A stretch of 64,000 nucleotides of DNA from Henricia sp. BOLD:AAB3569 (taxonomy: Eukaryota; Echinodermata; Asteroidea; Spinulosida; Echinasteridae). Position numbers and translations under genes: made by a program. Below, one piece after another: positions 1 to 64,000 of this stretch (positions within the stretch are counted from its first letter, which is position 1; every line of letters begins with the position of its first letter). Below the pieces are notes generated by a model that was not told the DNA's origin, ran no database searches, and saw only the letters and a program-made list of their open reading frames with translations. The DNA lies in contig JBBELK010000445.1 of the NCBI GenBank assembly GCA_037783545.1, positions 1 through 64,000 of the forward strand. The letters run 5' to 3'.

Positions 1-60
1 TGTATGTTAGTCTTTTCTCGTAGTGTACTAACGGCAAGCAGCTAAATTAGCACTAATTAA

Positions 61-326
61 GACCGTTCTTAAACCAAATTTGCACCAACATTTTCCGTTC
101 TTACGTTATATTTTGTGATCAGGCACGCTGTTGGCTATCATATGATACCAAAATTGTGCTTGGGCGCGAAAGTCTAATTAAAACGGATTTTTTGACTAAT
201 AAGACCGTTCTTAAATTAATTACGCACCATATTTTCCGTTCTACGTTGTAATTTCGTGATTGGCACATTGTTAGCTATCATTTGGTACGGGAATTATGCT
301 TGGGCGCGAAAGTCTAATTAAACGAT
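61..326. repeat. Tandem duplication, about 140-bp unit, two diverged copies
   Basis: The segment starting GACCGTTCTTAAA at 61 recurs at 203. The two copies share the words TTTTCCGTTCT, GGCTATCAT or AGCTATCAT, and GCTTGGGCGCGAAAGTCTAA in the same order. Copy one is 61-202 and copy two is about 203-326, with small indels. A weaker echo (GGGCGCAAAAGTC) lies near 440. No coding content. Confidence 0.75.
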
Positions 327-2034
327 TTTGGGGGGGTTTTGTCAACGTCCCCCTCTCCAAACGCACCACCCCCGTTTTGCAAGAATTGCCTTTCCACAGT
401 TACCACGGACCATACAACCCATTTTAGCAGTCAAACCTTTTGGGCGCAAAAGTCACATCAAATCTCAGTGGGCTCCGGACTAAAACATTATGCGTGCGCA
501 TAACGCCGGTTATGTTTTGGGTTGTCGCATCAAAGGGCACATCGTCTGTTATGGCTGTCCACCAATACAAACAAGTGTTTGCTCATTGCAAGATGATTGG
601 TTCTTTAATTGAACTCCTCGAATTATCATGAACGGGTATTTGCAGATTTTACGAGGGTTACAATTGGTGTAGAAGAAGCAATGCCAGACTTCGTTTAATT
701 CTTTGGATGGACTTGGATTAGTCAAATAGTAATTGTTTTAGTCGCATAAAGAAGTGAAATAAACATAATAGTTGTGAGGCTAAATGCGTCTACTTGTGTC
801 ATTAGTAATTTTGAAACCCGCGCAGTCTTCGTCTAGTCATCTGGATACTAAATATGCCTGTGAGAGGAAATGAGTCGGTACATAAAAGTATTTTAAAACG
901 TGCAAAAGGTCAATTAAGTTTGCGTGTTCCCGTGAAACAGCGTTTGATGTATTGAAGCCCTGGTCGCAAACGTTGATACCCAGTTTACACCGAAATCCCG
1001 AGGGACTTGAGAGTGATTTACGAACAAATTTGTCAAAATGATTTCTCGGGAGTTGGTCGGCAAGATCTTAAGTTTCTACTATGTTACATGGCGGAGGTCG
1101 TAAGTTAACACTCGCAATACCTCGGGGGAATACCTCGGGGGGGATCCGGCACAAGTTCCCCCGTATGGAACGGTTCAAAACGGTCGGGAAACTGTCTCGG
1201 TCGCCCCCCCCCCCCCCCGTCCCCCCCCAAAAGTTTCATGATCTCGGTCGACGAGTCAAGAATACAGATTTAACTCGTAAGTCGACCCTAACTTGGTCGT
1301 GCTTCGGTGTCAACATAGGCATAACCGTCGTCCCGGAATACAGATATAATTTCCAATTAAAGTTAATGTGTATTTCGGGAATGTTAACTTGCATGTTAAA
1401 GATATACAGTCCGTGCGTTTTGGGTGTGGCACTCGAAAAAATGTTTTTTAATTTATAATTTGAGAAACAAACTTTGAAATGACGACGACGAGAAAATGAC
1501 CAACATTTAGTTATTGAAAATTACTGTCAATATTTCGAATTGGTGCGGTCCGCCAACAATTCAGCGAAGACTTTGCCGTGCTCGGTCTGAAACGCGCAAC
1601 GCACAGTGCTCCTCCGGACCGGTCCCCTGTCCGTTTCTTCGTTTCCTCTGTCTCGGAAAGTCTTCTGAGACAGAAAAAAGAGATTTGACAGGCCACCAGT
1701 TCAGAGGGCGCGCTGCACGCACCGCACCACAAACCAACATGGAAGTGGGGACACCTACGCAAGTCGCCAATACGGCGTATAAAAAACAGCTTTTTTCACA
1801 CGGGTTGCCGCTTTCCCGTCCCCCTATCTTGTGGAACATGGCTTTATTCTCGTGCACAACCCTCTAAAAACTGGTTTCAAAATCGTCATAGCGCTCCTAT
1901 TTAAACCATAATTATTTTCTTGGGCTGAAAATTTCGACCGTACTTACCTTATTTTATACACTCAAAATTGTAGCGATCAGAATATTTTGGAAATTCCTCT
2001 TTTTTGAGTAAAATCCATTTTCTATTTTTTTACA

Positions 2035-2093
2035 TCCTTGTGGAGACCTTTTCATCCTTTAGAAATGTCCTTGTGGAGACCTTTTCATCCTTT
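2035..2093. repeat. 33-bp direct repeat, about 1.8 copies
   Basis: TCCTTGTGGAGACCTTTTCA begins at 2035 and again at 2068, giving a perfect 33-bp period over 59 bp. It is a short local tandem duplication with no coding content. Confidence 0.85.
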
Positions 2094-2777
2094 TGTTGCC
2101 TATTGTACCCATGTCTCCAAGGGTATACCGAAAACGGGAAGCCGATGTTCTGAAATAGAAAATGTTTTGTCGTTAAAATAAAGTAAATGCTTTAAAATTT
2201 AGTTAGGAGAAACAAAAATCAAATTTGCTGAGAACCACGGACTGTATATTGTTAAGAAATCATTTTGCAATGCAATGGTCGTGTGCAAACATGTACACCT
2301 TGTTATCAGAGGCATATAGAAATTTGTATTTCAATGCGACAAAATCCCCACCCTGGGATGAAAAATGTGGTCAAATCCCCACCTATGGGGTGGGGCAGCC
2401 CAAGGGGAGGGTGGGGGAAACAATTAATAGGTGCATAATGGAAACAACCGGTCTCGAAGATATCCGTGTAACCATGTTACGAAGACGCCACCCTCTCATT
2501 GGCCACGATTGACGGCTACCAGATGACATGCCAGCTCATGGCACCCTTTAATAAGCTGCGCATCAACATAGGAGGACTCTATATTCTGACGTCGCCTGAA
2601 GAGACCCAGGGGCCGCCCGCGTAATTTTGTTACACCACTGCGAGGGGAAAATGAGGGGTTTTGTACCTTTTTAGCGTCTTGAGAGGAGACTATATAATAG
2701 GTTAGGGTTCAGGGTTAGGGTTTATGGAAGGTTATTTTAAAGGAATTTAGGGTTTTGAATGCGGTCAGTTTGCAACC

Positions 2778-2842
2778 AGCTTCGTGGTCTGGTTAGAAGA
2801 GAGCTCGACTTGTAATCATAAGGTCCGTGGTTCGAATCTATT
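2778..2842 (+). repeat. tRNA-like sequence (pol III A and B box), probably a tRNA pseudogene or SINE head
   Basis: TGGTCTGGTTAGAAGAG at 2786-2802 resembles a pol III A box and D arm. GGTTCGAATC at 2829-2838 matches the B box (T arm) with tRNA-like spacing. The loop CTTGTAA would give a TGT (Thr-like) anticodon. The anticodon stem pairs poorly and no acceptor stem can be closed, so this is not called as a functional tRNA. It lies just upstream of a SINE-like body on the opposite strand. Confidence 0.5.
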
Positions 2843-2889
2843 AGCTTTAACTACACTTTATTGTCAACTTGAGATGACGAAGAAGGAGT

Positions 2890-3035
2890 TGCAGTTTTAG
2901 AAGTGGGAGGAAAACCCCAGAGAAATCCCGGGGAAAACCCCACGCGGTCAAGTAGGGACTGCAAACCCAATCCACATATACGCCCCGGATTCGAACTTCC
3001 CTTTTGTTAACGCACCAACAGCCCCTAAAAAGTAA
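2890..3035 (-). repeat. tRNA-derived SINE (minus strand)
   Basis: On the minus strand a B-box-like GTTCGAATCC (complement near 2988-2998) is followed by a body whose end reads GGGGTTTTCCTCCCAC. On the plus strand this is GTGGGAGG, AAAACCCC, ACGCGGTCA and GGATTCGAAC in order. That order of blocks is typical of a widespread vertebrate and deuterostome tRNA-derived SINE in which a GTGGGAGGAAAC block precedes a tRNA-like head. I do not assign a family name. The minus-strand open frame at 2847-3065 runs through it and is not a gene. Confidence 0.65.
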
Positions 3036-3059
3036 AAACTGAATTCTTGGATGTTTGAT

Positions 3060-4220
3060 ACACACAATGGGGGAACAATGGTAGGGGCGAGTGCCTCTGC
3101 CACATATCCTTTAGTCAAGGCTGCCTTGGCGAGTTATATATTCGCGCGCAGTCAGTTTACCAACGCTTGAGGAAAGACTAGCACGCACGGACTGTCCGCC
3201 CAGACAGCCTTTACCATAGCGTTTTTTGGGGCTTATGTTTTTCTTTATTTCTGTCTACCGTTTGGTAGAGGGGTTACGTGCATAATGCATGAGGTCAGGA
3301 TTCCCCATTGACCAATGAGAAGGTGATACGCATAGAAAATTAGGCAGTTGTAGTTTGTATGAATCTTCGAAGAATAAAAAGCTAAATATTTCGGGAAACT
3401 TAATAAGTCGCAACATATCCAGGCCAAGAACATGCTCTCTGGAGATGATCGCGATTTAGGGGAATATTAAATTCACCAAGGCCTACTCGTACTCCCGAAC
3501 CGGCTGGCCGCACAGTACACCGTGCCGCGTCGGTATATGCCGCCGGTCGTCTGCGGCGGCTGCCCGCTAGTACAGTGCATGGCAATGCCGCACGGTGCAT
3601 TGTTGTTTTGCGTACGCAATGAAGCATGGCATAAACATTTTTTTCAACAAATCTTACTGCAAAAGTAAATTTATTACTGCTAAAATTGCTTCTTTGTCAC
3701 CCAATTTAAACTCTCTGGAGCATTTATCATGTCATATTTAAAAGGATTAGTGATATTTAAATTTATATATTACCCTGATATAAACAATTCCTTACTATTT
3801 GTTACGATAAACAAGTTCAAATGTCTGTCAACCTGCGACAAGCCACGACAATTACTTACAACAACTTACGACCAACTCCTTAAGTTACGATTACTTACGA
3901 AAACACTGCCACTGTGTGACAATTGTACTAGCTGGCTCTGGTGATCTGTATAAATCATAAATTTTGGGAATTTCAAAGCCAAATCGCACAGTGGGAGCTA
4001 AGCCGGTATTCCGCTGTGCAATATTTTCTTACGACTAGTCGCAATTATCTTAAGATATGATACAGGTACAATTTCGTAGCGTCTCGCAGGTTCTCACAGA
4101 CTTTTGTACAGTTTTTGGTCACCCACTGCATGACTGGCCACAATTTGTTGCGACTGCAACACGTGCAAAAGCAGGAAGTATTGTACGTGTCGTAAGGATT
4201 CTCAGCCACTTCACGACATA
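3060..4220. other. Non-coding stretch, nothing recognised
   Basis: Open frames are all shorter than 80 codons and lack motifs. A GC- and CpG-rich island lies at about 3490-3620, inside AT-rich DNA. Its sequence is not repeated elsewhere in the window. I see no splice-bounded exon or RNA gene. Confidence 0.5.
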
Positions 4221-5011
4221 TACTTGATATCATGAACTGTATCAGTTTACTGAGTTGTTTAGTATGTCATTTGCAACAATCCTGACAAGTTTGTTTGAGC
4301 CAAAAATGGATCAGTGGGGTACTGTTAATGTTTGAAATGTAATGTTTTTTCTTTGTTTCTTAACTGTGGGTTCCCTCCATGACTAGCTTTAAACAGCGCC
4401 CTCACCTGTCATGAAAATGTTGAAGTAAAGAAACGGTCACTTAGGCTTTCTGAAATAAAAACAAATTTGAGTTTGCCGCTTTGTCTGCAGCAGTTGATCT
4501 TTTGATTTGTGTATAAAACCAGGTGGTGGTTAATGTTTCATTTCACAAATCCTTTAAGCATTTTACTTGTGTTTGTATGAATAAAAACTAAGAAATCTCT
4601 GTTTTGGAAAAAGAATACACAAGGCCTGCATAGGTTACACGAACTAAATAATGCTGTTGGTATAAGAGCGTGATCCGAAACTGGTAAACACTGGATGAAA
4701 ATAATCAATATTTCTTAAATTAATCAAAATAATACCTCGATCAGTAAAGAAATATCTATATTTTACAATCATATTACAACATTTAACGGAATAAATTTGA
4801 CTGGGCACACTGCGACATCACATTTGAAAGAATAGTTGAAAATGCATGTAAACAATTGCAGTTTTTGTCAATTTATTGATTATCCGTACCTCACGCATAG
4901 AAACAACCTCCTCATAAAACTGTAAAGTCAATTTCAACATGTGATAAACTGGGTGTGCGTGTATTAACATAGAAGGTAAACAAACAGGTTCATTTTAGTT
5001 TTCATTTATTG
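4221..5011 (+). repeat. Dispersed repeat, copy 1 (partner at 34524-35613)
   Basis: The sequence starting TACTTGATATCATGAACTGT matches 34524 onward collinearly over most of its length. The shared part ends with AAACAAACAGGTTCA followed by a TTTTCATTT word. The copies differ by substitutions and by roughly 300 bp of extra sequence in the second copy. No open frame is conserved, so this is an old interspersed repeat of unknown class. Confidence 0.8.
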
Positions 5012-5049
5012 TAGGACTCATTTTCATGAATCCATTACCATTTTTAGCA

Positions 5050-5110
5050 TACCTTTTTTTTGGGGGGGGGGGGGGGGGGGGGGGTGGGGCGGGGGGGGGG
5101 GGGGGGGGGG
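5050..5110. repeat. Poly-G tract
   Basis: Nearly uninterrupted G over about 50 bp, broken by two T and one C. The plus-strand open frame at 5026-5418 reads through it as polyglycine and is therefore not a gene. G-quadruplex formation is possible. The length may also be a sequencing artefact. Confidence 0.9.
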
Positions 5111-5460
5111 TGGGGGATTTGATGAAAATAACAAATTTAAGAAAAATTTGCCTCATACACCTCCCTGAAGTGACGGCTAACTTTTTTTATAGCACGTTTT
5201 TCAAAATGGCCGTCGACGCAACCTTAAAAATCATAAAAAGTGATATCTCTGGAACCAGTCGAGTCATAATAACAGACGAGGTGTCATTTTCTACTAATTA
5301 CAGCATCACAAATCTGCAGAATGGTATTTATGACGTTTGGGGCCATCTTGACCCTCTAATCCAAGAGGCCATCTTGAAACATAAAAAAGTGGTATCTTTG
5401 GAACGAGATGAGTCATGAGAACAAGCTAGGTGTAATTTTCTACTAATTTCTAGGCATCAC
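5111..5460 (-). repeat. Dispersed repeat, inverted copy (related to 33480-33890 and to the 1.53-kb unit)
   Basis: The reverse complement contains the ordered words GTAGAAAATGACACCT-like, ATGACTCAT, AAGATGGC and GTTAGCCGTCACTT. These also occur at 33480-33890, and partly at 6890-7040 inside the tandem unit. It is a diverged member of the same repeat in opposite orientation. The 130-codon plus-strand frame here is a by-product. Confidence 0.7.
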
Positions 5461-5993
5461 AAAACCACCGGTCGCAATGCCCACCTGTATATTTACTCCA
5501 AAAGAGCTTCATTGTGAGCCACAATTTCACCGTTTGTTCACCAAAAAGGTAATAGTAGATTATTGTCATATTACATGAAGTGTTTTTCACGTTTGTATTT
5601 GAATTAGAAGACAAAACAGGCATAATGAACATTCACATTCACTGTATTTTTTATTCAAACTGCACAGGCCGTTTTGTGTTCTTCTCAGGATGACGTCAAA
5701 ACCCTGTTAATCAACAAAACCAAGTGACCTCGAGCGTTTCAGAATTTCGGGTGAAGAGGGTCGGAACTGCTTTGCGTTTTAGGCAAAAGTCTGTCGATTT
5801 TTGGCGGAATTAAGTTGTGATGGTGTTGTAGACGCATACACCTCCATGATAAACAGGGATACTAGCTGTTTAAATGGGTGTAATGGCCCGGTCACACATA
5901 GACGACGCACGGGGGACGCACGGCCCCGCGCATTGAAAATTTGCAATTTTTGCAAGTGCGTTGTCGTTCGCTAGGTGTGCGTCATTATGCGTT
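5461..5993. other. Non-coding stretch flanking a MITE
   Basis: No gene recognised. A 25-bp match to the 1.53-kb tandem unit (AGCTGTTTAAATGGGTGTAA) lies at 5863-5882. It is followed by CpG-rich DNA beginning GGCCCGGTCACAC, which looks like the end of a further interspersed element, but no partner end was found. Confidence 0.45.
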
Positions 5994-6297
5994 AAGGCGG
6001 ATACAACACTATCGCGGAAAAATCACACTTTCGCGCTGCGCTCACCGCATTGCATGAGCTCCCAATCGCCGATTATTTCAAAATAGAAAATTCCACTCTG
6101 GTAACTTGGGCTTCTCTGATACCTCATTGGCTGCGCGTTGGAAAGGTCAGCGCACCGCGGTCAAAGTTCAACAAATGTGAACTTTGACCAGCTCAAAAGT
6201 TTTGCGCGTCGCGATAGGCCGCGCACAAGCGGCAAACCAGTTGTGTACAACCAATGGAACAGTGTGATTTTTCCGCGATATAGTGTGAACTCCCCTT
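5994..6297. mobile_element. MITE with about 35-bp terminal inverted repeats
   Basis: The left end begins AGGCGGATACAACACTATCG. The right end, read in reverse complement, begins AAGGGGAGTTCACACTATAT. Both continue into CGCGGAAAAATCACACT. The element is about 304 bp and flanked by TA on both sides, consistent with a 2-bp TA target duplication. A second perfect inverted repeat (GGTCAAAGTTCA...TGAACTTTGACC) sits at 6158-6188. Overlapping open frames at 6138-6407 and 6161-6415 are palindrome shadows. The TA duplication hints at a Tc1/mariner-type mobiliser, which is inference. Confidence 0.7.
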
Positions 6298-6431
6298 TAC
6301 TCGTTCGTCGAGTGCGTTGGACCAACGTTATGCATTCGACGTCATTCGCTGTGTGCGTCGGGATTTTTTGTGCATGCACAAAAATGTGCGCGGAGCTTGA
6401 CGCATGAATGTACACGTCAACAGGACGATAT

Positions 6432-7960
6432 GTTTATTAGTAATCATTTAAATATATGACACAGTTAGCCTTTTGCACTATGGCTGGCGCCCTGAATTCT
6501 TCACTTTCAAATGGAGGTGCAGTTCTGAAAAAGTCTAAACATACTATATGCTGTTGTTGCAATGTGGTGCACGCATATGCCTTCGGCAACCATCAGCTTT
6601 ATGCAATTCTCTCCGTAAACACGGCATTGCTAATTTACTTCACACCATTATTGTTTGTCATGCCAACACTAATGAGAAATAAACCTGCCGGTATACTTCT
6701 AGTAAGTTTGCCATGCCAACACTAATGAGAAATAAACCTGCCGATATACTTCTAGTAAGTTTGCCATGCCGACACTAATGAGAAATAAACTTCACTTGTC
6801 CATGTTGTCATTCAACGGTACCTTATCTACATGGCCGCAAATATACATATGACATTTTAACATTTTCAAGAGGGCGTCGGTAGCCATCTTGAATTTAGAG
6901 GTCCAGATGGTACAAAAACGTAATAAATATCATTCTTAGTAGCAGATCTGTGATGCTAGAATTGGTAGAAAATGACACCTCGTTCGTTCACATGACTCAT
7001 CTTGTTCCAAATATACCACTTTTTTTGTTTTCAAGATGGCCGCCGTTAATTTGCCTTGAGAATCGCTTAAAGAGCTATAGAATTCCCTTTACAAAAAATC
7101 CAGCATTTGCACCTTTTTCGATAGTCCGCATATCCCTCCAGCCGACTTATACCGATGTTTATTTCAAATTGTCCGTTTTAAATGGATAAATGGCAAGCAA
7201 AAGTGCGGTTTTCGAAAATGAAATTTTCGCGATTTCTGAGACGCTCATTAGGTATTAATGATATGCGCATGACCCCGTGACGCAACACGAGTGAACAGGA
7301 AAACTTAAAAAATGTGGACGGGGGATACAAGCTGTTTAAATGGGTGTAACGTTATTACTATTTGGTGCAGAACGATAATTCAAATGTCTACCGTGGGGTT
7401 TTCAGGGTCAAGAAATTCACTGGTATCCACAGAATGGAAGTCGATTTGACCCTTCAATAATACATGTACAAATTCAAGACGAAAACCTTAATGATATAGT
7501 GTCTAACAGTTACGATCATATCAATTATATACACGTCTGCCACTCCTAAACCACCAGCGGACCACTATAGTGGTAACCAGCGGCAAACCTCCAGTGGCCT
7601 GCCACTCCTAAACCGCAGCAGACCACTAGCAGTAGCCGGCAACAAACCACCCGGTTGGAGGGAGCGACATCTTCAGGTTGCTCCAATCTGACCCCGAAAA
7701 TCTTGCATACATTACACGATTTGATAAACATTGGTACAAGTACACACGGTCAAATCCAAATTTCTGTGGTCTGTCCTCGTTTCACCACCCGTTACGCCTC
7801 TAAAGGACAAACCAGAGACACCCACATCATAAAATGAATAATTATTGTAAACCCACAGTTTTCATATCAACATGTAAATCAATTATAAAATACTGAGAAA
7901 CAAGGACATTTTAATATTACCCTTTACCGCATCCGAAAGGAAGACCATACCCCCGTCAGC
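6432..7960. repeat. 1.53-kb tandem repeat, copy 1
   Basis: First copy of a head-to-tail unit starting GTTTATTAGTAATCATTTAA. Relative to copy 2 it shows only scattered substitutions and small indels (1529 versus 1531 bp). Internal features are a 53-bp minisatellite with three GAGAAATAAAC sites (around 6674-6785), an AAGATGGCCGCCG block, and a short duplicated CTGCCACTCCTAAACC motif around 7538-7612. Open frames of 60-89 codons repeat in each copy and show no known domain. Confidence 0.95.
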
Positions 7961-9491
7961 GTTTATTAGTAATCATTTAAAGATATGACACAGTTAGCTT
8001 TTTGCACTATGGCTGGCGCCCTAATTCTTCACTTTCAAATGGAGGTGCAGTTCTGAAAAAGTATAAACATACTATATGCTGTTGTTGCAATGTGGTGCAC
8101 GCATATGCCTTCGGCAACCATCAGCTTTATGCAATTCTCTCCGTAAACACGGCATTGCTAATTTACTTTACACCATTATTGTTTGTCATCATGCCAACAC
8201 TAATGAGAAATAAACCTGCCGGTATACTTCTAGTGAGTTTGCCATGCCAACACTAATGAGAAATAAACCTGCCGATATACTTCTAGTAAGTTTGCCATGC
8301 CGACACTAATGAGAAATAAACTTCACTTGTCCATGTTGTCATTCAACGGTACCTTATCTACATGGCAGCAAATATACATATGAAATTTTAACATTTTCAA
8401 GAGGGCGTCGGTAGCCATCTTGAATTTAGAGGTCCATATGGTACAAAAACGTAATAAATATCATTCTTAGTAGCAGATCTGTGATGCTAGAATTGGTAGA
8501 AAATGACACCTCGTTCGTTCACATGACTCATCTTGTTCCAAATATACCACTTTTTTTGTTTTCAAGATGGCCGCCGTTAATTTGCCTTGAGAATCGCTTA
8601 AAGAGCTATAGAATTCCCTTTACAAAAAATCCAGCATTTGCACCTTTTTCGATAGTCCGCATATCCCTCCAGCCGACTTATACCGATGTTTATTTCAAAT
8701 TGTCCGTTTTAAATGGATAAATGGCAAGCAAAAGTGCGGTTTTCGAAAATGAAATTTTCGCGATTTCTGAGACGCTCATTAGGTATTAATGATATGCGCA
8801 TGACCCCGTGACGCAACACGAGTGAACAGGAAAACTTAAAAAATGTGGACGGGGGATACAAGCTGTTTAAATGGGTGTAACGTTATTACTATTTGGTGCA
8901 GAACGATAATTCAAATGTCTACCGTGGGGTTTTCAGGGTCAAGAAATTCACTGGTATCCACAGAATGGAAGTCGATTTGACCCTTCAATAATACATGTAC
9001 AAATTCAAGACGAAAACCTTAATGATATAGTGTCTAACAGTTACGATCATATCAATTATATACACGTCTGCCACTCCTAAACCACCAGCGGACCACTATA
9101 GTGGTAACCAGCGGCAAACCTCCAGTGGCCTGCCACTCCTAAACCGCAGCAGACCACTAGCAGTAGCCGGCAACAAACCACCCGGTTGGAGGGAGCGACA
9201 TCTTCAGGTTGCTCCAATCTGACCCCGAAAATCTTGCATACATTACACGATTTGATAAACATTGGTACAAGTACACACGGTCAAATCCAAATTTCTGTGG
9301 TCTGTCCTCGTTTCACCACCCGTTACGCCTCTAAAGGACAAACCAGAGACACCCACATCATAAAATGAATAATTATTGTAAACCCACAGTTTTCATATCA
9401 ACATGTAAATCAATTATAAAATACTGAGAAACAAGGACATTTTAATATTACCCTTTACCGCATCCGAAAGGAAGACCATACCCCCGTCAGC
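7961..9491. repeat. 1.53-kb tandem repeat, copy 2
   Basis: 1531-bp unit, virtually identical to copy 3 over the shared part. Its three A|T sites inside GAGAAATAAAC are at 8210|8211, 8263|8264 and 8316|8317, spaced 53 bp. It is the empty-site reference for the insertions found in copies 3 and 4. The frames at 8002-8256, 8481-8720, 9077-9262 and 9186-9368 are repeated from copy 1 and not considered genes. Confidence 0.95.
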
Positions 9492-10892
9492 GTTTATTAG
9501 TAATCATTTAAAGATATGACACAGTTAGCTTTTTGCACTATGGCTGGCGCCCTAATTCTTCACTTTCAAATGGAGGTGCAGTTCTGAAAAAGTATAAACA
9601 TACTATATGCTGTTGTTGCAATGTGGTGCACGCATATGCCTTCGGCAACCATCAGCTTTATGCAATTCTCTCCGTAAACACGGCATTGCTAATTTACTTT
9701 ACACCATTATTGTTTGTCATCATGCCAACACTAATGAGAAATAAACCTGCCGGTATACTTCTAGTGAGTTTGCCATGCCAACACTAATGAGAAATAAACC
9801 TGCCGATATACTTCTAGTAAGTTTGCCATGCCGACACTAATGAGAAATAAACTTCACTTGTCCATGTTGTCATTCAACGGTACCTTATCTACATGGCAGC
9901 AAATATACATATGAAATTTTAACATTTTCAAGAGGGCGTCGGTAGCCATCTTGAATTTAGAGGTCCATATGGTACAAAAACGTAATAAATATCATTCTAG
10001 CAGATTTGTGATGCTAGAATTAGTAGAAAATGACACCTCGTTCGTTCACATGACTCATCTTGTTCCAAAGATACCACTTTTTTTGTTTTCAAGATGGCCG
10101 CCGTTAATTTGCCTTGAGAATCGCTTAAAGAGCTAGAATCCCCCGTTACAAAAAAATCCAGCATTTGCACCTTTTTCGATAGTCCGCATATCCCTGCAGC
10201 CGACTTATACCGATGTTTATTTCAAATTGTCCGTTTTAAATGGATAAATGGCAAGCAAAAGTGCGGTTTTCGAAAATGAAATTTTCGCGATTTCTGAGAC
10301 GCTCATTAGGTATTAATGATATGCGCATGACCCCGTGACGCAACACGAGTAAACAGGAAAACTTAAAAAAATGTGGACGGGGGATACAAGCTGTTTAAAT
10401 GGGTGTAACGTTATTACTATTTGGTGCAGAACGATAATTCAAATGTCTACCGTGGGGTTTTGAGGGTCAAGGAATTCACTGGTATCCACAGAATGAAAGT
10501 CGATTTGACCCTTCAATAATACATGTACACATTCAAGACGAAAACCTTATATTAGTAATATAGTGTCTAACAGTTACGATCATATCAACTATATACACGT
10601 CTGCCGCTCCTAAACCACCAGCGGACCACTATAGTGGTAACCAGCGGCAAACCTCCAGTGGCCTGCCACTCCTAAACCGCCAGCAGACCACTAGCAGTAG
10701 CCGGCAACAAACCACCCGGTTGGAGGGAGCGACATCTTCAGGTTGCTCCAATCTGACCCCGAAAATCTTGCATACATTACACGATTTGATAAACATTGGT
10801 ACAAGTACATACGGTCAAATCCAAATTTCTGTGGTCTGTCCTCGTTTCACCACCCGTTACGCCTCTAAAGGACAAACCAGAGACACCCACAT
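9492..10892. repeat. 1.53-kb tandem repeat, copy 3, left part (interrupted by a LINE)
   Basis: Continues the array until CACCCACAT at 10892. In copies 1 and 2 the next bases are CATAAAATG. Here the L2-like LINE intervenes and the copy resumes with CATAAAATG at 13792. Small indels relative to copy 2 occur around 9995 and 10135. Confidence 0.95.
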
Positions 10893-13436
10893 GGGAATTT
10901 AACCAACTTTTTGTAACAGTGGTTTATAGACATCCCAAAGCAAATGTGAACATAGCGTCTGCCAAAGTATTTGAAGTGATCCAACAGCTGGAAACTCAGT
11001 CACCTGATGCCTTCAAACTTATTCTGGGCGACTTTAATTCGTGTACTTTGGAAACTGTACTACCACATTACTATCAATATGTGAACGTGCCAACAAGAGG
11101 GAATCGAACATTGGACATGTGCTATGGTAACATCCCTAATGCGTACAAAGCTCATAGGAAAGTCGGTTTGGGTTTATCAGATCATGATATTGTTCACCTT
11201 ATTCCCGAGTACAAACAGAAACTGAAGCAGGTGAAACCGATTGTTCGGAAAGTTCGTACCTGGTCAAAGGAAAACACTGATATGCTTCAAGGTTGCTTTG
11301 AATGTACTGATTGGGACATTTTTACAGCTTCAAATACTCTCAGTGAAGCCACGGAGGCAATAAGTGATTATGTAACTTTTTGTGAGAGTAGTGTCATTCC
11401 TGAGCGAGTAGTAAAGATCTACCCAAACAGTAAACCCTGGATAACAAAGGACATCAGGGGGCTTCTGAGGCAGAAACAGCAAGCTTTCTTAAATAATGAC
11501 ATTGGGGAGAAACGCAGACTTCAAAAGGAAATCACTCGGCAAATTCGACGTAGTAAATTACAGTTTGCAAACAAAGTAAAGGATAATTTCAGATGTGGTG
11601 ATCCCAAAAGAGCATGGGAAGGAATGCGGAAAATGACTGGATGTGGCAAGAAACAAGTCTCATTAACTCCTGTTGGAACTGACCCTGTGAACATTGCAAA
11701 CAATTTAAACCAGTTTTTTGCTCGGTTTGATGTGCATGATTTTAAAGGCGAACTGGATGCAACGAGAGCAATTTTACTTGATAACATAAATGATTGTAAT
11801 TCTATTGAGCTGGGTATCCCAACCGTTGAGAAACTGTTTCAGACGATAAAAATGAATAAAGCTGTGGGACCAGATTCTGTTACAGGAAAAATCTTGAGGG
11901 TTTGTTCTAAGCAGCTTGCTCCAATATTTCATGATTTATTTAAATCGTCGCTTGATTGCAGCATTGTTCCAGACATCTGGAAAGCTTCACTTATAACTCC
12001 AGTACCAAAGGTATCCAAACCAGGTTGTTTGAATGATTACCGGCCTATTGCACTCACTTCTGTCGTTATGAAGTGTTTTGAGCATATTATCAAGGATATC
12101 CTTGTCGATCAAACTAAACCTTTTGTTGACCCTTTTCAGTTTGCTTACCAAGCTAAGAGAGGAGTTGAAGATGCGGTGATCACACTGTTACACGGCATTT
12201 ATCAACACTTGGATAAGCCCAGGGGCCAATTTCATGGCGTTGCTTAGCACAAAAATTTGCTTAGCACAGGATTTGTTTGCTTTATTTTGTAAAAGTGGAT
12301 TGCCAGCCAAAATCGTAAGTGATGTGTATTGAAAGGTATTCTCCTACTCTTGCGAAGAACACAAGTTGGTGTATAATTTTGGCTTGTAATCCATTTTATA
12401 AAGCAAATAAATCCTGTGCTTAGCAAATTTTCGTGCTAAGCAACGCCATGAAATTGGCCCCAGGTCTTATGTTAGAGTACTGTTTGTAGATTTCTCCTCC
12501 GCATTTAATACCTTACAGTCTCATATTTTAATAAACAAATTGCAGATTATGGGTATTAATCCGTACTTGTCACTGTGGATAAGTGACTTTCTTTCTTTAC
12601 GGTCACAGAGAGTCAAGGTAATGAAACACTTCTCAGAAAAGATTTATTGCAATACCGGAGCTCCTCAGGGTTGTGTCTTATCACCATTGTTATTTACACT
12701 TTATACCAGTGATCTCAGATGTATTAATAGCTCTTGCTCTATTGTCAAGTATGCTGATGACACTTCACTGACTGGGTTGATTTTAAATAATGACGAGAGT
12801 GCATACAGAGACGAGGTTTCTTGCTTTGTTAAGTGGTGTGATGATAATCATTTATTGCTTAATGTACGTAAAACTAAAGAGATAATCTTGGATTTTAGGA
12901 AAACGAAAAATGAAATTCTTCCTCTGAAGATCAAAAATGAAAATGTACAGATCGTCACTGAATATAAGTACCTTGGCACTGTCATCGATAACAAACTAAC
13001 TTGGAATACAAACACTCATCAAGTGTGTAGTAAAGCAAACCAACGGCTCCACTTTTTACGAAAACTCAGATCATTCAAAGTCGACCAGGATATAATGTTC
13101 TTGTTCTATCAGAGTGTTATTCAGTCAGTAATTGCATTTTCATGTATTGTATGGCATAGTGGTCTGACTAATAAGAATTTGAAAAAACTCAAAAGAATTA
13201 CCAGAACTGCAAGTAAAATAATTGGTCTTGACGTTAAAGAACTAAATGGTATTTATGAAAAAGCATTGTTGGGTAAACTTGAATTGATCTGTGAAGATAA
13301 GACCCACCCATTGAACTTCTTAGTTATTTTCAGTAGATCGGGAAGAATTATTCCATCACTAAAACGAACAAACTGCCATAAATTCTCGTTTTTACCCAGT
13401 GCAATCCGCCTCTTCAATGAAAGGCATGTAAGATAA
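10893..13436 (+). pseudogene. LINE ORF2 fragment: endonuclease C-terminus plus reverse transcriptase, split by a MITE
   Basis: This would encode the enzyme that nicks target DNA and reverse-transcribes LINE RNA at the nick. Visible in order: endonuclease motif GDFN (about 11026-11037); RGNRTLDMCY and LSDHD (the catalytic SDH-type motif, about 11179); a basic linker with KPWITKDI; RT block NDYRPIALTS (about 12032-12061); PFQFAYQAKRGVEDA; GAPQGCVLSPLLF (from 12657); active site YADD (12750-12761); YKYLG; and the C-terminal FLPSAIRLFNE before the stop at 13436. The GAPQGCVLSPLLF wording favours L2 over CR1. The 5' endonuclease half is missing. The upstream ATG at 10796 belongs to the host repeat, not the LINE. 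The only interruption after truncation is the MITE: the frames on either side are in register once it and one target copy are discounted, so the LINE copy was young when hit. Confidence 0.93.
12219..12464. mobile_element. 236-bp palindromic MITE in the LINE RT gene, with CCAGG target duplication
   Basis: The element at 12224-12459 begins GGCCAATTTCATGGCGTTGC and ends with its reverse complement. The inverted repeats extend about 60 bp each, covering nearly half the element. CCAGG flanks both sides (12219-12223 and 12460-12464). Because the junction bases are palindromic, a 3-bp CAG duplication with longer GGGCC termini is equally possible. No coding capacity. The minus-strand frame at 12244-12426 is a shadow. 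Confidence 0.9.
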
Positions 13437-13472
13437 GTTTTTAGGATTAACGGGAGAGGGTGTGGGTTCTGG

Positions 13473-13474
<2 letters not shown>

Positions 13475-13511
<37 letters not shown>
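13475..13511. repeat. Poly-G tract in the LINE 3' region
   Basis: About 36 consecutive G preceded by GGGGAGG, just after the LINE stop codon. It produces a false polyproline frame on the minus strand (13253-13534). Confidence 0.9.
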
Positions 13512-13512
<1 letters not shown>

Positions 13513-13791
13513 GTTTGACGTTAGAGAATGTCAACTTAAGGTTCTGTGGACAGTATCGTGCATCTGTGATAATTGTATGTATTGATACAATTTTTGGTAT
13601 TTTTATTTTTTTGGGGGGGTTTAGTATTTAACATAGAGTGCTTTGTGTTGTTTTGTTTTATGTAATTTTTTTATATTTGTGTAATTTTATATGTATATGT
13701 ATTTTTATGATTGCACATGGGAGAGCGTATTTCATGTAAGAATTATTTGCATGACTAATTTAAAAATCTGAATCTGAATCTGAATCTGAAT

Positions 13792-14171
13792 CATAAAATG
13801 AATAATTATTGTAAACCCACAGTTTTCATATCTACATGTAAATCAATTATAAAATACTGAGAAACAAGGACATTTTAATATTACCCTTTACCGCATCCGA
13901 AAGAAAGACCATACCCCCGTCAGCGTTTATTAGTAATCATTTAAAGATATGACACAGTTAGCTTTTTGCACTATGGCTGGCGCCCTAATTCTTCACTTTC
14001 AAATGGAGGTGCAGTTCTGAAAAAGTATAAACATACTATATGCTGTTGTTGCAATGTGGTGCACGCATATGCCTTCGGCAACCATCAGCTTTATGCAATT
14101 CTCTCCGTAAACACGGCATTGCTAATTTACTTCACACCATTATTGTTTGTCATGCCAACACTAATGAGAAA
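13792..14171. repeat. 1.53-kb tandem repeat: end of copy 3 and start of copy 4
   Basis: Copy 3 resumes after the LINE at 13792 and ends near 13924. Copy 4 starts with GTTTATTAG near 13925 and is cut at GAGAAA (14171), exactly at the first of its three A|T sites, by a Helitron-like element. Copy 4 sequence then reappears at 22321-22373, 28699-28751 and 33381 onward. Confidence 0.93.
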
Positions 14172-16369
14172 CTAGAGGTATGACGTTTGTTGTTACAAAC
14201 GCCAGGTGATCGGGTTAAATGAACATTTTGTGATGAATTTCAGACGTTGTTATCACCTGTGGAATGGCAAAAATGGAAGTTCAGCAGCCGATTTCACGAA
14301 ACTTTACGCAATTGCGCAAGTCCACTTACGCCATTACTTGCGCAATAACTTATGGCGTAAGTGGACTTGCGCAATTGCGTAAAGTTTCGTGAAATCGGCT
14401 GCTGTATACACTAATCCGGTAACTAATATCTCCTCCCTGCATATCCGCCATAGCTGGGGGTTGATAGCTTGCACCGTTTTGAGATATGAATTGTTGAAAT
14501 AATAACCTTTGAAATCTTGTAATGTGACACCTGTGACGACATCATGACGTCACAATTTTGTGCACAAATTGTTCAACAATTTGATAAACATCAAGTTCTT
14601 AAATGTGGCGAAAGAATCATGCAAATATCTGCTGTAGTTCTCAAGATACAGCATTTTAAAACATCTCAGCTCCAAATTTGCGTGATTTGACACCACATTA
14701 CGTAACCACCGTCCATGTAATGACGTCACCAATGGTATAGTCAAAAGGTCCACATGTGTGGAAACATTTCGTTCCGTAGAAATATGGTCAAAATCACTAC
14801 CACTTTGAATCTATTTGCATTCAAAATGCTAAAAAATTGCACATTTTCGAACAACTTCTGGTTTGGACCGGAAGTAGGCGTCACACAGGGGTCATGACAT
14901 CGTATGATTTGTTCAGTTCATTTAGACTTATCATGTTGTGAAATAATTGTTCAAGTATCTATTACGGTTCTTGAGATATGAATTTTGAAAATAATAACCT
15001 TTGAATTTTTGTAATTTGACACCTGTGACGATATCATGACGTCACAATGTTGTGCACAAATTGTTCAACAATTTGATAAACATCAAGTTCTTAGATGTGG
15101 CGAAAGAATCATGCAAATATCTGCTGTAGTTCTCAAGATACAGCATTTTAAAAAAATTCAGCTCCAAATTTGCGTATTTTGACGCCACATTACGTAACCA
15201 CCGTCCATGTGATGACGTCACAAATGGTATAGTCAAAAAGTCTACATGTGTGGAAACATTTCGTTCCGTAGAAATATGGTCAAATTCACTACCACTTTGA
15301 ATCTATTTGCATTCAAAACGCTTACAAAATGCACATTTTCGAACAACTTCCGGTTTGGACCGGAAGTAGGCGTCACACAGGGGTCATGACATCGTATGAT
15401 TTGTTCAGTTCATTTAGACTTATCATGTTGTGAAAGAATTGTTCAAGTATCTATTACGGTTCTTGAGATATGAATTTTGGAAATAATAACCTTTGAATTT
15501 TTGTAATTTGACACCTGATGACGTCATGATTACGTCACACTTGATGCCATCGTGATACTATACATTCTGGTGAAAGTCTGCCGTAGGGCCTATGTCTGTA
15601 TCTAATTTACTAACGATTCAGCTTGGTTTGATAGGCATTGTTGCTGGTAAGTGTAAAAACTGAGATTCTCAGTTTCGTTGAACTTTGACCTCCAATTGAC
15701 CCCAGAAGGAAGGGTCAGATGAAAATGCCCACACAAAGAAAATTGTAGCACAGAATGTCATCTGTAAACCTGCCAAATACGAAGATCCTGGGTCACGTGG
15801 TTTTCAAGACGGAAGCATTTTAAAATATGCATATTTTGTTTTTTTGGGGGGTGTAATTTGATACTTGATGACGTCACGATGACGTCACGCTTGATGCCAT
15901 CATAATATTATACACGCTGGTGAAAGTCTGCCATAGGACCTATGCCTGTACTTAGTTACTTAAAGATTCAGCTTGGTTTGATGGGCATTGTTGCTCAATA
16001 AGTGCAAAAATTGCGATTTTCGTTTTCGTTGAACTTTGACCTCAGATTGACCCCAGAAGGAAGGGTCAGATGAAAATGCCCACACGAAGAAAATCGTAGG
16101 CCATGATCTTATCTATAAGCCTGCTAAATACGAAAATCATGGGTCACGTGGTTTTCCAGACGGAAGCATTTTAAAACATGCATATTTTAGTCATTTTTGG
16201 GTTGTAATTTGATACCCAATGACGTCACAATGACGTCACCCTTGTATGCACACCTTCACATTGGGGTTGATGTTCCTACAAAGTTTCAAGTTGATAGCTT
16301 GAACCGTTTTGAAGAAAAGCTCTGGAAACGTTTGAGTGGAAAAAGAAAAAAAAAAAAAAAGAAAAAAAA
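14172..16369 (-). mobile_element. Helitron-like element A1, 3'-terminal part (family A)
   Basis: Read on the minus strand the element ends with CCCGATCACCT, a hairpin (GGCGTTTGT-AACA-ACAAACGTC), ATACCT and then CTAG at the junction. This is the usual Helitron 3' hairpin followed by CTRR. Its other end, with AGGTGATCGGG in inverted orientation, is found at 22259-22320 because A2 and A3 are inserted in the A-rich stretch before it. The body consists of repeated blocks containing TGACGTCA, GGTCACGTGG and paired CCGGAAGT. No Rep/helicase coding sequence. The open frames at 14550-14753 and 15042-15236 (minus strand) are two copies of the same block. Confidence 0.75.
14282..14404. repeat. 123-bp hairpin (palindromic MITE-like) within A1
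   Basis: CAGCAGCCGATTTCACGAAA at the left is matched by its complement at the right. The arms are about 52 bp with a short loop around ATTACTTGCGCAATAACTT. It is conserved at the same place in A2, A3 and A4. It may be a MITE that entered the ancestor of this subfamily, since A5 and A6 lack it. Confidence 0.9.
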
Positions 16370-18543
16370 CTAGAGGTATGACGTTTGTTGTTACAAACGC
16401 CAGGTGATCGGGCTAAATGAAAATTTTGTGATGAATTTCAGACGTTGTTATCACCTGTGGAATGGCAAAAATGGAAGTTCAGCAGCCGATTTCACGAAAC
16501 TTTACGCAATTGCGCAAGTCCACTTACGCCATTACTTGCGCAATAACTTATGGCGTAAGTGGACTTGCGCAATTGCGTAAAGTTTCGTGAAATCGGCTGC
16601 TGTATACACTAATCCGGTAACTAATATCTCCTCCCTGCAAATTCCGCCATAGCTGGGGGGTTGATAGCTTGCACCGTTTTGAGATATGAATTGTTGAAAT
16701 AATAACCTTTGAAATCTTGTAATGTGACACCTGTGACGACAGCATGACGTCACAATTTTGTGCACAAATTGTTGAACATCAAGTTCTTAAATGTGGCGAA
16801 GGAATCATACCAATATCTGTTGTAGTTTTCAAGATACAGCATTTTAAAACATCTCAGCTCCAAATTTGCGTGATTTGACACCACATTACGTAACCACCGT
16901 CCATGTAATGACGTCACCAATGGTATAGTCAAAAGGTCCACATGTGTGGAAACATTTCGTTCCGTAGAAATATGGTCAAATTCACTACCACTTTGAATCT
17001 ATTTGCATTCAAAATGCTAAAAAGTTGCACATTTTCGAACAACTTCCGGTTTGGACCGGAAGTAGGCGTCACACAGGGGTCATGACATCGTATGATTTGT
17101 TCAGTTCATTTAGACTAATCATGTTGTGAAAGAATTGTTCAAGTATCTATTACGATTCTTGAGATATGAATTTTAAAAATAATAACCTTTGAATTTGTGT
17201 AATTTGACACCTGTGACGATATCATGACGTCACAATGTTGTGCACAAATTGTTCAACAATTTGATAAACATCAAGTTCTTAAATGTGGCGAAAGAATCAT
17301 GCAAATATCTGCTGTAGTTCTCAAGATACAGCATTTTAAAACAATTCAGCTCAAAATTTGCGTATTTTGACGCCACATTACGTAACCACCGTCCATGTGA
17401 TGACGTCACAAATGGTATAGTCAAAAAGTCTACATGTGTGGAAACATTTCGTTCCGTAGAAATATGGTCAAATTCACTACCACTTTGAATCTATTTGCAT
17501 TCAAAACGCTTACAAAATGCACATTTTCGAACAACTTCCGGTTTGGACCGGAAGTAGGCGTCACACAGGGGTCATGACATCGTATGATTTGTTCAGTTCA
17601 TTTAGACTTATCATGTTGTGAAAGAATTGTTCAAGTATCTATTACGGTTCTTGAGATATGAATTTTGGAAATAATAACCTTTGAATTTTTGTAATTTGAC
17701 ACTTGATGACGTCATGATTACGTCACACTTGATGCCATCGTGATACTATACATTCTGGTGAAAGTCTGCCGTAGGGCCTATGTCTGTATCTAATTTACTA
17801 ACGATTCAGCTTGGTTTGATAGGCATTGTTGCTGGTAAGTGTAAAAACTGAGATTCTCAGTTTCGTTGAACTTTGACCTCCAATTGACCCCAGAAGGAAG
17901 GGTCAGATGAAAATGCCCACACAAAGAAAATTGTAGCACAGAATGTCATCTGTAAACCTGCCAAATACGAAGATCCTGGGTCACGTGGTTTTCAAGACGG
18001 AAGCATTTTAAAATATGCATATTTTGTTTTTTTGGGGGTGTAATTTGATACTTGATGACGTCACGATGACGTCACGCTTGATGCCATCATAATATTATAC
18101 ACGCTGGTGAAAGTCTGCCATAGGACCTATGCCTGTACTTAGTTACTTAAAGATTCAGCTTGGTTTGATGGGCATTGTTGCTCAATAAGTGCAAAAATTG
18201 CGATTTTCGTTTTCGTTGAACTTTGACCTCAGATTGACCCCAGAAGGAAGGGTCAGATGAAAATGCCCACACGAAGAAAATCGTAGGCCATGATCTTATC
18301 TATAAGCCTGCTAAATACGAAAATCATGGGTCACGTGGTTTTCCAGACGGAAGCATTTTAAAACATGCATATTTTAGTCATTTTTGGGTTGTAATTTGAT
18401 ACCCAATGACGTCACAATGACGTCACCCTTGTATGCACACCTTCACATTGGGGTTGATGTTCCTACAAAGTTTCAAGTTGATAGCTTGAACCGTTTTGAA
18501 GAAAAGCTCTGGAAACGTTTGAGTGGAAAAAGAAAAAAAAAAA
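16370..18543 (-). mobile_element. Helitron-like element A2, inserted in A1
   Basis: Starts with CTAGAGGTATGACG directly after an A-rich run (GAAAAAAAA) that is the 5'-subterminal region of A1. It is nearly the same as A1 in sequence and layout, including the 123-bp hairpin at 16480-16602. Its distal end is the second of three hairpin-bearing ends (22205-22258), left behind by insertion of A3. No coding sequence recognised. Confidence 0.75.
16480..16602. repeat. 123-bp hairpin within A2
   Basis: Second copy of the CAGCAGCC...GGCTGCTG palindrome, near identical to that at 14282-14404. Confidence 0.9.
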
Positions 18544-18653
18544 CTAGAGGTATGACGTTTGTTGTTACAAACGCCAGGTGATCGGGGTAAATGAACATTT
18601 TGTGATGAATTTCAGACGTTGTTATCACCTGTGGAATGGCAAAAATGGAAGTT

Positions 18654-18776
18654 CAGCAGCCGATTTCACGAAACTTTACTCAATTGCGCAAGTCCACTTA
18701 CGCCATTACTTGCGCAATAACTTATGGCGTAGGTGGACTTGCGCAATTGCGTAAAGTTTCGTGAAATCGGCTGCTG
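18654..18776. repeat. 123-bp hairpin within A3
   Basis: Third copy of the CAGCAGCC...GGCTGCTG palindrome, with two substitutions (ACTCAATTG and GCGTAGGTGG) that it shares with the copy in A4. Confidence 0.9.
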
Positions 18777-19776
18777 TATACACTAATCCGGTAACTAATA
18801 TCTCCTCCCTGCATATCCGCCATAGCTAGGGGTTGATAGCTTGCACCGTTTTGAGATATGAATTGTTGAAATAATAATCTTTGAAATCTTGTAATGTGAC
18901 ACCTGTGACGACATCATGACGTCACAATTTTGTGCACAAATTGTTGAACAATATGTTGAACATCAAGTTCTTAAATGTGGCGAAGGAATCATACCAATAT
19001 CTGTTGTAGTTTTCAAGATACAGCATTTTAAAACATCTCGGCTCCAAATTTGCGTAATTTGACACCACATTACGTAACCACCGTCCATGTCATGACGTCA
19101 CCAATGGTATAGTCAAAAGGTCCACATGTGTGGAAACATTTCGTTCCGTAGAAATATGGTCAAATTCACTACCACTTTGAATCTATTTGCATTAAAAATC
19201 CTAAAAATTTGCACATTTTCGAAGAACTTTCGGTTTGGACCGGAAGTAGGCGTCACACAGGGGTCATGACATCGTATGATTTGTTCAGTTCATTTAGACT
19301 TATCATGTTGTGAAAGAATTGTTCAAGTATCTATAATTATAATTTAGGCAGTTTCAACCCTTTTATTTTAAAGCCCACATCGATTTAAAATCAGTGTCAA
19401 TTGAAAGAGTGGTTATATATTGACTAGAAGAAATCTGTTTATTTTTTTCAAATCGGATTTTGCATTGCGAAGCTACAGTCGGTTTGGATAATTGAAAACA
19501 GGGTAAAAATTCATCGGCAGGTCAAAGGTTATCCTATGTTTTTCTTTATTTCTAATTTGGCACCGACAATGGTCACTGTGGCTTATACTTTTGGTTATAT
19601 ATCTTTGCTCAACTCTATCCTGGATGGCCCAAAGTTGGTACAAACAACAGTTATTAATATATGTACAAGGACAGATAATTAATTTATATTTAAAATACCT
19701 CATTTGCATAATAAATTAATAATTTATGCAAAAACGGTCAATTTTCAAGGGAAAACTCATTTTTCTCAAATTTATC

Positions 19777-19876
19777 TTAAGCAGGTTTGATTATTACAAT
19801 GCATCTTGCATCATTTAATTAAAGTATTTACTTTAATTAAATGATGCAAGACATTGTAATAATCAAACCTGCTTAA
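19777..19876. repeat. 100-bp near-perfect hairpin
   Basis: The arms run from TTAAGCAGGTTTGATTATTA on the left to its complement on the right. They have a single small asymmetry (CAT versus A) and a very short loop (ATTTA). The same structure recurs at 23585-23684. It could extrude as a cruciform or be a compact fold-back element. Confidence 0.93.
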
Positions 19877-20323
19877 CTACAGATAATTAGTTTATATTGA
19901 AATCCCATAATTTGCATAATTTATGCAAAAATGTTGATTGTTAAGGGAACCTTATTTTTCCCCAATTAATGTTGAAAAATAGATTGATAAGAGATACTGA
20001 TATAATCAAATCTGTCTATAGTCAAGATTGGGACTTGCATCAATAATTTAATTGACATAATCAATCACTGTATGTGTTAATTACCAAGCCAATACTATTT
20101 TGGAGAGGTGTGGATTGAGGGCAGCAAAAAAGAATGACAGGTAGCGCATCCACACACAAACTGTACAACTTTCCAAATTGCTTACAAAGTTACATTAAAT
20201 ACAAAACAGAGAAGAGAATGACGTATTATTCTTCAGAGATAAATAATTTATGTTTTGATCAAAACAAACGGATGTGGAGCCTAGAGGTTATATTTAAATC
20301 TTTACAAATAATAGTAATTACAG

Positions 20324-20416
20324 ATGTTACTACGGGCAGGAGGCTCAACTATGGATGACGATTCTGCATCATCAAGGGACTCGTACTACCCTTTTTCATC
20401 TTCAGGCTCACTGGTG
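20324..20416 (+). other. Candidate captured exon (93 bp, phase 0)
   Basis: AATAGTAATTACAG ends at 20323 (acceptor-like AG) and GTATGT begins at 20417 (strong donor). The enclosed 93 bp are open in one frame for 31 codons, starting with ATG and including a second in-frame ATG followed by MDDDSASSRDSYYPF and a Ser-rich stretch. This looks like the start of a host coding region, acidic and serine-rich. No family is recognised. The second copy (24132-24224) derives from the same event and does not add independent support. Confidence 0.35.
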
Positions 20417-22204
20417 GTATGTCACAGGACGAGGACCACAGAAAAGCTGCAAAAATAATTGACAAAGAATAATATTACTCAACAAATTATTTGCCTTCAT
20501 TTGTTAAGTAACAACTAAATATCTTTAATTGGTGTATCTGATATCACGTATTGTCTTTGAATGTTAATAAATTCAATATCAGTTACAAAATTGGCACACA
20601 ATTTTGCACAGATTGACGTAAAACGCAGGTTTTCTAACGCTGCATCATTGCTTGTTTCACGGGAATTACGAGATCATCGCGTATGCAGTGGGCACACCAC
20701 CGCCGTACGTCCCGGCCCTACACACGGCGTGGAACTCGGTCGTACGTCGGTGTGGACATTGCACGCGAGCGAAGTCTCGGATTCCTGCTCAACATGCCCT
20801 CCTAAAAGTACATTTTTGCGACAAATGGTAGGCCTTACGGACTTTTTGTCAGTATGGTAGGATTGTTTAATGTCTACTTTTGTATACATACCTTGTCGCT
20901 TGGTGATTCACGTTGATTATGGATCGCTTTATGGACGAGAAAAAATGTTTTTGATCGCAAAAGTTGCAACCCGCGGTCGATTTTGTACGCGAATGGACCC
21001 CAGGCTAGCTGGAAACATACTCTTTTCCGATGATGACGTTTCTAAGCCAACCGGCCAATCAGAACGCGCAAATCTTTACCCGAAGTGTTCCGATCTTATT
21101 TAGCCCGATTCGTTTTAGCGTTGAAGTGTGTACCACTGACACGAACTCGCCGGAAGTTGTGTGTGCCCATAGGAATGTGCAGTAACCACGGGCGCTGTGT
21201 GTGGAGTATATGGGGCTCTCTGTTTACGATAACAGAAGTAGTCCGTCTGTGGAACAGTATTACGGTTCTTGAGATATGAATTTTGAAAATAATAACCTTT
21301 GATTTTTTGTAATTTGACTCCTGATGACGTCATGATACTATACATGCTGGTGAAAGTCTGCCGTAGGGCCTATGTCTGTATCTAATTTACTAACGATTCA
21401 GCTTGGTTTGATGGGCATTGTTACTGGTAAGTGTAAAAACTGAGATTTCCGTTTTCGTTGAACTTTGACCTCCAATTGACCCCAGAAGGAAGGGTCAGAT
21501 GAAAATGCCCACACAAAGAAAGTTGTAGCACAGAATGTCATCTATAAACCTGCCAAATACGAAGATCCTGGGTCACGTGGTTTTCGAGACGGAAGCATTT
21601 TAAAATATGCATATTTTGGTTTTTTGGGAGGTGTAATTTGATACTTGATGACGTCACGATGACGTCACGCTTGATGCCATCATAATATTAAACACGCTGG
21701 TGAAAGTCTGCTATAGGACCTATGCCTGTACTTAGTTTCTTAAAGATTCAGCTTGGTTTGATGGGCATTGTTGCTCAATAAGTGCAAAAATTGAGATTTT
21801 CGTTTTCGTTGAACTTTGACCTCAGATTGACCCCAGAAGGAAGGGTCAGATGAAAATGCCCACACGAAGAAAATTGTAGGCCATGATCTGATATATAAGC
21901 CTGTCAAATACGAAGATCATGGGTCACGTGGTTTTCCAGACGGAAGCATTTTAAAACATGCATATTTTGGTCATTTTTGGTTTGTAATTTGATACCTAAT
22001 GACGTCACAATGACGTCACACTTGTATGCACATCTTCACATTGGGGTTGATGTTCCTACCAAGTTTTAAGTTGATAGCTTGAACCGTTTTGAAGAAAACC
22101 TCTGGAAACGTTTGAGTGGAAAAAGAAAAAAAAAAAAAAAAAAAAAAAAATAAAGAAATCGTACGAGAGCAATAGGTGATCGGGCTGTTGGCCCGATCAC
22201 CTAA

Positions 22205-22320
22205 TAAAGAAATCGTACGAGAGTAATAGGTGATCGGGCTGTTGGCCCGATCACCTAAAAAAAAGACAAAGAAATCGTACGAGAGTAATAGGTGATCGGG
22301 CTGTTGGCCCGATCACCTAA
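22205..22320 (-). mobile_element. Displaced 5' ends of A2 (22205-22258) and A1 (22259-22320)
   Basis: Directly after the A3 terminus two further copies of the same end appear in tandem. Each has AAAGAAATCGTACGAGAG, then a hairpin AGGTGATCGGG...CCCGATCACCT, then AA. The hairpins are at 22228-22256 and 22290-22318. The outermost end abuts TAAACCTG of the tandem unit at 22321. Three CTAG ends on the left and three hairpin ends on the right make the nest balanced. Confidence 0.8.
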
Positions 22321-22373
22321 TAAACCTGTCGGTATACTTCTAGTGAGTTTGTCATGCCAACACTAATGAGAAA
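22321..22373. repeat. 53-bp minisatellite unit of tandem copy 4, between two insertions
   Basis: TAAACCTGTC...GAGAAA is exactly one 53-bp minisatellite unit of the 1.53-kb repeat. It is bounded on both sides by Helitron-like termini and corresponds to 8211-8263 of copy 2. Confidence 0.92.
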
Positions 22374-22483
22374 CTAGAGGTATGACGTTTGTTGTTACAA
22401 ACGCCAGGTGATCGGGGTAAATGAACATTTTGTGATGAATTTCAGACGTTGTTATCACCTGTGGAATGGCAAAAATGGAAGTT

Positions 22484-22606
22484 CAGCAGCCGATTTCACG
22501 AAACTTTACTCAATTGCGCAAGTCCACTTACGCCATTACTTGCGCAATAACTTATGGCGTAGGTGGACTTGCGCAATTGCGTAAAGTTTCGTGAAATCGG
22601 CTGCTG
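22484..22606. repeat. 123-bp hairpin within A4
   Basis: Fourth copy of the CAGCAGCC...GGCTGCTG palindrome, sharing the two substitutions seen in A3. Confidence 0.9.
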
Positions 22607-23584
22607 TATACACTAATCCGGTAACTAATATCTCCTCCCTGCATATCCGCCATAGCTGGGGGGTTGATAGCTTGCACCGTTTTGAGATATGAATTGTTGA
22701 AATAATAATCTTTGAAATCTTGTAATGTGACACCTGTGACGACATCATGACGTCACAATTTTGTGCACAAATTGTTGAACAATATGTTGAACATCAAGTT
22801 CTTAAATGTGGCGAAGGAATCATACCAATATCTGTTGTAGTTTTCAAGATACAGCATTTTAAAACATCTCAGCTCCAAATTTGCGTAATTTGACACCACA
22901 TTACGTAACCACCGTCCATGTCATGACGTCACCAATGGTATAGTCAAAAGGTCCACATGTGTGGAAACATTTCGTTCCGTAGAAATATGGTCAAATTCAC
23001 TACCACTTTGAATCTATTTGCATTAAAAATGATAAAAATTTGCACATTTTCGAAGAACTTCCGGTTTGGACCGGAAGTAGGCGTCACACAGGGGTCATGA
23101 CATCGTATGATTTGTTCAGTTCATTTAGACTTATCATGTTGTGAAAGGATTGTTCAAGTATCTATAATTATAATTTAGGCAGTTTCAACCCTTTTATTTT
23201 AAAGCCCACATCGATTTAAAATCAGTGTCAATTGAAAGAGTGGTTATTGACTAGAAGAAATCTGTTTATTTTTTTCAAATCGGATTTTGCATTGCGAAGC
23301 TACAGTCGGTTTGGATAATTGAAAACAGGGTAAAAATTCATCGGCAGGTCAAAGGTTATCCTATGTTTTTCTTTATTTCTAATTTGGCACCGACAATGGT
23401 CACTGTGGCTTATACTTTTGGTTATATATCTTTGCTCAACTCTATCCTGGATGGCCCAAAGTTGGTACAAACAACAGTTATTAATATATGTACAAGGACA
23501 TAATACCTCATTTGCATAATAAATTAATAATTTATGCAAAAACGGTCAATTTTCAAGGGAAAACTCATTTTTCTCAAATTTATC

Positions 23585-23684
23585 TTAAGCAGGTTTGATT
23601 ATTACAATGCATCTTGCATCATTTAATTAAAGTATTTACTTTAATTAAATGATGCAAGACATTGTAATAATCAAACCTGCTTAA
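23585..23684. repeat. 100-bp near-perfect hairpin, second copy
   Basis: Identical in design to 19777-19876. Both arms are preserved. Confidence 0.93.
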
Positions 23685-24131
23685 CTACAGATAATTAGTT
23701 TATATTGAAATCCCATAATTTGCATAATTTATGCAAAAATGTTGATTGTTAAGGGAACCTTATTTTTCCCCAATTAATGTTGAAAAATAGATTGATAAGA
23801 GATACTGATATAATCAAATCTGTCTATTGTCAAGATTGGGACTTGCATCAATAATTTAATTGACATAATCAATCACTGTATGTGTTAATTACCAAGCCAA
23901 TACTATTTTGGAGAGGTGTGGATTGAGGGCAGCAAAAAAGAATGACAGGAAGCGCATCCACACACAAACTGTACAACTTTCCAAATTGCTTACAAAGTTA
24001 CATTAAATACAAAACAGAGAAGAGAATGACGTATTATTCTTCAGAGATAAATAATTTATGTTTTGATCAAAACAAACGGATGTGGAGCCTAGAGGTTATA
24101 TTTAAATCTTTACAAATAATAGTAATTACAG

Positions 24132-24224
24132 ATGTTACTACGGGCAGGAGGCTCAACTATGGATGACGATTCTGCATCATCAAGGGACTCGTACTACCCT
24201 TTTTCATCTTCAGGCTCACTGGTG
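24132..24224 (+). other. Candidate captured exon, second copy
   Basis: Same acceptor (TAATTACAG), 31 open codons and GTATGT donor as 20324-20416, with no change in the exon itself. Confidence 0.35.
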
Positions 24225-25954
24225 GTATGTCACAGGACGAGGACCACAGAAAAGCTGCAAAAATAATTGACAAAGAATAATATTACTCAACAAATTATTT
24301 GCCTTCATTTGTTAAGTAACAACTAAATATCTTTAATTGGTGTATCTGATATCACGTATTGTCTTTGAATGTTAATAAATTCAATATCAGTTACAAAATT
24401 GGCACACAATTTTGCACAGATTGACGTAAAACGCAGGTTTTCTAACGCTGCATCATTGCTTGTTTCACGGGAATTACGAGATCATCGCGTATGCAGTGGG
24501 CACACCACCGCCGTACGTCCCGGCCCTACACACGGCGTGGAACTCGGTCGTACGTCGGTGTGGACATTGCACGCGAGCGAAGTCTCGGATTCCTGCTCAA
24601 CATGCCCTCCTAAAAGTACATTTTTGCGACAAATGGTAGGCCTTACGGACTTTTTGTCAGTATGGTAGGATTGTTTAATGTCTACTTTTGTATACATACC
24701 TTGTCGCTTGGTGATTCACGTTGATTATGGATCGCTTTATGGACGAGAAAAAATGTTTTTTATCGCAAAAGTTGCAACCCGCGGTCGATTTTGTACGCGA
24801 ATGGACCCCAGGCTAGCTGGAAGCATACTCTTTTCCGATGATGACGTTTCTAAGCCAACCGGCCAATCAGAACGCGCAAATCTTTACCCGAAGTGTTCCG
24901 ATCTTATTTAGCCCGATTCGTTTTAGCGTTGAAGTGTGTACCACTGACACGAACTCGCCGGAAGTTGTGTGTGCCCATAGGAATGTGCAGTAACCACGGG
25001 CGCTGTGTGTGGAGTATATGGGGCTCTCTGTTTACGATAACAGAAGTAGTCCGTCTGTGGAACAGTATTACGGTTCTTGAGATATGAATTTTGAAAATAA
25101 TAACCTTTGAATTTTTGTAATTTGACACCTGATGACGTCATGATACTATACATGCTGGTGAAAGTCTGTCATAGGGCCTATGTCTGTATCTAATTTACTA
25201 ACGATTCAGCTTGGTTTGATGGGCATTGTTACTGGTAAGTGTAAGAACTGAGATTTTCGTTTTCGTTGAACTTTGACCTCCAATTGACCCCAGAAGGAAG
25301 GGTCAGATGAAAATGCCCACACAAAGAAAATTGTAGAACAGAATGTCATCTATAAACCTGCCAAATACGAAGATCCTGGGTCACGTGGTTTTCGAGACGG
25401 AAGCATTTTAAAATATGCATATTTTGTTTTTTTGGGTTGTGTAATTTGATACTTGATGACGTCACGATGACGTCACGCTTGATTCCATCATAATATTATA
25501 CACGCTGGTGAAAGTCTGCCATAGGACCTATGCCTGTACTTAGTTTCTTAAAGATCCAGCTTGGTTTGATGGGCCTTGTTGCTCAATAAGTGCAAAAATT
25601 GAGATTTTCGTTTTCGTTGAACTTTGACCTCAAATTGACCCCAGAAGGAAGGGTCAGATGAAAATGCCCACACGAAGAAAATTGTTGGCCATGACCTGAT
25701 CTATAAGCCTACCAATTACGAAGATCATGGGTCACGTGGTTTTCCAGACGGAAGCATTTTAAAACATGCATATTTTGGTCATTTTTGGTTTGTAATTTGA
25801 TACCTGATGACGTCACAATGACGTCACACTTGTATGCACATCTTCACATTGGGGTTGATGTTCCTGCCAAGTTTTAAGTTGATAGCTTGAACCGTTTTGA
25901 AGAAAAGCTCTGGAAACGTTTGAGTGGAAAAAAAAAAAGAAAAAAAAAAAAAAA

Positions 25955-28636
25955 CTAGAGCTTCGCGTTTGTGTTTTTTACAAACGCAAGGTGATCGGGT
26001 GACATAAACATTGAAATGATGATGACGACACAGTTTTGAGATTGTTTGAAAACTTGAGTTGTTTGATGTTGAAAAAGTATTGGAATTCTCAAGACATGAC
26101 TCTGACTATTCAACGCTAAAATTGTGTATCTGATGACCTCATAATTGTCAATCTCATCATAATGTTACTATTGTGTGCACAGATTGTTCAAGTATCTACT
26201 GAAGAACAACTTTTGACATGTATATGTGGTGAAAGAATCTTTTCAATATCTATTACAGTTCTAAAGATGTTGTCATTTGAGATCATATTACTGTAGTATA
26301 TCGCCGTGTGGGGAGTTGGGGTTCAATTGCATCTAGAATAAACTGACGCTCCAGTCAACTTGAGTTGCGGTCCACCATGTCCATTTTATTTCCAACACAG
26401 CAACGAATTCCAGCATGTCACATTCACAGTTTTCGGGGAGAAGACATATTTACTCTGGTCCGCCGACTAAGGCTAGCCGTACATAATTACACCTAAGATA
26501 CAACAGCTAAGTCACCAAAAGTAAATGTCCTTGTGCTATCAAGTGTTCATTCAACTTTCCTGGCGATGATGCCAAGGAAACTAGCAGTTTTACATCTTCA
26601 AAAGTCAAATTTTCTCGGTTGTAAATCAAGCCCTGCTTATTATGTCTTGTCTGTCTGACTTATTCACTACACGCGCACGTACGTACGTGTATCATTGGCC
26701 GTGTGGCCCAGACATCCTCCTTAAAAAGATACATTATGACCTCTGACCCGAGACAGGCCGCCTAGATACAAGTTCTATTATTAGAAGTCGAGCACTATAT
26801 ATGGGCGCAAATCGTCAGATTAGTGGAGGCTTGGCATAGCGCCCTCAAACGACTGAGTTAGCTAATTATCAAGGGACGCAACAAATAATTTCTCCACATT
26901 ACGTAACCACCGTACACGTGATGACGTCATCAGTGGTATATATGTAGTCATAAAGTCCACATGTGAGGGAACATTTCGTTCCGTAGAACTATGGTCAAAT
27001 TCCCTACCACTTTGGCTCTATTTGCATTCAAAGTGCTAAAAAAGTGTACATTTTCGAACCTCTTCCGGTTTGGACCGGAGGTTTGGGTCACACAGGGGTC
27101 ATGCCATTGTATGATTTGTTCAGTTCATTGCGACCTATCATGCTGTGAAAGAATTTTTCAAGTATCTATTACGATTCTTGAGATATGAATTTTTGAAATA
27201 AAAACCATTTAATTTTTGCAATTTGACACCTGTGACGATATCATGACGTCACAATGTTGTGCACAAATTGTTCAACAATTTGATAAACATCAAGTTCTTA
27301 AATGTGGCGAAAGAATCATGCAAATATATGTTGTAGTTCTCAAGATACAGCATTTTTAAACAATTCAGCTCCAAATTTGCGTATTTTGACACCACATTAC
27401 GTAACTACCGTCCATGTGATGACGTCACCAATGGTATAGTCAAAAAGTCCACATGTGTGGAAACATTTCGTTCCGTAGAAATATGGTCAAATTCACTACC
27501 ACTTTGAATCTATTTGCATTCAAAACGCTTTAAAAAATGCACATTTTCGAACAACTTCCGGTTTGGACCGGAAGTAGGCGTCACACAGGGGTCATGACAT
27601 TGTATGATTTGTTCAGTTCATTTAGACTTATCATGTTGTGAAAGAATTGTTCAAGTATCTATTACGGTTCTTGAGATATGAATTTTGGAAATAATAACCT
27701 TTGAATTTTTGTAATTTGACACCTGATGACGTCATTATTACGTCACACTTGATGCCATCATGATACTATACATTCTGGTGAAAGTCTGCCGTAGGGCCTA
27801 TGTCTGTATCTAATTTACTAACGATTCAGCTTGGTTTGATAGGCATTGTTGCTGGTAAGTGTAAAAACTGAGATTCTCAGTTTCGTTGAACTTTGACCTC
27901 CAATTGACCCCAGAAGGAAGGGTCAGATGAAAATGCCCACACAAAGAAAATTGTAGCACAGAATGTCATCTATAAACCTGCCAAATACGAAGATCCTGGG
28001 TCACGTGGTTTTCAAGACGGAAGCATTTTAAAATATGCATATTTTGGTTTTTTGGGGGTGTAATTTGATACTTGATGACGTCACGATGACGTCACGCTTG
28101 ATGCCATCATAATATTATACACGCTGGTGAAAGTCTGCCATAGGACCTATGCCTGTACCTAGTTACTTAAAGATTCAGCTTGGTTTGATGGGCATTGTTG
28201 CTCAATAAGTGCAAAAATTGAGATTTTCGTTTTCGTTGAACTTTGACCTCAGATTGACCCCAGAAGAAAGGGTCAGATGAAAATGCCCACACAAAGAAAA
28301 TTGTAGGCCATGATCCTATCTATAAGCCTGCTAAATACGAAAATCATCGGTCACGTGGTTTTCCAGACGGAAGCATTTTAAAACATGCATATTTTAGTCA
28401 TTTTTGGGTTGTAATTTGACACCCGATGACGTCACAATGACGTCACACTTGTATGCACACCTTCACATTGGGGTTGATGTTCCTACCAAGTTTCAAGTTG
28501 ATAGCTTGAACCGTTTTGAAGAAAAGCTCTGGAAACGTTTGAGTGGAAAAAGAAAAAAAATGAAAAAAAAAAAAAAAAAAAGACAAAGAAATCGTACAAT
28601 ATCAATAGGTGATCGGAAAAAGTTCCGATCACCTAA
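25955..28636 (-). mobile_element. Helitron-like element A5, inserted in A4 (variant subfamily)
   Basis: Starts CTAGAGCTTCGCG after an A run. The 3' hairpin is a variant (GCGTTTGT...ACAAACGC) followed by AAGGTGATCGGG. The distal end has a variant hairpin AGGTGATCGGA-AAAAGT-TCCGATCACCT (28607-28634). The stem changes are compensated, so the stem is maintained. It shares 26279-26880 with A6 and lacks the 123-bp hairpin. The rest of the body has the common TGACGTCA, CACGTG and CCGGAAGT blocks. Confidence 0.76.
26279..26880. other. Subfamily-specific internal segment shared by A5 and A6
   Basis: Matches about 31020-31630 in A6. It holds GTTCAATTGCATCTAGAATA, a CACTATATATGGGCGCAAAT stretch near 26791 (TATA-like words) and GCGCACGTACGTACGTG. 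It replaces sequences found in A1-A4, so it could be another acquired fragment. No exon is evident. Confidence 0.5.
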
Positions 28637-28698
28637 AAAAAAGACAAAGAAATCGTACGAGAGTAATAGGTGATCGGGCTGTTGGCCCGATCACCTAA
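28637..28698 (-). mobile_element. Displaced 5' end of A4
   Basis: AAAAAAGACAAAGAAATCG followed by the hairpin at 28668-28696 and AA, abutting TAAACCTGCC of the tandem unit. It completes the second nest: two CTAG ends and two hairpin ends. Confidence 0.8.
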
Positions 28699-28751
28699 TA
28701 AACCTGCCGGTATACTTCTAGTGAGTTTGCCATGCCGACACTAATGAGAAA
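28699..28751. repeat. 53-bp minisatellite unit of tandem copy 4, between the second and third insertions
   Basis: TAAACCTGCC...GAGAAA, exactly 53 bp, equivalent to 8264-8316 of copy 2. Confidence 0.92.
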
Positions 28752-28923
28752 CTAGAGCTTCGCGTTTGTGTTTTTTTACAAACGCAAGGTGATCGGGTGA
28801 CATAAACATTGAAATGATGATGACGACACAGTTTTGAGATTGTTTGAAAACTTGAGTTGTTTGATGTTGAAAAAGTATTGGAATTCTTAAGACATGACTC
28901 TGACTATTCAACGCTAAAATTGT

Positions 28924-30860
28924 ACTACTAGGTTTTCAGGCCAACATTTATTCCTTGCCCCAAACACCCAAACTATATATCAAATGAAAGGTCTTGATGA
29001 CAGAAATACAATGCTCTTTAAATGAAGAAAATCGGACAAGTACTTTTTGAGATATCCTGTTATATGTATTAAAATATCTATCATTCGATGAAGCCCGACC
29101 ATTCATCACTGCGTATACCCCACAATGGCCCCAAAACGACATAATTTGAATGATTTTAGTAACATAAATCAGTATAACCTCTGCTATAATTAAAGTATTC
29201 TCATAAAACTTTCTGCATAAGGGTAATGTGGTATGGTCTTTCAGAAAAAGTATAAATTATTTTAATAAAATGAATGGTTGCCATGGAAACAAGCATTTTA
29301 TTTTAATAAAATTAATGGTTGCCATGGAAACAAGCACATTTTCTCCAAAGAAAACAATATAATTTGACGTCTCCACAAACTTCAGATGAAATAACAGTTA
29401 CTGGCAATGATATAGCTGAACAAGTGATAAATAAAGGCCAGTAACATTATTTGAGGTATTGTATTACTCATCTTCAAGGTCAAAAGTCAATTTAAAGAAG
29501 TGGAGGATGCGGATGCTAGTGTGATACTCCGAGGTGGAGGGTTTTCCTGGTTTTCTTCTGGCTCGGCCATAGTCTTTAATCTTGATACTGGAAGTAGAGA
29601 CAACAGGATAGTTTATTAAGTAGAGACAACAGGATAGTTTATTATACCATGCCCTCACTTAAGATTTAGTTAACTTTCTCCTTTTTTTTTTTTAATGACC
29701 TGACTGAAACAATTAGGGCGGCTATGAGTATGACTTTTAAAAACTTGTAAGTTGTAGGCCTATTCTCTTTAATACTTAAAGTTTGGTTTGTATTTATTGT
29801 TTTAATTGTATTTACAGCTGATATAGTGAACAAAATAAAACATATCAATTCGACAACCAAAAAACTTAGATCTGCCCCTCCAGGAATGCGAAAAAAACAT
29901 ACCTCTAGTAATAATGGTATCGCCCAAAAAAGGCATTGTGCATCCTATGTACGAACTACGATTATACCATTTTTTTTAAATATGGGGAGGGTTATACCTT
30001 CCTTTCAAAATTGAACGGACAGGAGGCCTAAAAAAATCGGCTAATTGTAATTCTGACGTCCCTAGAAATATATCCTGCATATATGTGAGATGTGTATTTT
30101 GTTATAAAATTACCAAAACAGCATGATTTTAAGACTTAGTGGTTGACACAACCAGATTCCAACGACCGGGGTCACGCCGTGCTTTCACGGGCGAGTGCCC
30201 CATTCAATAGGCCAACACACGCACGCACATGTAGGCGTTCGTTTCTATCAAAAGAGCTTTTGAAAGGGTATAGAAAATACGCTCTCCGTAAAAAAATAAA
30301 CACATTTAACATTCCAAACTCGCACAAATAATTGTTAAGACATGTAAAATTCATTCAGTGAAACCTCCTACCTTTCAAAATGAAGATTTCACCTCAAGAA
30401 ATTGAGTTTACTTTTCCCTTTTTCGTAACTTCGGTTGTAGACCACCTACCGATAACGAGGACGCAATGACGAGTACAGTATCCCTTCAGCTATTCAGGGA
30501 AACCATTTTCATGTACGTCACAAGTATTCGGATCCGCGGAAAGCACCCGAAGTGCATGCGCGCCCAGCCGAGCGGCAATTTTTATGGGCCGAATACTCGC
30601 GATCGCAACGCTTCGGGAAAAGCTGGTCGGGGCGAGAGTAGTTCATTCATAAAAGCCTGGGCTGTCGGTCATACCTCCGACGGCTGTTTTATGTACGTTA
30701 GTGAATGACTGAAACTCTAAGCTTTCTAATGAACTGTTGCTCGTTAGATTTGGACAGGTAAAAGTGGATGATTTTTTGAGATGAAAAATAGTAAGATTTT
30801 GGTGCGGGCTGTGCGCTGTGTGTGCAGAGGGCTTCAGTCTCGTACAATTGAACTGAAAAA
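28924..30860. other. 1.94-kb private segment in A6 (possible captured host DNA)
   Basis: In A5 the flanks CGCTAAAATTGT and CTGATGAC are almost adjacent, while in A6 1.94 kb lies between them. The segment is unrelated to the one in A3 and A4. It contains two direct duplications (a 40-bp unit with GGTTGCCATGGAAACAAGCA at 29257-29336, and about 26 bp at 29592-29641), a CpG-rich patch (30530-30640) and a minus-strand exon-like piece (29468-29587). Confidence 0.6.
29468..29587 (-). other. Candidate captured exon on the minus strand (120 bp)
   Basis: Minus strand: TTGTCTCTACTTCCAG, a pyrimidine-rich acceptor, ends at 29588. The following 120 bp are open in one frame, including DYGRARRKPGKPSTSE and ending in LEDE. 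GTAATA, a weak donor, follows at 29467. An alternative reading inside it starts ATGGCCGAGCCAGAAG (MAEPEENQENPPP...) and stops after 27 codons. No protein family is recognised. The orientation is the same as the element's own 5'-3' direction. Confidence 0.25.
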
Positions 30861-33380
30861 CTGATGACGTCATCATTGTCAATCTCATCATAACGTTACT
30901 ATTGTGTGCACAGATTGTTAAAGTATCTACTGAAGAACAAGTTTTGACATGTAGGCCTAGGCCTATATGTGGTGAAAACATATTTACAATATCTATTACA
31001 GTTCTGAAGATTTTGTAATTTGAGATCATATTACTGTAGTATATCGCCGTGTGGGGAGTTGGGGTTCAATTGCATCTAGAATAAACTGACGCTCCAGTCA
31101 ACTTGAGTTGCGGTCCACCATGTTTATTTTATTTCCAACACAGCAACGATTTCCAGCATGTCATGCACATTCACAGTTTTCGGGGAGAAGACATATTTAC
31201 TCTGGTCCGCCGACTAAGGCTAGCCGTACATAATTACACCCAAGATACAACAGCTAAGTCACCAAAAGTAAATGTCCTTGTGCTATCTAGTGTTTATTCA
31301 ACTTTCCTGGCGATGATGCCACGGAAACTAGCAGTTTTACATCTTCAAAAGTCAAATTTTCTCGGTTGTAAATCAAGCCCTGCTTATTATGTCTCGTCTG
31401 TCTGACTTATTCACTACTCGCGCACGTACGTGTATATCATTGGCCGTGTAGCCCAGACATCCACCTTTAAAAGATACATAAATGACCTCTGACCCGAGAC
31501 AGGCGCCTAGATACAAGTTCTATATTATTAGAAGTCGAGCACTATATATGGGCGCAAATCGTCAGATTAGTGGAGGCTTGGCATAGCGCCCTCAAACGAC
31601 TGAGTTAGCTTAATTATCAAGGGACCCAACAAATAATTTCTCCACATTACGTAACCACTGTGCACGTGATGACGTCATCAGTGGTATATATGTAGTCATA
31701 AAGTCCACATGTGAGGGAACATTTCGTTCCGTAGAACTATGGTCAAATTCCCTACCACTTTGGCTCTATTTGCATTCAAAGTGCTAAAAAAGTGTACATT
31801 TTCGAACCTCTTCCGGTTTGGACCGGAGGTTTGGGTCACACAGGGGTCATGCCATTGTATGATTTGTTCAGTTCATTGCGACCTATCATGCTGTGAAAGA
31901 ATTGTTCAAGTATCTATTACGATTCTTGAGATATGAATTTTTGAAATAATAACCATTTCATTTTTGTAATTTGACACCTGTGACGATATCATGACGTCAC
32001 AATGTTGTGCACAAATTGTTCAACAATTTGATAAACGTCAAGTTCTTAAATGTGGCGAAATAATCATGCAAATATCTGCTGTAGTTCTCAAGATACAGCA
32101 TTTTTAAACAATTCAGCTCCAAATTTGCGTATTTTGACACCACATTACGTAACTACCGTCCATGTGATGACGTCACCAATGGTATAGTCAAAAAGTCCAC
32201 ATGTGTGGAAACATTTCGTTCCGTAGAAATATGGTCAAATTCACTACCACTTTGAATCTATTTGCATTCAAAACGCTTTAAAAAATGCACATTTTCAAAC
32301 AACTTCCGGTTTGGACCGGAAGTAGGCGTCACACAGGGGTCATGGCATCGTATGATTTGTTCAGTTCATTTAGACTTATCATGTTGTGAAAGAATTGTTC
32401 AAGTATCTATTACGGTTCTTGAGATATGAATTTTGGAAATAATAACCTTTGAATTTTTGTAATTTGATACCTGATGACGTCATGATTACGTCACACTTGA
32501 TGCCATCATGATACTATACATTCTGGTGAAAGTCTGCCGTAGGGCCTATGTCTGTATCTAATTTACTAACGATTCAGCTTGGTTTGATGGGCATTGTTGC
32601 TAGTAAGTGTAAAAACTGAGATTCTCAGTTTCGTTGAACTTTGACCTCCATTTGACCCAAGAAGGAAGGGTCATATGAAAATGCCCACACAAAGAAAATT
32701 GTAGCACAGAATGTCATCTATAAACCTGCCAAATACGAAGATCCTGGGTCACGTGGTTTTCAAGACGGAAGCATTTTAAAATATGCATATTTTGGTTTTT
32801 TTGGGGGTGTAATTTGATACTTGATGACGTCACGATGACGTCACGCTTGATGCCATTATAATATTATACACGCTGGTGAAAGTCTGCCATAGGACCTATG
32901 CCTGTACTTAGTTTGTTAAAGATTCAGCTTGGTTTGATGGGCATTGTTGCTCAATAAGTGCAAAAATTGAGATTTTCGTTTTCGTTGAACTTTGACCTCA
33001 AATTGACCCCAGAAGGAAGGGTCAGATGAAAATGCCCACACGAAGAAAATTGTTGGCCATGATCTGATATATAAGCCTGCCAAATACGAAGATCATGAGT
33101 CACGTGGTTTTCCAGACGGAAGCATTTTAAAACATGCATATTTTGGTCATTTTTTTGTTGTAATTTGATACCCGATGACGTCACGGTGACGTCACACTTG
33201 TATGCACACCTTCACATTGGGGTTGATGTTCCTACCAAGTTTCAAGTTGATAGCTTGAACCGTTTCGAAGAAAAGCTCTGGAAACGTTTGAGTGGAAAAA
33301 GAAGAAAAAAAAAAAAAAAAAAAAAAGACAAAGAAATCGTACGATATCAATAGGTGATCGGGTTGAGCCCGATCACCTAA

Positions 33381-33890
33381 TAAACTTCACTTGTCCATGT
33401 TGTCATTCAACGGTACCTTATCTACATGGCAGCAAATATACATATGAAATTTTAACATTTTCAAGAGGGCGTCGGTAGCCATCTTGAATTTAGAGGTCCA
33501 GATGGTACAAAAACGTAATAAATATCATTCTAGCAGATTTGTGATCCTAGAATTAGTAGAAAATGACACCTCGTTCGTTGTCATGACTCATCTTGTTCCA
33601 AAGATACCACTTTTTTTTGTTTTCAAGATGGCGTCGGCAGCCATCTTAGATTTAGAGGTCAAGATGGCCCCAAACATAATAAATACCATTCTATCAGATT
33701 TGTGATGCTGTAATTAATAGTAGAAAATGACACCTTGTTTGTTATTATGACTCAACTGGTTCCAGAGATTTCAGTTTTTATGATTTTCGAGATGGCGTCG
33801 GCACCCATTTTGAAAAACCTTCTATAAAAAAGTTAGCCGTCACTTTTGGGAGGTGTATCGGGAAGCTACTTTTTCTTAAAATTTGTTCTT
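33381..33890 (+). repeat. 1.53-kb unit copy 4, right part, running into a related dispersed repeat
   Basis: TAAACTTCACTTGTCCATGT resumes the tandem unit at the base expected after its third A|T site (8317 in copy 2). Homology continues to about 33600. A second, more diverged copy of the AAGATGGC...GTAGAAAATGACACC block then follows to about 33890. The array therefore ends here. Confidence 0.85.
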
Positions 33891-33898
33891 TAACAAAC

Positions 33899-33975
33899 AT
33901 TATGCCTACATGGCGTGACTATTATGCCTACATGGCGTGACTATTATGCCTACATGGCGTGACTATTATGCCCAG
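33899..33975. repeat. 22-bp minisatellite, about 3.4 copies
   Basis: ATTATGCCTACATGGCGTGA plus CT is repeated perfectly at 33899, 33921 and 33943, with a partial copy at 33965. Confidence 0.95.
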
Positions 33976-34523
33976 GATTGCATCATGTCCGGAAATTTAC
34001 TAAAGGATTACGTCATGCCTGGAAATTCATTTGGAAGACAACGGGATTGAGCGTAAGAAACGGCCAGCAGGATTCTCAGACTGCCATATCCTCTAGAGAA
34101 ATTCTGGGATGCCATCAAGTGGAAGGCCAAAAAGTGACTGATGACACTTTTTGTGCAGGATTTGCAACGCATTTTATACAGCAGGGGGTTGGCTGGGTTG
34201 CTAAATAATAATAATAGAAACTGCCTCTCGGGTGAGCATGGAGCTATAGCTCCATGGGCTGAGCCCAAATTGCTTCCATGTTTTTTGTTATGGGCGTGGT
34301 GCCTCCAAGGTTTAAAGGACGTATGAAATAGGATTTTTATTACATAAAACTATAGTACAGGATGTATTTTACACATTTCAATCTATTTCAGAGAATTTGA
34401 TAGTTGCGTTTTGGTGTAATTGCAAGTTTTCTATTTTTATGCTAATGAGAATTTCCATATTCATGAGCAAAGTTGTGATTCTCTATAGACTTGTGTACAC
34501 AAGTTGGTGTCATTTTCAGTGGC
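33976..34523. other. Non-coding stretch, nothing recognised
   Basis: A perfect 20-bp palindrome, CATGGAGCTATAGCTCCATG, is at 34237-34256. Short open frames on both strands have no motifs. Confidence 0.5.
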
Positions 34524-35613
34524 TACTTGATATCATGAACTGTATCAGTTTACTGAGTTTGTTTAGTATGTCATTTGCAACAATCCTGACAAGTTTGTTT
34601 GAGCCAAAAATGAATCAGTGGGGTACTGTTAATGTTTATAATGTAATGTTTTTGTTTTGTTTCCCAACTTTGGGTTTCTTCCATGTCTAGCTTTAAACAG
34701 CGCCCTCGCCTGTCATGAACATTTTGAAGTAAAGAAAAGGTCACTTCTTTCTGAAATAAAACAAATTTGAGATTGCCCCTTTGTCTGCAGCAGTTTGATC
34801 TTTTGATTTGTGTATAAAACCAGCTTGTTGTTAGTGTTCACTTCACAAATCTTTTAAGTATTTACTTGTGTTTGTATGAATAAGAACTAAGCAAATGCTT
34901 TTACTGGAAAGCATTTGCTAAATACTGAAAGTATTTACTTTTTATTTGCCACACAACTAGAATTTGCTTTGATTTGTATGGATAAAACAGAGTAAATGCT
35001 ACTAATTTCAACTGTGTAGGCAACCACATAGGCCCCTATAGTATTGAACATTTACTACAATTTTCACCAGTAGATGTTGAACAGTAAAAGAAAATTTTAA
35101 TATGATAATATAGCACCCACAACGTCTTTTCCCGTTCTCCTTGGTAAATATTGGAGTCCCAATTCCAAGTTGTGCCTTGCTAAGTAAACAAGATGGCGTC
35201 GCAACTCTATATCTATCAAGGGACTTTACCTCATGAGGGTGAAACGCTCTCTACAGGTAAAATGTTATTGTATATACATCAGACACCTCAAAATATCAAG
35301 ATTTCTTAAATGAATCAAAATAATACCTCGATCAGTAAAGAAATGTCTATATTTTACAATCATATTACAAAATTTAACAGAATAAATTTGACTTGGCACA
35401 CTGCGACATCAAATTTTTAAGAAATAGTTGAAAATACATGTAAAAGAAATGGCAGTTTTTTGTCAATTTTATTGATTATCTGTCCCTCACGCACAAAAAC
35501 AACCTCCTCATAAAACTGTAAAGTCAATTTCAACATGTGATAAATTGGGTGTGTGTGTATATTAACGTCAGTAAAAGGTAAACAAACAGGTTCACTTTAG
35601 TTTTCATTTGTTG
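34524..35613 (+). repeat. Dispersed repeat, copy 2 (partner at 4221-5011)
   Basis: Collinear with 4221-5011 at both ends (TACTTGATATCATGAACTGT at the start, AAACAAACAGGTTCA near the end). About 34880-35290 carries extra sequence absent from the other copy. The plus-strand frame at 34397-34690 overlaps the repeat and is not conserved in the first copy. Confidence 0.8.
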
Positions 35614-36448
35614 ATGACTAAGGAAAGGCATTTGTCTCTTGATTTCCGTCCCTCACGCGTGAGGGGCGGAATTGGATCACGCCCATATAGGTCTTTGCAC
35701 GACATGATAAAACTGCAACTCGTAACTCCAAAAGCCCCCAAATGTAGCTCTAGTCCCGCCCAGTAACAGAAAACTAAGCTCGTATTGGCCGTATACTCGG
35801 TAATGTCATTTATTGACTATCACGCACTGCGTGCATGGGATTTTTCATATACTCCTGGCTCTAGGGGGGAGTTCGTGTCCATCTGAAATGTACGAAGTAA
35901 CCCATGATTTTATTGTTGTACATACCAAGACCTTTCAAAAAGGTTTGGGTGTCACGCCCAAATCTGTATACATTTTTCTACAGACCCCCACGAAGTTTTT
36001 CGCTTACCCCCCACTGTTTTCAGGGTCAAGAATCATGATAGGATTGGTTATGTTATGAATGGAGTCATTATGATGTCATAGATATGCTAATTAGGTTCAG
36101 AATTGTCATGAAAATGCTTAACGGTATGCAGCACGATATGTGACAGACTATAGAATACCCCCTTTCATTATCCCCCTTCAATTGTTCCCACGTTGTGTCG
36201 GAAACATATATAGCATTTTAAAGGGATTTGTTCACACTGGGGTAACGAATCAATTTTTTATTTAGAAACGTAAAGATAATACATGTAAATGTATAGTTGA
36301 GATGGTACCTACATGTATTTTTAAAAAGATATATAATAATATTCTGACAAAAAGATTCAGGAGGCTCTTAGATGTATCATTTTGTATCAGTCTGTAATAT
36401 GTATAAACACCTCTTGTGGCAATTGTATGCATTTTTGTCAATCATCTC
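35614..36448. other. Non-coding stretch, nothing recognised
   Basis: Contains the palindrome CCCTCACGCGTGAGGG near 35649-35664. A segment around 36120-36200 (ATGCAGCACGATATGTG) resembles 37995-38090, a diverged pair of interspersed fragments. No gene. Confidence 0.5.
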
Positions 36449-36583
36449 CTGGGGTTCGTTCTACAAACGTCCTAAGATCCATCTTAGGGGTTCTTAAGTC
36501 ATATTGTAGGACGTAAGCACAGTCAACTCTTATTGCTAAGACCCTTTCCACTAAGTCCTATTTTTGTGTGAAATGAACCCCAG
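36449..36583. mobile_element. 135-bp MITE with CTGGGGTTC termini and CTC target duplication
   Basis: The left end is CTGGGGTTCGTT and the right end is AAATGAACCCCAG, an inverted repeat of about 12 bp with one mismatch. CTC precedes (36446-36448) and follows (36584-36586) the element, a 3-bp duplication. The interior has a secondary hairpin around CCTAAGATCCATCTTAGG. A PIF/Harbinger-type origin would fit a 3-bp duplication, but this is inference. Confidence 0.75.
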
Positions 36584-36589
36584 CTCTTG

Positions 36590-37617
36590 CACTGTAAAAA
36601 ATTGTGTTGTGTTACAGTCGTTTTTCTGTTCAAAAAGTCAAAAACGAACAGTAACTTTTACTGTTTTTGGAATTTGTTGTTATTGCACAAATATTCTTCC
36701 GTCTGTGTACATTTAAACAATATTGTTCTGTTTGATTACAGACGATTTGCCGTTAAATTACAGTTTTGTTCAGGAACAAGACACTTTGAATACTCATTTG
36801 TTCAAATACAGATAGGTTACTGTTCACCAACAGTTACATTTACTGTTTTCCGCCCATGTTCCCTGGTACGCGGCAGCAACTGTGCGGTGTTGATATCGAG
36901 TACCAATGTACGCTGTCGCGCGCGGGAAATATGACAACAGCACAATTCAGTCATTAACTGCATGCACCGTCGTGAAAGGCAAGTCGGTATTTCTCTTACA
37001 TTTGTTTGTTTTTATTTGCGTGTTATTTGTAATGTAGTGCAGTGCTATAGTGCCTGCAGTGGGGTATACAGGAGCGTGCAGCCTGCCTCATAGTACGGGA
37101 ATAAATGGATTCAGACGGCAATTGCCCCTGAATTCATGGTATTCATGTATTTTAATGAGCCAAGTTAAATCCCCGGTATACTGAACGTTGTGTTCACCCT
37201 CCACTACATCTCAGCATGCAAATAAAAGCTACGAAATGAGAGGAAAATGCCGACTTATTTTCCACGAGGTGATGGTGCATCTTCAACACAAAAAGTGAAG
37301 GGCAAACTGTGCATATCCACACTCAAACGTCTACAACAAGAAACAGTCGTCAGTAACCCATATGCTTCGTTCAGTTACATAGAGTTGTTTCTGGACAGAA
37401 GGTTATGTTCAGGAACAAAACCATGCACAAAACGAACACTTAGTCGTCTGTTGAAAAACAGAAGAAACTTCTGTATATTTACAATTCCAAACAGTAAATT
37501 CTACTGTATGCAAACAGAGAAAACAAAAAAGTAGAATTTACTGTTCAAAAACAGTACGCTATGTAATGCCAATTGACATATGAATGTACTGTAAATTAAC
37601 AGATTTTTTTAACAGTG
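36590..37617. mobile_element. Non-autonomous CACTA-like (EnSpm) element
   Basis: It begins CACTGTAAAAAATT and, read from the other side, CACTGTTAAAAAAATCTG, with CACTG termini facing each other 1028 bp apart. Subterminal regions are filled with direct and inverted copies of short words such as TACTGTTT and AACAGTAA, as is usual for CACTA transposons. No perfect 3-bp target duplication is seen (TTG versus TGG). The open frames at 36587-36934 and 37247-37534 show no transposase motifs. Confidence 0.65.
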
Positions 37618-38318
37618 TGGACCTAAAGGAAATCACTAATAAAATGATAATTCTTGAAAGCGATTCATTCCAAAGTGTTTGGTTCGTGCCTTGTTATTCA
37701 CACTGTACTCAAACTTCTATTCTTATCAAGAATTGGCATTTAAAGAATATTGCATTTCTTTGATGGAGGATACGCCTTCTTGCATAAGTGTTGGTGCCCT
37801 ACCGACAAGACTACTAAAGTGAAAATGTTACCGACTTGTGTGTTGCCAAGGTTAGTAGGTTACCGGGACTAAACCTAAAACCGGTGAACAATTTCAATGT
37901 GGCTTAGCAATGGACGTTTCAAAACATGACGTATCCACTTCGGCAGTCTATTGTGATTTGAATTATGCGGTAGCATTAATTGGCATCTTCCACCATATGC
38001 AGCATGATATGTGGCAAACTGACCCGCTACCATTGTTCCCCCATTGTGTCTCAAACATCCAAGGAATTTTCAAGGAATTCCTTTCAGTTAGGAATGTTGG
38101 TGCGTTAACAAAAGAAAGAATGTGTTGAGATAAAGGGGAGTCCGTTTGCCACATATTGTGCCGGGTATATCTTCCTACGACACTCGGTCTTGTAGCCACG
38201 CTTGTGTTTGACGTTGACAACTTTCTGCAATGGGTGCGAGTGTATAATCCAATCTGCCACATGTTCCCTTTATAGTTGCTGCACATATCCCCAGTCAGCA
38301 GGACTGGCTAGCACACTA
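37618..38318. other. Non-coding stretch with a diverged repeat
   Basis: Fragments around 37995-38160 resemble 36120-36200 (ATGCAGCATGATATGTG). Both strands have roughly 70-107-codon frames through it, without motifs. Nothing else recognised. Confidence 0.45.
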
Positions 38319-38674
38319 CATTTATTTATTTATTTATTTATTCCATTTATTTACCCAGGCTGTGCCCAAACAGTTTACAAAAACTGGTTTCCATTGGGGC
38401 CCTGCAAACACACATAGAACAAATATACTAAATTGAACAACTTCATAATTACTAACAAACTGGAATAAGATACATTTGTACAACAACTACAACATCAAAA
38501 AACTAATGGTTACAGAAGAACATCATCACAAGTAATTATTATACATGCATGTGACACTAAAATTTACTCTTTTTAAGAGAAAAAATTTTAAAATGGGAAA
38601 ATTCCCCTCCGGCTCCAAAATTAAAGTTTGATTTTATGGCAACCAAGTCATACGACTCCGTAAATTAGCATTAC

Positions 38675-39045
38675 TCACTTGAAGTTGATCATGTGAATAT
38701 TATGTGTATGTTTGGCGAAGTGCCGATTTGAACTAAGGCTGTTCCAAATTGCGGCGCCAGTTACAGCAAAACTCGAGGCGTAAGACCCCTTCCGTGCAAG
38801 GGGAATTTTCAGTGTCTTTTCGGCAGATTGATGAGTTTCTCGAGTTTGTACGTAAGGTGTAAAGAGACTTGCCATATACTGCGGGGCCAAGGAATTGATG
38901 CTTTTAAAGACAAATATAGCTTTCTTGTATTTAACTCTCTCTGGATAGGCAAGCCAGTCGAGCTTTTTAAACATGTCAGCTGATGGCGTTAGGAAATCTC
39001 ATTTCAGTATTATTCTGGCTGCACGTTTGAGGCATTTGTTCAATT
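38675..39045 (-). pseudogene. LINE ORF2 C-terminal fragment
   Basis: The minus-strand frame contains MFKKLDWLAYPERVKYKKA, then SINSLAPQY and GAAIWNSLSS. This is the conserved tail of CR1/Daphne-like reverse transcriptases (LDWLP...R..YK, GLAPxYL and WNSLP motifs). Just upstream, an in-frame TGA interrupts a KRAARIILK-like stretch near 39000. It belongs with the RT fragment at 41250-42195, from which it is separated by the fold-back insertion. Confidence 0.85.
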
Positions 39046-40057
39046 AGGTATCTAGCATGGAACGGTACGTAAGCGAACGTTATGACCTATAATATAACGT
39101 ATCGCTGAACAAAAGGGCAGTTGACGTGCTGAACAATACCCGTGCCATGCACATAAAAACCCTTTTGTCGACGTCCACTGTGGCATGTTGATAAGAGTCC
39201 CATTCAATGGCTATCGATCGGATTATGCTGAGTGACAGGCGATCTACCCGCGCACATTTTCCGCGTGTGCTTTAGTGCGTTTCACACTGCACTGTTTTCT
39301 TCCGTCAGACGTACGTAAAAATAATTTGTTCATACGTCAAAATGACGGATGACAGAAGGGTTGATCCCAGTCGAATTTCCATCCGTCGCGTCTGTAGCGC
39401 GATCAAAATAATATTAATCACAGCATGATTTTCTAAAGCGGTTCGTTTGAGAAAATCCTGTGGTGGATTCTTTGTTTTAGACTGAGTGGTTGAAAGAAGG
39501 ATGAAACAATGCTGGGTGAATTTCCATGCGGTCGGACGTACGCGCGCGTCTAGTGTGAGCCGTGTTAAAAACGTACAGAACGGCAGTGTCTGGAAGAAAT
39601 CCAACTTATCCCTTTTGACGTGTGGCCACGACCGGATGCAACGACGTATACGTCTGACGGACGAAAACAGTGCAGTGGTGAACACACCCTTTATACTGTA
39701 TGAGGGCGACTTTTTTGGGGGGCACGCCCCTCCCCCACCCCCGTAGCTACGCCGCTGAACAATGCATTCTCCCTGACGCAAGCCAAATCAATTATTATTA
39801 CTAGCGTGGATTTGGTTTTTAAAATAACATAAATAAATACATAAATAAATTATACAAATTTCGATAATGGAGCTAAAACATTTGCCATATCGACGCAGGT
39901 ACATATTTTTAAAAAAAGGTTTGCACATATTTAATCTACGTTTTTAAAACTGCTCCAATACATGGTACAGGTAATGTTCAGCACTAGGCCTTTTTGTTGG
40001 GCGATACGTCATGTTATAAGTCATAACGTTCGCATACGTACCGTACTACCGTCCCAT

Positions 40058-40387
40058 ACTACCTAAGCGAACGTTATTACCTATAATATGACGTATAGGC
40101 CTACTCAGTCGGGATCAGTCGGACTCGCCGAACAAAAAAAAGCCCTTTGGGACGTGCTGAACAATGCGCGCCCGGCGCACGCACATGAAACCCCTCATGC
40201 GCGCAGAGATTGCCTGTCACTCAGCGTCTTTAATAATCCGATAGCCATTGAATGGGAATATTATCAGTGGAACGCCGACAAATGTTTTTTTTTGTATGGG
40301 CATGGCACGGGTATTGTTCAGCACGTCACCTGCCCTTTTGTTCGGCGATACGTCATATTATAGGTAATAACGTTCGCTTAGGTAGTA
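40058..40387. mobile_element. Innermost nested copy of the fold-back family
   Basis: Inverted ends begin ACTACCTAAGCGAACGTTAT on the left, with the complement on the right. It is about 330 bp and shows GACGTGCTGAACAAT subterminally, as in the outer copy. It is flanked by the inverted arms of the middle element. Confidence 0.75.
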
Positions 40388-40830
40388 CGGTACGTATACG
40401 AACGTTATGACTTCTAACATGACGTATCGCCCAACAAAAAGGCCTAGTGCTGAACATTACATGTACCATGTACATATGTATTGGAGCAGTTTTAAAAACG
40501 TAGATTAAACATGTAAACAAAAAATATTTAATCTGTACCTGCGTCGATAAGGCAAATGTTTTAGCTCCATCATCGAAATTTGTAGAGTTTATTTATTTAT
40601 TTATTTATTTTGAAGAACAAAATTCACGCTAGTAATAATAAATTATTTGGCTTGCGTCAATAATAATGTATGTTCAGCAGCGTAGCTACGAGGAGGGGGG
40701 TGGGGGACGTGCGCCACCCCCACCCCAACCCAAGAAAACAGTGTTTATCGGATGTAAAATGCGATGGTGTGAATGTAATGTGCACAAAATTGCCCCAAAC
40801 AAATTATGGGTGGGGGGTTAAAACGTGCGC

Positions 40831-40888
40831 CCCCCCCCCCCCCCCCCCCCCCCAACCCCCCCTCCCACCCCCCCCCCCCCCCCCCCCC
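40831..40888. repeat. Poly-C tract
   Basis: Long C runs broken by AA and by single A or T bases, between two near-identical roughly 80-bp segments (AACCCAAGAAAACAGTGTTT at about 40728 and 40890). The flanking duplication suggests slippage or unequal exchange around the homopolymer. Polyproline and polyglycine frames here are artefacts. Confidence 0.9.
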
Positions 40889-41249
40889 AACCCAAGAAAA
40901 CAGTGTTTATCGGGTGTAAAATGCGATGGTGTGAATGTAATGTGCACAAAATTGCCCAAAAAATTATGGGTGGGGGGTTAAAAGACGGAAGAAAACAGTG
41001 CAGTGTGAAACGCCCTATATAAAGCACACGCGGAAAATGTGCGCTGGTAGATCGCCTGTCACTTAGCATAATATGATAGCCATTTAATGGGCCGGGACTC
41101 TTATCAGTGCCACAGTGGAACGCTGACAAAAGGGTTTTTATGTGCATGGCACGGGTATTGTTCAGCACGTCAACTGCCCTTTTGTTCAGCGATACGTTAT
41201 ATTATAGGTCATAACGTTCGCTTACGTACCGTTCCATGCTAGATACCTA

Positions 41250-42195
41250 TTGAGACATTGTTATGAGATGCGTAACAGTCACCCCATACTGTGCAACAAT
41301 AATCTAGACTAGGCATGACTAAGCTTAACATAAGGGTGTTCATGTGCTGTTGGGTTACACAGTCGCGAATTCTTTTTAACATAGCTAATTTCGAGAAAAC
41401 TGTCTTCTTTACATATTCGACATGTTGGTTCCAACTTAAGGTTTCGTCAATAATAACACCCAAGCATTTAAACGATTTAACGTTATGCACTTGATCATTA
41501 TTAATGTGTACTCTGAGCTCATGCGCGCTTATCTTTTTCTTTGAGCCAATTAGCATACATTTAGTTTTACTGGCATTAATTTTGATTTTATTTTTAACGG
41601 ACCACAGATGAATCATGTCTAATGACTTGTTAAGGCTAGTTTCAATTTCGACAATGCTTTCGGAACTGCAAGTTAGTGTAGAGTCATCGGCATACATATA
41701 GCTTATCGGATACATAAAGAGGCAGGTCATATGTATATACAAGAAACAATAATGGGCCCAGAATTGATCCTTGTGGTACACCGACATTTATAGGCAAGGA
41801 TTTTGATATATGTTTACTAATATTAACGGTTTGACTGCGATCACTGAGATGTTCAGCTTTTTAAATTTTTCTAAAAGAATTTTATGGTCAACGCAGTCAA
41901 ATGCCTTACTGAAATCTAGGAAAACTGTTCCGGTCATTCTCCCGTGATCCATAGCTTGAAGACACTCGTTTGTTAAATCGTTTAGTGTACTTTCTGTTGA
42001 GTGCAAAGGCCGAAATCCAGATTGACAAACAGGAATGAAATTATTTTCATCAAGGTACGAGTACATGTTCGAGTGTATCCATCTTTCTAGGATTTTAGAG
42101 ATAATCGGCAAGATTGATATAGGTCGGTAATTACATGCGTTGCACTTATCGCCTCCTTTATGAATAGGTGTAACTGAAGCATGTTTCCATGCAGC
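41250..42195 (-). pseudogene. LINE ORF2 reverse transcriptase fragment with frameshifts
   Basis: Minus-strand order: TPIHKGGD, NYRPISILPIISK, QSGFRPLHSTEST and FLDFSKAFDCVDHK (42111-41850). A small deletion and frame change follow, then LSDRSQTVN and VPQGSILGPLLF (about 41785-41750). A second frame change precedes the active site YADD (41683-41694), followed by INASKTKCM, FKCLGVIID, LSWNQHVEYVKK and LDYCCTVWGDC. The wording is CR1/Jockey-type and unlike the L2-type LINE at 10893. At least two frameshifts make it non-functional. Confidence 0.9.
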
Positions 42196-42485
42196 CTAGC
42201 CTGCATGGCAGACAACATGCTTAGCGTGTTGAAGGAGAGCTGCTTTAGATTAAGAGTGGTGTGCATATACGGTTTTGAAAGGAACTGGATACCCTCTCGC
42301 CTGTCCAAACATCTGACACACATTATTTTGATAAATTTACCTTTACCATACTATCAACTCGTTAATCACTAACAATGGTACAAATAATGTACGAAATACT
42401 AGTAACGTATTCCTTGCTTTCATTGAAGTGCAATATCAAGGATTGGTGCCCCTTGGAAAAATAATTGTGGCATCATTACACCACA
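42196..42485. other. Non-coding stretch, nothing recognised
   Basis: Begins with a possible hairpin (CCATGCAGCCTAGCCTGCATGG near 42188-42209, split by the LINE truncation point). No motif-bearing frame. Confidence 0.5.
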
Positions 42486-43150
42486 ACACAAGGTTAAAGG
42501 GTGCTGTCATACCATGGCCCCGCCAAAAGGCACCTTCTCACCACACTGCACACGGCTGAAGGGCGCCCTTTTCATCGTAGCACATGGCTAAAGGGCGCCC
42601 TTTTCACCATAGCACACGGCGAAAGGGCAACCTTACACCATAGTGCATAGCTAAAGGTGCTGTCACACCATAAGGCGCCACTGAGGGCACATTCCCACGA
42701 TAGCACGCGGCCAAAGGGAGCTGTCACACCATGTAAGATGCTGCTAAAGGGCGCCATACCAACATACCAGTAGCATGCGTTTTATAAAGGGTGTCGGTAT
42801 CACCATATGGTTTGGCTAAGCATCTTTCTGATGGATACCGGCGCATTACAAATATTCATTATTATTATTAAAGGGCGCATTCACACCAAAGCGTACTGCT
42901 AAAAGAATGCTGTCACACCATAATTGGCTGCCAAAGGACACCTTCCCACCATAGTGCGCAGCTAAAAGGTGCTGTCACAGCTGTTGAAGGGCGCCTTCCA
43001 CCACAGGGCGCGTGCATAAAGTTGCTGTGATTGAGACACCATGTACCACCATAGGGTTCGGCTAAACGGTGCTGTCACACTGTAAGGCGCAGTTATAGGG
43101 CACCTTCTTACCATCCCACCACAGGACGCAGCTAAAGGGGCACATTTTTA
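42486..43150. repeat. Degenerate GGCGCC-rich minisatellite
   Basis: Imperfect units of about 30-40 bp of the type GGCTAAAGGGCGCC then TTCACACCATAGCGCA, repeated roughly twenty times with variation (AAAGGTGCTGTCACACCATA alternating with AAAGGGCGCCTTC). No long frame crosses it. Its degeneracy implies an old array. Confidence 0.8.
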
Positions 43151-43298
43151 GGTATTCTGTCAATTAATTTGAATAACAAAAGACATTATGTTATAGGCCT
43201 ACATGTACCAAGGGCGTAGCTACACCGTTTTGATTGCGGGAGTGTGATCTAATTCTAGCACCGTAATAGAATTGCCGATAAATACATATTGGTGTGGG

Positions 43299-43302
43299 GG
43301 TG

Positions 43303-43337
<35 letters not shown>
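43299..43337. repeat. Poly-G tract
   Basis: About 39 G with a leading GGGGGTGGGAGG. It gives a false polyproline frame on the minus strand (43220-43420). Confidence 0.9.
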
Positions 43338-43338
<1 letters not shown>

Positions 43339-43437
43339 GGGTCACACAACCACACCTCCACCCCCCTATAGCTGACATGTACTCATTATTCATAATCCAA
43401 ATTATGATTCTAGCAGTCAATATACACTCTCAGAACG

Positions 43438-43735
43438 TTGGTTAAAATTTTTAACCAACTTGGTTAAAATTTTAACCAACCATGTATTACCAGGTGAACA
43501 TCCCAACAGTTGGTTAAAACCTTAACCAACCCAGGTTGGTTAAATTTTAATACGTGGTTGGTTAAAATTTTTAACCAATGACTGGTTAATTAAATTTTAA
43601 CCAACCTGTTGGTTAATGGTGAGTTGGGCAAATTTTAACCATGCAGTTGGTTATACCAGAATGGTTGGGCAATTTACTTAAATGCTGTTCACAGAAATTG
43701 GGCAATATTTTACCAACAGTTGGTTAATTTATTAT
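43438..43735. repeat. Cluster of TTGGTTAA...TTAACCAA palindromes
   Basis: At least seven inverted words: TTGGTTAAAATTTTAACCAA occurs almost perfectly at 43460-43479, with longer or degenerate versions at 43438, 43504, 43534, 43556, 43585 and 43607. Each can form a short hairpin. It resembles a decayed array of a palindromic repeat rather than a gene regulatory element. Confidence 0.85.
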
Positions 43736-45192
43736 GTTATCAGTTCTTTAAAACACTAAATAAAGGCAAATACTACACAATGACCTTGATAATTTAAAGA
43801 ACGCTGAATGACGCAATGGGGCGACACTTCGGCAAGACTCTCGCCGGAGACCACCGAAATTTCGGCAAGAGTCACTCAAAATGACACCTTATTTTTTTAC
43901 CCGAAGCTTCCACTGATGCTCACAGACCTAAGAGAGACAGTTCCAGACCCAATAAAAATGGTTCTCGATTTTAAAAAAATGGTTTTTGACCTAAAAAAAT
44001 TAATTTTAAACTCAAAAATATTAGGGCGACACCAAAATGTCGCCCTATTGAGCACGTCGCCCTAATATACCTTTTTTACACACGATTTGTCGCCCTATCC
44101 TACAATTCATAGTATTTTGACATTTTATTATTTTGAATATATCATGTACCGTATTTTGATGTACATAATCAGCAGCAGTAGGTCAAATATATCCTGAAAT
44201 TTTCTGAATGAAAGTATTTGGATTCTTTCAAACACATCACACTGTGTTAACATTGAGTTTGACAATGCTTGACTGCTTTTTGTTTCTTTTGTGGTTTACA
44301 CAGACAAAGAAAAGTTAACTTCGGGTTGCGAAATAACACTAACACAATTTATATTTAGTTGCGATTAGCTTGCAAAGTATGGAATGTTTGTTCTGGATCA
44401 AAAAGTAACCAAAATGCAGTTAGCATACAATCATTACTGTCCACTAAATAAAAAGTTTCCCGTATTCAGGCCTCTCACACCAGATTACTCTAAGGCAGCT
44501 GTAGCTCACAAACAAAATGTCAAACGGCAGATCAGATGATTTAGTTATTATGTCCAGCACACTATGTCTTCTTGAATGTTAGTGTTTCCATCAGAATGAT
44601 CCACCTCGATCGGCCCTCACCGCGGCTTTATCATGAAGACAATTGCATCAGGGAGTAGCAGTTGTCAAATCAACTGTGATGAGTGGTTGTCGCCTTGGCT
44701 TCTCATTACCGTGTTGTTATTAAATTGCTGTATGGATAAACAAAATGAAACAAAGACTAACTTAGTATGCATGACATCTATCGGAAAGAATTTACAAGTC
44801 GGACATCACATAAGCCCTCATGCACTAAGCCTATGGGACAACTAAAATTCTAAATTTTTTCGAGTAAATTCTTCATATTTTTCCCCTCCAATTTTTGGTT
44901 TTCTCATTATATTTGCACTTATTGCTATTTAATAAATGATTTTAAGGCAAAATTAGTGATGTCCGAGTACTAAATTCTTACCCTTTTTTACTAAACAAAT
45001 ACCAAAAAGACTTTTCTTTAAACGTTTAACACATTTTAGTGGTTATTAGATCACTATAAGGACAATCAGTGCCGACTAGTGGTAATCGGAATTCTTTCCA
45101 AATCATGTACAGGCAATTGTTTCCCCCCATCCTCCCCCCGCGGTGCCCCACCTCTCAGGTGGCGATTCGTCCACGACGTACGCATATAGAAA
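43736..45192. other. Non-coding stretch
   Basis: Near 44018-44095 the word AGGGCGAC recurs in inverted pairs (TAGGGCGACACCAAAATGTC then GCCCTA, and two more GTCGCCCTA). Near 43829-43877 CGGCAAGACTC and CGGCAAGAGTC are repeated. Frames of up to 85 codons have no motifs. Sequence directly left of 45193 (CGCATATAGAAA) is the insertion flank of the second Helitron-like array. Confidence 0.5.
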
Positions 45193-48100
45193 CTAGAAGT
45201 ATGTCTGTTGATAACAGAGCATATGGCTTTCCGCTTTTCTTTTTTTGTATGCTTGTATGCATGTAAAACTGCATGCTGTATAATACTACATCTACACTTT
45301 GTACAATGTAAATGCATACCGTACATGTACATGTACATGCACAGTGACAAGATTTAAAAATTCATAATAAATCAACAAATCATGCATGTCAAACTAATGT
45401 AACTTGGTATGTCACATGTTAATGACCAGGTCCATGCACCTGCTAGGTTTCAAGGTCATACGACCAATGGAGGAAGTAAACGACCTTTGCTAATGTATGC
45501 TGCACAAACGCGCTTATTTGATGACATCGTGACGTCACAAGATTTTGCTGACAATATGCATTAGAACAAGTCACAACAAACCTAAAACACAAAATTTGAC
45601 CTTCGTCGGCCTTTTCGTTCTTCAGATATAACCGTTAGAAGAACGCATGTTCAGCCGAGTGTAATTTGACACCTGGTAACGTCATCAAACTTTTGAAGGT
45701 ATGGACATGTTCACTGACCCTCAGTGAACACTTGCACCAATTTTGGGCCAATTAGCAAAACCTTCGCCGCAAACATCTCTTCAAAATACGTTTTGGTTAT
45801 TTTTAAACTCGCCGCTAGAGGGCGCTCTTTTGTGTGACGACTTAACTTTTGCTATTTTTGTAATGCCCAAGGTGTCCCGAGACTAACAACGTTGACCCAA
45901 TCTCGGTATTTGCTACCAGTTTTAAATGACAACGCAGCCTCGTTTTCGACCAATAGGAAGCAAGATTCAAGGTCATTGTCTCTGCATGAAATTTAGACAT
46001 TGGATAGTCATGACCATTGCCGAAACACAAATTTTTATATCTCAAACGGTTGAATTTTTACAGATTTTTGAATTTTTAAGGCATTAAATTTCAGACACAT
46101 GTAATCTGACCCCTGGTGACGTCATCAAGATGTAACCTCTTTGGTATAGTACTTTAGTATGGGTTCCTTATTGTGACCAAGTTTAATGATGATCCAAGCT
46201 TTGCAAGCGACCCTTCTAGCAGCGAGATAGACTGTGTGCTTTGTCTATGGGATATGGGGTAGTGCAGATGTATGCATATTGTACATGCTTATGTACACTC
46301 GTATATACTGCACTGTGTGTATGCTGTGGTATAGGTTGCCAGATTCAAAAATTCATAACAAATCAACAAATGACGTCACACTAATGTAACTTGGTATGTT
46401 ATATGTTAATGACCAAGTCTACGTCCCTGCTAGGTTTCAAGGTCATACGCCCATTAGAGGAAGTGAACGACCTTGGCTAATGTATGCTGCACAAACGGGC
46501 TTATTTTATGACGTCATCGTTACGCCACCAAATTTTGCTGCTAATATGCATTAGACCAAGTCACAACAAACCTAAAACACAAAATTTGACCTCCATCGGC
46601 CTTTTCGTTCTCTAGATATAACCGTTAGAAGAACGCATGTTCAACTGAGTGTAATTTGACACCTGGTGACGTCATCAAACTTTTGAAGGTATGGGCGTGT
46701 TTACTGACCCTCAGTGAACATATGCACCAATTTTGGGCCAATTTGCAAGAACTTCGCCACAGACATCTCTTCAAAATAGGTTTTGGCCATTTTTCAACTT
46801 GCCGCTAGAGGGCGCTCTTTCGTGTCACGACTTAACTTTTGGTATTTTTGGAATGCCCAAGAGGTCTTGAGACTAACACTTTTGACCCGATCTCTGTATC
46901 TGCTACCAGTTTTAAATGACGGGGCAGCCTCGTTTTCGACCAATAGGAAGCAAGATTCAAGGTCAATGTCTGTGTATGAAATTTAGACCTTGGATAGTCA
47001 TGACCATTGCCGAAGGAATAAAGTTTGTATCTCAAAAGGTTGAATTTTTACAGAAGTTTCAATATTGAAGGCCATATATTTCAAACGCTTGTAATCTGAC
47101 ACCTGATGACGTCATCAAAATGTAAACACATTTGTGCAGTACTTCATTATGAGGTGATTGTTGTGACCAAGTTTTATGATGATCCGAGCTTTGCAAGTGA
47201 CCATTTTGCCAGGCCGAAAGACCATGCGCTTTGTCTATGGGGTTTTGACGGAAGAATAAAAAAAGCTAAAAAAAACTAGAAGTATGTCTGTTGATAACAG
47301 AGCATATGGCTTTCCGCTTTTATTTTTTTGTATGTTTGTATGCATGTAAAACTGCATGCTGTATAATACTACATGTACACTTTGTACAATATAAATACAT
47401 ACCGTACATATACATGTACAGTATGCACAGTGACAAGATTCAAAAATTCATAATAAATCAACAAATCATGCATGTCATACTAATGTAACTTGGTATGTTA
47501 CATGTTAATGACCAGGTCCAGGCACCTGATAGTTTTCAAGGTCATACGACGAATGGAGAAAGTAAACGACCTTGGTTAATGTATACTTGAGGAACTCTTA
47601 TTTGATTACGTCATCGTGACGTCACAATATTTAGCTGATAATATACATTTGACCAATTCAAAATACGTTTTGGTCTTTTTTCAACTCGTCACTAGAGGGC
47701 GCTGTTTCGTGTGACGACTTAACTTTTTGTATTTTTTGAATGCCCAAGGGGTCCTGAGACTAACACCGTTGACACGATCTCGGCATCGCTTACCAGTTTT
47801 AAATGACAAGGCAGCCTCGTTTTCGACCAATAGGAAACGAGATTCAAGGTCAATGTCTCTGCATGAAATTTAGACCTTGGATAGTCATGACCAGTGCCGA
47901 AAGAATAAAGATTGTATCTCAAACGGTTGAATTTTTACAGATTTTTCAATTTGTAAGGCATTAAATTTCAGACACATGTAATCTGACACCTGGTGACGTC
48001 ATCAAGATCTAACCTCTTTGGTATAGTACTTTACTATGGGTTCCTTATTGTGACTAAGTTTGATGATGATCCAAGCTTTGCAAGCGACTCTTCTAGCACC

Positions 48101-49077
48101 GAGACAGACTGTGTGCTTTGTCTATGGGAAATGGGGTAGTGCAGATGTATGCATATTGTACATGCTTATGTACACTCGTATATACTGCACTGTGTGTATG
48201 CTGTAGTATAGGTTGCCAGATTCAAAAATTCATAACAAATCAACAAATGACGTCACACTAATGTAACTTGGTATGTTATATGTTAATGACCAAGTCTACG
48301 TCCCTGCTCGGTTTCAAGGTCATACGAACATTAGAGGAAGTGAACGACCTTGGCTAATGTATGCTGCACAAACGGGCTTATTTGATGACGTCATCGTTAC
48401 GCCACCAAATTTTGCTGCTAATATGCATTAGACCAAGTCACAACAAACCTAAAACACAAAATTTGACCTCCATCGGCCTTTTCGTTCTCTATATATAACC
48501 GTTAGAAGAACGCATGTTCAACTGAGTGTAATTTGACACCTGGTGACGTCATCAAACTTTTGAAGGTATGGGCATGTTCACTGACCCTCAGTGAACATAT
48601 GCACCAATTTTGGGCCAATTTGCAAAAACTTCGCCACAGACATCTCTTCAAAATAGGTTTTGGCCATTTTTCAACTTGCCGCTAGAGGGCGCTCTTTCGT
48701 GTCACGACTTAACTTTTGGTATTTTTGGAATGCCCAAGAGGTCTTGAGACTAACACTTTTGACCCGATCTCTGTATCTGCTACCAGTTTTAAATGACAGG
48801 GCAGCCTCGTTTTCGACCAATAGAAAGCAAGATTCAAGGTCAATGTCTGTGTATGAAATTTAGACCTTGGATAGTCATGACCATTGCCGAAAGAATAAAG
48901 TTTGTATCTCAAACGGTTGAATTTTTACAGAAGTTTCAATTTGAAGGCCATATATTTCAAACGCTTGTAATCTGACACCTGATGACGTCATCAAAATGTA
49001 AACACATTTGTGCAGTACTTCATTATGAGGTGATTGTTGTGACCAAGTTTGATGATGATCCGAGCTTTGCAAGTGAC
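45193..49077 (-). mobile_element. Helitron-like array, family B, first block (two CTAG ends)
   Basis: CTAGAAGTATGTC begins at 45193 after host sequence ending AGAAA, and again at 47276 after an A run. On the minus strand the end reads GCGGAAAGCC, ATATGC, hairpin TCTGTT-ATC-AACAGA, CATACTT, CTAG. This is the same order as family A (inverted arm, hairpin, about 7 nt, CTAG). The body is a roughly 990-bp repeat with GGTGACGTCATCAA and TTCAAGGTCA words. The block is broken by an inversion at 49077/49078. Confidence 0.72.
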
Positions 49078-50455
49078 AATTTTGCCAAAGCTCGGATCAT
49101 CATCAAACTTGGTCACAACAATCACCTCATAGTGAAGTACTGCACAAATGTGTTTACATTTTGATGACGTCATCAGGTGTCAGATTACAAGCGTTTGAAA
49201 TATATGGCCTTCAAATTGAAACTTCTGTAAAAATTCAACCGTTTGAGATACAAACTTTATTCTTTCGGCAATGGTCATGACTATCCAAGGTCTAAATTTC
49301 ATACACAGACATTGACCTTGAATCTTGCTTCCTATTGGTCGAAAACGAGGCTGCCCTGTCATTTAAAACTGGTAGCAGATACAGAGATCGGGTCAAAGGT
49401 GTTAGTCTCAAGACCTCTTGGGCATTCCAAAAATACCAAAAGTTAAGTCGTGACACGAAAGAGCGCCCTCTAGCGGCAAGTTGAAAAATGGCCAAAACCT
49501 ATTTTGAAGAGATGTCTGTGGCGAAGTTTTTGCAAATTGGCCCAAAATTGGTGCATATGTTCACTGAGGGTCAGTGAACATGCCCATACCTTCAAAAGTT
49601 TGATGACGTCACCAGGTGTCAAATTACACTCAGTTGAACATGCGTTCTTCTAACGGTTATATATAGAGAACGAAAAGGCCGATGGAGGTCAAATTTTGTG
49701 TTTTAGGTTTGTTGTGACTTGGTCTAATGCATATTAGCAGCAAAATTTGGTGGCGTAACGATGACGTCATCAAATAAGCCCGTTTGTGCAGCATACATTT
49801 GCCAAGGTCGTTCACTTCCTCTAATGGGCGTACGACCTTGAAACCTAGCAGGGACGTAGACGTGGTCATTAACATATAACATACCAAGTTACATTAGTGT
49901 GACGTCCTTTGTTGATTTGTTATGATTTTTTTGAATCTGGCAACCTATACCACAGCATACACACAGTGCAGTATATACGGGTGTACATAAGCATAAACAA
50001 TCGCCATACATCTGCACTACCCCATTTCCCATAGACAAAGCACATAGTCTATCTCGCTGCTAGAAGGGTCGCTTGCAAAGCTTGGATCATCATCAAACTT
50101 GGTCACAATAAGGAACCCATACTAAAGTACTATACCAAAGAGGTTACATCTTGATGATGTCACCAGGGGTCAGATTACATGTGTCTGAAATTTAATGCCT
50201 TAAAAATTAAAAAAATTGTAAAAATTCAACCGTTTGAGATACAAACATTTTTGTTTCGGCAATGGTCATGACTATCCAATGTCTAAATTTCATGCAGAGA
50301 CAATGACCTTGAATCTTGCTTCCTATTGGTCGAAAACGAGGCTGCGTTGTCATTTAAAACTGGTAGCAGATACCGAAATTGGGTCAACGTTGTTAGTCTC
50401 GGGACCCTTGGGCATTCCAAAAATACCAAAAGTTAAGTCGTCACACGAAACAGCG
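47700..50455. repeat. Large palindrome, arms at least 1.3 kb, axis near 49077
   Basis: CCGAGCTTTG at 49060-49069 faces CAAAGCTCGG at 49086-49095 across a 16-bp spacer. Paired positions sum to 98155 across both arms. The inner roughly 600 bp are almost identical (for example the rare TATATA variant near 48489 appears in both arms) and similarity falls outward. Identical 60- and 67-codon frames on both strands are a consequence of this symmetry. Confidence 0.9.
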
Positions 50456-53400
50456 CCCTCTAGCGGCAAGTTGAAAAATGGCCAAAACGCATTTTGAAGA
50501 GATGTCTGTGGCGAAGTTTTTGCAAATTGGCCCAAAATTGGTGCATATGTTCACTGAGGGTCAGTGAACATGCCCATACCTTCAAAAGTTTGATGACGTC
50601 ACTAGGTGTCAAATTACACTCAGTTGAACATGCGTTCTTCCAACGGCTATATCTAGAGAACGAAAAGGCCGATGGAGGTCAAATTTTGTGTTTTAGTATT
50701 GTTGTGACTTAATCTAATGCATATTATCAGCAAAATTTGGTAGCGTAACGATGACGTCATCAAATAAGCGCGTTTGTGCAGCATACATTAGCCAAGGTCG
50801 TTCACTTCCTCTATTGGTCGTATGACCTTGAAACCTTGCAGGGACGTAGACTTGATCATTAACATATAACATACCAAGTTACATTAGTGTGACGTCATTT
50901 GTTGATTTGTTATTAATTTTTTAATCTAGCAACCTATACTACAGCATACACACAGTGCAGTATATGAGTGTACATAAACATGCATACACTATACCCAAGT
51001 CCCATAGACAAACCACAGTCTGTATCGTTGGTCTAAGGGTCGCTTGCAAAGCTTTGATCATCATCAAACCTGGTCACAATAAGGAACCCATAGTAAAGTA
51101 CTTTACCAAAGATGTTACATCTTGATGACGTCACCAGGTGTCCGATTACATGCGCCTGAAATTGAATGCCTTACAAATTCAAAAATCTGTAAAAATTCAA
51201 CCGTTTGAGATACGAACTTGTTTCCTTCGATACTGGTAATGACTATCCAAGGTCTAAATTTTATGCACAGACATTGACCTTGAATCTTGCTTCCTCTTGG
51301 TGAAAAACGAGGCTGCCTTGTCATTTAAAACTGGTAGCAGAGTGTACAGAGTGTACATGTAGTATTATACAGCATGCAGTTTTACATGCATACAAACATA
51401 AACAATACAAAAAGCGGAAAGCCATATGCTCTGTTATCAACAGACATACTTCTAGTTTTTTTAGCTTTTTTTATTCTTCCGTCAAAACCCCATAGACAAA
51501 GCGCATGGTCTTTCGGCCTGGCAAAATGGTCACTTGCAAAGCTCGGATCATCATCAAACTTGGTCACAACAATCACCTCATAATGAAGTACTGCACAAAT
51601 GTATTTACATTTTGATGACGTCATCAGGTGTCAGATTACAAGCGTTTGAAATATATGGCCTTCAAATTGAAACTTCTGTAAAAATTCAACCGTTTGAGAT
51701 ACAAACTTTATTCTTTCGGCAATGGTCATGACTATCCAAGGTCTAAATTTCATACACAGACATTGACCTTGAATCTTGCTTCCTATTGGTCGAAAACGAG
51801 GCTGCCCTGTCATTTAAAACTGGTAGCAGATACAGAGATCGGGTCAAAAGTGTTAGTCTCAAGACCTCTTGGGCATTCCAAAAATACCAAAAGTTAAGTC
51901 GTGACACAAAAGAGCGCCCTCTAGCGGCAAGTTGAAAAATGGCCAAAACCTATTTTGAAGAGATGTCTGTGGCGAAGTTTTTGCAAATTGGCCCAAAATC
52001 GGTGCATATGTTCACTGAGGGTCAGTGAACACGCCCATACCTTCAAAAGTTTGATGACGTCACCAGGTGTCAAATTACACTCAGTTGAACATGCGTTCTT
52101 CTAACGGTTATATCTAGAGAACGAAAAGGCCGATGGAGGTCATATTTTGTGTTTTAGGTTTGTTGTGACTTGGTCTAATGCATATTAGCAGCAAAATTTG
52201 GTGGCGTAACGATGACGTCATCAAATAAGCCCGTTTGTGCAGCATACATTAGCCAAGGTCGTTCACTTCCTCCAATGGGCGTATGACCTTGAAACCTAGC
52301 AGGGACGTAGACTTGGTCATTAACATATAACATACCAAGTTACATTAGTGTGACGTCATTTGTTGATTTGTTATGAATTTTTGAATCTGGCAACCTATAC
52401 CACAGCATACACACAGTGCAGTATATACGAGTGTACATAAGCATGTACAATATGCATACATCTGCACTACCCCATTTCCCATAGACAAAGCACATAGTCT
52501 ATCTCGCTGCTAGAAGGGTCGCTTGCAAAGCTTGGATCATCATCAAACTTGGTCACAATAAGGAACCCATACTAAAGTACTATACCAAAGAGGTTACTTC
52601 TTGATGACGTCACCAGGGGTCAGATTACATGTGTCTGAAATTTAATGCCTTAAAAATTCAAAAATCTGTAAAAATTCAACCGTGTGAGATACAAACATTT
52701 TTGTTTCGGCAATGGTCATGACTATCCAATGTCTAAATTTCATGCAGAGACAATGACCTTGAATCTTGCTTCCTATTGGTCGAAAACGAGGCTGCGTTGT
52801 CATTTAAAACTGGTAGCAGATACCGAGATTGGGTCAACGTTGTTAGTCTCGGGACCCCTTGGGCATTACAAAAATAGCAAAAGTTAAGTCGTCACACAAA
52901 AGAGCGCCCTCTAGCGGCGAGTTTAAAAATAACCAAAACGTATTTTGAAGAGATGTTTGCGGCGAAGTTTTTGCTAATTGGCCCAAAATTGGTGCAAGTG
53001 TTCACTGAGGGTCAGTGAACATGTCCATACCTTCAAAAGTTTGATGACGTCACCAGGTGTCAAATTACACTCGGTTGAACATGCGTTCTAATAACGGTTA
53101 TATCTGAAGAACGAAAAGGCCGATAAAGGCCGATAAATTTTGTGTTTTAGGTTTGTTGTGACTTGTTCCAATGCATATTGTCAGCAAAATCTTGTGGCGT
53201 CACGATGTCATCAAATAAGCGCGTTTGTGCAGCATACATTAGCAAAGGTCGTTTACTTCCTCCATTGGTCGTATGACCTTGAAACCTAGCAGGTGCATGG
53301 ACCTGGTCATTAACATGTGACATACCAAGTTACATTAGTATGACATGCATGATTTGTTGATTTATTATGAATTTTTGAATCTTGTCACTGTGCATGTACA

Positions 53401-53545
53401 TGTACATGTACATGTACGGTATGCATTTACATTGTACAAAGTGTAGATGTAGTATTATACAGCATGCAGTTTTACATGCATACAAACATACAAAAAAAGA
53501 AAAGCGGAAAGCCATATGCTCTGTTATCAACAGACATACTTCTAG
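49078..53545 (+). mobile_element. Helitron-like array, family B, inverted block
   Basis: Same roughly 990-bp repeat units in opposite orientation. CTAG ends lie at 51452-51455 and 53542-53545, each preceded by the AACAGACATACTT terminal word. Around 51341 the unit is truncated: GGTAGCAGA passes directly into GTGTACAGAGTGTACATGTA, an internal deletion joining two parts of the unit. Confidence 0.72.
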
Positions 53546-53665
53546 TCTTTTGTGTATGTTTGTATGCATGTAAAACTGCATGCTGTATAATACTACGTAC
53601 ACTTTGTACAATGTAAATGCATACCCTACATGTACATGTACATGCACAGTGAAAAGATTCAAAAA
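53380..53665. repeat. Tail-to-tail inverted repeat at an orientation switch
   Basis: The inverted block ends with CTAG at 53545. The sequence immediately returns in forward orientation, lacking the terminal hairpin (starting TTTTGTGTATGTTTGTATGC). About 110 bp on each side are complementary, with a roughly 60-bp asymmetric centre holding the terminal hairpin. Confidence 0.85.
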
Positions 53666-56600
53666 TTCATAATAAATCAACAAATCATGCATGTCATACT
53701 AATGTAACTTGATATGTTACATGTTAATGACCAGGTCCAGGCACCTGCTAGGTTTGAAGGTCATACGACCAATGGAGGAAGTAAACGATCTAGGTTAATG
53801 TATACTTGAGGAACTCTTATTTGATTACGTTATCGTTACGCCACCAAATGTTTGTGCTAATATGCATTAGACCAAGTCACAACAAACCTAAAACACAAAA
53901 TTTGACCTTCATCGGCCTTTTCGTTCTCTAGATATAGCTGTTAAAAGAATGCATGTTCAACCGAGTGTAATTTGACACCTGGTAACATCATCAAACTTTT
54001 GAAGGTCTGGGCATGTTCACTGACCCTCAGCGAACATATTCACCAATTTTGGGCCAATTTCAAAAAACTTCGCCACAGACATCTGTTCAAAACGCGTTTT
54101 GGCCATTTTTCAACTTGCCGCTAGAGGGCGCTCTTTCGTGTCACGACTTAACTTTTGGTATTTTTTGAATGCCCAAGGGGTCCCGAGACTAACAACGTTG
54201 ACCCAATCTCGGTATCTGCTACCAGTTTTAAATGACGACGCAGCCTCGTTTTCGACCAATAGGAAGCAAGATTCAAGGTCATTGTCTCTGCATGAAATTT
54301 AGACATTGGATAGTCATGACCATTGCCGAAACAAAAATGTTTGTATCTCAAACGGTTGAATTTTTACAGATTCTTGAATTTTTAAGGCATTAAATTTCAG
54401 ACACATGTAATCTGACACCTGGTGACGTCATCAAGATGTAACCTCTTTGGTATAGTACTTTACTATGGGTTCCTTATTGTGACCAAGTTTGATGATGATC
54501 CAAGCTTTGCAAGCGACCCTTCTAGCAGCGAGATAGACTATGTGCTTTGTCTATGGGAAATGGGGTAGTGCAGATGTATGCATATTGTACATGCTTATGT
54601 ACACTCGTATTTACTGCACTGTGTGTATGCTGTAGTATAGGTTGCCAGATTCAAAAATTCATAACAAATCAACAAATGACGTCACACTAATGTAACTTGG
54701 TATGTTATATGTTAATGACCACGTCTACGTCCCTGCTAGGTTTCAAGGTCATATGCCCATTATAGGAAGTGAACGACCTTGGCTAATGTATGCTGCACAA
54801 ACGGGCTTATTTGATGACGTCATCGTTACGCCACCAATTTTTTTCTGCTAATATGCATTAGACCAAGTCACAACAAACCTAAAACACAAAATTTGACCTT
54901 CATCGGCCTTTTCGTTCTCTAGATATAGCTGTTAAACGAATGCATGTTCAACCGAGTGTAATTTGACACCTGGTGACGTCATCAAACTTTTGAAGGTATG
55001 GGCATGTTCACTGACCCTCAGTGAACATATTCACCAATTTTGGGCCAATTTCAAAAAACTTCGCAACAGACATCTGTTCAAAACGCGTTTAGGCCATTTT
55101 TCAAATTGCCGCTAGAGGGCGCTCTTTCGTGTCACGACTTAACTTTTGGTATCTTTGGAATGCCCAAGAGGTCTTGAGACTAACACTTTTGACCCGATCT
55201 CTGTATCTGCTACCAGTTTTAAATGACAGGGCAGCCTCGTTTTCGACCAATAGGAAGCAAGATTCAAGGTCAATGTCTGTGTATGAAATTTAGACCTTGG
55301 ATAGTCATGACCATTGCCGAAGGAATAAAGTTTGTATCTCAAACGGTTGAATTTTTACAGAAGTTTCAATATTGAAGGCCATATATTTCAAACGCTTGTA
55401 ATCTGACACCTGATGACGTCATCAAAATGTAAACACATTTGTGCAGTACTTCATTATGAGGTGATTGTTGTGACTAAGTTTGATGATGATCCGAGCTTTG
55501 CAAGTGACCATTTTGCCAGGCCGAAAGACCATGCGCTTTGTCTATGGGGTTTTTGGAGAAGAATAAAAAAAGCTAAACTAGAGGTATGTCTGTTGATAAC
55601 AGAGCATATGGCTTTCCGCTTTTCTTTTTTTGTATGTTTGTATGCATGTAAAACTGCATGCTGTATAATACTACATGTACACTTTGTACAATATAAGTAC
55701 ATACCGTACATATACATGTACAGTATACACAGTGACAAGATTCAAAAATTCATAATAAATCAACAAATCATGCATGTCATACTAATGTAACTTGGTATGT
55801 TACATGTTAATGACCAGGTCCAGGCACCTGATAGTTTTCAAGGTCATACGACCAATGGAGAAAGTAAACGACCTTGGTTAATGTATACTTGAGGAACTCT
55901 TATTTGATTACGTCATCGTGACGTCACAATATTTAGCTGATACATTTGACCAATTCAAAATACGTTTTGGTCTTTTTTCAACTCGTCACTAGAGGGCGCT
56001 GTTTCGTGTGACGACTTAACTTTTTGTATTTTTTGAATGCCCAAGGGGTCCTGAGACTAACACCGTTGACACGATCTCGGCATCGCTTACCAGTTTTAAA
56101 TGACAAGGCAGCCTCGTTTTCGACCAATAGGAAACAAGATTCAAGGTCAATGTCTCTGCATGAAATTTAGACCTTGGATAGTCATGACCAGTGCCGAAAG
56201 AATAAAGATTGTATCTCAAACGGTTGAATTTTTACAGATTTTTCAATTTGTAAGGCATTAAATTTCAGACACATGTAATCTGACACCTGGTGACGTCATC
56301 AAGATCTAACCTCTTTGGTATAGTACTTTACTATGGGTTCCTTATTGTGACTAAGTTTGATGATGATCCAAGCTTTGCAAGCGACTCTTCTAGCACCGAG
56401 ACAGACTGTGTGCTTTGTCTATGGGATAGTGCAGATGTATGCATATTGTACATGCTTATGTACACTCGTATACATGTATATACTGCACTGTGTGTATGCT
56501 GTAGTATAGGTTGCCAGATTCAAAAATTCATAACAAATCAACAAATGACGTCACACTAATGTAACTTGGTATGTTATATGTTAATGACCAAGTCTACGTC

Positions 56601-58432
56601 CCTGCTCGGTTTCAAGGTCATACGACCATTAGAGGAAGTGAACGACCTTGGCTAATGTATGCTGTACAAACGGGCTTATTTCATGACGTTATCGTTACGC
56701 CACCAAATTTTGCTGCTAATATGCGTTAGACCAAGTCACAACAAACCTGAAACAAAATATTTGACCTTCATCGGCCGTTTCGTTCTCTAGATATAGCTGT
56801 TAAAAGGATGCACGTTCAAGCGAGTGTAATTTGACACCTGGTGACGTCATCAAACTTTTGAAAGTATGGGCATATTCACTGACCCTCAGTGAACATATGC
56901 ACCAATTTTGGGCCAATTTGCAAAAACTTCGCCACAGACATCTCTTAAAAATGCGTTTTGGCCATTTTTCAACATGCCGCTAGAGGGCGCTGTTTCGTGT
57001 GACGACTTAACTTTTTGTATTTTTGTAATGCCCAAGGGGTCCCGAGACTAACACCGTTGACACGATCTCGGCATCGCTTACCAGTTTTAAATGACAAGGC
57101 AGCCTCGTTTTCGACCAATAGGAAACAAGATTCAAGGTCAATGTCTCTGCATGAAATTTAGACCTTGGATAGTCATGACCAGTGCCGAAAGAATAAAGAT
57201 TGTATCTCAAACGGTTCAATTTTTACAGATTTTTCAATTTGCAAGGCATTAAATTTCAGACACATGTAATCTAACACCTGGTGACGTCATCAAGATCTAA
57301 CCTCTTTGGTATAGTACTTTACTATGGGTTCCTTATTGTGACTAAGTTTGATGATGATCCAAGCTTTGCAAGCGACTCTTCTAGCACCGAGACAGACTGT
57401 GTGCTTTGTCTATGGGATAGTGCAGATGTATGCATATTGTACATGCTTATGTACACTCGTATATATGTATATACTGCACTGTGTGTATGCTGTAGTATAG
57501 GTTGCCAGATTCAAAAATTCATAACAAATCAACAAAGGACGTCACACTAATGTAACTTGGTATGTTATATGTTAATGACCACGTCTACGTCCCTGCTAGG
57601 TTTCAAGGTCATACGCCCATTAGAGGAAGTGAACGACCTTGGCAAATGTATGCTGCACAAACGGGCTTATTTGATGACGTCATCGTTACGCCACCAAATT
57701 TTGCTGCTTATATGCATTAGACCAAGTCACAACAAACCTAAAACACAAAATTTGACCTCCATCGGCCTTTTCGTTCTCTATATATAACCGTTAGAAGAAC
57801 GCATGTTCAACTGAGTGTAATTTGACACCTGGTGACGTCATCAAACTTTTGAAGGTATGGGCATGTTCACTGACCCTCAGTGAACATATGCACCAATTTT
57901 GGGCCAATTTGCAAAAACTTCGCCACAGACATCTCTTCAAAATAGGTTTTGGCCATTTTTCAACTTGCCGCTAGAGGGCGCTCTTTCGTGTCACGACTTA
58001 ACTTTTGGTATTTTTGGAATGCCCAAGAGGTCTTGAGACTAACACTTTTGACCCGATCTCTGTATCTGCTACCAGATTTAAATGACAGGGCAGCCTCGTT
58101 TTCGACCAATAGGAAGCAAGATTCAAGGTCAATGTCTGTGTATGAAATTTAGACCTTGGATAGTCATGACCATTGCCGAAAGAATAAAGTTTGTATCTCA
58201 AACGGTTGAATTTTTACAGAAGTTTCAATTTGAAGGCCATATATTTCAAACGCTTGTAATCTGACACCTGATGACGTCATCAAAATGTAAACACATTTGT
58301 GCAGTACTTCACTATGAGGTGATTGTTGTGACCAAGTTTGATGATGATCCGAGCTTTGCAAGTGACCGTTTTGCCAGGCCGAAAGACCATGCGCTTTGTC
58401 TATGGGGTTTTGGGAGAAGAATAAAAAAAGCT

Positions 58433-58463
<31 letters not shown>

Positions 58464-58476
58464 GAACAGTTTCAAA
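53546..58476 (-). mobile_element. Helitron-like array, family B, second forward block
   Basis: The first unit lacks its CTAG end (truncated at 53546). A complete CTAGAGGTATGTC end follows at 55578 after an A run. Successive repeats of the 67-codon frame are 990, 877, 991 and 991 bp apart; the shorter step contains the CTAG junction. The block closes with a long A run at 58433-58460. Confidence 0.7.
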
Positions 58477-58509
58477 GGCTTTCCGCAGGAGTGCGGAAAG
58501 CCAAAAAAA
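58461..58509 (-). mobile_element. Family B hairpin terminus (the only one in the window)
   Basis: After an A run come TCAGAACAGTTTCAAA and the hairpin GGCTTTCCGC-AGGAGT-GCGGAAAGCC (58477-58502), then AAAAAAA and a new CTAG end. The arm GGCTTTCCGC is also found next to each CTAG end, in the same relation as AGGTGATCGGG in family A. It is the counterpart of the family A ends at 22174-22318. Confidence 0.75.
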
Positions 58510-58677
58510 CTAGAGGTATGTCTGTTGATAACAGAGCATATGGCTTTCCGCTTTTCTTTTTTTATATGTTTGTATGCATTTAAAACTGCATGCTGTATAA
58601 TACTACATGTACACTTTGTACAATATAAATACATACCGTACATATACATGTACAGTATGCACAGTGACAAGATTCAA
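58510..58677 (-). mobile_element. Family B 3'-terminal fragment interrupted after 168 bp
   Basis: CTAGAGGTATGTC to GACAAGATTCAA. At this point other copies continue AAATTCATAAT, but here another CTAG end begins at 58678. The next element therefore inserted in the A run of CAAAAATTC. Confidence 0.78.
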
Positions 58678-61600
58678 CTAGAGGTATGTCTGTTGATAAC
58701 AGAGCATATGGCTTTCCGCTTTTCTTTTTATGTATGTTTGTATGCATGTAAAACTGCATGCTGTATAATACTACATCTACACTTTGTACAATGTAAATGC
58801 ATACCGTACATGTACATGCACATGCACAGTGGCAAGATTCAAAAATTCATAATAAATCAACAAATCTTGCATGTCATACTAATGTAACTTGGTATGTTAC
58901 ATGTTAATGAGCAGGTCCAGGCACCTGCTAGGTTTGAAGGTCATACGACCAATGGAGGAAGTAAACGACCTTAGCTAATGTATGCTGCACAAACGCGCTT
59001 ATTTGATGACATCATCGTGAAGCCACAAGACAATATTGCTGACAATATGCATTAGAACAAGTCACAACAAACCTAAAACACAAAATTTGACCTCCATCGG
59101 CCTTTTTGTTCTCTAGATATAACCGTTAGAAGAACGCATGTTCAACCAAGTGTAATTTGACACCTGGTGACGTCATCAAACTTTTGAAGGTATGGGCGTG
59201 TTCACTGACCCTCAGTGAACATATGCACCAATTTTGGGCCAATTTGCAAAAACTTCGCCACAGACATCTCTTCAAAATAGGTTTTGGCCATTTTTCAACT
59301 CGCCGCTAGAGGGCGCTCTTTCGTGTCACGACTTAACTTTTGGTATTTTTGGAATGCCCAAGAGGTCTTGAGACTAACACTTTTGACCCGATCTCTGTAT
59401 CTGCTACCAGTTTTAAATGACAGGGCAGCCTCGTTTTCGACCAATAGGAAGCAAGATTCAAGGTCAATGTCTTTGTATGAAATTTAGACCTTGGATAGTC
59501 ATGACCATTGCCGAAGGAATAAAGTTTGTATCTCAAACGGTTGAATTTTTACAGATTTTTGAATATGTAAGGCATTAAATTTCAAACGCTTGTAATTGGA
59601 CACCTGATGACGTCATCAAGATGTAACCCCTTTGGTATAGTACTTTACTATGGGTTCCTTATTGTGACAAAATTTGAAGATGATCCAAGCTTTGCAAGCC
59701 ACCCTTCTACCAGTGAGACAGACTATGTGCTTTGTCTATGGGATATGGCGTAGTGCAGATGTATGCATATTGTATATGCTCATAATATACTGCACAGTGT
59801 GTATGCTGTAGTATAGGTTGCCAGATTAAAAAAATCATAACAAATCAACAAATAACGTCACACTAATGTAACTTGGTATGTTACATGTCAATGACCAAGT
59901 CTACGTCCCTGCTAGGTTTCAAGGTCATACGACCATTAGAGGAAGTGAACGACCTTGGCTAATGCATGCTGCACAAACGGGCTTATTTGATGACGTCATC
60001 GTTACGCCACCGAGTTTTGCTGCTAATATGCATTAGACCAAGTCACAACAAACCTAAAACACAAAATTTGACCTCCATCGGCCTTTTCGTTCTCTAGATA
60101 TAACCGTTAGAAGAACGCATGTTCAGCTGAGTGTAATTTGACACCTGGTGACGTCATCAAACTTTTGAAGGTATGGGCGTGTTCACTGGCCCTCAGTGAA
60201 CATATGCACCAATTTTGGGCCAATTTGCAAAAACTTCGCCACAGACATCTCTTCAAAATAGGTTTTGGCCATTTTTCAACTTGCCGCTAGAGGGCGCTCT
60301 TTCGTGTCACGACTTAACTTTTAGTATTTTTGGAATGCCCAAGAGGTCTTGAGACTAACACTTTTGACCCGATCTCTGTATCTGCTACCAGTTTTAAATG
60401 ACAGGGCAGCCTCGTTTTCGACCAATAGGAAGCAAGATTCAAGGTCAATGTCTGTGTATGAAATTTAGACCTTGGATAGTCATGACCATTGCCGAAAGAA
60501 TAAAGTTTGTATCTCAAACGGTTGAATTTTTACAGAAGTTTCAATTTGAAGGCCATATATTTCAAACGCTTGTAATCTGACACCTGATGACGTCATCAAA
60601 ATGTAAACACATTTGTGCAGTACTTCATTATGAGGTGATTGTTGTGACCAAGTTTGATGATGATCCGAGCTTTGCAAGTGACCATTTTGCCAGGCCGAAA
60701 GACCATGCGCTTTGTCTATGAGGTTTTGGGAGAAGAATAAAAAAAGCTAAAACTAGAGGTATGTCTGTTGATAACAGAGCATATGGCTTTCCGCTTTTCT
60801 TTTTTTATATGTTTGTATGCATTTAAAACTGCATGCTGTATAATACTACATGTACACTTTGTACAATATAAATACATACCGTACATGTACATGTACAGTA
60901 TGCACAGTGACAAGATTCAAAAATTCATAATAAATCAACAAATCATGCATGTCATACTAATGTAACTTGGTATGTTACATGTTAATGACCAGGTCCAGGC
61001 ACCTGATAGTTTTCAAGGTCATACGACCAATGGAGAAAGTAAACGACCTTGGTTAATGTATACTTGAGGAACTCTTATTTGATTACGTCACCGTGACGTC
61101 ACAATATTTAGCTGATAATATACATTTGACCAAGTCAAAATACGTTTTGGTCTTTTTTCAACTCGTCACTAGAGGGCGCTGTTTCGTGTGACGTCTTAAC
61201 TTTTTGTATTTTTTGAATGCCCAAGGGGTCCTGAGACTAACACCGTTGACACGATCTCGGCATCGCTTACCAGTTTTAAATGACAAGGCAGCCTCGTTTT
61301 CGACCAATAGGAAACAAGATTCAAGGTCAATGTCTCTGCATGAAATTTAGACCTTGGATAGTCATGACCAGTGCCGAAAGAATAAAGATTGTATCTCAAA
61401 CGGTTGAATTGTTACAGATTTATCAATTTGTAAGGCATTACATTTCAGACACATGTAATCTGACACCTGGTGACGTCATCAAGATCTAACCTCTTTGGTA
61501 TAGTACTTTACTATGGGTTCCTTATTGTGACTAAGTTTGATGATGATCCAAGCTTTGCAAGCGACTCTTCTAGTACCGAGACAGACTGTGTGCTTTGTCT

Positions 61601-64000
61601 ATGGGATAGTGCAGATGTATGCATATTGTACATGCTTATGTACACTCGTATACATGTATATACTGCACTGTGTGTATGCTGTAGTATAGGTTGCCAGATT
61701 CAAAAATTCATAACAAATCAACAAATTATGTCACACTAATGTAACTTGGTATGTTATATGTTAATGACCAAGTGTACGTCCCTGCTAGGTTTCAAGGTCA
61801 TACGCCCATTGGAGGAAGTGAACGACCTTGGCAAATGTATACTGCCCAAACGGGCTTATTTGATGACGTCATCGTTACGCCACCAAATTTTGCTGCTAAT
61901 ATGCATTAGACCAAGTCACAACAAACCTAAAACACAAAATTTGACCTCCATCGGCCTTTTCGTTCTCTATATATAACCGTTAGAAGAACGCATGTTCAAC
62001 TGAGTGTAATTTGACACCTGGTGACGTCATCAAACTTTTGAAGGTATGGGCGTGTTCACTGATCCTCAGTGAACATATGCACCAATTTTGGGCCAATTTG
62101 CAAAAACTTCGCCACAGACATCTCTTCAAAATAGGTTTTGGCCATTTTTCAACTTGCCGCTAGAGGGCGCTCTTTCGTGTCACGACTTAACTTTTGGTAT
62201 TTTTGGAATGCCCAAGAGGTCTTGAGACTAACACTTTTGATCCGATCTCTGTATCTGCTACCAGTTTTAAATGACAGGGCAGCCTCGTTTTCGACCAATA
62301 GGAAGCAAGATTCAAGGTCAATGTCTGTGTATGAAATTTAGACCTTGGATAGTCATGACCATTGCCAAAAGAATAAAGTTTGTATCTCAAACGGTTGAAT
62401 TTTTACAGAAGTTTCAATTTGAAGGCCATATATTTCAAACGCTTGTAATCTGACACCTGATGACGTCATCAAAATGTAAACACATTTGTGCAGTACTTCA
62501 CTATGAGGTGATTGTTGTGACCAAGTTTGATGATGATCCGAGCTTTGCAAGTGACCATTTTGCCAGGCCGAAAGACCATGCGCTTTGTCTATGGGGTTTT
62601 GGGAGAAGAATAAAAAAAGCTAAACTAGAAGTATGTCTGTTGATAACAGAGCATATGGCTTTCCGCTTTTCTTTTTTTGTATGTTTGTATGCATGTAAAA
62701 CTGCATGCTGTATAATACTACATATACACTTTGTACAATGTAAATGCATACCGTACATGTACATGTACATGCACAGTGACAAGATTCAAAAATTCATAAT
62801 AAATCAACAAATCATGCATGTCATACTAATGTAACTTGGTATGTCACATGTTAATGACCAGGTCCATGCACCTGCTAGGTTTCAAGGTCATACGACCAAT
62901 GGAGGAAGTAAACGACCTTTGCTAATGTATGCTGCACAAACGCGCCTATTTAATGACATCGTGACGCCACAAGATTTTGCTGACAATATGCAATAGAACG
63001 AGTCACAACAAACCTAAAACACAAAATTTGACCTTCATTGGCCTTTTCGTTCTCTAGATATGACCGTTAGAAGAACGCATGTTCAACCGAGTGTAATTTG
63101 ACACCTGGTGACGTCATCAAACTTTTGAAGGTATGGACATGTTCACTGACCCTCAGTGAAAACTTGCACCAATTTTGGGCCAAATAGCAAAAACTTCGCC
63201 GCAAACATCTCTTCAAAATACGTTTTGGTTATTTTTAAACTCGCCGCTAGAGGGCGCTCCTTTGTGTGACGACTTAACTTTTGCTATTTTTGTAATGCCT
63301 AAGGGGTCCCGAGACTAACAACGTTGACCCAATCTCGGTATCTGCTACCAGTTTTAAATGACAACGCAGCCTCGTTTTCGACCAATAGGAAGCAAGATTC
63401 AAGGTCACTGTCTCTGCATGAAATTTAGACATTGGATAGTCATGACCATTGCCGAAACAAAAATGTTTGTATCTCAATCGGTTGAATTTTTACAGTTTTT
63501 TGAATTTTGAAGGCATTAAATTTCAGACACATGTAATCTGACCCCTGGTGACGTCATCAAGATGTAACCTCTTTGGTATAGTACTTTAGTATGGGTTCCT
63601 TATTGTGACCAAGTTTGATGATGATCCAAGCTTTGCAAGCGACCCTTCTAGCAGCGAGATAGACTATGTGCTTTGTCTATGGGAAATTGGGTAGTGCAGA
63701 TGTATGCATATTGTTCATGCTTATGTACACCCGTATATACTGCACTGTGTGTATGCTGTGGTATAGGTTGCCAGATTCAAAAATTCATAACAAATCAACA
63801 AAGGACGTCACACTAATGTAACTTGGTATGTTATATGTTAATGACCACGTCTACGTCCCTGCTAGGTTTCAAGGTCATACGCCCATTAGAGGAAGTGAAC
63901 GACCTTGGCAAATGTATGCTGCACAAACGGGCTTATTTGATGACGTCATCGTTACGCCACCAAATTTTGCTGCTAATATGCATTAGACTAAGTCACAACA
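58678..64000 (-). mobile_element. Helitron-like array, family B, third block, continues past the window
   Basis: CTAG ends are at 58678, 60753 and 62625, each after an A run except the first. Units carry the repeated 67-codon minus-strand frame (59333, 60314, 61196, 62187, 63274). No matching hairpin termini occur before the window ends, so if the nesting seen in family A also applies, several right ends should lie beyond 64000. Confidence 0.7.

Follow-up and report, generated by a model that had tools for sequence, protein, structure and literature searches.

The window (the whole stretch of DNA analysed, 64,000 nucleotides) carries six elements of one family, hereafter F1, all on the minus strand, and their arrangement very probably results from insertion at T-rich sites: three HINEs would have filled, separately, the three sites of one minisatellite, and three later copies would have nested in the T-tracts of their hosts.

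Empty and filled sites of the minisatellite

The minisatellite, about 2.5 copies of 53 bp, is part of each unit of a 1.53-kb tandem repeat. In copies 1 to 3 of this repeat all the sites GAGAAA|TAAAC are empty (9/9), as the original prediction had it: on scanning the window, the empty site GAGAAATAAAC matches nine times on the + strand and never on the other, at 6674, 6727 and 6780 in copy 1 (whose minisatellite, with its three empty sites, spans 6653..6811, + strand), at 8205, 8258 and 8311 in copy 2 and at 9736, 9789 and 9842 in copy 3. Copy 4, claimed to be fully occupied, is indeed filled at 3/3 sites, at the positions predicted. The expected junctions, GAGAAA-CTAG and CCTAA-TAAAC, are each found three times and in place by the same scan, at 14166, 22368 and 28746 for GAGAAACTAG and at 22316, 28694 and 33376 for CCTAATAAAC; the two spacers said to be intact, 22321..22373 between sites 1 and 2 and 28699..28751 between sites 2 and 3 (both + strand), are complete 53-bp units, which differ from those of copies 1 to 3 by 1 to 5 bases.

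The tandem units themselves diverge by about 1.5-1.9% (11/737 between the fourth and the third, 14/736 between the fourth and the second). Copies 3 and 4 are kept apart by a LINE-like insertion, which spans about 10893-13789 and has an (AATCTG)n tail; a match to reverse transcriptase exceeds the Pfam cut-off in its second ORF and stays below it in its first. When one LINE fragment was compared with proteins, the 120 listed of 1895 hits included catfish names and the snail Nucella; the host is presumably an animal. We rejected the idea that the 1.53-kb unit is itself a HINE, since copy 1 bears neither a HINE-type hairpin nor a subterminal repeat; its only likeness to these elements is a 10-base match to the 3' terminus of a second family, F2, discussed below.

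Six elements in three nests

Self-comparison and motif scans count six elements where three insertions had been announced: sites 1, 2 and 3 hold nests of three, two and one, with as many 3' ends as 5' hairpins at each (3/3, 2/2 and 1/1). The 3' ends, read as CTAGAG on the + strand, stand at 14172, 16370, 18544, 22374, 25955 and 28752, and the 5' hairpins (AGGTGATCGG...CCGATCACCT) end at 22202, 22256, 22318, 28634, 28696 and 33378.

All elements being on the minus strand, site 1 is made of A1, A2 and A3. A1, the outermost, is of the short type 1: its 3' end and body cover 14172..16369, and its displaced 5' end, with the hairpin, abuts the minisatellite at 22259..22320. A2, also short type 1, lies in the T-tract of A1, its 3' end and body at 16370..18543 and its displaced 5' end, again with the hairpin, at 22205..22258. 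A3, a complete element of the long type 1 (3661 bp, 18544..22204), lies in turn in the T-tract of A2. At site 2 the outermost element, B1, is a long type 1 (3' end and body at 22374..25954, 5' end with hairpin at 28637..28698) and receives in its T-tract B2, a complete type 2 element of 2682 bp (25955..28636), internally deleted relative to C. The latter, type 2 and 4629 bp long (28752..33380), is alone at site 3. In the nest of site 2 body and hairpin agree in type, the inner pair being type 2 and the outer pair type 1.

The insertion points in the three hosts fall after nucleotides 62, 54 and 62, inside the oligo-T tract of the host; the inner 3' ends adjoin A-rich tracts on the + strand, i.e. 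T-tracts in the sense of the element. Once the inner copies are removed by script, all six left flanks share the same layout, GATTTCTTT ... T-tract ... CCAC, and the rejoined host tracts match those of A3, B2 and C, which are uninterrupted, and no bases are duplicated. We also considered the integration of circles by homologous recombination, which predicts that 3' and 5' ends would be joined: such joints were found at 0/3 of the inner F1 junctions, each 3' end abutting a host T-tract. The nests order the six insertions in time, and beyond the constraints of nesting we infer the order of events.

Terminal anatomy and class of the elements

The orientation first proposed does not hold. With the elements on the minus strand, the "CCTAA" side is their 5' end and the "CTAG" side their 3' end; a canonical Helitron in the opposite orientation was discarded, since the 3' signals are on the CTAG side and the hairpin of the 5' end is on the CCTAA side. 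At the 5' end, the 6/6 copies have a subterminal inverted repeat, TT-AGGTGATCGG(GC), with its complement, forming a perfect hairpin. In C it consists of AGGTGATCGGG, the 5' subterminal repeat, and its complement at 33352..33378 (minus strand), the equivalents in the other copies lying at 22174-22202, 22228-22256, 22290-22318, 28607-28634 and 28668-28696 on the same strand. At the 3' end, all six copies carry CTAG, a palindrome and the subterminal repeat CCCGATCACCT (6/6), which echoes the first arm of the 5' hairpin. In A1 these 3' signals occupy 14181..14214 (minus strand): a palindrome of 24 nt that ends 9 nt short of the terminus and, before it, CCCGATCACCT, which ends 32 nt before the terminus. 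In C, the other 3' end that was folded, the palindrome is about 10 nt from the terminus. Compared with shuffled sequences, the folds of three F1 5' ends have z-scores of -6.8, -7.5 and -8.5, and those of the two 3' ends -4.9 and -3.1.

A canonical Helitron (Helitron1) has a 5' TC, a 3' CTRR with a hairpin 10-12 nt upstream, and an A|T target. The F1 elements agree with the 3' part of this description (CTAG, and a palindrome 9-10 nt before the terminus) and depart from its 5' part, the six of them starting with TTAGGTG. Their 5' hairpin, then their 3' subterminal repeat followed by a palindrome, match the plan of HINE/DINE-1, and on this ground we classify them as putative non-autonomous Helentron-like elements, an assignment made by anatomy and not by a transposase. 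The earlier view of Helitron-like insertions with no target duplication is upheld and refined to Helentron/HINE-like. The longest ORFs lying fully within the elements reach at most 140 aa, and the central part holds satellite-like repeats of 492 and 351 bp. No transposase or autonomous partner rose above the Pfam cut-off among the 10 ORFs scanned of the 42 listed for the window, three of them giving weak matches below it. A two-base duplication (AA) flanking elements with ends CTAG...CACCT is formally possible given the ambiguity of the ends; we disfavour it, as the anatomy fits Helentrons. Searches for the F1 5' end pattern in viral contigs, and for the F1 3' end in a prokaryotic contig set, returned 0 matches, which says little for collections of this kind.

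Target preference

The motif TTTW|TTT, read on the strand of the element, spans 6/6 insertion points, a count based on six events, of which three hit copies of a single sequence. In the sense of the elements the reconstructed empty sites are GTTTA|TTTCTC at the three minisatellite sites, CTTTA|TTTTTT for A3 and CTTTTTT|TTTTTT for A2 and B2. The "unusually strong target preference" suspected at the outset is thus borne out as a preference for T-tracts, a T-rich target being already published for such elements. The A|T reading of the target did not find support: with TT at the 5' end of the element and TTT in the 3' flank, A|T, T|T and T|T shifted by one are indistinguishable. Because the ends of the elements and their flanks share Ts, the position of the cut is uncertain by two bases, and by more inside T runs; A|T placement is possible at 4/6 points (the three minisatellite sites and that of A3), the other two lying inside T runs.

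Within the three hosts, the tract of the left flank holds 17/18, 6/6 and 20/20 of the TTTWTTT sites of the sense strand; in the other three elements it holds 20/20, 15/16 and, in C, 16/22. A complete unit of the tandem repeat (the second, 1531 bp) has five such sites on both strands, three of which are the minisatellite sites, against a background of 64 sites per 26.1 kb, both strands. Given the TTTW|TTT rule, the positions of the insertions are those expected. The motif alone does not account for the occurrence of the three outer insertions in a single unit, with none at the nine other sites: if the 12 sites were equal, simple arithmetic gives 4/220 for all three to fall in one of the four units. 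How surprising this triple occupancy is depends on the target preference.

Independence of the insertions

A1 and A2 (2260 and 2228 bp, short) are 98.97% identical over 2226 aligned positions. A3 and B1, which are long, i.e. with about 1.9 kb more than the short type, are 98.87% identical over 3638. B2 and C have in common a different 3' end; for this pair BLAST (95.8% over 2528 bp, 98.8% over 172 bp) was preferred to a global alignment (93.5%), which misplaced the 1.9-kb deletion. Each of the three sites thus has an outermost element of another subtype: A1 is short, B1 has the additional 1.9 kb or so, and C the different 3' end. This argues against a duplicated filled unit as well as against an assembly duplicate, and points, on sequence grounds, to three outer insertions that would be separate events.

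We nevertheless considered a scheme in which unequal exchange or gene conversion duplicated a single filled 53-bp unit, whose elements then diverged. The identity of A3 and B1 (98.9% over 3638 bp, while the tandem units differ by about 1.5-1.9%) speaks for it, and so does the adjacency of the subtype pairs in the linear order (A1 A2, A3 B1, B2 C), which only 6/90 orders would display. But besides the three subtypes found outermost, A3 is the innermost element of its nest and B1 the outermost of the next; the filled copy has as many units as the empty ones, with three sites separated by two spacers; spacer 2 carries the CCGACAC variant typical of the second unit in copies 1 to 3, even though it is like the first unit at two other unit-specific positions; and B2 and C are not sisters in a tree of the 5' part. 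All this makes such a duplication improbable. A3, innermost at site 1, and B1, outermost at site 2, are nonetheless close relatives that flank spacer 1, and the elements may have spread locally from one site to the next or undergone some gene conversion. The identities of the 5' part are 99.7% for A1 and A2 and 96.8% for A3 and B1, against 98.9% overall for the latter pair; this mosaic hints at a later gene conversion.

It is about equally unlikely that the nests were built elsewhere and each moved in as one composite, bounded by its outermost 5' hairpin and its outermost 3' end. In Fusarium, composite Helitrons that carry several 5' termini are described and proposed to come from self-insertion (PMC5148889, in excerpt), which gives this scheme a precedent; here, however, replication would have to bypass one or two intact inner 3' ends, and nothing in the window requires such a step.

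A second family, with possible nesting

From 45190 to 64000 the window contains copies of F2, with a 3' end CTAGARGTATG and a stem GGCTTTCCGC, whose ends are unrelated to those of F1. Nine 3' ends, seven on the plus strand and two on the opposite one, and one complete 5' hairpin were found. Five of the nine 3' ends lie in the tract of another F2 copy, directly after AAGCT (+ strand); as to the remaining ones, one is in A's beside an F2 5' end, two are elsewhere in F2 and one, at 45193, is in unrelated DNA with the flank TTTCTATATG. The flanks of the 3' ends at 53545 and 58678 do not start with TTT. The stacked 5' ends that nesting predicts would fall beyond 64000, so that F2 may be regarded as a candidate for the same architecture. 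The F2 pattern has 0 matches in viral contigs, a collection that says little here.

The minisatellite bears, on the opposite strand and about 14-24 nt from the insertion point, a perfect 10-base match to the F2 3' terminus, ATACTTCTAG. In 26 kb of background its 8/8 matches lie in the minisatellite; the frequency of 0.00054 obtained for it by sampling refers to random sequence of equal base composition, for a motif picked post hoc. This terminus-like motif may help to attract the transposase.

The seven plus-strand 3' ends of F2, for a single 5' hairpin in the window, could recall rolling-circle concatemers, in which the terminator is passed or lost and a tandem of truncated copies inserted at once; this is how tandem arrays in plants, whose truncated Helitrons show many 5' ends for one 3' end, have been explained (Xiong et al., as quoted in an excerpt of PMC12628747). 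The 5' ends absent from F2 may however lie past 64000, and the F1 arrays have equal numbers of 5' and 3' ends, the 5' ends being stacked; moreover they mix subtypes (A2 short and A3 long, B1 type 1 and B2 type 2) where one template would give like copies, which leaves concatemers with very little probability. Equally hard to credit is an assembly artefact, i.e. repeats misjoined at T-tracts or duplicated: the inner junctions are all in homopolymer tracts, where assemblers fail, and our basis is the assembled sequence, but the copies are non-identical (98.97% and 98.87% for the best pairs), the minisatellite junctions exact and the spacers intact.

A proposed landing site carried by the element

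Separate insertion followed by nesting, the reading that we prefer, could proceed as follows. The HINEs would move by rolling-circle transposition, with a transposase presumably acting in trans, and would insert without target duplication at TTTW|TTT. Three target sites 53 bp apart would each be filled in an event of its own, by a different subtype. The oligo-T tract, about 53-95 nt inside the 5' end of each element, would then be the best local landing site, and three further elements would land in the tracts of earlier copies. Every nested insertion would shift the 5' hairpin of the host outward and bring a new T-tract; the outcome would be 5' hairpins stacked on one side and, on the other, a row of bodies with their own 3' ends.

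The kind of element and the type of target are already known; what is fresh is the landing pad carried by the element itself and the architecture of the stacks. The part of the open-licence literature covered describes, as far as we found, neither stacks with both ends in equal number nor a left-flank tract that acts as a landing site, which is weak evidence of novelty. More tentatively, and with the balance leaning somewhat against such an extension, the oligo-T tract of some HINEs could be a built-in and self-renewing landing pad, by which every copy would become the favoured target of the following one, a general route to HINE arrays and to composites with stacked 5' ends, here in two families with unrelated ends. 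If it were general, rolling-circle arrays would grow by repeated insertion into a tract borne by the copies, with no need of concatemers, and the composite elements of Fusarium bearing several 5' ends might have the same source. Equal and stacked ends provide a simple structural test between nesting and rolling-circle read-through.

Comparison with known systems

HINE/DINE-1 elements have a T-rich or TT target without duplication, and the criteria given for Helentron/HINE place a subterminal inverted repeat, with its hairpin partner, some 2-4 nt inside the 5' end and, after a matching 3' subterminal repeat, a palindrome 8-35 nt before the 3' end (PMC4067079, in excerpt). Compared with this excerpt, F1 has the same plan: a subterminal inverted repeat lying 2 nt inside the 5' end, next to its complementary arm, and, towards the 3' end, a subterminal repeat and then a palindrome. 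It also shares the T-rich or TT target without duplication and the central tandem repeats. HINE/DINE-1 elements are non-autonomous; in F1 no coding capacity was detected among the ORFs scanned. The 3' subterminal repeat is 32 nt from the terminus in F1 and 38-60 nt in mite families, and the F1 nests, with their 5' and 3' ends stacked in equal number, have no counterpart in the excerpted description (PMC4067079). Cg_HINE of Crassostrea gigas, whose target is oligo-T, shares with F1, as far as the excerpt goes, this target, subterminal repeats of 11-12 bp with a complementary arm, satellite-like central repeats and a left flank that holds a simple repeat (PMC7492417). The left-flank repeat, likened here by structure, is mostly a 4-nt microsatellite in Cg_HINE, whereas in F1 it is the oligo-T tract that serves as landing site (PMC7492417).

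Tandem and nested Helitrons in general are already described in the literature, and insertion-site preference is held to be a major source of dimers (McGurk and Barbash, quoted in the excerpt of PMC12628747). FoHeli of Fusarium oxysporum, of the Helitron2 type, has like F1 asymmetric terminal inverted repeats, end hairpins and several 5' termini attributed to self-insertion; in the excerpted account it mostly shows a duplicated 5' terminus of less than 200 bp with a single 3' end, while the nested F1 copies keep both ends (PMC5148889). The plant arrays of truncated Helitrons (Xiong et al., in the review PMC12628747, excerpt) share with F1 a head-to-tail look, one end being absent at the joints; they differ in having many 5' ends for a single 3' end, where F1 displays equal numbers of both and mixed subtypes (PMC12628747).

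Match between the minisatellite and the F2 terminus

The 53-bp minisatellite carried by each 1.53-kb tandem unit contains, on the plus strand, ATACTTCTAG, found at 6693, 6746, 8224, 8277, 9755 and 9808 and also in both of the intact spacers that separate the filled sites of copy 4 (22321-22373 and 28699-28751). This sequence matches perfectly the 3' terminus of F2, the second element family of the window, and its orientation is opposite to that of the F1 insertions, the probably non-autonomous Helentron-like elements of copy 4. When ATACYTCTAG was searched in the 26-kb background, all the matches (8/8) fell in the minisatellite.

The F2 array and other repeats

F2 is a second HINE-like family, forming a large array at 45190-64000 with internal repeats of about 990 bp; nine 3' ends and a single 5' hairpin lie within the window. 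Its stem sequence is unrelated to that of F1, yet the 3' terminal bases are similar. Self-comparison revealed two large inverted repeats in this array, at 47657-50498 (arms 95.4% identical, joint near 49077) and at 51343-55690 (arms 93.3% identical, joint near 53547). One of them may correspond to a minus-strand F2 that inserted into a plus-strand F2, and the other may be an inversion or an assembly joint.

Self-comparison also detected direct repeats of about 90% identity flanking the region on both sides (4221-5011 and 34524-35613). Besides, the tandem unit array is interrupted by a LINE-like insertion (10893-13789) that contains a reverse transcriptase and has a tail of (AATCTG)n, and a second reverse transcriptase fragment, split over two ORFs, occupies 41239-42195 on the minus strand.
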